Shown here: positions 1 to 64,000 of the stretch, one piece after another | Layout of the letters: every line of letters starts with the position of its first letter | Position numbering within the stretch: position 1 is the first letter of the stretch | Assembly: GCA_037833965.1 (NCBI GenBank) | Contig: AP031355.1 | Location: forward strand, 9,945,501-10,009,500 | Direction of reading: 5' to 3' | DNA length: 64,000 nt | Source of the DNA: Marchantia polymorpha subsp. ruderalis | Taxonomy: Eukaryota; Streptophyta; Marchantiopsida; Marchantiales; Marchantiaceae | Translations under genes and position numbers: made by a program | The notes under the pieces: generated by a model | Told to the model about the DNA's origin: nothing | The model's database searches: none | Seen by the model: the letters and a program-made list of their open reading frames with translations, nothing else

Positions 1-2106
1 ACGTGCAACACGGTGATCGCTAAAAAAAATCTTTTAACAATGGTTGCTATTTGTTTTCAAAGTATGGCCAAGGGCTCGGGTTATGTCATTTTCTGTTCAT
101 GCAACTAACACAGTGCCTTGTGATATAAGTGACACATCTCATCCTTACTTCAAGTACATTTTCTTACTATGGGAACCAAAATTACCCAGAGCCCTGCTAC
201 TTTTCTATTCATCTGGTGAGCCAGGACCAACGCAAGTATTACTTCCTCACAGTTTGAGCACATTTCCTAGAATGCCCAGAACAAGAAAGAGAAGCGTCTC
301 GCTCCAACGCTTGATGAGCCGGTGCTTGGGAACTTCACGGTACATTTACACACCGCATCAACGGCACCGGATCTCATCAACGGCATAAAGCTGTTTAGTC
401 ATCTCTTGAAGGCCATTAAACCACCAAGTTCGACCTTCGTCGTATCCCCAACATTTGTGACAAAGTATGATCGCATGAATTCAAGCGGAGATGTGATTGT
501 AAGCTAGAGCTCAGACTAACTGGTGTGTAACTCGGAGTCCAACTATCGATCCCTCCGATCCTGCTCTCATGACGTAGTACCTGACCTGCAAACCTGATGG
601 TAAAGTTCAACCAGATTTTATGAATGATTGTCTCAGCACTGGGAGTAGCAGGGTCAAACTTAGAATGACGATTTATGGAACGAATATGAACGGGAGCTGA
701 CAGATGAAGTGAACAATCTATGATCATGTTTACAACCAACCGGATTTCTGTGCTCAACGGAATTGTTCATCAGGCGAGGTAGCGTTACGAGAATTGTAAA
801 ACACATATAGGATATGCTACCTGGTGATAAAATCTTCAGATCAGGTTTTGATATCAATGTATCCGTCTGATATCAAAAAGTCTTCTCGAACACTGTATAC
901 CTTTATTCTCTTTCAGAGCTGTGAAGGCAATCGCTGAATACGATGAAGTCCTGAATCTCTTCTCCCAATATGTGGCAGCTTAGTCGCGCGAGTTGAAAGC
1001 GAGTAACTCATCTAGACAACATGAGACAAAAACATCGAACTAGAATGTTAAGATTTTCTTTCAGGACCACCTCAGTAAAGCTGACTGCGACTGCATCTTA
1101 TTTTTCTCACGACAAGTTACAATGGTGCAGTGTAACTTGCGGTGAGAGAGAAAAGTAAAGAAGTAGAACGCTTCTCTCAGAAGAAAAAAACCAACCGTAA
1201 TTGCAGTTCAAATCTTAAAGAGATTGTAGATCATTGCTCTATAGGATAAAGATAGGCGGGCAAGGATCTCATGGTAAATTGCAGTCCCTTACAATCAGAA
1301 TCAGCGCAAATGTGGATCGGATCCTCGCCTTAGCGTCTTTGACATAACGGATGTGTCAATGGCTTTAAGGCCAGGATCTGTGCCGTCATTCCAAGGACGT
1401 TAAGATGTGATGAAGATACGATCGAAGTCGTCGCATTTGTCGACTTTCAAACTCCGACTTCAAGTGCAAGTCAGCACGTGCTGTCAAGTACGATCCGCTG
1501 GCTACCAAATGGCGAGGGCAGCGAGCTCGCTTCTCAACTCCATTCAGAAGCTTTAGCCGGGACGGTTCTGGACGGTTCCTTTGTATATGGAGTGATGTGG
1601 ATTAAAATCCTGAGCATTGGCATTGGCAGGACTGCTTCATGGCCGTAACTTTTGCTCGGCTCGAGGATTTCTTGCAAATAATCTCAGAAAGGGACCGTCT
1701 TATATTCGGCCCCGACGAGGAGATTATCGGGAGAAATATTTCGGCCTCTTCTTGGGGTTTGGCAACTCATGAGGCCGTGTTTCAGTTCGAAAGCACGGGC
1801 GCCGTCATAGCGGGTCTCCTGTACAGCAGTCGTGGCGTATCGTTGGGTTCTTCTTCGAACTATCGAGTGATTTGAAGTAGCCCATGGGCAGTTCTGTCGA
1901 GTGATTTGATTACCGGTGATACCGGCTGCGGGCGCGGGCAGGATCTCGGATGTAGGCTAAATATAGTCTCACTCGGTTAATGACAGATGAGCGAATGCAA
2001 GACAACTTCGTCAGTCAGAACTATTCAACTCTGGACTACGTGAACCGCAACTGCACTTGCATTCAATTGTAACTTCGTACCTACACAGTACGCACTGCCG
2101 TGTTAT
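1..2106. other. Low-copy stretch without a recognised gene
   Basis: I see no recognisable exon, RNA or transposon here. Base composition is near that of the U2/LBD region and differs both from the GC-rich LTRs and from the AT-rich repeats further right. Several short open frames exist on both strands (for example the minus strand at 416-757) but none resembles a known family. The right edge is set by the start of a segment that recurs at 7479. Confidence 0.5.
1639..1875 (+). CDS. Short hypothetical ORF, 78 codons
   Basis: This is an ATG-to-TGA frame of 78 codons with ordinary amino-acid composition. I do not recognise it. It could be an exon of a larger gene or chance. No splice signals or homologous copy in the window support it, so it is listed only because it is the most protein-like frame in the first 2 kb. 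Confidence 0.15.
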   Translation: MAVTFARLEDFLQIISERDRLIFGPDEEIIGRNISASSWGLATHEAVFQFESTGAVIAGLLYSSRGVSLGSSSNYRVI

Positions 2107-3269
2107 CAGATCCATATCTGTAGCCACTTCTCCGGGACCAAATTCCTGTGAAAAAGATGAATTACAGAGAAATTGAATGACATATCATCAGAGCTACTGT
2201 AGAATGCGGAGGGACGTTGTGCGCATTTGAATAAAACCTATAATTTTCAATCCCACAATTGCTTCAACCTCAAGCCTGTAGATGGGAGCACATGCCTGAC
2301 AAAAGTCTAAGACTCTAACGAAGAAGAAAGTGGTTCGAGCACCATGAATTTCCTAAGCAGACGGAGGCTTATCGGAGATGTGAAGAAAATTTGAGACATG
2401 TGTTCAGATGTTTCTCCATCACTTCTATTAGCCAGGGGCTAAATGCAAGACGCGCTGCATAATTAACAATTACAAATGATTTTGTTTTGTATAGATTTTG
2501 TTCCCACTCTTCGCCTTTGGCCGATCGATGCACGCTTTTTCAGTGCTGCAGCTTTGCTTTTGATTCTCATTCAGATTTCGTTGACCTCTGAGCACGTGAT
2601 TCTATCAGCGACGACAAGCTGCCTGGATGATAATGATGCCAAGTTTATGATTTCCCCTCAGTCTGAAATCTCTGGTTGGAAACCTCGCTCGCAGAGAGAG
2701 AATGTAGATGATCACCCATCATCTTCTCAAGCATTGATCTTGATGAAAGTTACTGCCTGTGGTCACCTCTCAGACGTTCCGAGTGGATCAGATTTCCAGA
2801 TTAGAGCCGATGAGCTAACATTAATTTGAACGCAGAAAAATCATCCATCTTTTTCAAGATTCGGATTGGATCCATCTTGCATTTCACAAGTAAATAGTCC
2901 GTCTGAGTGCTGTGTCCAAACTTCAGGCCATAAAGAAAGCAGCCATATCGCGCGTTTGCAGTTGTGAGCTTGAAGATGTAGAGACCCTTCGCAGGTTTCA
3001 TACCTACCTAGACCGAGTTTTGAAAGCATCTTTGAACAAACAAATATAATGTCGATCATGAATGAGTCTATTTCAAGTTCAATGTTCTTTCACACCGCAG
3101 GCGCTGACTATAATGATACATTCAAGTTAACCTTCCACCCTGTAAGATCAGTGCAGGGGTTCCAGTGCAGGTAGAGCAACCATGATACCACTTGGACCTC
3201 AGTTCACATGATTATGCCACTCTTTGGCCTTCCTACTTGTGGTACTTGGTTTCCCCGTGAGAGGAAAGA

Positions 3270-3465
3270 GGGCTGCGCCTGCCAAGGACATAGTGCAATA
3301 CCAAGGCGACGCTGGCGAGTCCGAAGCAGCAAGCTGCACCGTTGGACTCGCACCCGTGAGAGAAATTAGATTAATATCGTAAGGGTCGACGACCCTCGTA
3401 TCAGATATTAAACTGATAAGAACAGATACTACACTTGATCTTAGCCAAAAGGCCGAGAAAGGTAT
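3270..3465 (-). ncRNA. U2: U2 spliceosomal snRNA gene
   Basis: Read on the minus strand, the gene begins ATACCTTTCTCGGCCTTTTG at 3465 and continues with GTAGTATCTG, the branch-point recognition region, and TTATCAGTTTAATATCTGAT. These are the near-invariant 5' domain of U2 snRNA. It then has the GGGTCGTCGACCC hairpin, a U-rich stretch at the Sm position (AATTTCTC, weaker than the usual AAUUUUUGG type), a strong stem (GCGAGTCC/GGACTCGC) and a terminal hairpin whose loop includes ATTGCACTAT, like the U2B''-binding loop. The inferred length of 196 nt equals the usual plant U2 length. The 3' end is placed from that length and the last stem, so it may be off by a few bases. The unusual Sm site leaves some doubt about whether the gene is active. 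Confidence 0.88.
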
Positions 3466-3489
3466 AGAGAACTGGCTGGGCTCGCGAGT

Positions 3490-3540
3490 CTATGTATCTC
3501 ACGAGAAGCGCCCAGGTTCTGCCTCTGTTATGGGTTTAAC
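3490..3540 (-). promoter_or_regulatory. Plant snRNA promoter (USE-like and TATA)
   Basis: Upstream of U2 on the minus strand there is a TATA-like ATACATA about 26-32 bp before the RNA start. An AACCCATAAC motif lies about 65 bp before the start. It is a partial match to the plant upstream sequence element RTCCCACATCG, and its distance from the TATA box fits Pol II-transcribed plant snRNA genes. Both motifs are largely kept in the copy upstream of the broken U2 at 8716-8898. Confidence 0.55.
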
Positions 3541-3993
3541 TCAACTATACACTGTTCCTTATCCATGACTTGACTATAATCCCTTTCCTCACAGGGCCAA
3601 TGTATCTTGACTTGTTCGATGATTCTATATCTTTCCTTATTCACAGATTTCCCCATCCTAAGAGACACATGCTTGCACCTGGTCTGTGCTAATCGTCGTA
3701 AATATTATTTTTTTTAAAGACATTGAGGTGTCTTGGAACTCAGAGTTCATTGCAACTCCCTTACCTCCAAACTTGACGATTATTACTGTTTCTAAACCAC
3801 GGACTAGTGTGGAATACAAACTGTCTTGGTGCCCAAGAGAAAGGGCATCCAGCTCAATTTGTTTTTACACGTATTTTTCTCTATCCACGCACATAGTTGG
3901 TCCAAATCGAAGTGTTCCATTTTTTCTCCACATTTATCACAGTACAGTAACTGATCCTGTCAGCCGCATGCTGTCATTCGTCTATTGTTGCAG

Positions 3994-4391
3994 AATTTGT
4001 ATTTCCTCTTAGCGCACAGCTGGACAGTACCTCACATTCCAGACTTTCCTCTGCAATAAGGTAACAATGGCTGAATGTGTCCATGGTTAAGAGGCCTAGG
4101 TTCAAATGTTGATGCCTCTACAGCTTTTCTTCCCATGTTTGAGTTATTCTTTCTGCAACACCGGAATCATTGTGAATAGCTACAAGTTCTCTTCACTATT
4201 CAGGGTGTATGCTCTGTATTTGACCGTCAATCGCCTTTGAATTTGAGGATCTTTCAGTGGGTGTAAATCAGTTTCATGCAGTCATCCGTTTCACGGCATT
4301 TATTGTAATGGTAAAGGATAGGTCGTAATGTTGGTTACCTAAAACCTTGTACCCATATATATACAACACCTGAAACCCTTGGTTTCGATTA
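3994..4391. other. Spacer between segments Y and X
   Basis: About 400 bp with no coding or RNA signal that I can support. It links the first Y copy to the first X copy. The equivalent place after the second Y copy (9398-20168) is filled with transposable elements. Confidence 0.4.
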
Positions 4392-5590
4392 CCGTGTAAA
4401 GTTGCAAAATTACTGGTATCCCTGATATTACAAACTCATCTTAAATCTCGGACGAATGTTCAGAGCACATTCACTCTTCTGGAATCTCAATGAACTTGTA
4501 TCAAAGAACATGGCTACTAAGATTTTGATCGAGCACTGCTTCTCCTCTAGTATTAGAAAATCTTCAAACACCATGCACATGAGCAATCTACCAACAATCA
4601 GGATTTATCAGTCTCAGAAAGACTGAACAAAATATCAAGTATTAATGTAAACAGTGAATCTTACTTCAGTAGTAACGTACTGCGACTGTTGAGTATGTTT
4701 CAAACACTTCCATAGGGTTTAGCTGGATTCTTCGACCCGTCTTGATTAGCTCAGAAAGACATGTAACCATCTGCAAAAAGTGTTTATCTTTTGCCGGTAT
4801 TGAGACCGTATACATTTATGGTAAAACAGTGGAGATAGAGAATACAAGATTCCAGTCACCGAACAGTATGTGAAGTTTGGAAATCCACGGCCACAGGAGG
4901 AGGTGAGATGCAGCTCAACACAGCAGGAGGTGGATGTGGTGACTCTGCAGCATCAGAATTCATGATAGCAACGGGAGATGGAGAAGGAGGAGGAGAACGG
5001 GTTTAGCTGGTGTCTGATGCTTCACGTCCGCTGCAGGCTTGTAAGGATTGGGTCCTTTTTTCCACTTCGTGGCGCAGTCGCTTCCTTCCTCTTGCTTCGT
5101 CTTTCCATCTCTGTTACGTGCATGTCGGCCGTCTTTGTCATGATCTCCGACATGTCTATCAGCATCACTTCTGTATTTGTGGTCGTCTTCGTGGTCATGC
5201 TTCTCGTCTTTGCCGTGGACCTCTGTGCTCTTCTTCTTGTAGTGCTCATCGTTGTGGCTATAACTTGCGGTTGCGCTTACAGTCGTGTTTTCTCCAGCTG
5301 AGCACCTCACCCTCCCAGTAATAACAAGTAGCGTCAGATCTCGCCGATGTAGACCTACTGATATGTACATTCTAGAAGCACCCCATGTTTTGAATTACTG
5401 TTCCCTCATGAGTGAACTCAGGGTTGCGCTTGCCACGAAGGCAGCGGGAGGCCACACTGGTGACTGCGATGCAAAGATGATTTTAATAACAGGGCTACTA
5501 TATTCCTGAGATCCACTGTAGTCTCCAACGTGCTATTACGGTTTGACTCATTACACACAAAACATGTCACGAAACGAAACCCTTGGCATG
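4392..5590. repeat. Segment X, copy 1
   Basis: This 1.2-kb segment is repeated with modest divergence at 20169-21486, where an insertion of about 120 bp near 20700-20830 and small indels distinguish the copies. It carries a minus-strand frame rich in His, Asp and Lys. The homology stops sharply at the same point in both copies (CCTTGGCAT), after which copy 1 continues into the LBD gene and copy 2 into a perfect palindrome. Confidence 0.8.
4960..5370 (-). CDS. Hypothetical His/Asp/Lys-rich protein, 136 codons
   Basis: The middle of this frame is very hydrophilic, with clusters such as KHDHEDDHKYRSDADRH, and it ends in a hydrophobic stretch (PVLLLLLH). In the second copy at 20700-21353 the same frame is kept through the charged region and then continues into a proline-rich tail (SPPPPP type). 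Upstream it is broken by a stop. Keeping the frame across two diverged copies argues weakly for a real exon. The start is uncertain because a TAA lies just upstream, where copy 2 has CAA, and a GTAAGC that could be a splice donor lies inside. I do not recognise the family. It might instead be a non-coding conserved segment. Confidence 0.3.
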   Translation of the reverse strand: MYISVGLHRRDLTLLVITGRVRCSAGENTTVSATASYSHNDEHYKKKSTEVHGKDEKHDHEDDHKYRSDADRHVGDHDKDGRHARNRDGKTKQEEGSDCATKWKKGPNPYKPAADVKHQTPAKPVLLLLLHLPLLS

Positions 5591-5616
5591 CTGCAACCAT
5601 CCCGGCAACTAGATTC

Positions 5617-6045
5617 CTAATGATGATTATTATCTCCGGTCGAGGGATTCGGTGTACTACTTGACTCCTGAGTCTGCCTCATGCGCTTCTTATCCTCTAA
5701 ATAGTTTATTTGGTCCATCAGTTCCTGAACTTCTTCTTGCAACTCCTTGATTCTTGTCTCCGTCAACGAAATGGAGCCCGAACATCCGTAAACCGGATCC
5801 TTCATTCTCGCCTCGGCCTCGAAAGCCAACGAAGTCACCGCATCTGCTCGGCTCGATTCTGGCAAGTCCTGCAATATCTTGGTGACATTGCTGGCCCCGA
5901 AGATTTTATGCACATTCTCAAACTTCAAAGGCTGATCCGCAGGAAAGTGAGGCGCGAATATGCACTCGGGCGGGCACTTCCGTCGTAGAAATTTACATCC
6001 CGCGCAAGGCGAGCTCGAAAAGCTCGCTTCGCTAGTGTGGGACAT
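5617..6045 (-). CDS. LBD: LOB-domain (LBD/AS2-like) transcription factor, class I
   Basis: A single-exon frame of 142 codons. LBD proteins are plant-specific nuclear DNA-binding regulators of organ boundaries and lateral organ development. Residues 14-28 contain the zinc-binding C-x2-C-x6-C-x3-C block (CAGCKFLRRKCPPEC). It is followed by the GAS block with FGASNVTKIL and a DPVYGC segment, and near residues 95-113 by a leucine-zipper-like helix (KELQEEVQELMDQINYL) with an L-x6-L-x3-I spacing, which places it in class I. The protein is short: only about 30 residues follow the domain and they are rich in Ser, Thr and Asn. The ATG at 6045 gives the usual short leader before the first cysteine. 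An AT-rich TATA-like stretch lies about 60 bp upstream, and a 13-unit minisatellite begins about 210 bp upstream. The gene is present once, although its flanks are duplicated. No frameshift or missing cysteine is seen. Confidence 0.93.
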   Translation of the reverse strand: MSHTSEASFSSSPCAGCKFLRRKCPPECIFAPHFPADQPLKFENVHKIFGASNVTKILQDLPESSRADAVTSLAFEAEARMKDPVYGCSGSISLTETRIKELQEEVQELMDQINYLEDKKRMRQTQESSSTPNPSTGDNNHH

Positions 6046-6257
6046 CGTGCGAACTGGCGATACCTCCCGTGCGGGTCGACAATCTGAGGTATATTGTGAC
6101 CATTATACACTATATGTGAAATAAAAATGCGGTCTATTGCCCCAAATTTGGGTACCAGAACAGTCCCAACTTTGTTTTGCCGAGCCGCGTTAGAGTCATC
6201 AGGGGAGCAGTAGTGAGCATCTTCCCATCTGTTCGTTGCACCGACATGTTTTCTAGG

Positions 6258-7050
6258 ATGTTACGGATTTTAGAATATAACCGATAAATGTGAAGAGAAC
6301 TAATCTGGGTCCAACGAGAGTTTACAGATTTAAGAATATTACCGATAAATGTGAAGAGAACTAATCTGGGTCCAACGACAGTTTACAGATTAAAGAATAT
6401 AGCCGATAAATGTGAAGAGAAGTAATCTGGGTCAAACGACAGTTTACAGATTTAAGAATATAACCGATAAATGTGAAGAGAAGTAATCTGGGTCAAACGA
6501 CAGTTTACAGATTTAAGAATATAACCGATGAATGTGAAGAGAACTAATCTGGGTCCTACGACAGTTCACAGATTTAAGAATATAGCCGATAAATGTGAAG
6601 AGAAGTAATCTGGGTCAAACGACAGTTTACAGATTTAAGAATATAACCGATGAATGTGAAGAGAACTAATCTGGGTCCTACGACAGTTTACAGATTTAAG
6701 AATATAGCCGATAAATGTGAAGAGAAGTAATCTGGGTCAAACGACAGTTTACAGATTTAAGAATATAACCGATGAATGTGAAGAGAACTAATCTGGGTCC
6801 TACGACAGTTTACAGATTTAAGAATATAGCCGATAAATGTGAAGAGAAGTAATCTGGGTCAAACGACAGTTTACAGATTTAAGAATATAACCGATAAATG
6901 TGAAGAGAAGTAATCTGGGTCCTACGACAGTTTACAGATTTAAGAATATAGCCGATAAATGCGAAGAGAACTAATCTGGGTCCTACGACAGTTTACAGAT
7001 AAAGAATATAGCCGATAAATGTGAAGAGAACTAATCTGGGTCCAACGACA
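6258..7050. repeat. 61-bp minisatellite, 13 units
   Basis: The motif CCGATAAATGTGAAGAG recurs at 6281, 6342, 6403, 6464, 6525, 6586, 6647, 6708, 6769, 6830, 6891, 6952 and 7012, a period of exactly 61 bp apart from the last step of 60. Units differ at a few diagnostic sites (AACCGATG/AGCCGATA, GAACTAAT/GAAGTAAT, GTCCTA/GTCAAA). From 6525 to about 6890 two unit types alternate, which makes a 122-bp higher-order repeat. The array lies upstream of the LBD gene and is absent from the other X/Y copies. There are no spacer-like unique sequences, so it is not a CRISPR array. Confidence 0.97.
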
Positions 7051-7478
7051 CTGCACTTCCAACGCATCTTGCGCTACGTGGTTCAAGTCGGCGGCTGTGT
7101 ATACCAAATACAAACGGGTTATCTCCAAGCTGCGCGACGTGGATCCCGTCGAAGGCTAACACTACAAGAACTTTCGAAGCCAGCATTAGCAACGCATCTG
7201 GGAGCTTCGACCGACACTCCTGCGACCCCCTCGCCCCGTCACCTGGAGATTGATTGCGGAAGGGCACGGCTCACTTGCGCTTACAGGCGCAACCGCAAGC
7301 TACAGGTTGGTTTGCTACAAGTAAGGTTGCGCTTAAAGGCGCCGCCTGCTCATCGTATGCGGAGGAGGCTTCAACGGAGCTGCACAGCTGTGATTCCTAC
7401 AATCGCTATCAGAATCCCTTGTGTATGATCCTAAGCCAGAACTAGCTGGAGAAGAAGCAATGTTAAGTAATTTCAATA
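7051..7478. other. Junction between minisatellite and second Y copy
   Basis: Part of this stretch (about 7350-7440) recurs near 22665-22745, just before the third Y copy, so it belongs to the duplicated unit. Short frames on both strands are open but resemble nothing I know. Confidence 0.4.
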
Positions 7479-9397
7479 CAGATCCATATCTTTAGCCATT
7501 CTCCGGGCCAAATTCCCGTGAAAGATGAATTACAGAGAAAATGAACTACATATCATATCGTCAGAGCTACTGTAAATTACGGAGGGATGCGAATTTGAAT
7601 ATAACCTACGCTTTTCAATCCCACAAATGCGTCAACGTCAAGCGTGTAGATGGGAGCACATGCCTGTAACGAAGAAAGTGGTTCGAGCACCATGGATTTC
7701 CTAAGCAGACGGAGGTTAATTATATAAGATTGTTAATTAAGAAGTTAATTATATATTTTGTTCTCACGCATATTTTGTTCGTATTGCTCCTTTGCTTTTG
7801 ATTCTCATTCACGTTTTGTTGACCTCTGAGCACGTGATTCTATCAGCGACGACAAGCTGCCTCGTTATCATTATCATCCGATAATGATGCCAACTCATGA
7901 TTTCCCTTCAGTCTGAAATCTCTGGTTGGAAACCTCGAAAGAATGTACATAATCACCCATCATCTTCTCAAGCATTGATCTTGATAAAAGTTACTGCCTG
8001 TGGTCACCTCTCAGACGTCCGAGTGGATCAGGTATCCAGATTGGAGCCGATGAGCTAAAATTAATCTGAGTGCAGAAAAATCATCCATCTTTTTCAAGAT
8101 TCGGTTTGAATCCATCTTGCATTTCACAAGTAAATAGTCCGTCTGAGTGCTGTGTCCAAACTTCAGGCCAGACAAAAAGTAGCCATTTCGAGCGCTTGCA
8201 GATGTGAACTTGAAGATGTAGAGACCCTTCGCAGGTTTCATACCTACCTAGACCGAGTTTTGAGATCTCCTTAAGCTTTTCTTGAGAACGTTAGGATATT
8301 GCCTTCAGAAGGTTCGAACCCTCACACTGTCAAGCGCAAGGACTTCATACTTTTCATAGAGGGTGGGATCCGTGTTTTCAGATTCCCATGCAACGTTCAC
8401 TTCAGATACAGATTCAGCTCAGACTGGCGTATTTTGTCCACTTTCCCAATGTCACTTTCTACTTACTATCACTCATCACGGCTGCAATCGCTGTACTTCT
8501 TCCTGCACTAGTGGTCGACGGCATCGTTTTGACATAATTGGTGCTGGATTTGACGAAGGCTTCAAGCCCAACCTACGTCCATGGAAGGCCAGGTCAATGC
8601 AGTGTGCAGATAGGGCAACCATGATGCAGGTTTGCCCTCAGTTTCAAGAGAGATCAGTATGCCACTCTGCAGCCTTCCTTGTTGTGGTTTTTGGTTTCCT
8701 CGTGAGAGGAAAGAGGGCTGCGCCTTCCAAGGACATAGTGCAATACCAAGGGGACGCCGGCTAGTCCGAAGGAACAAGCTGCACCGTTGGACTCGCACCC
8801 GTGAGAGAAATTAGAATAATATCGTGAGGGTCAAGGACCCTCGTATCAGACATTAAACTGATCAAAACAGATACTACACGAGCGGCGGAGAAAGGTATAT
8901 TTAACTGGCGGGGCTCGCGAGTTTATGTATCTCACGAGAAGCGCCCAGGTTCCGCCCCTGCTATGGGTTTAACTAAACGATATACTATTGCTTATCCATG
9001 ACTTTGATTACAATCCTGTCAATGTTTCTTGATTCTACATACTTCCTTATTCAACACATTTACCCATCCTACAAGACACATGCTTGCACCTGGTCTGTGC
9101 TAATCATCGGAAATGTTCTTTTTTCCAAAACATTGAGGTGTCTTGGAACACGGAGTCCATTGCGAATCCCTTGCTTCTAAACTTGACGATCATTATCGTT
9201 TCTAAACCAAGGACTAGTGTGGAATACTAACAGTCTTGGTGCTCAAGAGGAAAGGAATCCAGCTAAGTTTGTTTTTACAAGTATCTTTCTCTATCCACGC
9301 GCATAGTTGGTCCAACTCAAAGTGTTCCATATTTTCTCCACATTCATCACAGTAACTGATTCTTTCAGCTCATGTTGTCATTCGTCTATTCTTGCAG
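7479..9397. repeat. Segment Y, copy 2 (contains broken U2)
   Basis: It aligns with 2107-3993 from the CAGATCCATATCT motif to the TCTATTSTTGCAG motif. It has a short insertion of its own near 8270-8560 and carries a decayed U2 copy. The minus-strand frame at 8011-8241 matches the one at 2801-3001 with several amino-acid changes. Confidence 0.8.
8716..8898 (-). pseudogene. U2 snRNA pseudogene
   Basis: The copy keeps the 3' half, the GTAGTATCTG branch-point region and the start TATACCTTTCTCCG. About 12 bases of the 5' domain are deleted, covering the part of stem I that also pairs with U6 (GGCCTTTTGGCTAAGATCAAG in the intact copy is reduced to CCGCTCG). Both arms of stem III carry substitutions that break pairing (for example GGACTAGCC for GGACTCGCC). 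The upstream TATA and USE-like motifs remain. It is unlikely to make a working U2. Confidence 0.82.
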
Positions 9398-12079
9398 AGG
9401 ACATGGAATACATATTTTGAATTTTCATTTTTTTGATGATGTATGGATTTGAGTCAAATTTTTTCATATAATTTGACTTGATCATCTTCATGACAATCAA
9501 GCAAAAGTTGAAAAAGACAAATGAAATGCAAACCATTCACTCTCACCAACAACAACGTATGGAGTTGGGGAAGCTCTAGCTATGGCCATTGTACAAATGA
9601 AGAAAGTTCAACAATTGCATAAAAAGTATCACGTGGAACCAATTGAAACTCACAATTTGAAGATATTTAAAAAGTTGGTTAAATGATGTTTTTTTATGCA
9701 ATTGAATATAAGAGGGCTAGAAAAAAGTTTCTATCTCAAGTATTTTGGTTTTTTTATAGTTGAGAGAGTGTGAAAAAATTTCACTTATGATATCAAGGAG
9801 TTAGACAAACTGTGTCTAGCCTTCGGCTGTTTGGATCCAGGAAGGAATATGACATTTCAATATGTCAACCTTCAGGGTACAGAGGTGGTCTTCATCCTGC
9901 AAAGGTATATACATCGCATCTTTACTTGAATTGCAGAAACCACGAAGGCTTCTCTTGTTTGGCTTAAAGTTGCCGAGTTTATAACTTGGGCTGATTTGCT
10001 GTGTACTTAGTCTGGCTGGTTCACGAGGAGTTTAGAATACAATATCTGTTCATCTGCTTCCAGAGTACTAGCTACAGTTGCTCAAGATAATTCAAGAGTT
10101 AATTTGCTTTTTTCTACATGAGCCATAGAATTTCCGCAAGTGTTACAGTTTTTACTCACGCTTAATTTCTAAATGTATTTCAATTGAATTAGCTCCAACA
10201 AGTTGAAATCATTCCATCTTAGATCAAATTCTAATTAAATCTAATTAGTTATGACTAAGTCTAGTTAGTTATAATTAAATTTATCTACTGTTAATTTAGT
10301 TTAGTTATAATCTATATATTTGAAAAAAAAAATAATGGTAGACAAAAATTTGAGTATACACTTCTATTTCATCTCTTACTAAAATCTAGATTTCAAAAAA
10401 AAAATACTTTTGATTATATGATTAGTTTTATTGGTTTGACTAAGGAATGAAAATTTCAATGATTAAAATAACTTCAAAATTGACTTAATGGAAGTGTAAA
10501 TAGTAATTAGGATTTGTTACTATGATACTAAAGTAGAAAGATATTATAGTTGCCTCTGAAGCAAGTTTGAAAAGTTCATTTTGTGAGTATTGATTTTATT
10601 AATTTGAGTTGAAATTTCACTATACTTTTTGAATATCGATGAGTGTTTGCAACTGAGTGATGAGTGCAAAGTCTGTGTGAAAGTATGTTTTAGACACTAG
10701 CATATTAGAGAATCTTTACTTTCTAGAATCATGATAAATCATCAAAAAAATGATCTGAGGTAAATCTAAGTGAGATCAATCCATAGATCACAATACTAAC
10801 TAACTAAATATGGTTGCAACTCATGGATGATTAAATGAGTTATAATGATGTTTATAAAAAAATTGTTTTGAAATATGAGCAAGTTGTACATTTATGTTAT
10901 CTTTTTAGACCATGATGAAATACCAAAAAAACATCTATGATAAACTTGAGTGAAAATCAACCTTGTGATCTTCACACTTACTCTCATTTAGGTTTAGGTT
11001 TTAGATCGATCTTGAAATCACAGGGCTGACTTTTAGTCAAATTTATATTAAATGGCTTTTTGGTAATTCATCATGATTCTAAAAGTTAAGTATTCTTCAA
11101 TGTAACCGTGTTCAAAACATATACAAATTTCTTGCTCTTCATTCAAATCTAATCACTCATCGATGTTAAAAATTATATTAAAACATAGTCTTATATTGAT
11201 GAAACAAATTCTCATATAATAAACTCTCCAAACTTGCTTGAGATTCTATTTTTTAACTCGCGAACAATTAGCCATTCAAGGTAACCCATATCGAGCTCGT
11301 AAGACCTGTTCCAACTGTCAAATAAACTGTAAGTAATACTGCCTGAGTTACCGACTCAAAGAACTGACATTATTCGAGTCGTCAGCGACTCTATATCCAC
11401 TCAGCTCAATGTCTATATTTAGTATATACGGGAGTACATGAAAAAGAAGTTGGCTGCTTGAATCTGTCACTTTAGATCTTTATGTGTTTGAAAGCAAAGC
11501 AAAGTCAAGATCTTGTTTCAAAATATTCTCATACTCAAACAACTAGTCCATTATAGTTGCTGCATTCTGACTTATGTAGTATTATTACTTTTGAATTTCT
11601 TACAAAGAAGCAGTATATGTTGATGTTTACCTCTGATTTTTACATCTACATTTGGATATATAATATAGTATCAAAGATCACACGTTGGATCAATTTAAAA
11701 ATTTCAAAATAATGATAAAGAATAAATTACAATTTGATTGTGGCACTACGGACGGACAAATGAGGTGAAAGTCTCTGCAAGATTTTTCATGCTTTCTGCG
11801 TATAATCAAGTTTTCATCTTGCTGTAGTTTGTGCGTACACTTCACATCAAACTAGATTTTTTGAGCAAAAGAATATGATTGTTTGATATGGCCAGAAGCT
11901 TATTTCTTTATGCTTGATTACCAAATGTACTCTTGGAATAGGCAGCAAGAACAATTTTTTGAATCTTAAATTGCCTGTAACAAAGGAAATGCAAATGTAA
12001 ACGCCCTTTCAGCGATTGATAGGTCTCATTTTGAATCTCAAGCATCTAAGAGTCTTTAAATTATGCAAATTCTTTGCTA
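9398..12079. repeat. AT-rich repetitive DNA, no gene
   Basis: This stretch is AT-rich, has no long frame and carries many stops. Its right part (about 11030-11260) shares motifs with 43780-44050, including GGCTGACT, TCATCATGATTCTA and CTCTCCAAACTTGCTTGAGA, so at least that part is an old repeated element. A long imperfect inverted repeat is described separately. The stretch was inserted after the second Y copy. Confidence 0.5.
10540..11240. repeat. Imperfect long inverted repeat
   Basis: The left arm (about 10540-10800) and the reverse complement of the right arm (about 11030-11240) match over roughly 200 bp with gaps. Shared blocks include ATCGATGAGTG, GTATGTTTT, and AGAATCATGAT followed by AAT or AAA. 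The spacer is about 230 bp. It could be an old foldback or MITE-like element, or two head-to-head copies of one repeat. Confidence 0.5.
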
Positions 12080-12084
12080 CTGAC
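12080..12084. repeat. Target-site duplication, left (CTGAC)
   Basis: CTGAC directly precedes the LTR start TGTGGTACC and recurs at 17282-17286 directly after TTATTACA. The 5-bp length is usual for Ty3/gypsy integration. Confidence 0.95.
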
Positions 12085-12396
12085 TGTGGTACCCCACTTT
12101 TGGTAATTTTGAGGAAATTAAAACATTTTTGGAAAACGGTACCACGGCAGCAATGTAAATAGCCTTCGGTGCATCAAAACAGAGTGAATTCGGAAGATCG
12201 CAGAGATTCTCGAGGGACCTCGTGGAATCTAGGAGTTGGGTGCAGCGGTAAGGAAGGGCACCACCCTCCCTGCGAGCTCTGCAGTTAGGATCCCTACGGC
12301 GCAAGGCGCAAAATCCGCCTTCGGCGCTGCGTCCGCGGCGGTAGGGAAATCCTTCATATTTAGGTCAACCCCCGGACGTCTTGACTTAGTTAGGGT

Positions 12397-12433
12397 CTCG
12401 TTGGAAAGAGCTTGACGCGCTGATTCCAACGAG
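12397..12433. promoter_or_regulatory. Inverted-repeat box in U3
   Basis: CTCGTTGGAA and TTCCAACGAG form perfect 10-bp arms around 17 bp. The same box is perfect at 45013-45049. Related forms occur in every LTR type of the window (near 24519, 32525, 36838, 41450, 47805 and 59515). The function is unknown; it could be a protein-binding site. Confidence 0.6.
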
Positions 12434-13417
12434 CTCAAGAATGCCAACAACGGATGAGGACTCCGGGAGTTATGAAGGTTGTAAAATACTCAGCTCTTCG
12501 CCTGTGCACAGGCGCTTCGGCGTCGGCGGGAAATCCGCCTTGGGCCCTAGAAACGCGCCTTGTGAGGTAGAAACTGTACGGCGCCTTCTGCGCCAGCGCA
12601 ACGCCACGGACGAGCAAGGAGCCGCCAGAACAGTAAAATCCGTACGGACCATACGGACTGTACGGACGGGACAAATGGATGCGCTCTTGGACTGACAGAG
12701 TTGCGGCGGCGAGAGCGCCGACAGAGCGACAAGGGACAGACAGTCTAGACGGAGGCGGTTGACCGCGGTCAACGCCTTCTGCGCCAGCGCATCGACGCGG
12801 ACGGACTTCGCCTGCGCACAGGCGGGTGAAGTTCCGCGCCGGCGGAGAATCCGCCGAGGAGTTCGCCTTCGCGCAGGCGGGAGTTGAACTTTTGTCCGAC
12901 ATGCGGACACACGCGCCGAGGCAAAGGAGGATTGGCTGAGGAGCGGTGCGAACGAGTGTACCGCGCAAGGCAGAAAATCCGCCTTCGGCGCTGCGCACCC
13001 ATGTCCGCGGCGTAGTACGCTCGCGGAGTTCAAATTCGCCAATTCGAGCATGAGAGTTAAATCGGCGACGGCGGAGCGTGAAGCCGCGCGTGAGAGCGGA
13101 GACCGTTTTAGCGTAGAGCCGGCGCGGCCATCAATTGAGTCGTCCTTCATGAGCAAGAGCCGACCATGACCTTCGACCGGGAGGCGGAGAGCGTCCCATT
13201 CTTGAATTCGCGATTCCATTCTCTAGTGCGAGCTGCACGCGTCCATCTGCTAGCTGCTAAGCATTCTCGACATCGCCGCGCAGAGGATTTCTTGGTGATT
13301 GAGGGAGAAGTGAGTGCGCGTGATTTGGAATTGAGGGAGATTAGAGTTTGCCGAGGAAGAAAGGAGCTCGACCGGAGCGGAAGGAGAATTAGCAAGCAGG
13401 CGAACTCCAAAAACACA

Positions 13418-16272
13418 ATGACGAGACTGGCCGATTGCGGATGCTGCCGCTTCGACTACCACAGAACGGGCTGCGCGCTTTTGAGGAGCGGCTGATAGCA
13501 AGAAAGCTCGATTTCTTGCTATGGGGATGGAACTACATCTGTGTGGATATGGTGCGCAAGTGGCTAGAGCCACAGGGTCCACCTTCGCGCGGATTGCGTC
13601 CGCATGTCGATCGGTGGACGGTCCAAGATTGGGCGCAGGCATTGGGGAGATGTGCCGGCATGCCAGGGCACCTCCTCTTCCATAGTGAGAGCGTCAAGGT
13701 GACCAAGCAGGAAGAGGCGCAATTTGTGGAGCTGTTCAAGAAGGGGAAGTCTACCAAGAATGGGTACAAGACCCGCGATTACAAGGATCGATTCCGCCGA
13801 ACTTTGGCTACGGCGCTGCTGCAATTACTGCAGCCACACCGCGCCTGCTACATCACATTGTGGCAGGTCTCTTTTGTGGAGTGCATCATCGAGGAAACTT
13901 CAATTCACTGGGCGAGCATCCTGCACAGGGTGATGCGACAGCACGCTTTTGAGGAGAAGGGGGGAACTCTAAATCATCTCTCTCCTTTCCTCATCAATTT
14001 TTATCGACAGCGAAATTGTTTGACCACGGCGGAGCTGGCTCGTTTTCCGCCGTTGTCCATCGACCATCCCGGGAGGTATGTGCGGGAGAATGAGGTCGAC
14101 ACTGATGCAGAGGAGTCGCCGACTTCTACTCCGTCAAGGCGGAGGGACGAAGGGAGAAATACTCCTGTAGCAAGAGTGCCGCGGAAGTGGCGATGGAGAG
14201 AGGAGTTTGAAGAGGAGCAGCATCAAGAACCCACTGCTCCCATTCGACCGCGGCCGTTGTACGAATCGTACAGCCGGCCGAAGCAGAAGGCGCGCAGGCT
14301 GGTGTTACCAGTCAGCAGCGCGGACACGGCGACGATTGCGACGGAGAAAGGAAGTGCGTCGCCAGAGAAGAACGAGGGAGCGCGGACGTCTGCAGGAGCA
14401 ACGGACCACGCTGCACCCTCGACGGACGAGAGGCCGCCTACGGGCCAAGGGCCTCCGGAGTTACCACGTGCGTGGCGGACAGGTGTTCCGCCTGCGCACA
14501 GGCGAGCCTCGACGGACGGGCGAGCCTCGACGGACAGACGACCACAAGCGGACGTGGACCTACGCCTACGCGTGGGAAGAAGTAGTCCGCCTGTGCACAG
14601 GTCACCTCCACACGTGCCGCCTGTGCACAGGCAGGAATCACCCCCGTTCCAACGTAGGAAGGGGAAGGAGCCGGCGGAAGAACCGCCTACGGGACACAGG
14701 CCTTCGGGGCCAGACCCTCCGGCGCACAACGCGCCGCGATTTGCGCCTTCGGCGCCAGGGCCTTCGGGCCGAGGAGATGCGAGCAGGGAGCGTGCGGAGG
14801 CCGCACCATCGGCGGGTAATCCACCGGTAGAAGCGCCTTCGGCGGTAGGGCCTACGGGCCAAAGGACATCGGGCGAGCGGCCCCCGGCTATATCGCCTTT
14901 GGCGATAGACGCCTTCGGCGCTGCGCCTGCGGCGGACAAGGCGCCGGCATTTGCGCCTGTGCACAGGCCGGACACAGCCCTCGCGCAAGACCGATCGAGG
15001 GAGCAGCACCTTACAGAGGAGCGGACTAACTGTCCGCGGGACGAAATTTCGGTGCGCGATGCGCAATCAAACCCCGCGCATACTCCCTCCGCTCGATCGC
15101 CTTCGGCGGCGGACGTCGGCGGCAGAGAGGATACGATTGAAGACCGACCAGCGGGCGACGAGGATGTAGCACGGCCACATTCACCCACCGCCTTAGACAT
15201 TTTGGCGAAGAGCAGCGAGGCTGCAGCGGTGCCTTCGCAGGCAGCACACGTCGACGACGTGTAGCCCCACTCGGGACAGTCGCCAACGCAATCAATGGCG
15301 ACTGAAATCCTCAACTCGGATGATGACGACGGTGGCTTCACCGAAGCAATGTCGGGAGCAGGGGATACCGAGGAGGAGGAGGAGGAAATTGTTGGAGCGC
15401 CGGCGACGGCGCTCTCTAAGCAGGTGATTCCGTTGCTGAAGTACTTGGATCGCAAATTCGATAAATACGCCGATCCACTTCAGCCGGGATCTTACATCGA
15501 ATTAGTGCGCAGGCGGACTCGCACTAAAGTCCACACTAGCAAGCTACTAGCTAGGGTGGACCAGGAGTAGAGGGAATTGAAGGAGAGGCATGCCTGTTTA
15601 TGGGGGCAGTACAACCTTGAGAGGAAATCGCACGCCCTCGACAGGATGCGGAAGGATAGAGTGGAAGAGCTCACCAGGGATGTGCTGCAGACCACGTAGG
15701 ATTTGATGTCTGAGAAAACTCAGAATCAGATTCTCTCTGAAGAGCTCGTGCGACAGACGCGTTTGTTGGCGGAGTGTCAGCTCGCACGGCAGGCGGATGA
15801 GGATTTAATCCGCAGGCTACATTCAGAATGTGGCGAATTGAGAGCGCAGCGTGCGGAGGCCGAATCGCAGTTAGTGGTAATTGAAGAGGATCGCAGGCGA
15901 GAGGCCGATCGCACGAAGGAGGAGACGGCGAGGCGTGTCGCCCACTGTCTCAAGGGCTACGCCCACTGGGAAGTGGCGGCGCAGGAGAAACTCACACTGC
16001 GTGAGTTTGAACTTCGCGCAGCAGGGTTGTTGGCAGGCGACAGCAGGAGTCGGCGGAAGGTAGCGAAGAAGCTCAACGCTTTTCTGTCGAAGGCGCGGGA
16101 TACCATGTCCACCCTCGAGGTGGAGGTGTCCGCGGCGTTGCAGCGGTTGGGACTGCGCAGTCGAGCGGAAGACTGGCAGGGTAGGGAGTTAGTGCGCGGC
16201 AATCCGTCGCGCAGGAGACGTAGCACTGGTTCCGCGGAGTGTAGTGTAGCGTGGTTCCGTGCAGGCGCATAG
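13418..16272 (+). pseudogene. U3 ORF, decayed copy in B1
   Basis: It is homologous over its full length to the open frame on the minus strand at 28683-31373. A one-base loss just after the ATG (13418) shifts the first codons, after which the frame is open to 15262. In-frame stops lie at 15262 (TAG where siblings have CAG), 15568 and near 15698, and the last segment runs to 16272. It keeps the LDFLLWGWN block, GRCAG, RDYKDRFRR, GGTLNHLSP, the acidic patch and the coiled coil. It also keeps the 38 codons that are missing from the 28683-31373 copy. An upstream in-frame-looking ATG (MTFDR, 13166) is kept in other B copies but not in family A, so that part is probably leader. Confidence 0.85.
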
Positions 16273-16308
16273 TGTAGTGCAGTGTAGTGCTAGTTAGGAT
16301 TTAGAAGG

Positions 16309-16316
16309 TATAAAAT
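16309..16316 (+). promoter_or_regulatory. LTR TATA box (B1)
   Basis: TATAAAAT lies just downstream of the U3 ORF and 12 bp before a short hairpin (CCAGGC-GTTTT-GCCTAGG). It is at the same place in all A and B LTRs. It sets the U3/R boundary at about 16340, so the U3 ORF lies upstream of the LTR promoter. Confidence 0.8.
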
Positions 16317-17286
16317 AGTTCCAGGCGTTTTGCCTAGGGTTCTTTCCCAAATTCAGAAGTGCAGATCAGGAAGTCATTTTCTCTGCGTGTTTGTGTCCTT
16401 CGTTCTGTCACCACGCAAGGGGAGCTACAACTTGGCGTTCCGCATTTTGTAAGCTGAAGGCCTTCGGCCGAATGTTCAGAGCTAGTACATTGGTTAGAGA
16501 CTTGAGTAGTTCGGATCTACACCTGCGGGTGATTGCCGATGCTCAGAGCCAGTGACTACTTAGATACTTGAATAGTTTCGCCCCTACACCTTCGAGTGTT
16601 TGTTCCTGATTGTACTCCTCCGGGATTTTTCCCCTGAATGCCAAAGTGAAGTTTTGTTACTTCGTGTAAGCCTTGGTTGTAAATTCAGGTTACGATGCAG
16701 CAGGTGCCTTCAAGGTAACCCCTGTGGTATTTCTGGGAATGACAAGTGCCTGAGAATTCAAACTCTTCAATAGACTGTTGTTGTGTTACTGGAACGTTTC
16801 TCAGTGAGTCCTTCAGTGCGGACCTGTGTTCTCTGCGCGTTTTGTGAGTTGAAAGTGTTGTTCACCGCGTCTGAGTGACTTCGATCCGAAGTAGGCAGTC
16901 CAAACCAGGTTTCCTACGCTAGCAGCAAGCTAGCGGAAGTGTTGTAAAAGCCGGAGTTGGGAGTCACTACCCGCAGCTTCGCTGAGTGTACTCTCGAGAG
17001 ACTTTCCCCCTGAAATCTTGAGTAGAGGTCCTAACGGATCTCTGGGTTGTGTTTCTGTAGTTTCAGGTGTGTGTGTGTGTGTGTTACGCTGCACTGTGCG
17101 ACCTCCGAGTGCGCTCCGAGTGGACACTTGCAGTATTTCTGGGAGTGACAGTCGCCTGAGAATTCAAACTCCTCAATAGTCTGTTAAACGTGACACTTTG
17201 TACCCTGTGTGTTCCTCTGTCCCTGTGGGTTCGACCTTTCTACCACTATATTGCAGTTTTAGCCTTTAGTGGGTTATTACACTGAC

Positions 17287-18349
17287 AATCAAGTTTGACA
17301 AACCTTTCATTAGATCCATGCAAGTTACATTTATGGGCTATGTGTGACACTAAAAAATAAATCATTTTTGAGATTCACACAAAGAGTAGTTCAATTTAAG
17401 ATGAAACATAACTATGAAGATAAAAGATTACTAGAATAATTTTATTCTTCTTTATATAAATAAAAAATATTATTAATAAGTACAAGAAGATAATATCTCA
17501 ACGCTATCATATATTTCACCTTTAGTAAATTGATGACTTGGTGGATAACCATAACAAACAAATGGATTACTTATGTGTGACTTTCAACTTACACACTTAT
17601 TTTTTATGTATCGAGCACACATATTGTTGACGAGGCAATTGTTAATAGTGCATATAAGGTAACTAAAAGAAATAGTGCATTATAAGATAACTATAGCTTC
17701 ATCTTGAATAATCTCTACTTTAGTTCGAACTAACTAAAGAGGGTTACAATGCTACTTATTTTTGAAACACAATTTACTTGTTGCACATTTATTCAAATTT
17801 TTAAACTATCAAAGCTTCATAAGTTAGATTTCTAGTTTATTTGTGAATTGATTTGCATGATAAATATACTTTATATTGAATCAAATAATCTATTTAGGGA
17901 TATTTATGGTCTTAGATTTGTTTTGTGCGTATCATTTTTATCTCAAATTTTTCATGATCAACTATCAAGGTTGGTAGAAAAGATAACACAATTGGTTTGT
18001 GGATTGTTTTGGTCATGATATATAATTTTTTAATTATGTTACATGAAATACAATATGTATTTTCTTATATGACAAAAATTGTAATTTGTAGTAAACTTCA
18101 TCAACATCTTTCAATATCACAAAAGAAACAATAAATCTAGAATTAAACTTTGGTGTTCTTCCAAGAATCAAAGTTATTGTAAATAACCAAACATGATACT
18201 CAATCTAAAAAATTAACTCTCTGTGATGTGATGTTGTTTTGTTTTATTTTGAGTAATCAACAAGTTCTACTTCATTTAATGAATACCATGGTGAATATGA
18301 TCCAAAAATTTTTTGACACAACTACTTTCGTTGAAAATTTCTGTCTTTT
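17287..18349. other. AT-rich DNA, probably the 3' part of a decayed gypsy element
   Basis: No gene is visible. The composition matches the adjoining decayed minus-strand gypsy pol (18350-19915), so this may be its 3' part and LTR, but I see no terminal motif or duplication that would prove it. Confidence 0.35.
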
Positions 18350-19915
18350 GAAAGTATCATCCAAATTGATGGAATTATGATATAAATACCGTAGATGAGT
18401 ATCAATGAAAGAACTTTTTAGATGCATTTACAAAATTGTTATATGCAGTGTTTACAAGAATTAAAAGAATATCTCACTCTCGTGGATATTCTAATAAGAA
18501 TGCACGTAGCATATCATTTATGGTTTTATTAGCGCATTTTGTTTTTCAAGTTTGAAAAACAAACTATTTGAATGACTACCTCTATCAATGATTACTTTGC
18601 ATAATCCATGATCCACCAAAAATGCATCTAAGTACAATTGAGCAAGTTACGGATCGGAATTATTTTTTAATCAGCTAGATGTGAATCATTTTGATCAACT
18701 TATACATCAAAACTATAACTTAATCATTTCCTAGCAAATTTTTTTAGAATTCACATACCAAATTCATGATAATATGCTTCCATGATGTTTTGAAATTGGA
18801 AGATGTCGTGATAAATCGGTTGATTTTTTATGATTTATGTTGTTTTGTTGACAAACTAGACAACTTCAAATATAAGTCTTCATATCCTATCTTATTTTGA
18901 ATCAATTTTACATTCGTAAGATGACGTCCAAGTTTTTATTCACTTCCATATGGTATACAATGATTGTATCATGAATTTCTAACAATATCATTGTGCATAA
19001 TTCTTGATCTTGTGGTATTCATATAAATTGTTTGTAAATTGTCAAACCTCTCTTATTCTTTACTCTTCCAAATTCTAATGCTTTCATGATCTCTTCATAC
19101 TACTTTGTGTCATGTCTCATCTTGCTTCATTAATAGACTTCATAAATCTTCACTTCCTCAACATGATATGCATGTGAAATACTTTGCAAGTTGTTTTTTA
19201 TCTCCACGTACACAATTTTCATGTTGAAGTTTTATTATTATTCCATCTATCGATACTATCATTTTGATAGATCTTTTAAATTTTGTAAATATATCTATGA
19301 TTTATGATCGGTTTTAACCACAAATTTCTAATCCTTCAATTCATGCTCTTAGTGATGTGTTACTAACACATTTACTAATTCCTCTAGTTATATTGTGAAG
19401 TAATTATGTTCCGTTGCCAACCACTTGCAAGAAAAAAAAACAAGTAGATGTCATGCATACTCCCATTCTTGTTGAAGTATGACATACCTTGTTATACATG
19501 TTCAATCAGTAGTCAATTTGATAAATCTATTAGTATCGTACCACTTGAGTATATTTGAATATAACAAAACATCTTTCAAGGTATTCAAAACTAAATTTTG
19601 AGCTATTTTTTATCTTCATGATTTACCTTTGTCTAATATAGATATCAAACCTTGAACTAGACAAACAAAACCTTTCACAAATCTAGTTAAAAAACCTATG
19701 ATTCCTAGAAAGTTTTTAGTTTAAGTTTGATACTAAAGTGTTGTTTAATTTTAATAAATCTATTTTTTCACTCATCACTTGTGTTATAATTTTATGATCC
19801 AAATAATATATCTCTTGCTTGTCAAACTCACATTTTGAAGTTTTGAGCTATAATTCATTGTCTCTAAAACTTTGGATAACCTCTTGTAAATGATGCTTAT
19901 AATCATTCAAAAACA
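18350..19915 (-). pseudogene. Decayed Ty3/gypsy pol (RT, RNase H, integrase)
   Basis: Translated on the minus strand with frame changes and stops, family landmarks appear in the right order. At about 19913-19780 an RT C-terminal region reads HHLQEVIQSFRDNEL then SKCEF and IYYLDHKI. At about 19720-19640 FLGIIGFLTRFVKGF follows. At about 19430-19270 an RNase H region has TEHNYFTI, LEELVNVL and KFVVKTDHKS. At about 18880-18790 the integrase zinc finger reads SCLVCQQN, followed by LPISKHHG. At about 18600 the core has HGLCKVIIDRGSHSN, and near 18400 NTAYNNFVNAS. The element is unlike families A and B in sequence, and looks like the common plant gypsy type with a short RT-RNaseH linker. The 5' end is cut at 19915. 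Confidence 0.85.
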
Positions 19916-20541
19916 TGGCTGATAAGATTTTGATCGAGCATTGCTTCTCATCTAGTATTAGAAAATAGTCAAACACCGTGCTTATGAGCAATCTACCAAC
20001 AATGAGGATTTACCAGTCTCAAAAAGACTGAACAAAGTATCAAGTATTAATGTAAACAGTGAATCTTACTTCAGTAATAAAGTAGTGCGATTATTGAGTA
20101 TGTTTCAAACACTTCCATAGGGTTTAGCTGGATTCTTCCACCCGTCTTGATTAGCTCAGAAAGATCTGCAACCGTGTAAAGTTGCAAAATTACTGGTATC
20201 CCTGATATTACAAACTCATCTTAAATCTCGAACGAATGTTCAGAGCACATTCACTCTTCTGGAATCTCAATGAACTTGTATCAAAGAACATGGCTACTAA
20301 GATTTTGATCGAGCACTGCTTCTCCTCTAGTATTAGAAAATCTTCAAACACCATGCACATGAGCAATCTACCAACAATCAGGATTTATCAGTCTCAAAAA
20401 GACTGAACAAAATATCAAGTATTAATGTAAATAGTGATTCTTACTTCAGTAGTAACGTACTGCGACTGTGGAGTATGTTTCAAACACTTCCATAGGGTTT
20501 AGCTGGATTCTTCAACCCGTCTTGATTAGCTCAGAAAGATA
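19916..20541. repeat. Partial tandem duplication at the start of X copy 2
   Basis: 19916-20168 matches 20289-20541 with a few differences (period 373 bp). Both match 4509-4760 in X copy 1. The decayed gypsy pol is truncated exactly where the first half begins. Confidence 0.8.
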
Positions 20542-21486
20542 TGTAACCATCTGCAAAATGTGTTTATTTTTTGCCGGTATTGAGACCGTATACATTTATG
20601 GTAAAACAGTGGAGATAGAGAATACAAGATTCCAGTCACCGAACAGTATGTGAAGTTTGGAAATCCGCGGCCATAGGACGAGGTGAGATGCAGCTCCAAT
20701 CAGTATGGGCCTGTGAAAATAGGTGGAGACGACCTGACTACCACTGGTGGCGGAGGAGGAGAAAAGCTTCTCTTGTGAAGTGGAATTGGATGTGTGGGGA
20801 GCACAACAGGAGGTGGATGTGGTGACTCTGCAGCATCAGATTTCATGACAGCAATGATGGCGGCATGGAGAAGGAGGAGGAGGACGGGTTTAGCTGGTGT
20901 CTGATGCTTCACGTCCGCTGCAGGCTTGTAAGAATTGCGTCCTTTGTTCCACTTCGAGGCGCAGTCGCTTCCTTCCTCTTGCTTCGTCTTTCCATCTCTG
21001 TTACGTGCATGTCGGCCGTCTTTGTCATGATCCCCGACTTGTCTATCAGCATCACTTCTGTATTTGTGGTAGTCTTCGTGGTCATGCTTCTCGTCCTTGC
21101 CGTGGACCTCTCTGCTGTTCTTCTTATAGTGCTCATCGTTGTGCTATAACTTGCGGTTGCGCTTACAGGCGCTTACAGTCGCGTTTTCTCCAGCTGAGCA
21201 GCTCACCCTCCCAGTGATAACAGGTAGAGTCAGATCTCGTCGATGTAGACCTACTGATATGTAAATTCTAGAAGCACCCCATGATTTGAATTGCTGTTCC
21301 CTCGTGAGTGACCTCAGGGTTGCGCTTGCCACGAAGGCAGCAGGAGGCCACACTGGTGACTGCGATGCAAAGATGACTTTAATAAAACGGCTACTATATT
21401 CCTGATATCAACTGTAGTGTGCAACGTGCTATTACGGTTTGACTAATTACACACAAAACATGTCACGAAACGAAACCCTTGGCATC
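20169..21486. repeat. Segment X, copy 2
   Basis: It aligns with 4392-5590 from ACCGTGTAAAGTTGC to CCTTGGCAT. It has about 120 bp near 20700-20830 that copy 1 lacks. Confidence 0.8.
20700..21353 (-). pseudogene. Second copy of the His/Asp/Lys-rich frame
   Basis: This is homologous to the frame at 4960-5370. The upstream part is open from 21353, with CAA where copy 1 has a TAA stop. It then ends at a stop near 21144 after a small insertion (a doubled GCGCTTACAG). The charged region continues in the original frame and runs into a hydrophobic stretch and a proline-rich tail ending near 20700. It is broken relative to copy 1 in one place and more complete in another, so neither copy is clearly the intact gene. 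Confidence 0.35.
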
Positions 21487-21531
21487 CCGTCGTTAATAAT
21501 CTTCGTTGCTAACGAAGATTATTAACGACGG
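21487..21531. repeat. Perfect 21-bp inverted repeat, 3-nt loop
   Basis: The arms at 21487-21507 and 21511-21531 are exact reverse complements (CCGTCGTTAATAATC... and its mirror) around GCT. The palindrome sits exactly where homology between X copy 1 and X copy 2 stops and a repeat begins. Confidence 0.95.
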
Positions 21532-22352
21532 TATTGGGGGTACCACTTGACCCCTGAGTCAAGGGCCGAGGTGCCCACAGGCCTCTTGAATGCCGTTCCC
21601 GCAATGATGGGTAACGGCCTGCCTCCCATGCTTGACGCCGCCGCCGCCGCCACACTTGTACATTCTATATTCATGACCACGCCGACTTTCGCCGTCAGAA
21701 ATCTTCTTCTGCATACCGCCGAAGTCATCCTACCACTGAAGGCCTCTGCGCCGAAGGCACCCTACCGCCGAAGACACTCTTCTGCACCTTTGCCTATCTA
21801 TGACAATCACTTCCGACACTCATAACTCAGTGATCCCTTGTCGGTTTCAAGATTTCTTGGGCTCGTTGGAACGAGCGTGTTGAGCTCTTTGCAACAAGAT
21901 CCTAAATGAGTCAAGGCGTTATAAATTGAAAAAGTCATGAGGGTTTTACTCTTCCCCCGAAGGCCCTTCCGCCGAAGGACTTGCCCCGAAGGTCCTTCGC
22001 CAAACTATATCAGCCACTTTCGACACTCCTAACTCAAGTATCCCTTATCCGTTTCAAGAGTTCTTTGGCTCGTTAGAACGAACGTGTCAAGCTCTTTCCA
22101 AGAAGACCTTAACTAAGTCAAGGCATTACGAATTGAAAAAGTTATGAGGGATTTACTCTATCAAATTTCTTAAACTTCCCATTTTGAGAAAGAAAAGAAA
22201 AACTAGGCTACCACACCTCCTAGCCATTACACCAACCCCTAATCCTGCCAAAACTTTCAAAAAACTCCAAGCATAATTTTGCAAGAGCTTAAATCCAAAA
22301 TTTTAACTCTCATAAGGTTAAAAAGACATGTGAACGCATTTTTGTGCTCACA
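21532..22352 (-). repeat. Repeat E, copy 1 (LTR-derived, minus orientation)
   Basis: It matches 40860-41971, sharing GATGGGTAACGGCCTGC, the Ala-codon-like GCCGCCGCC run, CAAGCATAATTTTGCAAGAG and AAAAAGACATGTGA. It contains two tandem copies (about 21820-21960 and 22015-22160) of the U3 inverted-repeat box in reverse orientation, CCGAAGG motifs between them, and ends near TGTGCTCACA. It is probably a fragment of a diverged LTR related to A and B. The plus-strand frame at 21547-21825 is not supported as a gene. Confidence 0.6.
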
Positions 22353-24105
22353 CATGCAATTTCATGTACATGCATGTGTATGTGTAATGTACTTCACGCT
22401 CCTGGGACACACTTTCTTGATTAGAGTACTTTTAGGTATGTGCTCCTACTGACGGGCATGATATTAAAGCAATGAGGTAATGAAGATAATAGGTTACATT
22501 CCAGTATGCTGAATAACCTTGTGGATATGTCTTTCAACATCTGTGTGATATATTTTTCATGGTATTTTGGGCTAAAAATATGGATTTGTTTCGATAGTCA
22601 CCGTTTTAAATGATTTAACACTACTTCTTTCCCAATTGGTCCTGGTTTAGGATGAAGCTTACAGACTACACCGGCTCATCTTATTTGGAGGAGGCTTCAA
22701 CGGAGCTGCATAGCTGCGATTCCTACAATCGCTATCAAAAGCCATGTGGTGGAACTCCATTTGCCCGTCTTGCCCTACTACAGATATGTGAGTTCAGCTG
22801 CAGGAATTAGATGATATACGGGTGTGAGATCAAGTTTCATGATTCAAATGAGTAAGCTGATGTCCCTTATGTATCATCCTAAGCCAGGTTCAATTGAGGA
22901 AGAAGCAGTGTTAAATAATCTAACAAGGTCATTATCAATACATTATCATATCTTTAGCCACTTCTACGACCCAAAATCCTGTTAAAGATTTATCACGCAG
23001 AAATTGAAGGACATATCAACAAATCTACACTAAAATGTGGAGCGTTGTTCAGAAAATTGAAGTGTTATCTTTTATCTATAATCACTCAATTGCTTTAACA
23101 TCATGCCCGTAAGTAGGAGCACATACATGAAAGTGCTCTAACCAATAAAGTGAGCTGAGCATCATGGACGGAAGGTGTTGGAGATGTGAAGAACATGTAA
23201 CATGTGTGTCCAGATGTACATGACTTCCTTTAAGACAGAAAAGCATGAGAAGCTACAGCAAGAGTTACTGAACAATTAACAGATGGAAATTTTCACAATC
23301 GATTGCCAAGACACCTTCATTCCCAATTTTCGGCTTTGGCAGATGGATGGACATCATGTGTTACGCTTCAGCTTTGATTTTGAATGTCTGTCGTTAAGAT
23401 TTTCTGCAGGTCTGAGCTCCTCACCCTAGCAGTGAGAGAATGCTTCCTGTAATGTATATAATGCCAAGATCGTGCATTCTCTTCAGAGTTGAAACTATTG
23501 TTGCGAATCTCGTGGGCAAGGAGAGGATAGGGATTAATCATCATCTTCTCAAACATTGAAAGTTACTGAGTGGAGCTTTCCATTTTCGAATTTGATCCAA
23601 TTTAGCTCAAATGTTATTGAGTGCAGAAAATATAAAAATCTTCTCAATATGTCGATATAATGAATAAATTGCATGATAAATTGATTGGTACATGTCACAA
23701 ATAATATCTAAGTGCTGTGTGCAAACTTCAGGCGAAGCAAAAAGCAGCCATCCAGCAAGCTTGCAGAACCTGTCCAGTTGGTACGAATGACGAGCACATG
23801 CAATTGTGAACGTAAAGATGTAGACATTGTCATTTTATACATACCTAGATAGGTTTATACAAAGTTTTATACATACCATACAAGTTTTGAAACCATCTGT
23901 GGACAAATAGAGATCAATTTTCATTATGAATGTGTATAATTCAAAGTCAACTATTGGCTTTGCGAAGTTCAGGTCATAGCCTGTAAATCTGCCCAGGCTT
24001 TCCTAGAGGACGTTTTAGAACTGCTGTAGAGAAGTTTGGAAACGTGACTCTCATGTTTTCATGGGGCTCGTTATTTCACATTGGTTAGGATCCGTGTTTT
24101 CAGGT
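22353..24105. repeat. Segment Y, copy 3 (partial, diverged)
   Basis: From about 22640 it follows the 7350-8400 region: GGAGGCTTCAACGGAGCTGCA, then TCTTTAGCCACTTC, the TGTGTGCAAACTTCAGGC block near 23720, and GATCCGTGTTTTCAGG at its end. It is cut at 24105 by the family A LTR, and homology resumes after that LTR at 39140 (GTCCTCATGCAAAGCTG compared with ATTCCCATGCAACGTTC at 8388). I see nothing in 22353-22640 beyond spacer. Confidence 0.65.
24101..24105. repeat. Target-site duplication, left (CAGGT)
   Basis: CAGGT precedes TGTGGTAACAC and recurs at 39140-39144 after TTATTACA, although the two are 15 kb apart. They bracket one LTR that was later split by another element. Confidence 0.92.
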
Positions 24106-25482
24106 TGTGGTAACACACTTTTTGTTTTTTTTGCAGAATTTAAACAATTTTAGAAAACTAGTACCGAAGCAGTGTTTGTAGTTAGAAAAGGGTACGTTAA
24201 ATAGAGTGGATTGATGAGATCGTCACGAGGTCACGAAGAATCGCGTAGTCGGATGTACCAACGCCAATGTCTTCGGCGCCTTCGGCAAAAGCTCCTTTTC
24301 TGAGGTGTCTCTACTCACGCGCTTCCAACGTTTAAGGAAGCTACGCTTCCGGCGCAGACACCTCAGGAGGAGGTTTTGCTAAAGACGTCAGAAGAACGGC
24401 CCGGACCTCTGAAGGCTTCCGACCATGAGTGCGCCTTCGGCGATGCGCCGCTAGCGCGGGAAGGGAAAACTTTCATAACGATCAGAATACACGGTAGATC
24501 CAGTTGGTTGAAGTTGCATTAGAAAGAGCTCGGGACGCTCGTTCTAACGAGCCCAAGAGCGTCGGAGATGGATCAGGGACGAAGAAGTTATGAGCGTCGG
24601 AAAACTCGAAGCCGGACATGCGCCGTTCGCGCTAGGGTTCACAGCCGGAAAGGACTCCCGTACGCCCTCGGCGATGCGCCTTCGGCGGAATCACGCGCTC
24701 ATGGGAGGAAATCAACTCGGAGTCGGAAGCGCCTTTGGCGGCTGCGCAACGGAAGAAACGCGCCGACCGGATGTACGCCTCCGACGTGGCGCTGATGGCT
24801 GGATGCGCTGGCATGATTTGCGCTGGTATGATTTACGCCGGCGGGATATGCGCCGTCAGCAATGGACGAGGCATAAAGGACAAAATAAGCGGTACGAATA
24901 CGCGCCGGCTTAATTCGCACCGACTGGATGTGCGCCTCCAGCAAGGCGCCGATGGATAAGGAACACGCCAGCGGCGACACGCCTCCGATGATGGACGGGT
25001 TAGGGAAAGACAACATAGCCGACGTATACCCTGCGGCGGACTCGAGTCCGGAAGACGGCGGCGGCGGGAGAATTCAACATTCACGCATGCGAATGCGCGC
25101 AGTGCGGAGACGTGAATTCGCGCATGCAAAGGGCGAACCGTTAGGCCGTATAGCCGGCTGCGTACGTAGTAACCAGTAAGAACGTTGGACGCTCTTGAAT
25201 TCGGAGAAGAAAAGACTGCGCTCCAGTCTCATTCTCTCATTCTTGATTTTGCGATTTCCAGCTTCCAAGATTACGCGCAAGGGCGGAGAGACCTGCAGTG
25301 AGAGGAGAGAGTGCGGAGACGAGTTGCGCAAGGATCTTGACAGACCTTGGAGAGAATTGCGAGTAGCGAACTTGAGCGTGAGCGAAGAGAGAGTGAGCAG
25401 TCAGTGCTTGAGCGGCCGACGCGCAGTGGCGATTGTGAGAGAGCGAGCGAAAGGGAGAACGTTTGTGTGTGCAGGTAACGCA

Positions 25483-26998
25483 ATGTCGAAGGTTCCCCAG
25501 CTGCGAGTGTCTCCACTCAGGGTGCCGCAGATCGGTCTACGCGCATTTCAAGATGTGCTGCTGGGGCTGAAGCTCGATTTCCTCCTGTGGAGGTGGAACT
25601 GGACATGTCCGGAGATGGTGCGCGAGTATCTGCAGGAGAGACACAAGCCCTCACGCGGATTCCGTCCACATCCAGAAAGGTGGGACATTTGTGACTGGGC
25701 GCAGGTGTTGGGCAGGTGTGCCGGCGAGGAAGGGTATCTCCTCTTCGAGGCCGATAGCGTGAAGGTGTCCCAGGAGGAAGAAATCTCCTACAATGAGCTC
25801 TTCAAAGTTGCCAGGCATCCCAAGAACGGTTTCCGGACACGGGATTACAAAGATCGATTGCGGAGAAATGTCGCGACTGCATTACTGCAGATATTGCAGC
25901 CGACCAAGACCGCTTACATGCATGGTTGGCAAGTAGGATTTGTGGAGCTAGTGTTGTCAGGAGCTCCAGTGCATTGGGCACGACTCCTGTGGAAGGTGAC
26001 GCGCCAACATGCGCAAGAAGAGAGAGGAGGAACCCTCAATCATCTTTCGCCTTACCTGATTGTGTTTTATCGGGCGATGGGATGTTTGACAAATTCAGAG
26101 CGGACACGGTTTCCACTGCTGACACGGATCTATCCAGGTAGATACTCACGGGAGGCCGAAGTAGACACGGATCCGGATGAGGAACCTGCCAGTCCGCCTC
26201 CGGCTCCGGCCCCAGCAAGAGCAGCAGAAGAACGTCGAAGTGAGCGCATTCCGCGAAAGCGGAAGTGGGATGAGAGACCTGAGGACAGGCAGCCGGAAGT
26301 GCTAGCTGCGCCGACTCGTGGTCGGCCCACCCACGAGCCTCACAGTCGACCAAAACAGAGGGCACGCAAAATGCCAACTAGTACTGAGGAGACCAGGCGT
26401 ACTCCGGTCCGGCGGAATCCCACGCAGGAGGAGATAATCGCGCAGATTCTAGGGAAGTCGACAAATACCTCTGCGCAGAAGGCACCAATGCCTTCGGAAG
26501 GAGATGGACGGACTGACAGTCGGCCGACTACGAGTCGGGCGACTAAAGGTTGACAAGCGGAAGGAAGGCCAACTGAGCGGCGCGTTAAACCGGACAGCAG
26601 GCCAGAAGCAAAAGAGAGTTTGGCTGACGAGCCAACAACCCTCAGAAAGTCGTCTTCGGCGGAAGGCACTTCTGGGAAAACGCCGCCAGCAAGCAGGCCA
26701 AGTGGAGTCAAGTCGCGCAGGGTGTATCCGACTCCCAGTCGGACAACTCCTAGTCGGCCTACTGCGAGTCGGTCAACAGAGAGTCGGCCGGATTCGCCGA
26801 CTGCGAGACGGACAGGGCCGGCGACCAGTGTGCGGACGCCTTCGGCAGACGCACCTTCAGCGAAGACACCTTCCGCGCAGATTGCGCCGGAAGGGCAGGC
26901 AGCAGAAGCGGGCGGTGCAAAGGTGACAAGAGTCACTACGGCGTCGACCCCTTCGGAAACCGAAGATCGAGCCGGAACAAGGGCTCAAGCAGTGGGAT
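25483..26998 (+). pseudogene. U3 ORF of family A, N-terminal part (copy A1)
   Basis: The ATG at 25483 starts a frame open to a TGA at 26551 (CGA in the sister copy at 49818 region). It continues in frame after the stop until the B insertion. The first about 215 residues match the family B protein at roughly half of positions by eye: PQIGLRAFQ, LDFLLW, WAQVLGRCAG, FRTRDYKDRLRR, GGTLNHLSP. The linker that follows differs in sequence but is likewise rich in Pro, Arg, Ser and Thr and is built from short palindromic repeats of the type AGTCGGCCGACT. Frame is also open upstream to 25195, but that part is not shared with family B and is probably leader. The C-terminal half is at 37132-38060. Confidence 0.85.
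26994..26998. repeat. Target-site duplication, GGGAT (left)
   Basis: GGGAT at 26994-26998 recurs at 37127-37131. The uninterrupted family A copy has a single GGGAT at the same place (near 50271). Confidence 0.95.
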
Positions 26999-27595
26999 TG
27001 TAATAACCCACTAAAGGCTAAAACTGCAATATAGTGGTAGAAAGGTCGAACCCACAGGGACAGAGGAACACACAGGGTACAAAGTGTCACGTTTTAACAG
27101 ACTATTGAGGAGTTTGAATTCTCAGGCAACTGTCACTCCTAGAAATACTGCAAGTGTCCACTCGGAGCGCACTCGGAGGTCGCACAGTGCAGCGTAACAC
27201 ACACACACACACGCACCTGAAACTACAGAAACACAACCCAGAGATCCGTTAGGACCTCTACTTCAGGATTTCAGGGGGAAAGTCTCTCAAGAGTACACTC
27301 AGCGAAGCTTCGGGTAGTGACTTCCAACTCCGGCTTTTACAACGCTTCCACTAGCTTGCTGCTAGCGTAGGAAACCCGGTTTGGACTGCCTACTTCGGAT
27401 CGAAGTCACTCAAACGCGGTGAACAACACTCTCAACTCACAAAACGCGCAGAGAACACAGGTCCGCACTGAAGGACTCACTGAGAAACATTCCAGTAACA
27501 CAACAACAGTCTATTGAAGAGTTTGAATTCTTAGGCACTTGTCATTCCCAGAAATACTACAGGGGTTACCCTCAAGGCACCTGCTGCAGCGTAAC
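26999..27595 (-). repeat. Tandem duplicate of the LTR end (597 bp)
   Basis: 26999-27595 repeats 27596-28192 with roughly ten differences. Both begin TGTAATAACCCACT (the LTR end read backwards) and close at CTGCAGCGTAAC. Either the LTR end was duplicated in place, or these are the ends of two LTRs joined by recombination. Confidence 0.9.
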
Positions 27596-28558
27596 TGTAA
27601 TAACCCACTAAAGGCTAAAACTGCAATATAGTGGTAGAAAGGTCGAACCCACAGGGACAGAGGAACACACAGGGTACAAAGTGTCACGTTTTAACAGACT
27701 ATTGAGGAGTTTGAATTCTCAGGCGACTGTCACTCCCAGAAATACTGCAAGTGTCCACTCGGAGCGCACTCGGAGGTCGCACAGTGCAGCGTAACACACA
27801 CACACACACACCTGAAACTACAGAAACACAACCCAGAGATCCGTTAGGACCTCTACTTCAAGATTTCAGGGGGAAAGTCTCTCACGAGCACACTCGGCAA
27901 AGCTGCGGGCAGTGACTTCCAACTCCGGCTTTTACAACACTTCCACTAGCTTGCTGCCAGTGTAGGAAACCCGGTTTGGACTGCCTACTTCGGATCGAAG
28001 TCACTCATACGCGGTGAACAACACTCTCAACTCACAAAACGCGCAGAGAACACAGGTCCGCACTGAAGGACTCACTGAGAAACATTCCAGTAACACAACA
28101 ACAGTCTATTGAAGAGTTTGAATTCTCAGGCACTTGTCATTCCCAGAAATACTACAGGGGTTACCCTCAAGGCACCTGCTGCAGCGTAACCTGAATTTAC
28201 AACCAAGGCTTACACGAAGTAGCAAAACTTCACTTTGGCATTCAGGGGAAAAATCCCAAGGAGTACAATCAGAAAGAAACACTCGAAGGTGTAGGGGCGA
28301 AACTGTTCAAGTATCTAACTAGTCACTGGCTCTGAGCATCGGCAGTCACCCGCAGGTGCAGATCCGAACTACTCAAGTCTCTAACCAATGTACTAGCTCT
28401 GAACATTCGGCCGAAGGCCTTCAGCTACAAAATGCGGAACGCTAAGTTGTAACTCCTCGTGCGTGGTGACAGAACTCAAGGACACAAACACGCAAAGGAA
28501 ATGGGTTCCTGATCTGCACTTCTGATGGGAAAGAACCCCAGGCAAAACGCCTGGAACT

Positions 28559-28566
28559 ATTTTATA
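28559..28566 (-). promoter_or_regulatory. LTR TATA box (B2) with adjacent hairpin
   Basis: On the minus strand TATAAAAT is followed after about 4 bp by CCAGGC-GTTTT-GCCTGG (28554-28538), a perfect 6-bp stem. In family A and in B5 the stem is CAAGGC/GCCTTG, also perfect, so one base pair has changed on both sides. Confidence 0.75.
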
Positions 28567-28682
28567 CCTTCTAAGTCCTACCTAGCACTACACTGTACTA
28601 CGCTACACGCCTGCACGGAACCACGCTACACTACACTCCGCGGAACCTGTACTACGTCTCCTCCGCGGCCGACTGCCGCGCA

Positions 28683-31373
28683 CTAACTCCCTACCCTGCT
28701 TTCTTCCGATCGACTGCGCAGTCCCAACCGCTGCAACGCCGCGGACACCTCCCCCTCGAGGGCGGACATGGTATCCTGTGCCTTCACTTCCCAGTGGGCG
28801 TAGCCCTTGAGACAGTGGGCGACTCGCCTCGCCGTCTCCACCTTCGTGCGATCCGCCTCCTTCCTGCGATCCTCTTCAATCATCACTAATTGCGATTCGG
28901 CTTCAGCACGTTGCGCTCTCAATTCGCCACACTCTGACTGCAACCTGCGGATTAACTCTTCATCCGCCTGCCGTGCGAGCTGACATTGTTCCAACAACCG
29001 CGTCTGTCGCACGAGCTCCTCTGACAAAATCCGATTCTGGGCCTGCTCAGAGTTGAGTGCTTCCTTGACCTTCACCTGCTCCTTGGTGAGCTCGCCCAGT
29101 TTCTCATCCTTCATCTTCTCGGAGTGCTTGTAGAACTTCTGATTAAGCTTGTACTGTCCCCACAAGCACTCATGCTTCTCCTTCAAGTCCCTCAACTCCT
29201 GGTCCACTCTAGCTAATAGCTTGCTGGTGTGGACTTTAGTGCGAGTCCGCCTGCGCACTAATTCGATGTAAGATCCCGGCTGGAGTGGGTCGGCGTATTT
29301 ATCGACCTTGCGATCCAAGTACCGCAGCAACGGAATCACCTGCTCAGAGAGCGCCGCCGCCGGCGCTCCAACAATTTCCTCCTCCTCCTCCTCGGTGTCT
29401 TCTGCTCCTGACATTTCTTCCGTGGAGCCTCCGTCGTCATCATCCGAGTGGAGAATTTCCGTCGCCATTGATTGCGTCGGCGACTGCCCCGAGTGGGGCT
29501 GCACGTCCTCGACGTGTGCTGCCTGCGAAGGCACGGCTGCAGCCTCGCTGCTCGTCGCCAAAATGTCTAAGGCGGAAGGCGAATGTACCCGAGCGGCATC
29601 CCCGTCGTTCGCTGGTTGATTGCCTACCGCATTCTCTCTGTCGCCGTCGTCCGCCGCAGAAGGCGATCGAGCGGAGGGTGGCTGCGCGGGGTTGGATTGC
29701 GCATCGCGCATCGAGATTTCATCCCGCGGACAGTCACTCCGCTCCATCGTCTGCTGCTCCCTTGATCGGTCCGTGGGGGCTGTGCCCGGCCCGTGCGCAG
29801 GCGCATTTGCCGGCGCCTTGTCCGCCGCAGGCGTAGCGCCGCGGACATCTATCGCCGAAGGCGACATGGCCGGGGGCCGCACGCCTGATGTTCCTTGGCC
29901 TATAGGCCCTACCGCCGAAGGCGCATCTATCGGCGGACTTCCCGCCGATGGTGCGGCCTCCGCACGCTCTCTGCTCGTATCTCCTCGGCTCGAAGGCCCT
30001 GGCGCCGAAGGCGCAAATTGCGGCGCGTGGTGCGCCGGAGGGTCTGGCCCCGAGGGCCGGTGTCTCGTAGGCAGTTCTTCCGCCGGCTCCTTCCCCTTCC
30101 TCCGTTGGAACGGGGGTGATTCTTGCCTGTGCACAGGCGGCACGTGTGGAGGTGTTCTGTGCACAGGCGACCTGTGCACAGGTGAGCGCCTGTGCACAGG
30201 CGGACTGCTCCTTCCCACGCGTAAGCGTAGATCCACGTCCACTTGTGTTCGCCGATCCGCGGAGGCTCGTCCGTCCGCGGAGGTTCGCCTGTGCGCAAAC
30301 GGAACATCTGTCCGCATCGCACGTGGTAACTCCGGAGGCCCTTGGCCCGTAGGCGGCCTCTCTCCCGACGAGGTTGCAGCGTGGCCCGTCGCTCCTGCGG
30401 TCGTCCGCGCTTCCTCTCGCCTCTCTGGCGACGCACTTCCTATCTCCGTCGCAATCGTCGCCGTGTCCGCACTGTCAGCTGGTAACACCAATCTGCGTGC
30501 CTTCTGCTTTGGCCGGCTGTATGGCTCGCACAGCGGCCGCGGTCGAATGGGAGCAGAGGGTTCTTGATGCTGCTCCTCTTCAGACTCTTCCCTCCATCGC
30601 CGCTTCCGCGGCACTCGCGCTGCAGGAGTGTGTTTCCCTTCGTCCCTCCGTCTTGATGGGGTAGAAGTCGGTGACTCCTCCGCATCAGTGTCGACCTCGT
30701 TCTCCCGCACATACTTCCCGGGATGGTCGATGGACAATGGCGGAAAATGTTCAAGCTCCGCCGCTGTCAAACAATTCCGCTGTCGATAAAAATTGATGAG
30801 GAAAGGAGAAAGATGGTTTAGAGTTCCCCCCTTCTCCTCAAACGCGTGCTGTCGCATCACCCTGTGCAGGATGCTCGCCCAGTGAATTGGAGTTCCCTCG
30901 ATGACGCACTCCACAAAAGAGACCTGCCACAATGTGATGTAGCAGGCGCGGTGCGGCTGCAGTAATTGCATCAGCGCCGCGGACAGAGTCCGGCGAAATC
31001 GATCCTTGTAATCACGGGTCCTGTACCCATTCTTGGTAGACCTCCCGGTCTTGAACAGCTCCACAAATTGCGCCTCTTCTTGTTTGGTCACCTTGATGCT
31101 CTCACTGTCGAAAAGGAGATGCCCTGGCATGCCAGCACATCTTCCCAACGCCTGCGCCCAATCTTGGACTGTCCACCGATCAACATGCGGACGCAATCCG
31201 CGCGAGGGTGGTCCCTGTGGCTCAAGCCACTCGCGCACCATATTCGCACAGATGTAATTCCATCCCCATAGCAAGAAATCGAGCTTTCTTGCTATTAAGC
31301 GCTCTTCGAAAGCGCGCAGCCCGTTCTGCGGCAGGCGAAGTGGCACCATCCGCAATCTGCTCGGTCTCGTCAT
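28683..31373 (-). CDS. LTR-encoded (U3) ORF protein, 896 codons, intact
   Basis: This is the only uninterrupted copy. Residues 1-215 form a conserved domain with LDFLLWGWN (31-39), GRCAG (77-81), RDYKDRFRR (120-128), a HWASILHRV segment (164-172) and GGTLNHLSP (182-190). Residues about 230-635 are a Pro/Arg/Ser/Ala-rich linker, probably disordered, full of PVHR and PSA-type repeats that come from DNA palindromes. Residues 643-667 are acidic, 682-689 read LLRYLDRK, 715-850 are predicted coiled coil, and HCLKGYAHWEV (853-863) precedes the end. Compared with B1 and B5 it lacks 38 codons after WEV. I chose the Met at 31373 because families A, B and D all align from there; the frame is open for 84 more codons upstream. 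The function is unknown. The layout recalls the extra ORFs of Tat-lineage elements and, distantly, plant mobile-type domains, but I could not confirm any relation. No signal peptide or membrane segment is seen. Confidence 0.85.
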   Translation of the reverse strand: MTRPSRLRMVPLRLPQNGLRAFEERLIARKLDFLLWGWNYICANMVREWLEPQGPPSRGLRPHVDRWTVQDWAQALGRCAGMPGHLLFDSESIKVTKQEEAQFVELFKTGRSTKNGYRTRDYKDRFRRTLSAALMQLLQPHRACYITLWQVSFVECVIEGTPIHWASILHRVMRQHAFEEKGGTLNHLSPFLINFYRQRNCLTAAELEHFPPLSIDHPGKYVRENEVDTDAEESPTSTPSRRRDEGKHTPAARVPRKRRWREESEEEQHQEPSAPIRPRPLCEPYSRPKQKARRLVLPADSADTATIATEIGSASPERREEARTTAGATGHAATSSGERPPTGQGPPELPRAMRTDVPFAHRRTSADGRASADRRTQVDVDLRLRVGRSSPPVHRRSPVHRSPVHRTPPHVPPVHRQESPPFQRRKGKEPAEELPTRHRPSGPDPPAHHAPQFAPSAPGPSSRGDTSRERAEAAPSAGSPPIDAPSAVGPIGQGTSGVRPPAMSPSAIDVRGATPAADKAPANAPAHGPGTAPTDRSREQQTMERSDCPRDEISMRDAQSNPAQPPSARSPSAADDGDRENAVGNQPANDGDAARVHSPSALDILATSSEAAAVPSQAAHVEDVQPHSGQSPTQSMATEILHSDDDDGGSTEEMSGAEDTEEEEEEIVGAPAAALSEQVIPLLRYLDRKVDKYADPLQPGSYIELVRRRTRTKVHTSKLLARVDQELRDLKEKHECLWGQYKLNQKFYKHSEKMKDEKLGELTKEQVKVKEALNSEQAQNRILSEELVRQTRLLEQCQLARQADEELIRRLQSECGELRAQRAEAESQLVMIEEDRRKEADRTKVETARRVAHCLKGYAHWEVKAQDTMSALEGEVSAALQRLGLRSRSEESRVGS
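30110..30350. repeat. Cluster of CGCCTGTGCACAGGCG palindromes
   Basis: Within 250 bp, full and partial copies of a 16-bp perfect palindrome recur (exact at 30187-30202, others near 30125, 30157 and 30171), interspersed with GCCTTCGGC-type repeats nearby. The same palindromes occur in every B LTR (for example 14490, 14589, 14619, 45232 and 59769). Confidence 0.85.
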
Positions 31374-32871
31374 TGCGTTCCTGGGGTTCGCTCGCCCGCT
31401 CATTCTACTTCCGCACTGTCCGCGTTTCTTTCTCTCTCGGCAAACTCTAATTGCTCTCAATTCCAAATCACGCGCACTCACTTCTCCCTCAATCAACAAG
31501 AAATCTCCTGTGCGACGACGTCGAGAATATCCCGCAGCCAGCAGATGGATGCGCGCAGCGCGCACAAGAGATTGGAATCGCGAATTCAAGAATGGGACGT
31601 TCTCCGCCGCCCGGTCGAAGGTCATGGTCGGCTCTTGGTCGTGAAGAACGTCTCACTTGATGGCCGCGCCGGCTGTACGCTGGAACGGTCTTCGCTCTCA
31701 CGCGCGGCTTCACGCTCCGCCGTCGTCGATTAAACTCTCACGCTCGAATTGGCGGATTTGAACTCCGCGAGCGTGTCGCCCTGCGGACATGGGGGCGTAG
31801 CGCCGAAGGCGAGTTTTCCGCCTTGCGCGGTACACTTGTTCGTACCGCCCCTCGGCCAATCTCCCGCTGCCTTGACGCGTGTGTCCGCATGTCGGACAAA
31901 AATTCAACTCCTGCCTGTGCGCAGGCAGGGGCCTCGGCGGATTCTCCGCCGGCGCGGAACTTGAACATCCTCCTGTGCACAGGCGTTCGCCTGTGCGCAG
32001 GCGAATTCCGTCCGCGGCGCTGCGCTGGCGCGGAAGGCGTTGACCGTGGTCAGCCGTCTCCGTCCAGTCCGTCCGTTCCTTGTCTCTCCGTCGGCGCTTC
32101 CGCCGCCGCAACTCCGTCCGTCCAAGAGCGCATCCACCCGTGCCGTCCGCACGGTCCGTACCTATTGGATTACTCTGGCGGCTCTTCCGACGTACGCGGC
32201 GCTGCGCTGGCGCGGAAGGCGTCGTACACTTTCTACCTCACAAGGCGCATTTCTAGGGCCCAAGGCGGATTTTCCGCCGACGCCGAAGTGCCTGTGCACA
32301 GGCGAACGCCTGCGCGTAGGCGGACTTCGCGCCTTCCCTAACCCTACTTCGCCTGTGCCCAGGCGAACGCCTTCGTCCGCGCATCGGACAAAACTTGATT
32401 CCCCCTTCCGCGTAGGCGGAATTCGCGCCGGTGGCGAACTCCTTCCGCCGTAGGCGACCGCCTCCGTTTCTTCCAGTAGCGATAACTCCCTAAGTCCTCG
32501 TCCGTTCCAAGCGTTCTTGGGCTCGTTAGAATCAGCGCGTCGAGCTCTTTCCAACGGGACCCTAACTTGGTCAAGGCGCCCGAGGGTTTACCTAATTACG
32601 AGGGTTTCCCTACAGCCGCGGACGCAACCTCCGAAGGCGGGTTTTGCGCCTTGCGCCGTAGAGATCCTAACTGCGGAGCTCGCAGGGAGGGTGGTGCCTG
32701 TCCTTGCTGCGGCACCCCAAATCCCAGATTCTACAAGATCCCTCGAGAATCCCCGCGATCTTCCGGATTCACTCTGTTTTGATGTACCGAAGGCTATTTA
32801 CAATGCTGCCAGGGTACAGTTTTCCAAAAATGTTTTAATTTCCTCAAAATTGCCAAAAGTGGGGTACCACA

Positions 32872-32886
32872 TGCCCCCCTCCTCAA
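32872..32886 (-). other. Polypurine tract of element B2
   Basis: TTGAGGAGGGGGGCA on the minus strand ends exactly where the LTR begins (TGTGGTACC). This is the plus-strand primer site used in reverse transcription. It fixes the U3 boundary and shows that everything up to the TATA, including the U3 ORF, is U3. Confidence 0.92.
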
Positions 32887-32908
32887 TTGTGAGCGCCCAC
32901 GCGAACAC

Positions 32909-35749
32909 TCACATGTGGTATTTCTTCAACCGCCACCCGTTCACTCGGGTGCCTAACAAATCGCCGGCCAGGTCCGCAAGTTGGATGGATCCATTCGGGA
33001 AGACTTCGACAACCCTGTAAGGTCCCATCCACCTTAGGTGCAGTTTGCCTGGGAATCTGGCATGCCTGCTGTCGTAGAGCAATGCCAAATCACCCGCCTG
33101 CAGGAGTACCGGTTTGATCTTTTTATCGTATCTCTCCTTTCGGCGGAGCTGGATTTTCCTGGTGCGATCTTCGGCGTCTCTTCTCCTCTCATCCAGCAGC
33201 GTGACTTCCTGTAACTTGTAGAGCTGACTCTCCTCTGCGCCCATCCTCTGCAAATCCAACGTTCGTTGGGTGGGTACTTCAAATTCGATCGGGAGGATCG
33301 GGTGTTGCCCATACACCAGAAAGTATGGTGTCTGTTTGGTCGTGATCGTCTCAGCTGTGCGGTACGCCCATAGGGCGGCTGCTAGCTTCGTATCCCAGTC
33401 GTGAGCGTGATTCACCGTGACCTTGAGTAGTATTTTACACAGCAGACCATTGGACTTCTCCGTCAGTCCATTTGCCTTGGGATTGTATGGAGTAGTCTTC
33501 CGGTGCTTGATGTGGAAATACCGTGTCAGATCTTCGATGATCTGATTCAGAAAATGCGTGCCCCGGTCGCTGACTAGCTCTAAGGGACATCCGTAGCGTG
33601 TGATGATCGACTCAAACAAGAATGCTGCCACTGTGGCAGCATCATCCCTTCTGGTGGCCCGGGCCTCTACCATTTTGGTGGCGTAGTCCGTTGCTACCAG
33701 AATGTAGCGCCTTCGTGTACTTCTAGTCACTGGTTGTATTGGCCCTACAAAGTCAATACCCCACTTTTCGAAAGGTGCTAGAGGCATGATGGGAGTCAGG
33801 GGCCAGCGTGTTGTAGGCGTCGGTCTCCCCGTCCTCTGGCAACTGTCGCACTTGCGGATGTAATCTAGAACATCCTTAAACATGGTCGGCCACCAATACC
33901 CCGCATTTAGGATTTTTGTGACCGTGTTCCTGGTGGCATAGTGTCCACCCGCCTCCTCTGTATGCATCGCACTCACTATTCTTGGTACCTCTGATTCCTC
34001 CAGGCATCTGCATAAGCGCTCATCTGCCATCTTCTTGAACAAAACCCCCTGCTGGAGTTGGTACGGACCTGCCTTATGAATAAAGACAGTTCGCTGTTCC
34101 AAATCCATGCCTTCGGGACACTGGAGGGTTAGCAGATATCGATACAGGTCGGCATAGCGGGACTCATGTCCTGCAGACAAATGAAATAACTCTTCATCTG
34201 GAAAATCGTCCACCAATTCCTCCTCTGTCGGCTGGGTCCATAGTCGGGACAAGTAATCCGCATTTTCGTGGTGCACCCCTTTCCTGGTCTGGACTGTGTA
34301 GGTGAACTCTTGTAGTAACAATACCCACCTGGCGATTCGACCGGATAGGTCGGCTTTCTTGACTAGGTGTTGCAATGCGTAGTGGTCCACATGGAACACA
34401 AACTCGTAGCAGATTAGGTAGTGACGGAACTTTTTACAGGAGTACACCATCCCCAACGCTTCTCTCTCCGTCGTGGTGTACTTCCGCTCTGCTAGAGACA
34501 GCTGTCGGCTCGCGAAGTAGATCGGGTAGTCCTTTTTGTTGTCATCCTTTTGACTCAGTACTACACCGATGGCGAATGCCGAGGTGTCAACGTAAACATG
34601 GAATGGTCGATTCCAGTCTGGACTCCTTAGTACGGGAGCAGTCGTGAGTTTCGCTTTCAGAGCCTCAAATGCTGACTGCTGGTTCGCACCCCAAGCATAA
34701 GGCTCGTCCTTCTTCAACAACTTGGTCAGATCCGCCGCCAGTATTGCATACATGTGTATGAATCTTCGGTAGTAGCCCACATGACCCAGGAATGCTCGCA
34801 GCTCTCTTAGATTCGTGGGTGGCTCAAGCTCGAGTATAACCTTGACCTTCTCGACGTCCACCGCAATGCCGTCTGCCGAGACCCGATGACCCAACAAGAT
34901 CCCACTAGTCATAAAGAAAAAGCACTTCTCGGGATGCAGTGATAAACTGCTCTCTCTACATTTATCGAAGGTCTGCTTCAAGTGACTTAGGTGTTCAGAA
35001 CGCTTCCCAAAGACACAGAAGTCATCTATGAATATTTCCAGGAACTTCCTCAGTTGTTCCTGAAAGATATTGGTCATCATCCGTTGAAAGGTGGCAGGCG
35101 CGTTGCACAGACCGAAGGGCATCTTGTGGTATGCGTAAGTTCCCCAGTCGGTTGTGAACGTAGTTTTATCCTTGTCCTGTTCACGGATAGACACCTGATT
35201 GTAACCTGAGAACCCATCCAGGAAGCTATAACATTCATGTCCTGCGACATGGTCTAGAATGGCATCCGTGAATGGTAACGGGTGATGATCCTTGCGTGTT
35301 GCTGCATTCAACTTCCGGAAATCCTGACACACTCGTATCTTACCCGTCAACTTCTTGGGTACGATAACAATCGGCGACACCCACTCGCTGCTGAGCACAG
35401 GGTAAATAATTCCAGCGCTCAAGTACTTATCTATCTCCTCTTTAACTAGCAAGGAGTATTTTGGATTGAGGCGATACTGGCGCTGTTGTATGGGTACTGA
35501 GTCGTCCAGTAAATCGATACGGTGTTCCCCATACCGTGCAGGTATCCCCTTCATGTCTTCGATCTTCCAGGCAAAGACGTCGACATAATGGCTAAGGAAT
35601 GCCTGTACTTTCCTTAGCTCGTCTCCTCTCACTGCGCTTGATACCTTCAAGCACTTGCCGGGACTGAGTTGTACTTCGTGACAGTCACTAGGGTCGACAA
35701 TGCCCTCAGTGTGACTCGTCTCACTCCTTCCCAGTCCCACAGTTAATTG
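32909..35749 (-). CDS. pol: Pol: RT, RNase H and integrase of element B2
   Basis: The frame is open for 943 codons counted from a GTG at 35740, and it is contiguous in frame with the protease ORF upstream except for one UAG. RT has LDGFSGY (174-180) and the active-site FIDD (237-240). RNase H has D385, E426 and D452. Integrase has H593, H600, C631 and C634, then the catalytic D663, D725 and E761 with 35 residues between the last two. The C-terminus has a GPY motif and ends NGWRLKKYHM, with no chromodomain, which suits the Tat/Athila side of Ty3/gypsy. There is no AUG near the 5' end, so expression needs read-through of the UAG. It is intact, but the element lacks a PBS and gag. Confidence 0.93.
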   Translation of the reverse strand, partial: QLTVGLGRSETSHTEGIVDPSDCHEVQLSPGKCLKVSSAVRGDELRKVQAFLSHYVDVFAWKIEDMKGIPARYGEHRIDLLDDSVPIQQRQYRLNPKYSLLVKEEIDKYLSAGIIYPVLSSEWVSPIVIVPKKLTGKIRVCQDFRKLNAATRKDHHPLPFTDAILDHVAGHECYSFLDGFSGYNQVSIREQDKDKTTFTTDWGTYAYHKMPFGLCNAPATFQRMMTNIFQEQLRKFLEIFIDDFCVFGKRSEHLSHLKQTFDKCRESSLSLHPEKCFFFMTSGILLGHRVSADGIAVDVEKVKVILELEPPTNLRELRAFLGHVGYYRRFIHMYAILAADLTKLLKKDEPYAWGANQQSAFEALKAKLTTAPVLRSPDWNRPFHVYVDTSAFAIGVVLSQKDDNKKDYPIYFASRQLSLAERKYTTTEREALGMVYSCKKFRHYLICYEFVFHVDHYALQHLVKKADLSGRIARWVLLLQEFTYTVQTRKGVHHENADYLSRLWTQPTEEELVDDFPDEELFHLSAGHESRYADLYRYLLTLQCPEGMDLEQRTVFIHKAGPYQLQQGVLFKKMADERLCRCLEESEVPRIVSAMHTEEAGGHYATRNTVTKILNAGYWWPTMFKDVLDYIRKCDSCQRTGRPTPTTRWPLTPIMPLAPFEKWGIDFVGPIQPVTRSTRRRYILVATDYATKMVEARATRRDDAATVAAFLFESIITRYGCPLELVSDRGTHFLNQIIEDLTRYFHIKHRKTTPYNPKANGLTEKSNGLLCKILLKVTVNHAHDWDTKLAAALWAYRTAETITTKQTPYFLVYGQHPILPIEFEVPTQRTLDLQRMGAEESQLYKLQEVTLLDERRRDAEDRTRKIQLRRKERYDKKIKPVLLQAGDLALLYDSRHARFPGKLHLRWMGPYRVVEVFPNGSIQLADLAGDLLGTRVNGWRLKKYHM

Positions 35750-35752
35750 CTA
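35744..35752 (-). promoter_or_regulatory. Leaky-stop context UAG-CAA-UUA between PR and RT
   Basis: Minus strand TAG (35752-35750) is followed by CAA TTA, and the reading frame is open on both sides for hundreds of codons. UAG-CAR-YYA is the known tobamovirus-type read-through context. The same arrangement is found at 55162-55170 (CAA CTA) and 61957-61965 (CAA TTA). Confidence 0.8.
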
Positions 35753-36642
35753 TTTGTCTTCCGGCTGAATAGCTTCCGGCTCTTCTTCTTCTCCCACCGA
35801 ACAGCAGGCAACGAATCCCACGAAGTAATCGGATTCGGTACCACTGGAATCCGATCGCGCGGTCGACTCACTGTCCTCGCCCGATGTGTAACCTGCACTT
35901 GTCGATGGGGTCTCTCCTTCGTGCCTGACCCTATTCCAGGGCACCGTAATGGTTTTGGTCGGTTCCGAAGGATGAGGAAACTTAAGGCGATGTCTTCGCC
36001 AATCACATCTGACTTGTGCACCATATAGCCATGGTCGCCCGAGCAGAACGTCATAGCCCTGCTTCATCATCGGTTGAAGGATGATATACGTCAACCGAAA
36101 GTCCGCACCCCCGATGGTTGTCTTGACATTGCGCAGCATACCTGCTGGCATTCTCCGCGTCTGATCCGCTAATTTCAACACACGCTTCGAGGGTTCGTAT
36201 TGACTGAACCCCAAGGCTCTCGCTGTATCCTCCGTCATTATGTTGACTCCTGATCCAGAGTCGATTGGCACTCTGCGTACACAACACCCTGCTATTTCCA
36301 CATCGATCTCGGGTGGCCCTTGGTCTTCGCTCTCCACTTGATATACTTGAGAGGATATGGATGCGCGCGGCTTCCGCGGATGCCGTAGCGAAAGCATCAA
36401 CATTCTCCGATACGTCTTATTGTCCTCCAAGAGCTGCTTGAACGTGATGTTCACTTTTCGACTCCCGAGATCTTCAACCAAGTCATAGTGGGCGCGTTGG
36501 GTCGCCGGGGTCGGCGACGCTCTGAGAGGTTCCACAGTGGTTGCCAACTTCGCTCCCAGGGAGGATGTCAAGTCTGGCCGTGGTGGGTCCTTTTGCGTGC
36601 GGATCGCTTCCTTCAACAGGTTGGTTACCTCGTTGCGGATAT
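35750..36642 (-). CDS. Gag C-terminus and protease of element B2 (5' truncated)
   Basis: The frame covers the end of the gag-PR polyprotein. It has RPDLTSSLGAKL, then VNITFKQLLEDNKTYRRML, an aspartic protease core with DSGSGVNIM, and a downstream GYDVLLGRPWL block, and ends EDK-UAG. It matches 61057-61959 almost residue for residue. At 36642/36643 it is fused to LTR sequence, so the gag start, gag domain and zinc knuckles are lost. The protease motif is intact. No genuine start codon precedes it. Confidence 0.88.
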
Positions 36643-37126
36643 GCGGATCTCCCGCATTGCCGAAGGCGTTGACCCGAAGGCGTTGACCGAAGGCGTCTAC
36701 CGCCCAAGGCGCATCTTCCGGCGGTTCTTCCGCCGAAGGCGTACCGCCAAAGTCGCTCTACCGCCGAAGGCCCCCCATCAGTAACTTCCGACACTCATAA
36801 CTCAGTGATCTCTCATCTGTTTCACAAGTTCTTGAGCTCGTTAGAACCAGCGCGTTGAGCTCTTTCCAACGAGACCCTAAGCAACTCAAAGCGTTACGAA
36901 TTGAGAAAGTTATGAGTGATCTACCGCCGAGGGTGCTCGAAGCGGATCCTGCAGCATGAACCGCCCGTTCCGTCCCAAGCGTCCCACTGTGGCCTAAGCC
37001 CAAAACCCCTTGACTGTCCTCGATCCTCTGGTTTCGCGTACCGATTACTATTTACAGCTACTGCCGCGGTACTTACTATTCAAAAATGTTTTAGTTCCGA
37101 TAAAAAACAAAAAGTGGGTTACCACA
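36643..37126 (-). mobile_element. LTR head of a third type (C), 484 bp
   Basis: It starts TGTGGTAACCCACTTTTTG at 37126 and carries the U3 inverted-repeat box near 36838-36880 and GCCTTCGGCGG motifs. It aligns with the A and B heads only at scattered conserved blocks (GTACC, GCAG, TGTAAATAG) and is clearly not the same LTR as the 3' LTR of this element (32871-27596). It is cut at the junction with gag. Confidence 0.85.
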
Positions 37127-39139
37127 GGGATCCCCCACTGCCCTGGATATTTTAGCAGGCAGTGGAGCAGCAGTCGCAGCGGAAGCTGCTGCGCGCCACA
37201 GTTCCAGGGAGTCGCCAAGGGATTCACTGGCGACTAAAATCCTCGAAACTGAGGATGAGACGAGCCCGGAAGAGCAGGAAGCGGATTTTGTGCGGAAAAC
37301 GCCAACAGGGGTGTTGTGCGAGCAGATAGTCCCTCTCCTGCGATATCTGGATCGCAAGACATCCAAGTACTCGGGTACTGGAAAACCGCAGTCTTATGTG
37401 GAGACTATCAAGCGAAGGACGAGGAGCAAGGTGGCCACTTGGGCCTCTAGGTGCCAAGTGTATGTGGAAAGGAACACCGCCCTCCGACAACACCTGGCGG
37501 TCACACAGAAGCTATACCAAGCCTTGCAGCAGTAGAGGGAGGATGCGGCGACGAAAAGCCAGGCGGAGGCCGAGCTAATACGGGCAAAGATCGAGTCAGA
37601 ATTGCAGGAAGAGCGGAGACAAAACCGCATCCTAGCAGCAGAGCTTGCGCGCCAGACGCGCGCCTTGGAAGAAAGTCAAAGAGCCCGCAAGGAGGATGAG
37701 GAGTTGTTGCGCAACTTGCAATCCGAGTGCTCGGATTTGAGGGCGCAGCGTGCGGAAGCAGAAATGTAGCTAGTAGAGGTGGAAGGCAGCTGCCGGGCGC
37801 GAGAAGAGTGGGCGACGCGGGTGACTCACTGCCTAAAAGGATACGCCCATTGGGAGGTGGCAGCTCAAGAGAGGATCACACTCAGGGAGTTCGAGCTTCG
37901 GGCGGCGGCATTGACGGAGGGTGACAGTTGGAGTCGGCGGCGAGTAGCGAGGAAATTAGAAACCTTCTTGTCGGGTGCGCGCGACACTATGGCGCACTTA
38001 GAGTCGGAAGTCACTGCAGCCCTCCGACGCCTGGGGTTGCGCAGCCGGTCGGAAGACTAGCAAGGTAGAGACAGCGAGCGGAGCAGTCCGGCGCGCAGGA
38101 GGCGCAGCACCGGATCCGCCGAGTGCAGTAGTATAGTTTGGTTTCGCGCAGATGTTGCGAGGAGTAGATAGGATAGCGTAGTGTTAGTTAGGACCTTTGA
38201 GGGTATAAAGTAGATCAAGGCGTTTTGCCTTGGGACTCTTCCAGTTTCGGAAGTGCAGATCAGGAACTCACTTTCTTCGCGTGTTTGTGCATTTTGGGTC
38301 CTGGCACCACGTAGAGAAGCTGCAGCATAGCGAAGTTACCGTATGTTGTAGTTGAAGGCCTTCGGCTGAATGTTCAGAGCTAGCACCCGGTTAGAGACTT
38401 GAGTAGTGTGGATCTGCACCTGCGGGTGATTTCTGATGCTCAGAGCCGGCTGCGAGTTAGATACTTGAACAGTTCCCCCTTACTCCTTCGAGTGACATAT
38501 CCTGATTGTACTCCTACGGGAAGTTTCCCTTGAATGCCAAAGTGAAGTTTTATTACTTCGTGTAAGCCTTGGTTTGCAATTCAGGTTGTGTGTGTGTTAC
38601 TGGATCGTGTCTCAGTTAAGTTCTCAGTCGGGTCTGCACTCCCTGCGTTTGGTGTGAGAGTCGAGGGTGACGTCCACGGCGTATGAAGAGGCTTCGTTCC
38701 GAAGTGGGAAGTCCAGTCCGGGTACCCTACGCTAGTTCCTGGCGGAAGGGCAATAAAAGCCGGAGTGGGAGTCACTACCTGCAGAACCTCTGAGTGAACT
38801 TTTGAGACACTTTCCTCCTGAAATCCGAAGCGGAGGTCCTGACCGACCTCCGAGTTGTGCTTTTGCCAGTTTCAGGTGTGTGTGTGTGTGTGTGTGTGTG
38901 TGTTGAGTGACTACGCTGTACTGTGCATCCTCCGAGCATCCTCCGAGTCGAGATCCTCCTCCGAGTCGTCCTCCGAGTCGAGCACTGCAGTATTTCTGGG
39001 AGTGACAGTCGCCTGAGAATTCAAACTCTACAAAAGTCTGTTAAACGTGACACTTTTTACTCTGTGTGTTGCCTCTGTCCCTGTGGGTTCGATCTTTTTA
39101 CCACCATACTACAGTTTTAGCCTTTGGTGGGTTATTACA
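37127..39139 (+). mobile_element. Solo LTR family A (copy A1), right part
   Basis: The GGGAT at 37127-37131 is the second duplication. The rest is collinear with 50276-52271 and ends TTATTACA before CAGGT (39140-39144). It contains the end of the U3 ORF, a TATA box (TATAAAGT, 38204), the CAAGGC-GTTTT-GCCTTG hairpin (38216-38232) and a long TG microsatellite in U5 (about 38876-38901). Confidence 0.93.
37132..38060 (+). pseudogene. U3 ORF of family A, C-terminal part (copy A1)
   Basis: This part has the conserved LDILAGSG start, an acidic stretch, LLRYLDRK, YVETIKRRTRSK, a coiled coil with LARQTRALEE, and HCLKGYAHWEV, ending LGLRSRSED at 38060. Stops at 37533 and 37767 are TAG where the sister copy has CAG. 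Confidence 0.85.
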
Positions 39140-39144
39140 CAGGT

Positions 39145-40859
39145 CCTCATGCAAAGCTGATTTTAGTAAAAGATAGAACTTAGGTTTCTTTTTTCCAATT
39201 GTCTTCTGAAATTTTAAACTTCACCAGATTATGATTACTGTATATACATAGTTTTGCTGCTACATTTGCACTTCTTCATCGAGCACGGTTGAAGATTATG
39301 GGTTGACTATATCAGGTCGCTAGCATGAATGAAGGCTTCAAGCTGAAGATGCTTGCATGATATTCCAGCTTTGCTTTGTTAGAATGAGTTAGATCCTAAC
39401 GTCTCTAACCATACTCTTAGAGTGCTAATATTACAGAAAACTAAACATAGTGCAAGTTGGATTATAGTGGGAAGTAGTGGATCCGGTCAAACCACAGCGA
39501 ACCAACTATCTATTAGATGATAATTGTAGTGACTCATGATAAGGTATTGCTAAATGACAAACTTTTATATGTAACTACACTACAATATATGTACAACCAT
39601 ACTTATTGAATAAAGCAGAGGGTCTAATTACAAATCAGCGTTTACTACATATTATCACAAGTGTAAATTTTTTCCATTCATATTGTAGTTAAGATTGCGA
39701 ATGTCTTAACTTGGTGACCTCAATTTTAAACTTTTTTTTTTGCTTACTCCCAATTGGAATCATGGATTATTCAAGGGAATCAAAGAACATTGACCCAACA
39801 CATAAGTTGGATTTGAGAAATCCATGCTTGTTCTCATTCAAATTTACCTCCAATGGCTTTGTGAAATCTCTTTCAATTTTAGAATTCAGAAATGTGGTCC
39901 AACCATGAAATGTACTTCTCTGATCTCAAGCCATGTGCTCTAAGTGCATTCAAGACAACAAAATCATAAACACTTGCTCTTCCACAAACAAATTGTCCAG
40001 AACTGAAATTAACAACTTGCTGTCTGCTATTTTCACAGCAGACAAGCTCTTCGTAACATAAAGATCTAACCCAACTCTGGGTGACTTTCTCAATACTACA
40101 GCCGCTGTGGGCCTATCCTAGAATGAGTGCCACATCTCGGACACGCTGCCCCGGACATTGTCAGGTGACACACCAGCAGCACAAGGTGACACCCTTCCTA
40201 ACAGCAACCTTCACACCCAGGGAACACGATTCTACTCTCAACACTTTGCTCGAGTCTTCCTCTTAGTGATCAACTTAGTCTCAGCCCAGCGATCCTCTTG
40301 GCCCTCACACACACTCTTCCGCTCATCCCTCCGGCTACACTCTCAGCGACTCCACGCTTTCAACACCCTCGCTTTCAAGGATCTCACCCTCCTATCAGAT
40401 TCCACCCACAATTTTGAGTCTCATACTCATACTCAAAATTGTGGACCCATTGTAAGACTCAGTTCCCACCTTCGATTTCAGTCCCACTCCCAATTCCTAC
40501 TCAGATTTCAGTGTCAATTTCTCAATTTCCACCTTCAGATCCCACCAGATTTCTCTCTCAGATTCAACTCTCACTTTTCAGTTTCAAATTCAGATCCCGA
40601 CTGCCACATTTCAGTCTCAGATTTCACTTCGATTTCAACCCCTACTCTCAGAACCTCCACTTTGATTTCAGCTCCCACTCACAGAGTTGACTCTCCACCC
40701 TCGAGAGTTCTCTCCCTCCTACTTCGAATTCTCTACACTCTCCTCCTAGTTCTCACTACTTCCCTGCGAAAATCACTCACATCCACACTCTACTCCTCCT
40801 ACTGATCCCACCAGCGTCTCCAGACAATGGCACACCTCCGGATCTCAGCTCCCATGTCA
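39145..40859. other. Intergenic; tail of Y copy 3 and pyrimidine-rich DNA
   Basis: The first bases continue Y copy 3. No gene follows. From about 40080 to 40860 the plus strand is strongly pyrimidine-biased with repeated TTTCAGT/TCTCAGA-like words, which leaves long frames open (for example 40158-40805) that look like composition rather than coding. The stretch resembles 43860-44010 in style. A 14-bp perfect hairpin lies at 40406-40444. Confidence 0.5.
40406..40444. repeat. 14-bp perfect inverted repeat
   Basis: CCACAATTTTGAGT (40406-40419) and ACTCAAAATTGTGG (40431-40444) flank an 11-nt loop that itself repeats CATACT. It lies within the pyrimidine-rich stretch. Function unknown. Confidence 0.9.
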
Positions 40860-41971
40860 AAATTCCCCTCTTAAGTCCAGGGTTGAGACACCCACAGGCC
40901 GCGTGAAAAGCAGGCCGTTTCCACAATGATGGGTAACGGCCTGCTTCCCATGCGCGACTTCATGCCCCGCCGTCCTATTTTCCACGCTTGACTTCACGCC
41001 GCCGCCGCTGCCACACTTGTACGTTCTACATTCATGACCACGCCAACTTCCGCCGGAGTACATCCTATTCCGCGCACCGCCGAAGGCATCCCACCGCCGA
41101 AAACACTCTTTCGCACCTTTGCCTATCTATAACAGTCACTTCCGACACACATATTAAACCGTTACGAATTGAAAAAGATATGCCGGTTTTACTGTTTCGC
41201 CAAAGGCCCTTCCCCCGAAGGCCCGCTATCTGTTATCGCCGAAGGCCGGCTATCTGTTATCGCCGAAGGCTCCTCTATCTGTTATAGCCGAAGGCCCGGC
41301 CATATGTTATCGCCGAAGGCCTCTCTATCTGTTATCGCCGAAGGCCCCTCTATCTATTATCGCCGAAGGCCTTTCGCCTAACCATATCAGCCGCCTTTGA
41401 CGCTCATAAATCAGTGATGACTGATCCGTTTCAAGAGTTCTTGAGCTCGTTGAAACGAGCGGGTTGAGTTCTTTTCAACAAGACCCTAACTGAGTCAAGG
41501 CGTTACAAATTGAAAAAGTTATGACGGTTTTACTTCTCCGCCAAAGGCTTTGCCCCGAAGGCTTGCTACCGCCGAAGGCGTCCGTCGCCGAACTCGCCTA
41601 AACCCTTCCCATCAGTAATTTCCGACACTCATAACTCAGTGATACCTTATTCGTTTCAAGAGTTCTTGGTCTTGTTGGAACGAGCGTCGCAAGTTCTTTC
41701 CAACAAAACCTTAATTGAGTCAAGGCGTCACAAATTGAAAACGTTATGAGGGTTTCACTGTTTCGCCGAAGGCCTTTCCCCGAAGGGACTTCACCGAAGA
41801 CCTTCCTCTGAATGCCCCCTTCCGCACTTTTGCCTAGTAGCCATTACACCAACTCCTAATCTTGCCAAGACTTTCAGAAAACCCCAAGCATAATTTTGCA
41901 AGAGCTTAAATCCAAAATTATAACTCTCGTAAGGTTAAAAAGACATGTGAGCGCATTTTTTGTGCTCACAA
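40860..41971 (-). repeat. Repeat E, copy 2 (LTR-derived, minus orientation)
   Basis: It matches 21532-22352 in the same order. It has two reverse-oriented inverted-repeat boxes (about 41440-41490 and 41665-41710), and between about 41200 and 41385 an expanded tandem repeat that copy 1 lacks. It ends at the TGTGAGC...GCTCACA inverted repeat (41947-41971). Confidence 0.65.
41226..41385. repeat. 24-25-bp tandem repeat, about 6 units
   Basis: CTATCTGTTATCGCCGAAGG recurs at 41226, 41250, 41275, 41300 (variant), 41325 and 41350. Only one CCGAAGG spacing is present at the matching site in the E copy at 21532-22352, so the array expanded locally. Confidence 0.9.
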
Positions 41972-42737
41972 CCTTGGGCACTAGCGCTTTCGTCGCTAGC
42001 GCTGCCTTCGTCGATAGGTTTCGCCTTCGGCGTACGGAAGGCCTTCGCCTCTGGGATTCTCCTTCGGTGGAAAGATGCGCCTTCAGCAGAAGAACTCGCC
42101 TTCGGCGGAAGAAGAAAGGACAAAGGAGTTGAAGGAAGTCGTACCTTCGCCGCAAGCGCCTTCTGCGGTAGACGCCTTCGGCGGTACGCGAGCGGAGAAC
42201 AGCATTGGCGGAAATCGGCGGAATCAAGATTGAACGTACATGCGTGGAAGTCCGCGCAATAGCAGAGCGTGAATTCGAGCGTGTGAATTGGGCCATTATG
42301 CCTCCGCGCCGGCATCGCTTTCAAGCAAGCCGCGGCCAGTCCAAGTGTCGAACGTTGGGCGATCTTGATCGCCGAAGGAAGTAAAGAACTTGCCTGCACT
42401 CTCACTCTCGCATTTTCAATTTCGCATTCGCCGGAGCTCGCGACGCGCAACAGAGAGTTTGCAGTGATCTTGCGGAGAGATTTCTAAGTGAGAGTAGAGT
42501 GGGCGAATTTTTGAGAGTGCAGGAGCGCGCAGCAATTGAGTGCGCATAAGTAGAATCTTGCGGGAGTCTTGTAGAGAATTTGCGGAGAGCTCGCGGAACG
42601 ATTGAGTGAGTACGCTAGAGGTATAGAGAGAAATTGCAGCAAGTTCACCCGAGCTCCCGACGCGCAGTAGCGAGTGAAGAGGAGTTGCAAGAAGTTCGCG
42701 TCAGCATCGAATTGAGTGGGCAAGACCTTGCAAGAAG

Positions 42738-43738
42738 ATGGCCCGGTCCACTCAGCTGCGGATGGTTCCGCTGAAAGTGCCACAGATTGGTCTGCGCGCA
42801 TTTCAAAACGAGTTGACGGCGATGAAGCTCGATTTCCTCCTATGGGGATGGAATTGGGTGTGTCAGGAGATGGTATGCGAGTGGATGCGGGAGAGGAACC
42901 AACCTCCGCGCGGATTCCGACCGCATCCAGAGAGATGGCAGGTCAGCGACTGGGAGCAAGTGTTGGGAAGGTGCGCGGGAGAAGAAGGCCACCTTCTTTT
43001 CCAATGCGAGAGTGTGCAGGTCATGAAGGAAGAAGAGATTTCCTTCGGGGCTGTAACCATCTTTAGTTAGTTAGAACTAAAGTAGAGGTTACTCTAAATA
43101 TTGATGTAGATACTTTAGTGTGCACTAGTTATAGCTGCCACGTCAGCGATCCGCGCACTCGGTAGGTACAGAGTGGATGTGTTAGTTGACAGTGCCACGT
43201 CAGCAATCTGTGTGCTTGTAGCTAAGGATTGAGTGTGTTAGTTAGTGTGTTAGTTGGGTGCGCCACGTCAACGACCCGTGTGCTTGTTAGGGTTATCCGC
43301 CACGTCATCCATCCACTATGAGTGGGATGGATGGTGGGGATTAGATCTTATCACCTTGTACTTGTTGGTGAGAGCTATATAAGGGAGAGGAGAACCATTG
43401 TTGTTATCTCTCATCTTCAGATTTTACGTTTCTATCTTTGAGTGAGCTTCTCTCTAAACCCTAGTGTTACAAGGGCCCGTTTCAAGAATAGCAAATCCAG
43501 CAAGAACGGGTACAAGATCCGGGACTACAAGGATCGCTTGCGGAGGAATGTCGCGGTAGCACTCCTCTAGATTTTGCAGCCGCACCGGACCACCTACATG
43601 ACTTCTTGGCAGGTGGGGTTTGTGGAGCTGGCGTTGTCTGGAGCTCCGATCCATTGGGCTCGGATTCTATGGAAGACAACGCGACAGCATGCGCAGGAGG
43701 AGAAGGGGGGATCGATCAATCAAATCTCCCCTTTCTCT
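42738..43738 (+). pseudogene. U3 ORF N-terminal domain, family D
   Basis: From the ATG at 42738 it encodes a third version of the domain: LRMVPLKVPQIGLRAFQ, LDFLLWGWNWVC, then EQVLGRCAGEEG. It is split by the solo LTR at 43052-43471. Across the junction (GGGGC followed by CCGTTTCAAG) the frame resumes with SSKNGYKIRDYKDRLRR, a TAG at 43568 where other copies have CAG, and APIHWARILWK, and ends at QISPF. The linker and coiled coil are missing. It is closer to family A than to B. Confidence 0.85.
43052..43471. mobile_element. Small solo LTR (about 420 bp) inside the D ORF
   Basis: It begins TGTAACC and ends GTTACA and is flanked by GGGGC (43047-43051) and AGGGC (43472-43476), a 5-bp duplication with one change. 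Removing it with one flank copy restores the D reading frame. It contains a TATATAAG box near 43376 and repeated GCCACGTCA words (near 43138, 43190, 43262 and 43308). Its family is unknown; LTRs of this size with TGTAAC/GTTACA ends are common in plant copia-type elements, but none of its coding part remains. Confidence 0.8.
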
Positions 43739-43750
43739 CCCAGTCAGCGA

Positions 43751-44187
43751 GAAGTGTCTGCTGCTCTGCAACCTCCGGGCTGACTCTCACTTAGGTTTAC
43801 CTCAGATGGCTTTTCGGTAGCTCATCATGATTCTAGAAGACTAGGATTCATACTCTCACTCATGTCCCAAACACCTTCTCTCTCACAAACTCTCATGTAT
43901 CACTCTAACTCACACACAAACTCTCCTCACATCACCCTCTTCACATAAACGCAAACACACGTCGATACTCCAAGATACTCAAAAACTTCACTCCTTCATT
44001 ACTGAAACAAGTCCTCACACATGACTCTCCAAACTTGCTTGAGAGGTGCTACTCTACCTCTCTATTTATACTACTTGAGAAGTTACCATAGTAACATGTG
44101 GTAATTTCTCCTAACTTACTTTTACCTAGGTAAGTTTGACTAACCTTCTCTACGTGGCAACATGCCATTGGCCTACCTAAACCTTCT
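43751..44187. repeat. Unclassified repeat, related to 11030-11260
   Basis: It shares GGGCTGACT, CATCATGATTCTA and CTCTCCAAACTTGCTTGAGA with the AT-rich repeat near 11030-11260. There is no coding capacity. The middle is rich in CTCACAAACTCTC-type words. It is cut at 44188 by a family B LTR. Confidence 0.5.
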
Positions 44188-44700
44188 TGTGGTACCCCAC
44201 TTTTGGTAATTTTGAGGAAATTAAAACATTTTCGGAAAACAGTACCACGGCAGTAGTGTAAATAGCCTTCGGTGCATCAAAATAGAGTGAATTCGGAAGA
44301 TCGCAGAGATTCTCGAGGGAACTCGTAGAATCTGGGAGTTGGGTGCAGCGTCAAGGAAGGGCACCACCCTCCCTGCGAGCTCTGAAGGTATGATCCCTTC
44401 GGCGCAAGGCGCACAATCCACCTTCGGCGCTGCGCCCTCGGCGGTAGGGAAATCCTTCATATTTAGGTCAACCCCCAAACGCCTCAACTTGGTTAAGAAC
44501 TTGTTGGAAAGAGCTTGACGTGTTGATTCCAACGCGCCCAAGAACGCCACAAACGGATGAGGACTCCGGGAGTTATGAAGGTCGCAAGATACTCAGCTTT
44601 CCGCATGCGCACAGGCGAAGAAAGTTTGGTCCTATGCGCGGACGAAGGAATGTCGCCTGCGCACAGGCGAAATAGGGTTTTGGCGTAGGCGCGAATAACG
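44188..44700 (+). mobile_element. Family B LTR fragment (B3)
   Basis: It begins TGTGGTACCCCACTTTTGG at 44188 and matches the first about 500 bp of the next LTR. It stops at 44700 where another B LTR starts, so it was interrupted by that insertion. Its continuation is not seen. Confidence 0.85.
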
Positions 44701-47395
44701 TGTGGTACCCCACTTTTGGTAATTTTGAGGAAATTAAAACATTTTTGGAAAACTGTACCCTGGCAGCAATGTAAATAGCCTTCGGTGCATCAAAACAGAG
44801 TGGATTCGGAAGATCGTAGAGATTCTCAAGGAATCTCGTAGAATCTAGGAGTTGGGTGCAGCGGTAAGGACGGGCACCACCCTCCCTGCGAACTCTGCAG
44901 CTAGGATCTCTACGGCGCAAGGCGCAAAACCCGCCTTCGGAGCTGCGTCCGCGGCGGTAGGGAAATCCTTCATATTTAGGTCAACCCCCGGACGCCTTGA
45001 CTTAGTTAGGGTCTCGTTGGAAAGAGCTCGATGCGCTGATTCCAACGAGCCCAAGAACGCCAACAACGGATAAGGACTCCGGGAGTTAGGAAGGTTGTAA
45101 GATACTCAGCTCTTCGCCTACGCACATGCGGAGAAGTTTTGTCCTATGCGCGGACGAAGGAAGTTCGCCTGCGCACAGGCGAAATAGGGTTTGAGGTAGG
45201 CGCAAAGTTCGCCTACGCACAGGCGTGCGCCTGTGCACAGGCGCTTCGGCGTCGGCGGGAAATCCGCCTTGGGCCCTAGAAATGCGCCTTGTGAGGTAGA
45301 AATTGTACGGCGCCTTCTGCGCCAGCGCAGCGCCGCGGACGACCAAGGTGCCGCCAGAATAGTAAAATCCGTACGGACCGTACGGACGGGACGGATGGAT
45401 GCGCTCTTGGACGGACGGAGTTGCGGCGGCGGAAGCGCCGACGAAGAGACAAGGAACGGACAGTCTGGACGGAGACGGTTGACCGCGGTCAAGGCCTTCC
45501 GCGCCAGCGCATCGCCGCGGACGGACTTCGCCTGCGCACAGGCGAGCGCCTGTGCACAGGAGGATAAAGTTCCGCGCCAGCGGAGAATCCGCCGAGGAGT
45601 CCGCCTACGCGCAGGCGGGAGTTGAACTTTTGTACGACGTGCGGACACACGCGCTGAGGCAGAAGAGGATTGGCTGAGGAGCGGTACGAACGAGTGTACC
45701 GTGCAAGGCGGAAAATCCGCCTTCGGCGCTGCGCACCCATGTCCGCGGCGTAGTACACTCGCGGAGTTCAAATTCGCCAATTCGAGCGTGAGAGTTTAAT
45801 CGGCGACGGCAGAGCGTGAAGCCGCGCGTGAGAGCGGAGACCGTTTCAGGGTAGAGCCGGCGCGGCCATCAATTGAGTCGTCCTCCACGAGCAAGAACGC
45901 AATGATCTTCGACCGGGCGGCGGAGAGCGTCCCATTCTTGAATTCGCGATTCCATTCTCTAGTGCGAGCTGCGCGTGTCCATCTGCTGGCTGCTAAGCAT
46001 TCTCGACATCGCCGCGCAGAGGATTTCTTGGTGATTGAGGGAGAAGTGAGTGCCTCCAGAGTTAGGGCCTCCAGAGTTACCACGTGCGTTGCGGACAGGT
46101 GTTCCGTTTGCGCACGGACGAGCCTCCGCGGACAGACGAGACTCCGCGGACGGGCGACCACAAGCGGACGTGGACCTACGCCTACGCGTGGGAGAAGCAG
46201 TCCGCCTGTGCGCAGGTCACCTCCACACGTGCCGCCTGTGCACAGGCAGGAATCACCCCCATTCCAACGTAGGAAGGGGAAGGAGCCGGCGGAGGATCCG
46301 CCTACGAGACACCGGCCTTCGGAGCCAGACCCTCCGGCGCACAACGCACCGCGATTTGCGCCTTCGGCGCCAGGGCCTTCAAGCCGAGGAGATACGAGTA
46401 GGGAGCGTGCGGAGGCCGCACCATCGGCGGGTAATCCGCCGGTAGATGCGCCTTCGGCGGTAGGGCCTCAGGGCCAAGGGACATCGGGCGAGCGGCCCCC
46501 GGCCATGTCGCCTTTGGCGGTGGACGTCCGCGGCGCTACGCCTGCGGCGGACAAGGCGCCGGCATTTGCCCCTGCGCACAGGCCAAGCACAGCCCCCGCG
46601 GACCGATCGAGGGAGAAGCAACTGACGGAGGAGCGGAGTGACTGTCCGCGGGATGAAATTTCGGTGCGCGGTGCGCAATCAAACCCCGCGCAGCCACCCT
46701 CTGCTCAATTGCCTTCGGCGGCGGACGTCGGCGGCAGAACGGATACGGTAGAAGACCAACAAGCGGGCGATGGGGATGTAGCACGGGCACATTTGCCTAC
46801 CGCCTTAGACATTTTGGCGAAGAGCAGCGAGGCTGCAGCGGTGCCTTCGCAGGCAGCACACGTCGACGACGTGCAGCCCCACTCGGGTCAGTCGCCGACG
46901 CAATCAATGGCGACTGAAATTCTCCACTCGGATGATGACGACGGAGGCTCCACCGAAGAAATGTCGGGAGCGGGGGATACCGAGGAGGAGGACGAGGAAA
47001 TTGTTGGAGCGCCGGCGGCGGCGCTCTCTGAGCGGGTGATTCCGTTGCTGAGGTACTTGGATCGCAAAATCGATAAATACGCCGACCCACTTCAGCCGGG
47101 ATCTTACATCGAATTAGTGCGCAGGCGGACTCGCACTAAAGTCCACACCAGCAAGCTACTAGCTAGAGTGGACCAGGAGTTGAGGGAATTGAAGGAGAAG
47201 CATGAATGCTTGTGGGGTCAGTATAAACTCAATTAGAAATTCTACAAGTACTCCGAAAAGGTGAGGGATGGGAAACTGGAAGAGCTCACCAAGGAGCAGG
47301 TGAAGGTCACGGAAGCACTAATTTCTGAGCAGACTCAGAATCGGATTTTGTCAGAGGAGCTCGTGCGACAGACGCGGTTGTTAGAGCAGTTTCAG
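44701..47395 (+). mobile_element. Family B LTR (B4), internally deleted and interrupted
   Basis: It starts TGTGGTACCCC at 44701. At about 46056 roughly 1.1 kb is missing relative to B1 (positions about 13317-14446 there), and a 16-bp stretch around CCTCCAGAGTTA is doubled at the join. At 47395 it is interrupted by the family A element, after TTTCAG where siblings read TGTCAGCTCGC. Confidence 0.88.
45902..47395 (+). pseudogene. U3 ORF, deleted copy in B4
   Basis: The frame starts MIFDRAAESVPF (leader part), loses the whole conserved N-terminal domain through the 1.1-kb deletion, and picks up the linker, acidic patch and start of the coiled coil. A TAG at 47234 replaces CAG. It is open for 444 codons to that stop, then continues in frame to the insertion at 47395. 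Confidence 0.82.
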
Positions 47396-48751
47396 TGTGG
47401 TAACACACATTTTGTTTTTTTTCAGAATTTAAACAATTTTAGAAAACTAGTACCGAAGCAGTGTTTGTAGTTAGAAAAGGGTACGTTAAATAGAGTGGAT
47501 TGATGAGATCGTCACGAGGTCACGAAGAATCGCGTAGTCGGATGTAACAACGCCAATGTCTTCGGCGCCTTCGGCAAAAGCTCCTTTTCTGAGGTGTCCC
47601 TACTCACGCGCTTCTAGCGCCGGAAGCTACGCTTCCGGCGCAGACACCTCAGGAGGAGGTTTTGCTAAAGATGTCAGAAGAAGGGCCCGGACCTCTGAAG
47701 GCGTCCGACCATGAGTGCGCCTTCGGCGATGCGCCGCTAGCGCGGAAAGGGAAAACCTTCATAACGATCGGAATACACGGTAGATCCAGTTGGTTGAAGT
47801 CACATTAGAAAGAGCTCGGGATGCTCGTTCTAACGAGCCCAAGAGCATTGGAGATGGATCAGGGACGGAGAAGTTATGAGCGTCGGAAAACTCGTAGCCG
47901 GACATGCGCCGTTCGCGCTAGGGTTCACAGCCGGAAAGGACTCCCGTACGCCCTCGGCGATGCGCCTTCGGCGGAATCGCGCGCTCATGGAAGGAAACCA
48001 ACTCAGAGTCGGAAGCCCCTTTGGCGACTGCTCATGGAAGGAAAGCGCCGGTCGGATGTACGCCTCCGACGTGGCGTTGACGGCCGGATGCGCTGGCATG
48101 ATTTGCGCTGGCGGATATGCGCCGTCAGCAATGGATGAGGCATAAAGGACAAAATAAGCGGTACGAATGCGCGCCGGCGTAATTCGCTCCGACTGGATGT
48201 GCGCCTCCAGCAAGGCGCCGACGGATAAGGAACGCGCCAACGGCGACACGCCTCCAGTGATGGACGGGTTAGGGAAAGACAACATAGCCGACGTATACCC
48301 TGCGGCGGACTCGAGTCCAGAAGGCGGCGGCGGCGGAAGAATTCAACATTCACGCATGCGAATGCGCGCAGTGCGGAGACGTGAATTCGCGCATGCAAAG
48401 GGCGAACCGTTAGGCCGTATAGCCGGCTGCGTACGTTGTAACCAGTAAGAACGTTGGACGTTCTTGAATTCGGAGAAGAAAAGCCTGCGCTCCAGTCTCA
48501 TTCTCTCATTCTTGATTTTGCGATTTCCAGCTTCCAAGATTACGCGCAAAGGCGGAGAGACCTGCAGTGAGAGGAGAGAGTGCGGAGACGAGTTGCGCAA
48601 GGATCTTGACAGACCTTGGAGAGAATTGCGAGTAGCGAACTTGAGTGAGAGCGAAGAGAGAGTGAGCAGTCAGTGCTTGAGCGGCCGACGCGCAGTGGCG
48701 ATTGTGAGAGAGCGAGCGAAAGAGAGAACATTTGTGTGTGCAGGAAACGCA

Positions 48752-51314
48752 ATGTCGAAGGTTCCCCAGCTGCGAGTGTCTCCACTTAGGGTGCCGCAGA
48801 TCGGTCTACGCGCATTTCAAGATGTGCTGCTGGGGCTGAAGCTCGATTTCCTTCTATGGGGGTGGAACTGGACATGTCCGGAGATGGTGCGCGAATATCT
48901 GTAGGAGAGACACAAGCCCTCACGCGGATTTCGTCCACATCCAGAAAGATGGGACATTTGTAACTGGGCGCAGGTGTTGGGCAGGTGTGCCGCGAGGAAG
49001 GGGATCTCCTCTTCGAGGCCGATAGCGTGAAGGTGTCCCAGGAGGAAGAAATCTCCTACAATGAGCTCTTCAAAGTTGCCAGGCATCCCAAGAACGGTTT
49101 CCGGACACGGGATTACAAAGATCGATTGCGGAGAAATGTCGCGACTGCATTGCTGCAGATATTGCAGCCGACCAAGACCGCTTACATGCATGGTTGGCAG
49201 GTAGAATTTGTGGAGCTAGTGTTGGCAGGAGCTCCAGTGCATTGGGCACGGCTCCTGTGGAAGGTGACGCGCCAACATGCGCAAGAAGAGAGAGGAGGAA
49301 CCCTCAATCATCTTTCGCCTTACTTGATTGTGTTTTATCGGGCGATGGGATGTTTGACAAGTTCAGAGCGGACACGGTTTCCGCTGCTGACCTAGAGCCA
49401 TCCAGGTAGATACTCACGGGAGGCCGAAGTAGACACGGATCCGGACGAGGAACTTGCCAGTCCGTCTCCGGCTCCGGCCCCAGCAAGAGCAGCAGAAGAA
49501 CGTCGAAGTGAGCGCATTCCGAGAAAGCGGAAGTGGGATGAGAGACCTGAGGACAGGCAGCCGGAAGTGCCAGCTGCGCCGACTCGTGGTCGGCCCACCC
49601 ACGAGCCTCACAGTCAACCAAAACAGAGGGCACGCAAAATGCCAACTAGTACTGAGGAGACCGGGCGTACTCCTGTCCGGCGGAATCTCACGCAGGAGGA
49701 GATAATCGCGCATATTCTAGGGAAGTCGACAAATACCTCTGCGCAGAAGGCACCAATGCCTTCGGAAGGAGATGGACGGACTGACAGTCGGCCGACTATG
49801 AGTCGGGCGACTGAAGGCCGACAAGCGGAAGGAAGGCCAACTGAACGGCGCGTCGAACCAGAGAGCAGGCCGGAAGCAGAAGAGAGTTTGGCTGACGAGC
49901 CAACAACCCTCAGAAGGTCGTCTTCGGCGGAAGGCACTTCTGGGAAGACGCCACCTGCAAGCAGGCCAAGTGGAGTGAAGACGCGCAGGGTGTATCCGAC
50001 TCCCAGTCGGACAACTGTTGGTCGGCCGACTGCGAGTCGGTCAACAGAGAGACGGCCGGATTCGCCGACTGCGAGACGGACAGGGCCGGCGACCAGTGTG
50101 CGGACGCTTTTGGCGGACGCACCCTCAGCGAAGACACCTTCCGCGCAGATTGCGCCGGAAGGACAGGCAGCAGAAGCGGGCGGTGCAAAGGTGACAAGAG
50201 TCACTGCGGCGTCGACCCCTTCGGAGAAGGGGTCAAGAGAGATTGAGCCGGAACAGGGGCTCAAGCAGTGGGATCCCCCACTGCCCTGGATATTTTAGCA
50301 GGCAGTGGAGCAGCAGTCGCAGCGGAAGCTGCTGCGCGCCACAGTTCCAGGGAGTCGCCAAGGGATTCGGTGGCGACTGAAATCCTCGAGACTGAGGATG
50401 AGACGAGCTCGGAAGAGCAGGAAGCGGATTCTGTGCAGAAAACGCCAACAGGGGTGTTGTGCGAGCAGATAGTCCCACTCCTGCGATATCTGGATCGCAA
50501 GACATCCAAGTACGCGGGTATTGCAAAACCGCAGTCTTATGTGGAAACTATCAAGCGAAGGACGAGGAGCAAGGTGGCCATTTGGGCCTCTAGGTGCCAA
50601 GTATATGTGGATAGGAACACCGCCCTCCGACAACACCTGGCTGTCACACAGAAGCTATACCAAGCCTTGCAGTAGCAGAGGGAGGATGCGGCGACGAAAA
50701 GTCAGGCGGATGCCGAGCTAATACGGGCAAAGATCGAGTCGGAATTGTAGGAAGAGCGGAGACAAAACCGCGTCCTAGCAGCCGAGCTTGCGCGCCAGAC
50801 GCGCGCCTTAGAAGAAAGTCAAAGAGCCCACAAGGAGGATGAGGAGTTGTTGCGCAACTTGCAATCCGAGTGTTCGGATTTGAGGGCGGAGCGTGCGGAA
50901 GCGGAAATGCAGCTAGCAGAGGTGGAAGGCAGCTGCAGGGCGCGAGAAGAGTTGGCGACGCGGTTGACTCACTGCCTAAAAGGATACGCCCATTGGGAGG
51001 TGGCAGCTCAAGAGAGGATCACACTCAGGGAGTTTGAGCTTCGGGCGGCGGCATTGACGGAGGGTGACAGTCGGAGTCGGCGGCGAGTGGCGAGGAAATT
51101 AGAAACCTTCTTGTCGGGTGCGCGCGACACTATGGCGCACTTAGAGTCGGAAGTCACTGCAGCCCTCCAACGTCTGGGGTTGCGCAGCCGGTCGGAAGAC
51201 TGGCAAGGTAGAGACAGCGAGCGGAGCAGTTCGGCGCGCAGGAGGCGCAGCACCGGATCCGCCGAGTGCAGTAGTATAGTTTGGTTTCGCGCAGATGTTG
51301 CGAGTAGTAGATAG
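48752..51314 (+). pseudogene. U3 ORF of family A, nearly full length (copy A2)
   Basis: This is the only contiguous family A copy. It shows N-domain, linker with AGTCGG/CCGACT repeats, an LDILAGSG segment, acidic patch, LLRYLDRK, coiled coil and HCLKGYAHWEV, ending in an Arg/Ser-rich tail (RRRRSTGSAEC) that B1 and B5 share. It is broken by TAG at 48902, 50673 and 50748 (CAG in sister copy A1) and by small indels near 48990 and 49393. Confidence 0.85.
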
Positions 51315-51346
51315 GATAGCGTAGTGCTAGTTAGGACCTTTGAGGG

Positions 51347-51354
51347 TATAAAAT
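51347..51354 (+). promoter_or_regulatory. LTR TATA box (A2)
   Basis: TATAAAAT lies after the U3 ORF and just before the hairpin at 51359-51375, at the same relative place as in B1, B2 and B5. Because this is the 5' LTR, this promoter would drive genomic RNA of the element. Confidence 0.78.
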
Positions 51355-52293
51355 AGATCAAGGCGTTTTGCCTTGGGTCTCTTCCAGTTTCGGAAGTACA
51401 GATCAGGAACTCACTTTCTTGGCGTGTTTGTGCATTTTGGTCCTGGCACCACGTAGAGAAGCTGCAGCATAGCGAAGTTACCGTATGTTGTAGTTGAAGG
51501 CCTTCGGCTGAATGTTCAGAGCTAGTACCCGGTTAGAGACTTGAGTAGTGCGGATCTGCACCTGCGGGTGATTTCTGATGCTCAGAGCCGGCTGCGAGTT
51601 AGATACTTGAACAGTTCCCCCTTACTCCTTCGAGTGACATATCCTGATTGTACTCCTACGGGAAGTTTCCCCTGAATGCCAAAGTGAAGTTTTATTACTT
51701 CGTGTAAGCCTTGGTTTGCAATTCAGGTTGTGTGTGTGTTACTGGATCGTGTCTCAGTTAAGTTCTCAGTCGGGTCTGCACTCCCTGCGTTTGGTGTGAG
51801 AGTCGAGGGTGACGTCCACGGCGTATGAAGAGGCTTCGTTCCGAAGTGGAAAGTCCAGTCCGGGTACCCTACGCTAGTTCCTGGCGGAAGGGCAGTAAAA
51901 GCCGGAGTGGGAGGCACTACCTGCAGAACCTCTTAGTGAACTTTTGAGACACTTTCCTCCTGAAATCCGAAGCGGATGTCCTGACCGACCTCCGAGTTGT
52001 GCTTTTGCCAGTTTCAGGTGTGTGTGTGTGTGTGTTGAGTGACCACGCTGTACCGTGCATCCTCCGAGCATCCTTTGAGTCGAGATCCTCCTCCGAGTCG
52101 AGCCTCCGAGTCGAGCACTGCAGTATTTCTGGGAGTGACAGTCGCCTAGAATTCAAACTCTACAAAAGTCTGTTAAACGTGACACGTTTTACTCTGTGTG
52201 TTGCCTCTGTCCCTGTGGGTTCGATCTTTTTACCACCATACTGCAGTTTTAGCCTTTGGTGGGTTATTACATAAGGAGCCGACAACTTCTTTT

Positions 52294-52311
52294 TGGCGCC
52301 GCTGCCGGGGA
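52294..52311 (+). other. Primer-binding site, tRNA-Asp type
   Basis: TGGCGCCGCTGCCGGGGA matches, with one change, the TGGCGCCGTTGCCGGGGA complement of the tRNA-Asp 3' end used by many plant Ty3/gypsy elements. A 22-bp spacer separates it from the LTR end. Confidence 0.9.
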
Positions 52312-52354
52312 CAGTGCGTCAACACCAGAATACTTGAGCAGCAATGCTCGGTGA

Positions 52355-54092
52355 ATGTCGACGAGCGATAGTGGGGGAAACCTGAGTGCGAGAGCCACAC
52401 GAAAACTCCGTCGAGATTCAGAAAAAGCCGTAGAAGCAACACGGCGAACTAAAAAGAAGACTCCCGGTGAGGACTCTGCAGAAAGATCGCCGTCACCGAT
52501 TACTGGAAGACAAGGGCGTTCCAGTTCACCTACCGCGAGCATTGAGCTAACAGTTCTATTGGAAATTCCTCCGACAGAAACTCTTCCTGAGTTTGGCCAA
52601 CCTAGGATCAGTCCGTTGACAGGATCACCAATGGCAGACCATCAAGCCAATCTCCGCCAGGTGTTTTTCCAACCTATCACCAAACATTCGTATCCAAGAT
52701 ACACGGGAACAGGCGACGACGATGATGCAGATTCATACATAAAGCTCTTCGAGTCTGTCTCCATCGCCAATCGTGAGACCAGTGATGAAGACAGACTGCG
52801 AATCTTTCCTAGCCTGCTACGCAGGCGAGCTCGTAGCTGGTACAACCATGAGAGCACCGACCCCACTGGCCTCCGGACCTGGGCTCAGCTCAAGGAAAAG
52901 TTTCTGAGGCGGTTTCGCGAACTCGGATATGACAGTCGAGTACTGACCCGGCTTCGAAATCTTCGACGCGAGCGGAAGAAGAATCTTCGAGACTATACTG
53001 AGAGATTCCAAGACCTCCTAGATCGAATTCCGAAGACAGGCCCAGGAGAACCATTTTCGGTACAACAAGCAGTGGATTGGTATGTGACAGGGCTCTCAAG
53101 AGAAATGGAGACCTTCTGTAGGAGAGGCAAGACTAACACAATCCAAGATGTGATAGCTTCCGCGGAGACCTTTGAGACGTCAACCCTTGACACTCGAAGA
53201 CGCAACCGACGGTCGACGAAGAAGAAATCGCAAGGCGGACGTCGGAAGAGAAGGAACTCGCCTTCCTCGACAGAAGAATCAAACTCCTCCGAATCAAGTT
53301 CTTCCTCGGAAGAGGAAGAGGACTCGTCATCTTCAGAAGAAGAAAGACGGAAGAAGAAACGCAGTACGATCAAGAAGAAGGATCGAGGTAGGGGAATCCT
53401 AGTGAAGAGTCAAGGGGACATCGCAGCCAAGGTAGACAACCTGGTGAGGAATTTTGCGGACCTGAAAGTTCATGTAGTGGGAGGCCAAGACCGACGTAAA
53501 TCACCTGCGAGACAGCGAGCGAATCTCTGGTGTACTACGTGCGGACAGGTGGGACATGCCAACACGGAGTGCATGTCCGCTCGCCCGACTTACCCAGTGA
53601 ATGCGGTCGAATGGGCACCACAGTGGGAGAATCCCATGTATTATGCTGAGCCGGTTGAGGACAACCGCCCACGCGGTACAGACAGCTCCAGCTACAACTC
53701 CGAACCCACCGGTGCATATACCGCGCTTTGTTCCGAGGGAAATGGCGGGTACGCTCCCACCGAGACGCATGGCACCGCCAGGAAATTACAACCGACCTCC
53801 ACCACAATTCAATGGTTGCTACAACTGCGGGGACATGGGACATTACGCGCCAAGCTGTCCCCACCCGAGGAAGCAAATGGGGTATGCACCGTTGTGCAGC
53901 AATTGCAAGAAGTCGGGACATACGGCAGCCGAATGTGATCAGCCACCAGTCCCTAGGCCAGCCGTGCGTTTCGTATCGTCACCTGGCAAGGAAGAGGTGC
54001 AGGTCAACCAAGTAGAACTGAGCCCGGACCGAGCTGAAGAAGACGAAGTATGGCCGGAAGAAGAAGTAATGTGCGGACGGGTAGAGACCTGA
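52355..54092 (+). pseudogene. gag: Gag of element A2 (frameshifted)
   Basis: The ATG at 52355 starts a capsid-type retrotransposon gag domain (about residues 95-260: PRYTGTGDDDDADSYIKLF, ARSWYNHES, LREFxELGYDS-like region). It is followed by a Ser/Glu/Lys-rich stretch and three CCHC zinc knuckles (LWCTTCGQVGHANTEC, CYNCGDMGHYAPSC, CSNCKKSGHTAAEC). The first knuckle is in the initial frame. After a frameshift near 53665 the next two are in the frame of 53601-54092, which ends at a TGA where the family B copy has an Arg codon. The element at 59201 shows the unbroken version of the second half. Confidence 0.9.
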
Positions 54093-54159
54093 AGTTCGAA
54101 GAGGAGGGGAGAAGACCACGAGGACACTCGCCGCCTCGAGCGCATGGGAAGAGAGGAGG

Positions 54160-55164
54160 ATGTCTAAAGAAGTTAGAGAAGGCCGAAGGAGAAGGCCGGG
54201 TACACCTCCGGCGATGCGGAACATCCAGCCGGAGCAGAACTCAGAGAAGGCGGACAGGTCTTCGGAAGAGTTCCGGACCGGAGACTACCTTCCGGACATC
54301 AAAGATGAGGTGAGTCACCTCATCAAGGAAGCACTGGGCGCCGGAACGACATCCGACGACTGGAAGGCGGCTAGGCCCCCTACACCACTTCCGACCGCGA
54401 GTACAGGGAAACTTCCGGCTGTGACTTCCAACGCTTCCTACGACATAGTGGAGGACATAGGGAGTCAGAGGGCAAATATTTCCTTCCAACAACTGTTGGA
54501 GGACAATAAGACGTACAGAAGGATGCTGATGCTTTCGTTGCGCCGACCACGCAAACCCCGAAAAGAGAAACTTCCGGCTGTGTACAGAGTGGAAGGAGGA
54601 GACCTAGGACCTCCAGAGATCGAAGTAGAGATCGGAGGCTGCGTCATACAGAAGGTACCAGTGGACTCAGGCTCGGGCGTGAACATCATGACCGAGGAGA
54701 CAGCGAACTCCTTGGGGTTCCAGACCTTCGAGCCTACATCCCGAGTGTTGTGACTGGCCGATCAAACGCGCAGAATGCCGCTAGGAATGTTGAGCAATGT
54801 GAGAACCAACATTGGAGGAGTGGACTTTCAACTGTCCTACATAATATTGCAACCTCTAATGAAGAAAGGTTATGATGTGCTGCTTGGCAGACCGTGGCTA
54901 TACGATGCCAAAGCAAGGTGTGACTGGAGGAGGAAGAGATTACAGTTCCGGAACCCTGCGAACCCTCCGACTGTCATTACCGTACCATGGACCAAGGTAC
55001 CACACGAGGGCGAAACACCTTCCACCACCTCCGGTTACACGACTGGAGGGGAGACCAGCTCGTCATGCACTTCAGAGACAGAAACGTCGGATGAGTTTGT
55101 GGGTTACGTCACTTGCTGCTCCATTGAGGAGGAAGGAGACGATGCGCATCCGGATGACGAATAG
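54160..55164 (+). pseudogene. Protease region of element A2
   Basis: It has ISFQQLLEDNKTYRRML, then PVDSGSGVNIM, the aspartic protease active site, and GYDVLLGRPWLY. A TGA at 54751 interrupts it (Arg codon in family B). The frame ends DDE-UAG at 55162. Confidence 0.88.
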
Positions 55165-55170
55165 CAACTA
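55162..55170 (+). promoter_or_regulatory. Leaky-stop context UAG-CAA-CUA (A2)
   Basis: TAG CAA CTA separates protease from RT in the same frame. It differs from the family B version (CAA TTA) but still fits UAG-CAR-YYA, although the surrounding sequence has diverged. Confidence 0.75.
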
Positions 55171-55490
55171 GCAGCCGGACTGGGCAGAAGCGAGATCAGT
55201 CACACAGAGGGGATTGTCGACCCAAGTGACTGCTGCGAACTGCAGCTCAGTCCAGATAAAGGCTTGAAGGTGTCAAGCCAGGTACAAGGAGAAGAGTTGA
55301 ACAGGGTACAGGCGTTTCTTCGCCAGTATGAGGATTTCTTCGCATGGAAGATTGAAGACATGAAAGGCATACCTTCAAGGTATGGGGAGCACAGGATCGA
55401 CTTGATGGACGAGGCAGTTCCGGTTCGCCAACGCCAATAGAGGCTCAACCCAAAATATTCATTATTGGTGAAGGACGAAATCGATAAGTA
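55168..55490 (+). pseudogene. RT N-terminal fragment of element A2
   Basis: It matches the first part of family B pol (GLGRSEISHTEGIVDPSDC, FAWKIEDMKGIP, RYGEHRIDLMDE), has a TAG at 55438, and stops at KDEIDKYL where it is fused to a family B LTR. The catalytic region is absent. Confidence 0.9.
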
Positions 55491-58400
55491 CCTTCCGCGC
55501 CAGCGCAGCGACGCAGACGGAATTCGCCTACGCGCAGGCGAGCGCCTGCGCACAGGCGGATGAAGTTCCGCGCCGGCGGAGAATCCACCGAGGAGTCCGC
55601 CTGCGCATAGGCGGGAGTTTAACTTTTGTCCGACGTGCGGACGAGCGCCGAGGCAGAGGAGGATTGGCTGAGGAGCGGTACGAACGAGTGTACCGCGCAA
55701 GGCGAAAAAGCCGCCTTCGGCGCTGCGCACCCATGTCCGCGGCGTAGTACGCTCGCGGAGTTCAAATTCGTCAATTCGAGCGTGTGAGTTAAATCGGCGT
55801 CGGCGGAGCGTGAAGCCGCGCGTGAGAGCGGAGACCGTTTTGGCATAGAGCCGGCGCGGCCATCAATTGAGTCGACCCTCACGAGCAAGAGCCGACCATG
55901 ACCTTCGACCGGGAGACGGAGAGCGTCCCATTCTTGAATTCGCGATTCCATTTTCTAGTGCGAGCTGCGCCCGTCTGCCTGCTAGCTGCTAAGCATTCCC
56001 GACATCGCCGCGCAGAGGATTACTTGTTGATTGAGAGAGAAGTGAGTGCGCGTGATTTGGAATTGAGTGAGATTCGAGTTTGCCGAGGAAGCAAGGAGCT
56101 CGAGCGGAGCAGAGGGAGAATTAGCGAACAGGCAAATTCCAAGAACGCAATGTCGAGGCTGAACCGATTGCGGATGCTGCCGCTCCGGCTTCCACTAAAC
56201 AGGCTGCGCGCCTACGAGGAACGGCTGATAGCAAGAAAGCTCAGTTTCTTGCTATGGGGATGGAACTACATTTGTGTGGATATGGTGCGCGAGTGGCTAG
56301 AGCCACAGGGACCACCTTCGCGCGGATTGCGTCCACATGTCGATCGGTGGACGGTCCAAGATTGGGCGCAGGCATTGGGGAGGTGTGCCGGCATCCCAGG
56401 GCACCTCCTCTTTGATAGTGAGAGTGTCAAGGTGTCTAAGCAGGACGAGGCGCAATTTGTGGAGTTGTTCAAGCGGGAGAGGTCTACCAAGAATGGGTAC
56501 AAGATCCGCGATTACAAGGATCGCTTCCGCCGAACTGTGGCTACGGCGCTGCTGCAAATACTGCAGCCACACCGCGCCTGCTACATCACATTGTGGCAGG
56601 TTTCTTTTGTGGAGTGCATCATCGAGGGAGCTCAAATTCACTGGGCGAGCATCCTGCACAGAGTGATGCGACAACACGCTTTTGAGGAGAAGGGGGGAAC
56701 TCTAAATCACCTCTCTCCTTTCCTGATCAATTTTTATCGGCAGCGAAATTGTTTGGCGCGGCGGAGCTTGCTCGTTTTCCGCCGTTGTCCGTCGACCATC
56801 CCGGGAAGTTTGTGCGGGATAACGAGGTCGACACTTACGCCAAGGAGTCGCCAACTTCTACTCCGCCAAGGCGGAGGGACGAAGGAAGAAACACTCCCGC
56901 AGCAAGAGTGCCGCGGAAGCGGCGATGGAGAGAGGAGTCCGAAGAGGAGCAGCATCAAGAACCCACTGCTCCCATTCGACAGCGGCTGTTGCACGAAGTG
57001 TGCAGCCGGCCGAAGCAGAAGGCGCGCAGGCTTGTGTTACCAGCCAGCAGCGCGGACACGGCGACGATTGCCACGGAGAAAGGAAGTGCGTCGCCGGAGA
57101 AGAACGAGGGAGCGCGGACGTTGGCAGGAGCAACGGACCACGCTGCACCTTCAACGGACGAGAGGCAGCCTACGGGCCAAGGGCCTCCGGAGTTACCACG
57201 TGCGATGCGGACGGGGGTTCCGCCTGCGCACAGGCGTGCCTCGACGGAAAGGCGACCCCAAGCGGACGTGAACCTACGCCTACGCATAGGCAGAGGCAGT
57301 CCGCCTGTGCACATGCCGCCTGCGCACAGGCAGGATTCACCTCCGTTCCAACGTAGGAAGGGGAAGGAGCCGGCGGAAGATCCGCCTACAGGTCAAGGGC
57401 CTTCGGGACCAGACCCTCCGGCGCCCAACGCGCCGCGATTTGCACCTTCGGCGCCAAGGCCTTCGGGCCAACGAGATGCGAGCAGGGAGCGTGCGGAGGC
57501 CGCACCTTCGGCAGGTAATCCGCCGGTAGATGCGCCTTCGGCGGAAGGGCCTTCGGGCCAAGGGACATCGGGCGAGCGGCCTCCGGCTATGTCGCCTTCG
57601 GCGATAGATGCCTTCGGCGCTGCGCCTGCGGCGGACAAGGCGCCGGCATTTGCGCCTGCGCACAGGCCAGACACGGCCCTCGCGTAGGACCGATTGAGGG
57701 AGCAGGACCTGACGGAGGAGCGGACTGTCTGTTCGCGGGACGAAATTCCGGTGCGCGATGCGCAATCACGCCCCGCGCAGACACACTCCGCTCGATCGCC
57801 CGGACGTCGGCGGCAAAGAGGATACGGTCGAAGATCGACAAGCGGGCGACGGGGATGTAGCACGGCCACATTCGCCCACCGCCTTGGACATTTTAGCGAA
57901 GAGCAGCGAAGCTGCAGCTGTGCCTTCGCAGGCAGCACCCGTAGACGACGTGCAGCCCCACTCGGGTCAGTCGCCAACGCAATCAATGGCGACTGAAATC
58001 CTTAACTCGGATGATGACGACGGAGGCTCCACAGAAGCAATGTCGGGGGTAGGGGATACCGAGGAGGAGGAGGAGGAAATTGTTGGAGCGCCGGCGGCGG
58101 CGCTCTCTGAGCAGGTGATACCGTTGCTGAAGTACTTGGATCGCAAATTTGATAAATACGCCGATCCACTCCAGCCGGGATCCTACATCGAATTAGTGCG
58201 CAGGCGGACTCGCACTAAAGTCCACACTAGCAAGCTACTAGCTAGGGCGGACCGGGAGTTGAAGGACTTGAGGGAGAAGCATGCCTGTTTGTGGGTTCAG
58301 TACAACCTTGTGAGGAAATCGCACGCCCTCGACAAGATGAGGAAGGAGAGACTGGAAGAGCTCACCAGGGATGTGGTGAAGACCACGATAGATTTGATGT

Positions 58401-59200
58401 CTGAGAAAACTCAGAATCAGATTCTGTCAGAGGAACTCGTGCGACAGACGCGGTTGTTGGCGGAGTGTCAGCTCGCACGACAGGCGGATGAGGATTTAAT
58501 CCGCAGGCTACAGTCGGAGTGCGGGGAATTGCGAGCGCAGCGTGTGGAAGCCGAATCGCAGTTGGTGGTAATTGAAGATGATCGCAGGCGAGAGGCAGAT
58601 CGCACGAAGGAGGAGATGGCGAGGCGTGTCGCCCACTGTCTCAAGGGCTACGCCCACTGGGAAGTGGCGGCGCAGGAGAAACTCACACTGCGTGAGTTAG
58701 AGCTTCGCGCAGCAGGGTTGTTCACAGGTGACAGGAGGAGTCGGCGGAAGGTGGCGAAGAAGTTAGACGCTTTTCTGTCGAAGGCGCGGGATACCATGTC
58801 CACCCTCGAGGTGGAGGTGTCCGCGGCGTTGCAGCGGTTAGGACTGCGCAGTCGAGCGGAAGATAGGCAGGGTAGGGAGTTAGTGCGCGGCAGTTTGTCG
58901 CGCAGGAGACGTAGCACAGGTTCCGCGGAGTGTAGTGTAGCGTGGTTCCGTGCAGGCGTGTAGCGTAGTGCAGTGTAGTGCTAGTTAGGATTTAGAAGGT
59001 ATAAAATAGTTCAAGGCGTTTTGCCTTGGGTTCTTTCCCAATTTCAGAAGTGCAGATCAGGAACTCAATTTCTCTGCGTGTTTGTGTCCTTAGTTCTGTC
59101 ACCACGCACGAGGAGCTACACCTTAGCGTTCCGCATTGTGTAGCTGAAGGCCTTCGGCCGAATGTTCAGAGCTAGTACATTGGTTAGAGACTTGATTAGT
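55491..59200 (+). mobile_element. Family B LTR (B5), both ends missing
   Basis: It begins inside the U3 at CCTTCCGCGCCAGCGCAG, about 700 bp from the normal LTR start, joined to RT of A2. It runs collinear with B1 through the U3 ORF, the TATA box (59000-59007) and part of R, and is interrupted at 59200 (GACTTGATTAGT) by the next B element. Confidence 0.9.
56150..58963 (+). pseudogene. U3 ORF, nearly full length copy in B5
   Basis: The ATG at 56150 starts the conserved domain in the same frame as the leader ATG at 55898. A one-base loss near 56755 (GCGCGGCGGAG compared with ACCACGGCGGAG) shifts the frame to 56749-57687, which ends at a TAG. A further indel restores the first frame from 57758 to 58963. 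It keeps the 38 codons after HWEV that the open copy lacks and ends with the RRRRSTGSAEC tail. Confidence 0.85.
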
Positions 59201-59888
59201 TGTGGTACCCCACTTTTGGCAATTTTGAGGAAATTAAAACATTTTTGGAAAACTGTACCCTGGCAGCATTGTAAATAGCCTTCGGTACATCAAAACAGAG
59301 TGAATCCGGAAGATCGCGGGGATTCTCGAGGGATCTTGTAGAATCTGGGATTTGGGGTGCCGCAGTAAGGACAGGCACCACCCTCCCTGCGAGCTCCGCA
59401 GTTAGGATCTCTACGGCGCAAGGCGCAAAACCCGCCTTCGGAGGTTGCGTCCGCGGCTGTAGGGAAACCCCCGTAATTAGGTAAACCCTCGGGCGCCTTG
59501 ACCAAGTTAGGGTCCCGTTGAAAAGAGCTCGACGCGCTGATTCTAACGAGCCCAAGAACGCTTGGAACGGACGAGGACTTAGGGAGTTATCGCTACTGGA
59601 AGAAACGGAGGCGGTCGCCTACGGCGGAAGGAGTTCGCCACCGGCGCGAATTCCGCCTACGCAGAAGGGGGAATCAAGTTTTGTCCTATGCACGGACGAA
59701 GGCGTTCGCCTGTGCACAGGCGAAGTAGGGTTAGGGAAGGCGCGAAGTCCGCCTACGCACAGGCGAACGCCTGTGCACAGGCACTTCGGCGTCGGCGGAA
59801 AATCCGCCTTGGGCCCTAGAAATGCGCCTTGTGAGGTAGAAAGTGTACGGCGCCTTCCGCGCCAGCGCAGCGCCGCGTACGTCGGAAG

Positions 59889-61959
59889 CAAGTGCGACAC
59901 TATTGAGGATGTGATTGCATCGGCAGAAGCCTTCGAAACTTCCACTCTCAACCGAAGAGGGAGAGAGAGACGGGAGTCGAAGGAGCGAAAACCGAAGGGA
60001 GGGCGAAGACGACGTAGAGGTACAACTCCGTCATCGGAGGAATCGTCTTCGGACGAGAACCGTTCCTCATCCGAAGAAGAGGAAACCTCATCGTCGGAGG
60101 AGGAGAGGAAGAGGAGGAAGCATGGGTCAGCGAAGAAAAAGGGCACCCGACGAGTGACTACGGACAGAGCGCCGGGAGATATAGCTTCGAAGATGGAGAC
60201 CCTTGTGAAGGACTTCGCCGATCTCAAGGTTCAAGTGGTAGGCGGGCATGATCGCCGAAAATCACCCGGGAGAGTGCGAGCGAACTTATGGTGTACTACG
60301 TGCGGGGCGGTGGGACATGCAAACACCGAGTGCCTTACCACCCGTCCGTCATATCCAGTCAACGCAGTAGAGTGGGCGCAACCGTACTATGGAGAGCACC
60401 CTCAGTACTATGGAGAGGCTAGCGAAGAAACAGCCTACGCCGTCCAGTCGGTTCCTACCCCTCCTGCAGTTTCAGCAATGCAAGTCTCACGATATATTCC
60501 GGTGGATCGGGCCACTACAGTACCCGTGAGGCGGAGAGCACCTCCAGGGACGTTTGACCCACCGCCACCGCGAGCTTGTTATAATTGCGGGGAAGTTGGG
60601 CACTTCTCACCGCAGTGTCCCCATCCAAAAAGGCGAAACGATTATGCTCCGACATGTAGTAATTGCAAGAAGGTCGGGCACACTGCGCCAGAGTGTGATC
60701 AGCCACCAGTCCCTCGGCCAGCGGTACGATTTGTGAACACTCCTGCCAAGGAGGACGTGCAAGTTAACCAGGTCGAAGTAGGTTCAGACGGGGATGGCGA
60801 AGACGAAGAATGGCCGGCTGAAGAGGTTATGTGCGCACGGGTCGAAACTCGTAGCTCCAAGAAATCCAAGGAGCAAGAGCGTGACACTCGCAAGCACGAA
60901 CGGAGAACCGCCGACCGGACGGGAAAAGGAAAGGAGAAGACATCCAGCAAGTCCGACTTGCGATCTGCTCGGAAGTCTTCGGCTACGCGAGAAACACCAG
61001 CAATGCGCCCCCAGACGGCAGTCGAGGACGAGCCAGTGCGCCTACTGAAACGGGACTATGCTCCGGATATCCGCAACGAGGTAACCAACCTGTTGAAGGA
61101 AGTGATCCGCACGCAAAAGGACCCACCGCGGCCAGACTTGACATCCTCCCTTGGGGCGAAGTTGGCAGCCACCGTGGAACCTCGCAGAGCGTCGCCGACC
61201 ACGGCGACCCAACGCGCCCACTATGACTTGGTTGAAGATCTCGGGAGTCGAAAAGTGAACATCACGTTCAAGCAGCTCTTGGAGGACAATAAGACGTATC
61301 GGAGAATGTTGATGCTTTCGCTACGGCATCCGCGGAAGCCGCGCGCATCCACATACTCTCAAGTATATCAAGTGGAGAGCGAAGACCAAGGGCCACCCGA
61401 GATCGATGTGGAAATAGCAGGGTGTTGTGTACGCAGAGTGCCAATCGACTCTGGATCAGGAGTCAACATAATGACGGAGGATACAGCGAGAGCCTTGGGG
61501 TTCAGTCAATACGAACCCTCGAAGCGTGTGTTGAGATTAGCGGATCAGACGCGGAGAATGCCTGCAGGTATGCTGCGCAATGTCAAGACAACCATCGGGG
61601 GTGCGGACTTTCGGTTGACGTATATCATCCTTCAACCGATGATGAAGCAGGGCTATGACGTTCTGCTCGGGCGACCATGGCTATATGGTGCACAAGTCAG
61701 ATGTGATTGGCGAAGACATCACCTTAAGTTTCCTCATCCTTCGGAACCGACCAAAACCATTACGGTGCCCTGGAATAGGGTCAGGCACGAAGGAGAGACC
61801 CCATCGACAAGTGCAGGTTACACATCGGGCGAGGACAGTGAGTCGACCGCGCGATCGGATTCCAGTGGTACCGAATCCGATTACTTCGTGGGATTCGTTG
61901 CCTGCTGTTCGGTGGAAGAAGAAGAAGAGCAGGAAGCTATTCAGCCGGAAGACGAATAG
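59889..61959 (+). CDS. Gag C-terminal half and protease of element B6 (5' truncated)
   Basis: The frame is open from 59518, in LTR sequence, so the open frame is an in-frame fusion of U3 leader to gag, but the first in-frame ATG is only near 60193. The gag part starts CDTIEDVIASAEAFETSTL, then a Ser/Glu/Lys-rich stretch, and three CCHC knuckles (LWCTTCGAVGHANTEC, CYNCGEVGHFSPQC, CSNCKKVGHTAPEC). VNITFKQLLEDNKTYRRML and the protease site DSGSGVNIM follow, ending EDE-UAG. Knuckles and protease are intact; the capsid domain is missing, so the element cannot make a normal Gag. Confidence 0.9.
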
Positions 61960-61965
61960 CAATTA
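61957..61965 (+). promoter_or_regulatory. Leaky-stop context UAG-CAA-UUA (B6)
   Basis: TAG CAA TTA lies between protease and RT, which are in one frame (61957 and 61969 are both frame 1). It is identical to the B2 site. Confidence 0.8.
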
Positions 61966-64000
61966 ACTGTGGGACTGGGAAGGAGTGAGACGAGTCACAC
62001 CGAGGGCATTGTCGACCCTAGTGACTGTCACGAAGTACAACTCAGTCCCGGCAAGTGCTTGAAGGTATCAAGCGCAGTGAGAGGAGACGAGCTAAGGAAA
62101 GTACAGGCATTCCTTGGCCATTATGTCGACGTCTTCGCCTGGAAGATCGAGGACATGAAGGGGATACCTGCACGGTATGGGGAACACCGTATCGATTTAC
62201 TGGACGACTCAGTACCCATACGACAGCGCCAGTATCGCCTCAACCCAAAATACTCCTTGCTAGTGAAAGAGGAGATAGATAAGTACTTGAGCGCTGGTAT
62301 TATTTACCCTGTGCTCAGCAGCGAGTGGGTGTCGCCGATTGTTATCGTAGCCAAGAAGTTGACGGGTAAGATACGAGTGTGTCAGGATTTCCGGAAGTTG
62401 AATGCAGCAACACGCAAGGACCATCACCCGTTACCATTCACGGATGCCATTCTAGACCATGTCGCAGGACATGAATGTTATAGCTTCCTGGATGGGTTCT
62501 CAGGTTACAATCAGGTGTCTATCCGTGAACAGGACAAGGATAAAACTACGTTCACAACCGACTGGGGAACTTACGCATACCACAAGATGCCCTTCGGTCT
62601 GTGCAACGCGCCTGCCACCTTTCAACGGATGATGACCAATATCTTTCAGGAACAACTGAGGAAGTTCCTGGAAATATTCATAGATGACTTCTGTGTCTTT
62701 GGGAAGCGGTCTGAACACTTAAGTCACTTGAAGCAGACCTTCGATAAATGTAGAGAGAGCAGTTTATCACTGCATCCCGAGAAGTGCTTTTTCTTCATGA
62801 CTAGTGGGATCTTGTTGGGTCATCGGGTCTCGGCAGACGGCATTGCGGTGGACATCGAGAAGGTCAAGGTTATACTCGAGCTTGAGCCACCCACGAATCT
62901 AAGAGAGCTGCGAGCATTCCTGGGTCATGTGGGCTACTACCGAAGATTCATACACATGTATGCAATACTGGCGGCGGACCTGACCAAGTTGTTGAAGAAG
63001 GACGAGCCTTATGCTTGGGGTGCAAAACAGCAGTCAGCCTTTGAGACTCTTAAAGCGAAACTCACGACTGCTCCCGTACTAAGGAGTCCAGACTGGAATC
63101 GACCATTCCATGTTTACATTGACACCTCGGCATTCGCCATCGGTGTAGTACTGAGTCAAAAGGATGACAACAAAAAGGACTACCCGATCTACTTCGCGAG
63201 CCGACAGCTGTCCCTAGCAGAGCGGAAGTACACCACGACGGAGAGAGAAGCGTTGGGGATGGTGTACTCCTGTAAAAAGTTCCGTCACTACCTAATCTGC
63301 TACGAGTTTGTGTTCCATGTGGACCACTACGCATTGCAACACCTAGTCAAGAAAGCCGACCTATCCGGTCGAATCGCCAGGTGGGTGTTATTACTCCAAG
63401 AGTTCACCTACACAGTCCAGACCAGGAAAGGGGTGCACCACGAAAATGCGGATTACTTGTCCCGATTATGGACCCAGCCGACAGAGGAGGAATTGGTGGA
63501 CGATTTTCCAGATGAAGAGTTATTTCAGTTGTCTGCAGGACATGAGTCCCGCTATGCCGACCTGTATCGATATCTGCTAATCCTCCAGTGCCCCGAAGGC
63601 ATGGATTTGGAACAGCGAACTGTCTTTATTCATAAGGCAGGCCCGTACCAACTCCAGCAGGGGGTTTTGTTCAAGAAGATGGCAGATGAGCGCTTATGCA
63701 GATGCCTGGAGGAATCAGAGGTACCAAGAATAGTTAGTGCGATGCATACTGAGGAGGCGGGTGGACACTATGCCACCAGGAACACGGTCACAAAAATCCT
63801 AAATGCGGGGTATTGTGGCCGACCATGTTTAAGGATGTTCTCGATTACATCCGCAAGTGCGACAGTTGCCAGAGGACGGGGAGACCGACGCCTACAACAC
63901 GCTGGCCCCTGACTCCCATCATGCCTCTAGCACCTTTCGAAAAGTGGGGTATTGACTTTGTAGGGCCGATACAACCAGTGACTAGAAGTACACGAAGGCG
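61960..64000 (+). pseudogene. pol: Pol of element B6 (frameshifted, window-truncated)
   Basis: It is nearly identical to the pol of B2 for 630 codons, with FIDD in RT and the RNase H acidic residues in place and about ten amino-acid differences. At 63811-63818 one G is missing (TATTGTGG compared with TATTGGTGG), which shifts the frame within the integrase zinc-finger region. The correct frame continues to the window end, with the CDSCQR motif near 63860 and WGIDFVGPI near 63945. Confidence 0.92.

What the first reader, a model, noticed from the sequence alone, without database searches (positions are those of the whole stretch)
28683..31373. A 896-codon ORF lies inside the U3 of the LTR, conserved across LTR families
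The ORF lies between the LTR start (fixed by PPT at 32872-32886 and by TSDs at 12080/17282) and the LTR TATA box. It is present in every long LTR here: A1 and A2, B1, B2, B4, B5 and D. Families A, B and D have diverged in DNA and in linker sequence but keep the same N-terminal domain (roughly half identical by eye between A and B), acidic patch, LLRYLDRK motif, coiled coil and HCLKGYAHWEV motif, which argues for protein-level selection. In genomic RNA the ORF would be the 3'-most gene and would be duplicated into both LTRs, a layout best known from the sag gene in the MMTV LTR. Tat/Ogre-type plant elements have extra ORFs, but to my knowledge these are outside the LTR.
Basis: partly seen in the sequence, partly recalled or inferred. 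Interest (0 to 1): 0.92.

Follow-up and report, generated by a model that had tools for sequence, protein, structure and literature searches.

The report
Conserved protein gene inside retrotransposon LTR
An abundant family of jumping elements in a Marchantia-type liverwort genome carries a conserved gene for a protein of roughly 850 to 970 amino acids inside its long terminal repeats, where plant elements are expected to hold only control DNA, so the gene is copied along with the repeat.

Summary
The ORF is on the minus strand (28683-31373; open upstream to 31625), inside the LTR of a Ty3/gypsy element, between LTR start (32871) and TATA box (28566). LTR identity rests on target-site duplications of five insertions, a PPT, a PBS, gag after the LTR end, and genome counts: 784 PPT|LTR-start and 1,232 LTR-end|PBS matches, none with reversed controls. 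The 230-aa N-domain is under strong purifying selection: dN/dS 0.10-0.25 in all 73 pairs with dS above 0.3 (of 91 pairs from 14 chosen copies). Linker, upstream extension and C-terminus are looser. A basic NLS-like block is conserved. No Pfam or PDB relative was found. All named homologues are Marchantia polymorpha; whether the window is that species is not settled, so conservation is shown between families only. The surveys I read describe extra ORFs of plant LTR elements in the internal region, or do not state a place in the LTR. The closest layout is MMTV sag. I read it as an accessory protein gene in U3, probably nuclear and self-associating, made from the 3' end of the element RNA. Expression and function are untested. 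New variant of a known kind.

The parts
28683..31373 (-). U3 ORF of LTR A2, 896 codons from the conserved ATG; open frame extends upstream to the ATG at 31625
   Evidence: dN/dS
30684..31373 (-). N-terminal domain (230 aa): dN/dS 0.10-0.25 in all 73 pairs with dS above 0.3; no Pfam or PDB relative
30492..30611 (-). conserved basic NLS-like block PRKRRW ... RPKQKARR directly after the N-domain
   Evidence: nuclear role is inference
29454..30491 (-). P/S/A/G-rich linker, indel-rich between families, dN/dS 0.29-0.70 in 10 A-type pairs (approximate limits)
29307..29333 (-). PLLRYLDRK motif, preceded by the acidic patch; present in the A and B proteins aligned and, as PLLKYL, in the distant relatives P0112 and P0072
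28683..29306 (-). coiled-coil-like C-terminal region with HCLKGYAHWEV; A2 lacks a stretch that L039 has and has another C-terminal end
31374..31625 (-). upstream 84-codon extension of the A family, weakly constrained (dN/dS 0.50-0.55)
28560..28566 (-). TATA box of the LTR, downstream of the ORF; ORF is therefore in U3
   Evidence: same order in B copies L071 and L072
32872..32886 (-). polypurine tract next to the LTR start
   Evidence: 784 matches to PPT|LTR start in the genome at up to 2 mismatches
26999..32871 (-). LTR A2, with a 597-bp direct duplication of its 3' end (26999-27595 and 27596-28190)
26999..37126 (-). whole insertion that holds A2: pol, PPT and LTR, TSD GGGAT at 26994-26998 and 37127-37131; most of the 5' LTR, PBS and gag are missing
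32909..36757 (-). protease, reverse transcriptase, RNase H, integrase ORFs of the element
12085..17281 (+). solo LTR A1 with TSD CTGAC, carries a frame-shifted copy of the ORF (13166-16173)
24106..39139 (+). solo LTR B1 (TSD CAGGT), split by the insertion 26999-37126; ORF pieces 25483-26550 and 37131-38057
47396..52271 (+). LTR B2, followed by 22 nt, PBS and gag; carries a frame-shifted ORF copy
45902..47395 (+). ORF copy in LTR sequence A3, internally deleted and cut by the insertion of B2
55898..58963 (+). ORF copy in LTR sequence A4, frame-shifted

Best explanation
It is an accessory protein gene that lies wholly inside the U3 part of the LTR of a Ty3/gypsy retrotransposon lineage. Shown: the place inside the LTR, the order LTR(ORF)-PBS-gag-pol-PPT-LTR(ORF), and purifying selection on the protein, strongest on the N-domain. 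Inferred: the copy in the 3' LTR is expressed from RNA that starts at the TATA box of the 5' LTR, most likely after splicing to a site near the ORF start, and each round of reverse transcription copies the gene into both LTRs. Inferred: the protein enters the nucleus by the basic block, pairs with itself by the C-terminal coiled coil, and uses the N-domain to bind a partner (chromatin, the element's DNA or RNA, or a host silencing factor), so as to help expression, nuclear entry or integration of the element.
For: LTR status: TSDs of five insertions (A1 CTGAC, B1 CAGGT, host element GGGAT; L071 AAGAG, L073 GTTGC); PPT and PBS at the right ends; 784 and 1,232 junction matches genome-wide, none with the reversed control pattern; the two LTRs L039 and L040 encode an identical 1059-residue open frame. 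Selection, window copies only (not chosen by similarity): N-domain dN/dS 0.13 for A2-A1, 0.16 for A2-A4, 0.20 for A2-B1 with dS near saturation. With 14 copies: 0.10-0.25 in all 73 pairs with dS above 0.3. Counts reject neutrality in 6 of 6 N-domain pairs tested (p 1.6e-5 to 5.2e-23) and 4 of 4 C-terminal pairs (p 2.0e-3 to 1.2e-6). For A2-A1 the coding frame gives 0.13 and the complementary frame -2 gives 0.19, the other four frames 1.35-2.19. Of 34 N-domain matches that are not A-type, 33 have no gap against A2. Basic block, LLRYLDRK and coiled-coil-like region are conserved between families. No transmembrane stretch (maximum 19-residue hydropathy 1.24 in 3 proteins).
Against: No RNA or protein data were available; expression is not shown. 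No splice acceptor is conserved in all families: TGTGTGCAG|G stands before the ATG in 10 of 13 B-type rows shown, but not in L061, L065 or L050, and A2 has only CCCAG|G. Nuclear location, self-association and any binding are inferred from motifs only. The N-domain models are poor (mean pLDDT 43.5 and 45.1). Linker and upstream extension are only weakly constrained. Among close pairs (dS 0.3 or less) the N-domain ratio scatters from 0.04 to 0.76 (18 pairs). 16 of the 69 N-domain matches contain a stop, and 1 of the 6 larger window copies is open. The fetched copies were ranked by protein similarity, which lowers dN/dS; the same holds for intactness (107 of 150 top-ranked copies open over at least 1000 codons).
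Confidence: 0.55

Rival explanations
1. The ORF has its own promoter in the first 1.2-1.5 kb of U3 and uses the R/U5 poly(A) site of the same LTR, so that an LTR with an intact ORF, solo LTRs included, is a self-contained gene that acts in trans.
For: The ORF ends about 45-50 nt upstream of the TATA box in B copies L071 and L072, and 1.2-1.4 kb of LTR lie before it, room for a promoter. A-type LTR starts (3,348 at up to 1 mismatch) outnumber PPT|LTR junctions (784 at up to 2 mismatches). B-type solo LTR L071 has an 865-residue open frame.
Against: No TATA-like word (three spellings sought) was found in U3 upstream of the ORF in L039, L071 or L073; plant genes can lack one (recalled). No expression data.
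Confidence: 0.25
2. The protein is a structural or envelope-like particle component rather than a nuclear regulator.
For: It is the 3'-most gene, near the position of env; extra sense ORFs after pol in plants are often called env-like (PMC7264820).
Against: No transmembrane stretch, no Pfam match, a conserved basic block.
Confidence: 0.12
3. The open frame is a by-product of GC-rich, repetitive LTR sequence, and conservation reflects DNA or RNA constraints.
For: The linker is low in complexity, and long frames are open on the other strand over it (315 residues at 29620-30567; 320 in L039). The complementary frame -2 of the N-domain also gives a low ratio (0.19).
Against: The low ratio follows the codon phase; the N-domain is nearly free of gaps while the linker has many; protein-level matches reach down to 24-40% identity.
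Confidence: 0.02
4. The gene was captured from the host and is kept by the host for its own benefit, the LTRs being mere carriers.
For: Many Marchantia polymorpha gene models belong to the family, some very divergent, such as P0108, P0112 and P0072.
Against: The six larger window copies lie in LTR sequence, and the first look gave 8,013 loose candidates in the genome, of which 150 were scored, a repeat-like number. No single-copy host gene was identified, but no search was built to find one.
Confidence: 0.06

Closest known systems
MMTV superantigen (sag) gene in the mouse mammary tumour virus LTR
   Same: A protein gene in the LTR, LTR unusually long for that reason; [quoted passage not shown]
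   Different: Animal betaretrovirus with LTRs of about 1.3 kb; sag is a superantigen. Here a plant Ty3/gypsy element with LTRs of about 5 kb and a longer ORF; no sequence link was tested
Extra ORFs (aORF/eORF) of plant LTR retrotransposons: Ogre, Retand, Athila, SIRE, Grande
   Same: Additional long ORF in a plant LTR element, sense strand, after pol
   Different: The review describes them in the internal region (PMC7264820, parts 1 and 2 of 3); the main named domains are plant mobile domain, Transposase_28 and Athila ORF-1 (PMC6317226, passages, which do not say whether any ORF lay in an LTR). Here the ORF is inside the LTR and no Pfam domain is detected
[not shown]
   Same: Reported in both Marchantia genomes studied, no additional RNase H (PMC10508981, passages); the element here has RT, one RNase H region and integrase and no second RNase H or chromodomain hit in the ORFs scanned
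   Different: I built no RT tree, so the placement is a lead only; the passages seen do not mention an LTR ORF
HIV/SIV nef (recalled)
   Same: An accessory gene that reaches into U3
   Different: nef only overlaps U3 and begins outside it; no relation tested

Membership tests
Ty3/gypsy LTR retrotransposon | pol with protease, RT, RNase H, then integrase | tested here: met
   Pfam hits in that order in 35750-36757 and 32909-35749
Ty3/gypsy LTR retrotransposon | two LTRs, TG..CA ends, 5-bp TSD, PBS and PPT | tested here: met
   PBS lies 22 nt after the LTR end
[not shown]
   No second RNase H domain hit in the ORFs scanned; no tree made
Plant internal extra ORF families (plant mobile domain, Transposase_28, Athila ORF-1) | match to the Pfam domain | tested here: not met
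   No Pfam family at E up to 1 for the full ORF; 14 N-domains at E up to 10 gave only DUF7175 at 0.093 in one
Plant internal extra ORF families (plant mobile domain, Transposase_28, Athila ORF-1) | ORF between LTR and gag or between pol and 3' LTR | tested here: not met
   ORF is inside the LTR
Transposase_32 (PF20167) | profile match | tested here: inconclusive
   No match in the genome, but none of the 14 control genomes rang either; hmmscan of 14 N-domains gave none
LTR-encoded accessory gene, as in MMTV sag | ORF wholly within U3 | tested here: met
   between LTR start 32871 and TATA 28566; same in B copy L071
LTR-encoded accessory gene, as in MMTV sag | expression by splicing to a site before the ORF in the 3' LTR | not testable with these tools
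   no RNA data; good-looking acceptors mainly in B-type copies
env-like gene | transmembrane segment | tested here: not met
   maximum 19-residue hydropathy 1.14-1.24 in 3 proteins

The most novel reading that the evidence does not exclude
LTRs of this lineage with an intact ORF, solo LTRs included, are self-contained genes for a trans-acting nuclear protein. Solo-LTR formation, normally the end of an element, would then turn elements into a large bank of helper genes that keeps the whole lineage active or that silences it.
Probability: 0.18. Interest if true: 0.88.

Novelty: new variant of a known kind. Interest (0 to 1): 0.68.

Why it matters
LTRs of plant retrotransposons are read as control DNA. 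A large selected gene inside U3 means that the 3' LTR is coding, that solo LTRs can carry genes, that LTR divergence dating counts sites under selection, and that masking LTRs can hide a large protein family. It makes the open question of what extra retrotransposon ORFs do testable in Marchantia, which is easily transformed and haploid (recalled).

Tried and rejected
Chance ORF: rejected by the phase-specific dN/dS. Unit not an LTR: rejected by TSDs, PBS, PPT and genome counts. PF20167 in the genome: no hit, but no control rang. Conservation between species: I first took the M. polymorpha hits for another species. P0007 is identical to locus L043 over its first 215 residues, which speaks for the same or a very close species; the best place of P0059 in the whole genome is only 92% and holds a stop, and the assembly (241 Mb) is larger than the 223-226 Mb listed for M. 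polymorpha subspecies and near the 238 Mb listed under MPA, M. paleacea (PMC9985172, passages), which speak the other way. A further test with P0001 did not complete. The species is left open and no between-species claim is made. P0059 (integrase next to an N-domain piece) looked like a gene model across the junction; the genome shows a contiguous, degenerate copy, so it proves nothing about splicing. An upstream TATA in U3 was sought in 3 copies and not found. Literature: phrase searches gave 0 papers, 20 and 2, seen as listings; topic searches were seen only as the top of long lists (20 of 150, 15 of 1,914, 12 of 2,151, 15 of 26, 10 of 1,311). No listed title or abstract start describes a plant LTR with its own protein gene; the library lacks most subscription journals.
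Full report
What is there. It runs from 31373 to 28683 (896 codons) and is open upstream to an ATG at 31625 (980 codons). It belongs to LTR A2, which begins at 32871 directly after a polypurine tract and whose TATA box lies at 28566-28560, downstream of the stop codon. The ORF is therefore in U3. The insertion that contains it is 26999-37126, bounded by the 5-bp duplication GGGAT, and sits inside another LTR, B1, which itself is a solo LTR with the duplication CAGGT. The insertion is internally deleted: it keeps protease, RT, RNase H and integrase, but lacks gag, the PBS and most of the 5' LTR. Its LTR carries a 597-bp duplication of the 3' end.

Is the unit an LTR? Yes. A1 (12085-17281) is a solo LTR with CTGAC on both sides. 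Two B-type solo LTRs elsewhere have AAGAG (L071) and GTTGC (L073) duplications. In another copy (L039, L040) the LTR end TTACA is followed by 22 nt and an 18-nt PBS-like sequence beginning TGGCGCC, then an ORF like the window's gag, which matches Retrotrans_gag; the next LTR follows an integrase frame and the polypurine tract; both LTRs encode an identical 1059-residue open frame. About 3 kb of that copy between the two stretches was not fetched. Genome-wide there are 784 matches to PPT|LTR start (up to 2 mismatches) and 1,232 to LTR end|22 nt|PBS (up to 3 mismatches), and none to the reversed controls. One example of the order on C3: ORF 3046129, PBS 3049996, integrase 3055207, PPT|LTR 3055794, ORF 3057316.

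Is the ORF a gene? The N-domain (230 aa) was found over at least 200 aa in 69 places among the loci held and the window (7 shorter matches set aside): 35 A-type and 34 others; 68 of the 69 have no gap, 16 contain a stop. Nei-Gojobori dN/dS between window copies, which were not chosen by similarity, is 0.13 for A2-A1 (dS 0.31), 0.16 for A2-A4 (dS 0.51, codons 85-290) and 0.20 for A2-B1 (dS 1.8, near saturation). For 14 copies chosen by me, all 73 pairs with dS above 0.3 give 0.10-0.25; the 18 closer pairs scatter from 0.04 to 0.76. The fetched copies were ranked by protein similarity, which biases the ratio downwards. Counts reject neutrality in 6 of 6 N-domain pairs and 4 of 4 C-terminal pairs tested. 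For A2-A1 the coding frame gives 0.13 and the complementary frame -2 gives 0.19; the other four frames give 1.35-2.19. The linker gives 0.29-0.70 in 10 pairs, the C-terminal part 0.14-0.62 where dS is between 0.05 and 0.7, and the upstream codons of the A family 0.50-0.55 in 4 pairs. One near-identical pol pair gives 0.11. So the strongest constraint is on the N-domain, and an ATG at the place of 31373 is shared between families.

What does the protein look like? N-domain, helical only in models of low confidence (mean pLDDT 43.5 and 45.1); a basic block PRKR(R/K)W ... RPKQ(K/R)AR; a P/S/A/G-rich linker (44-46% of residues in 3 proteins); an acidic patch and PLLRYLDRK; a coiled-coil-like C-terminal region with HCLKGYAHWEV. 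The coiled coil rests on a crude heptad count. No transmembrane stretch. No Pfam match, no PDB relative, no meaningful fold match.

Who has it? Three protein searches listed 6, 78 and 106 proteins at E cut-offs of 0.001, 0.1 and 1; every one with a name is Marchantia polymorpha, the rest come from unnamed contigs. The search reaches only relatives that share short exact words and have a similar length. P0007 equals locus L043 over its first 215 residues, which suggests the same or a very close species; P0059's best place is 92% and the assembly size points the other way. The species is open, and conservation is shown between element families only. Distant relatives such as P0112, P0118 and P0121 keep parts of the N-domain pattern and LLKYLD.

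How does it work? Shown: constrained as a protein, inside U3, present in both LTRs. Inferred: made from the 3' LTR of the element RNA. In MMTV, sag RNA is spliced to an acceptor just upstream of the ORF in the 3' LTR (PMC3026287, passages). Here 10 of the 13 B-type rows shown have TGTGTGCAG|G shortly before the ATG, but L061, L065 and L050 have no such site. The basic block and coiled coil point to a nuclear, self-associating protein; the step that it helps (transcription, escape from silencing, nuclear entry or target choice) is open.

Verdict. The finding stands, with corrected boundaries. It is a new variant of a known kind: an extra retrotransposon gene, in a place for which I found no plant example, with a protein of no known family. 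The A-type LTR start occurs 3,348 times at up to 1 mismatch; how many of these LTRs carry an intact ORF was not counted.

Noticed in passing
52272-52293, and L039 6100-6121: 22 nt, nearly the same in A and B, lie between the LTR end (fixed by TSDs) and the PBS, and contain an inverted repeat (AAGAAG...CTTCTT in A). The survey PMC6317226 looked for a PBS 0-5 bp after the LTR. The DNA end made by reverse transcription would need long trimming before integration, or priming is unusual.
   Followed up: partly
genome C2, C3, C4, C8 (for example C4:7166685, 7177888, 7189093): Tandem arrays of LTR-internal units with a period of about 11.2 kb, as if by unequal exchange between LTRs or concatemer integration.
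   Followed up: no
26999-27595 and 27596-28190: 597-bp direct duplication (97% identical) of the 3' end of LTR A2, within an insertion bounded by a perfect TSD.
   Followed up: partly
36640-37126: The 5' end of the A2 element starts like a B-type LTR (TGTGGTAACCCAC...), matches both A and B LTR starts only at 70-80%, and then joins pol: a remnant or recombinant 5' LTR.
   Followed up: partly
6139-7109: Tandem array with a 61-bp period, not part of the finding.
   Followed up: no
42720-43735: Divergent N-domain fragment in two pieces, closer to B1 and to some M. polymorpha gene models than to A2.
   Followed up: no
proteins P0108, P0112, P0115, P0118, P0121, P0072: Very divergent branches of the family in Marchantia with a similar layout; whether these too lie in LTRs is unknown.
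   Followed up: no
genome C1, near 2.47, 2.88 and 3.22 Mb: The small contig C1 (5.6 Mb, perhaps a sex chromosome) seems to hold large repeated segments: the same matches recur about three times at similar spacing.
   Followed up: no
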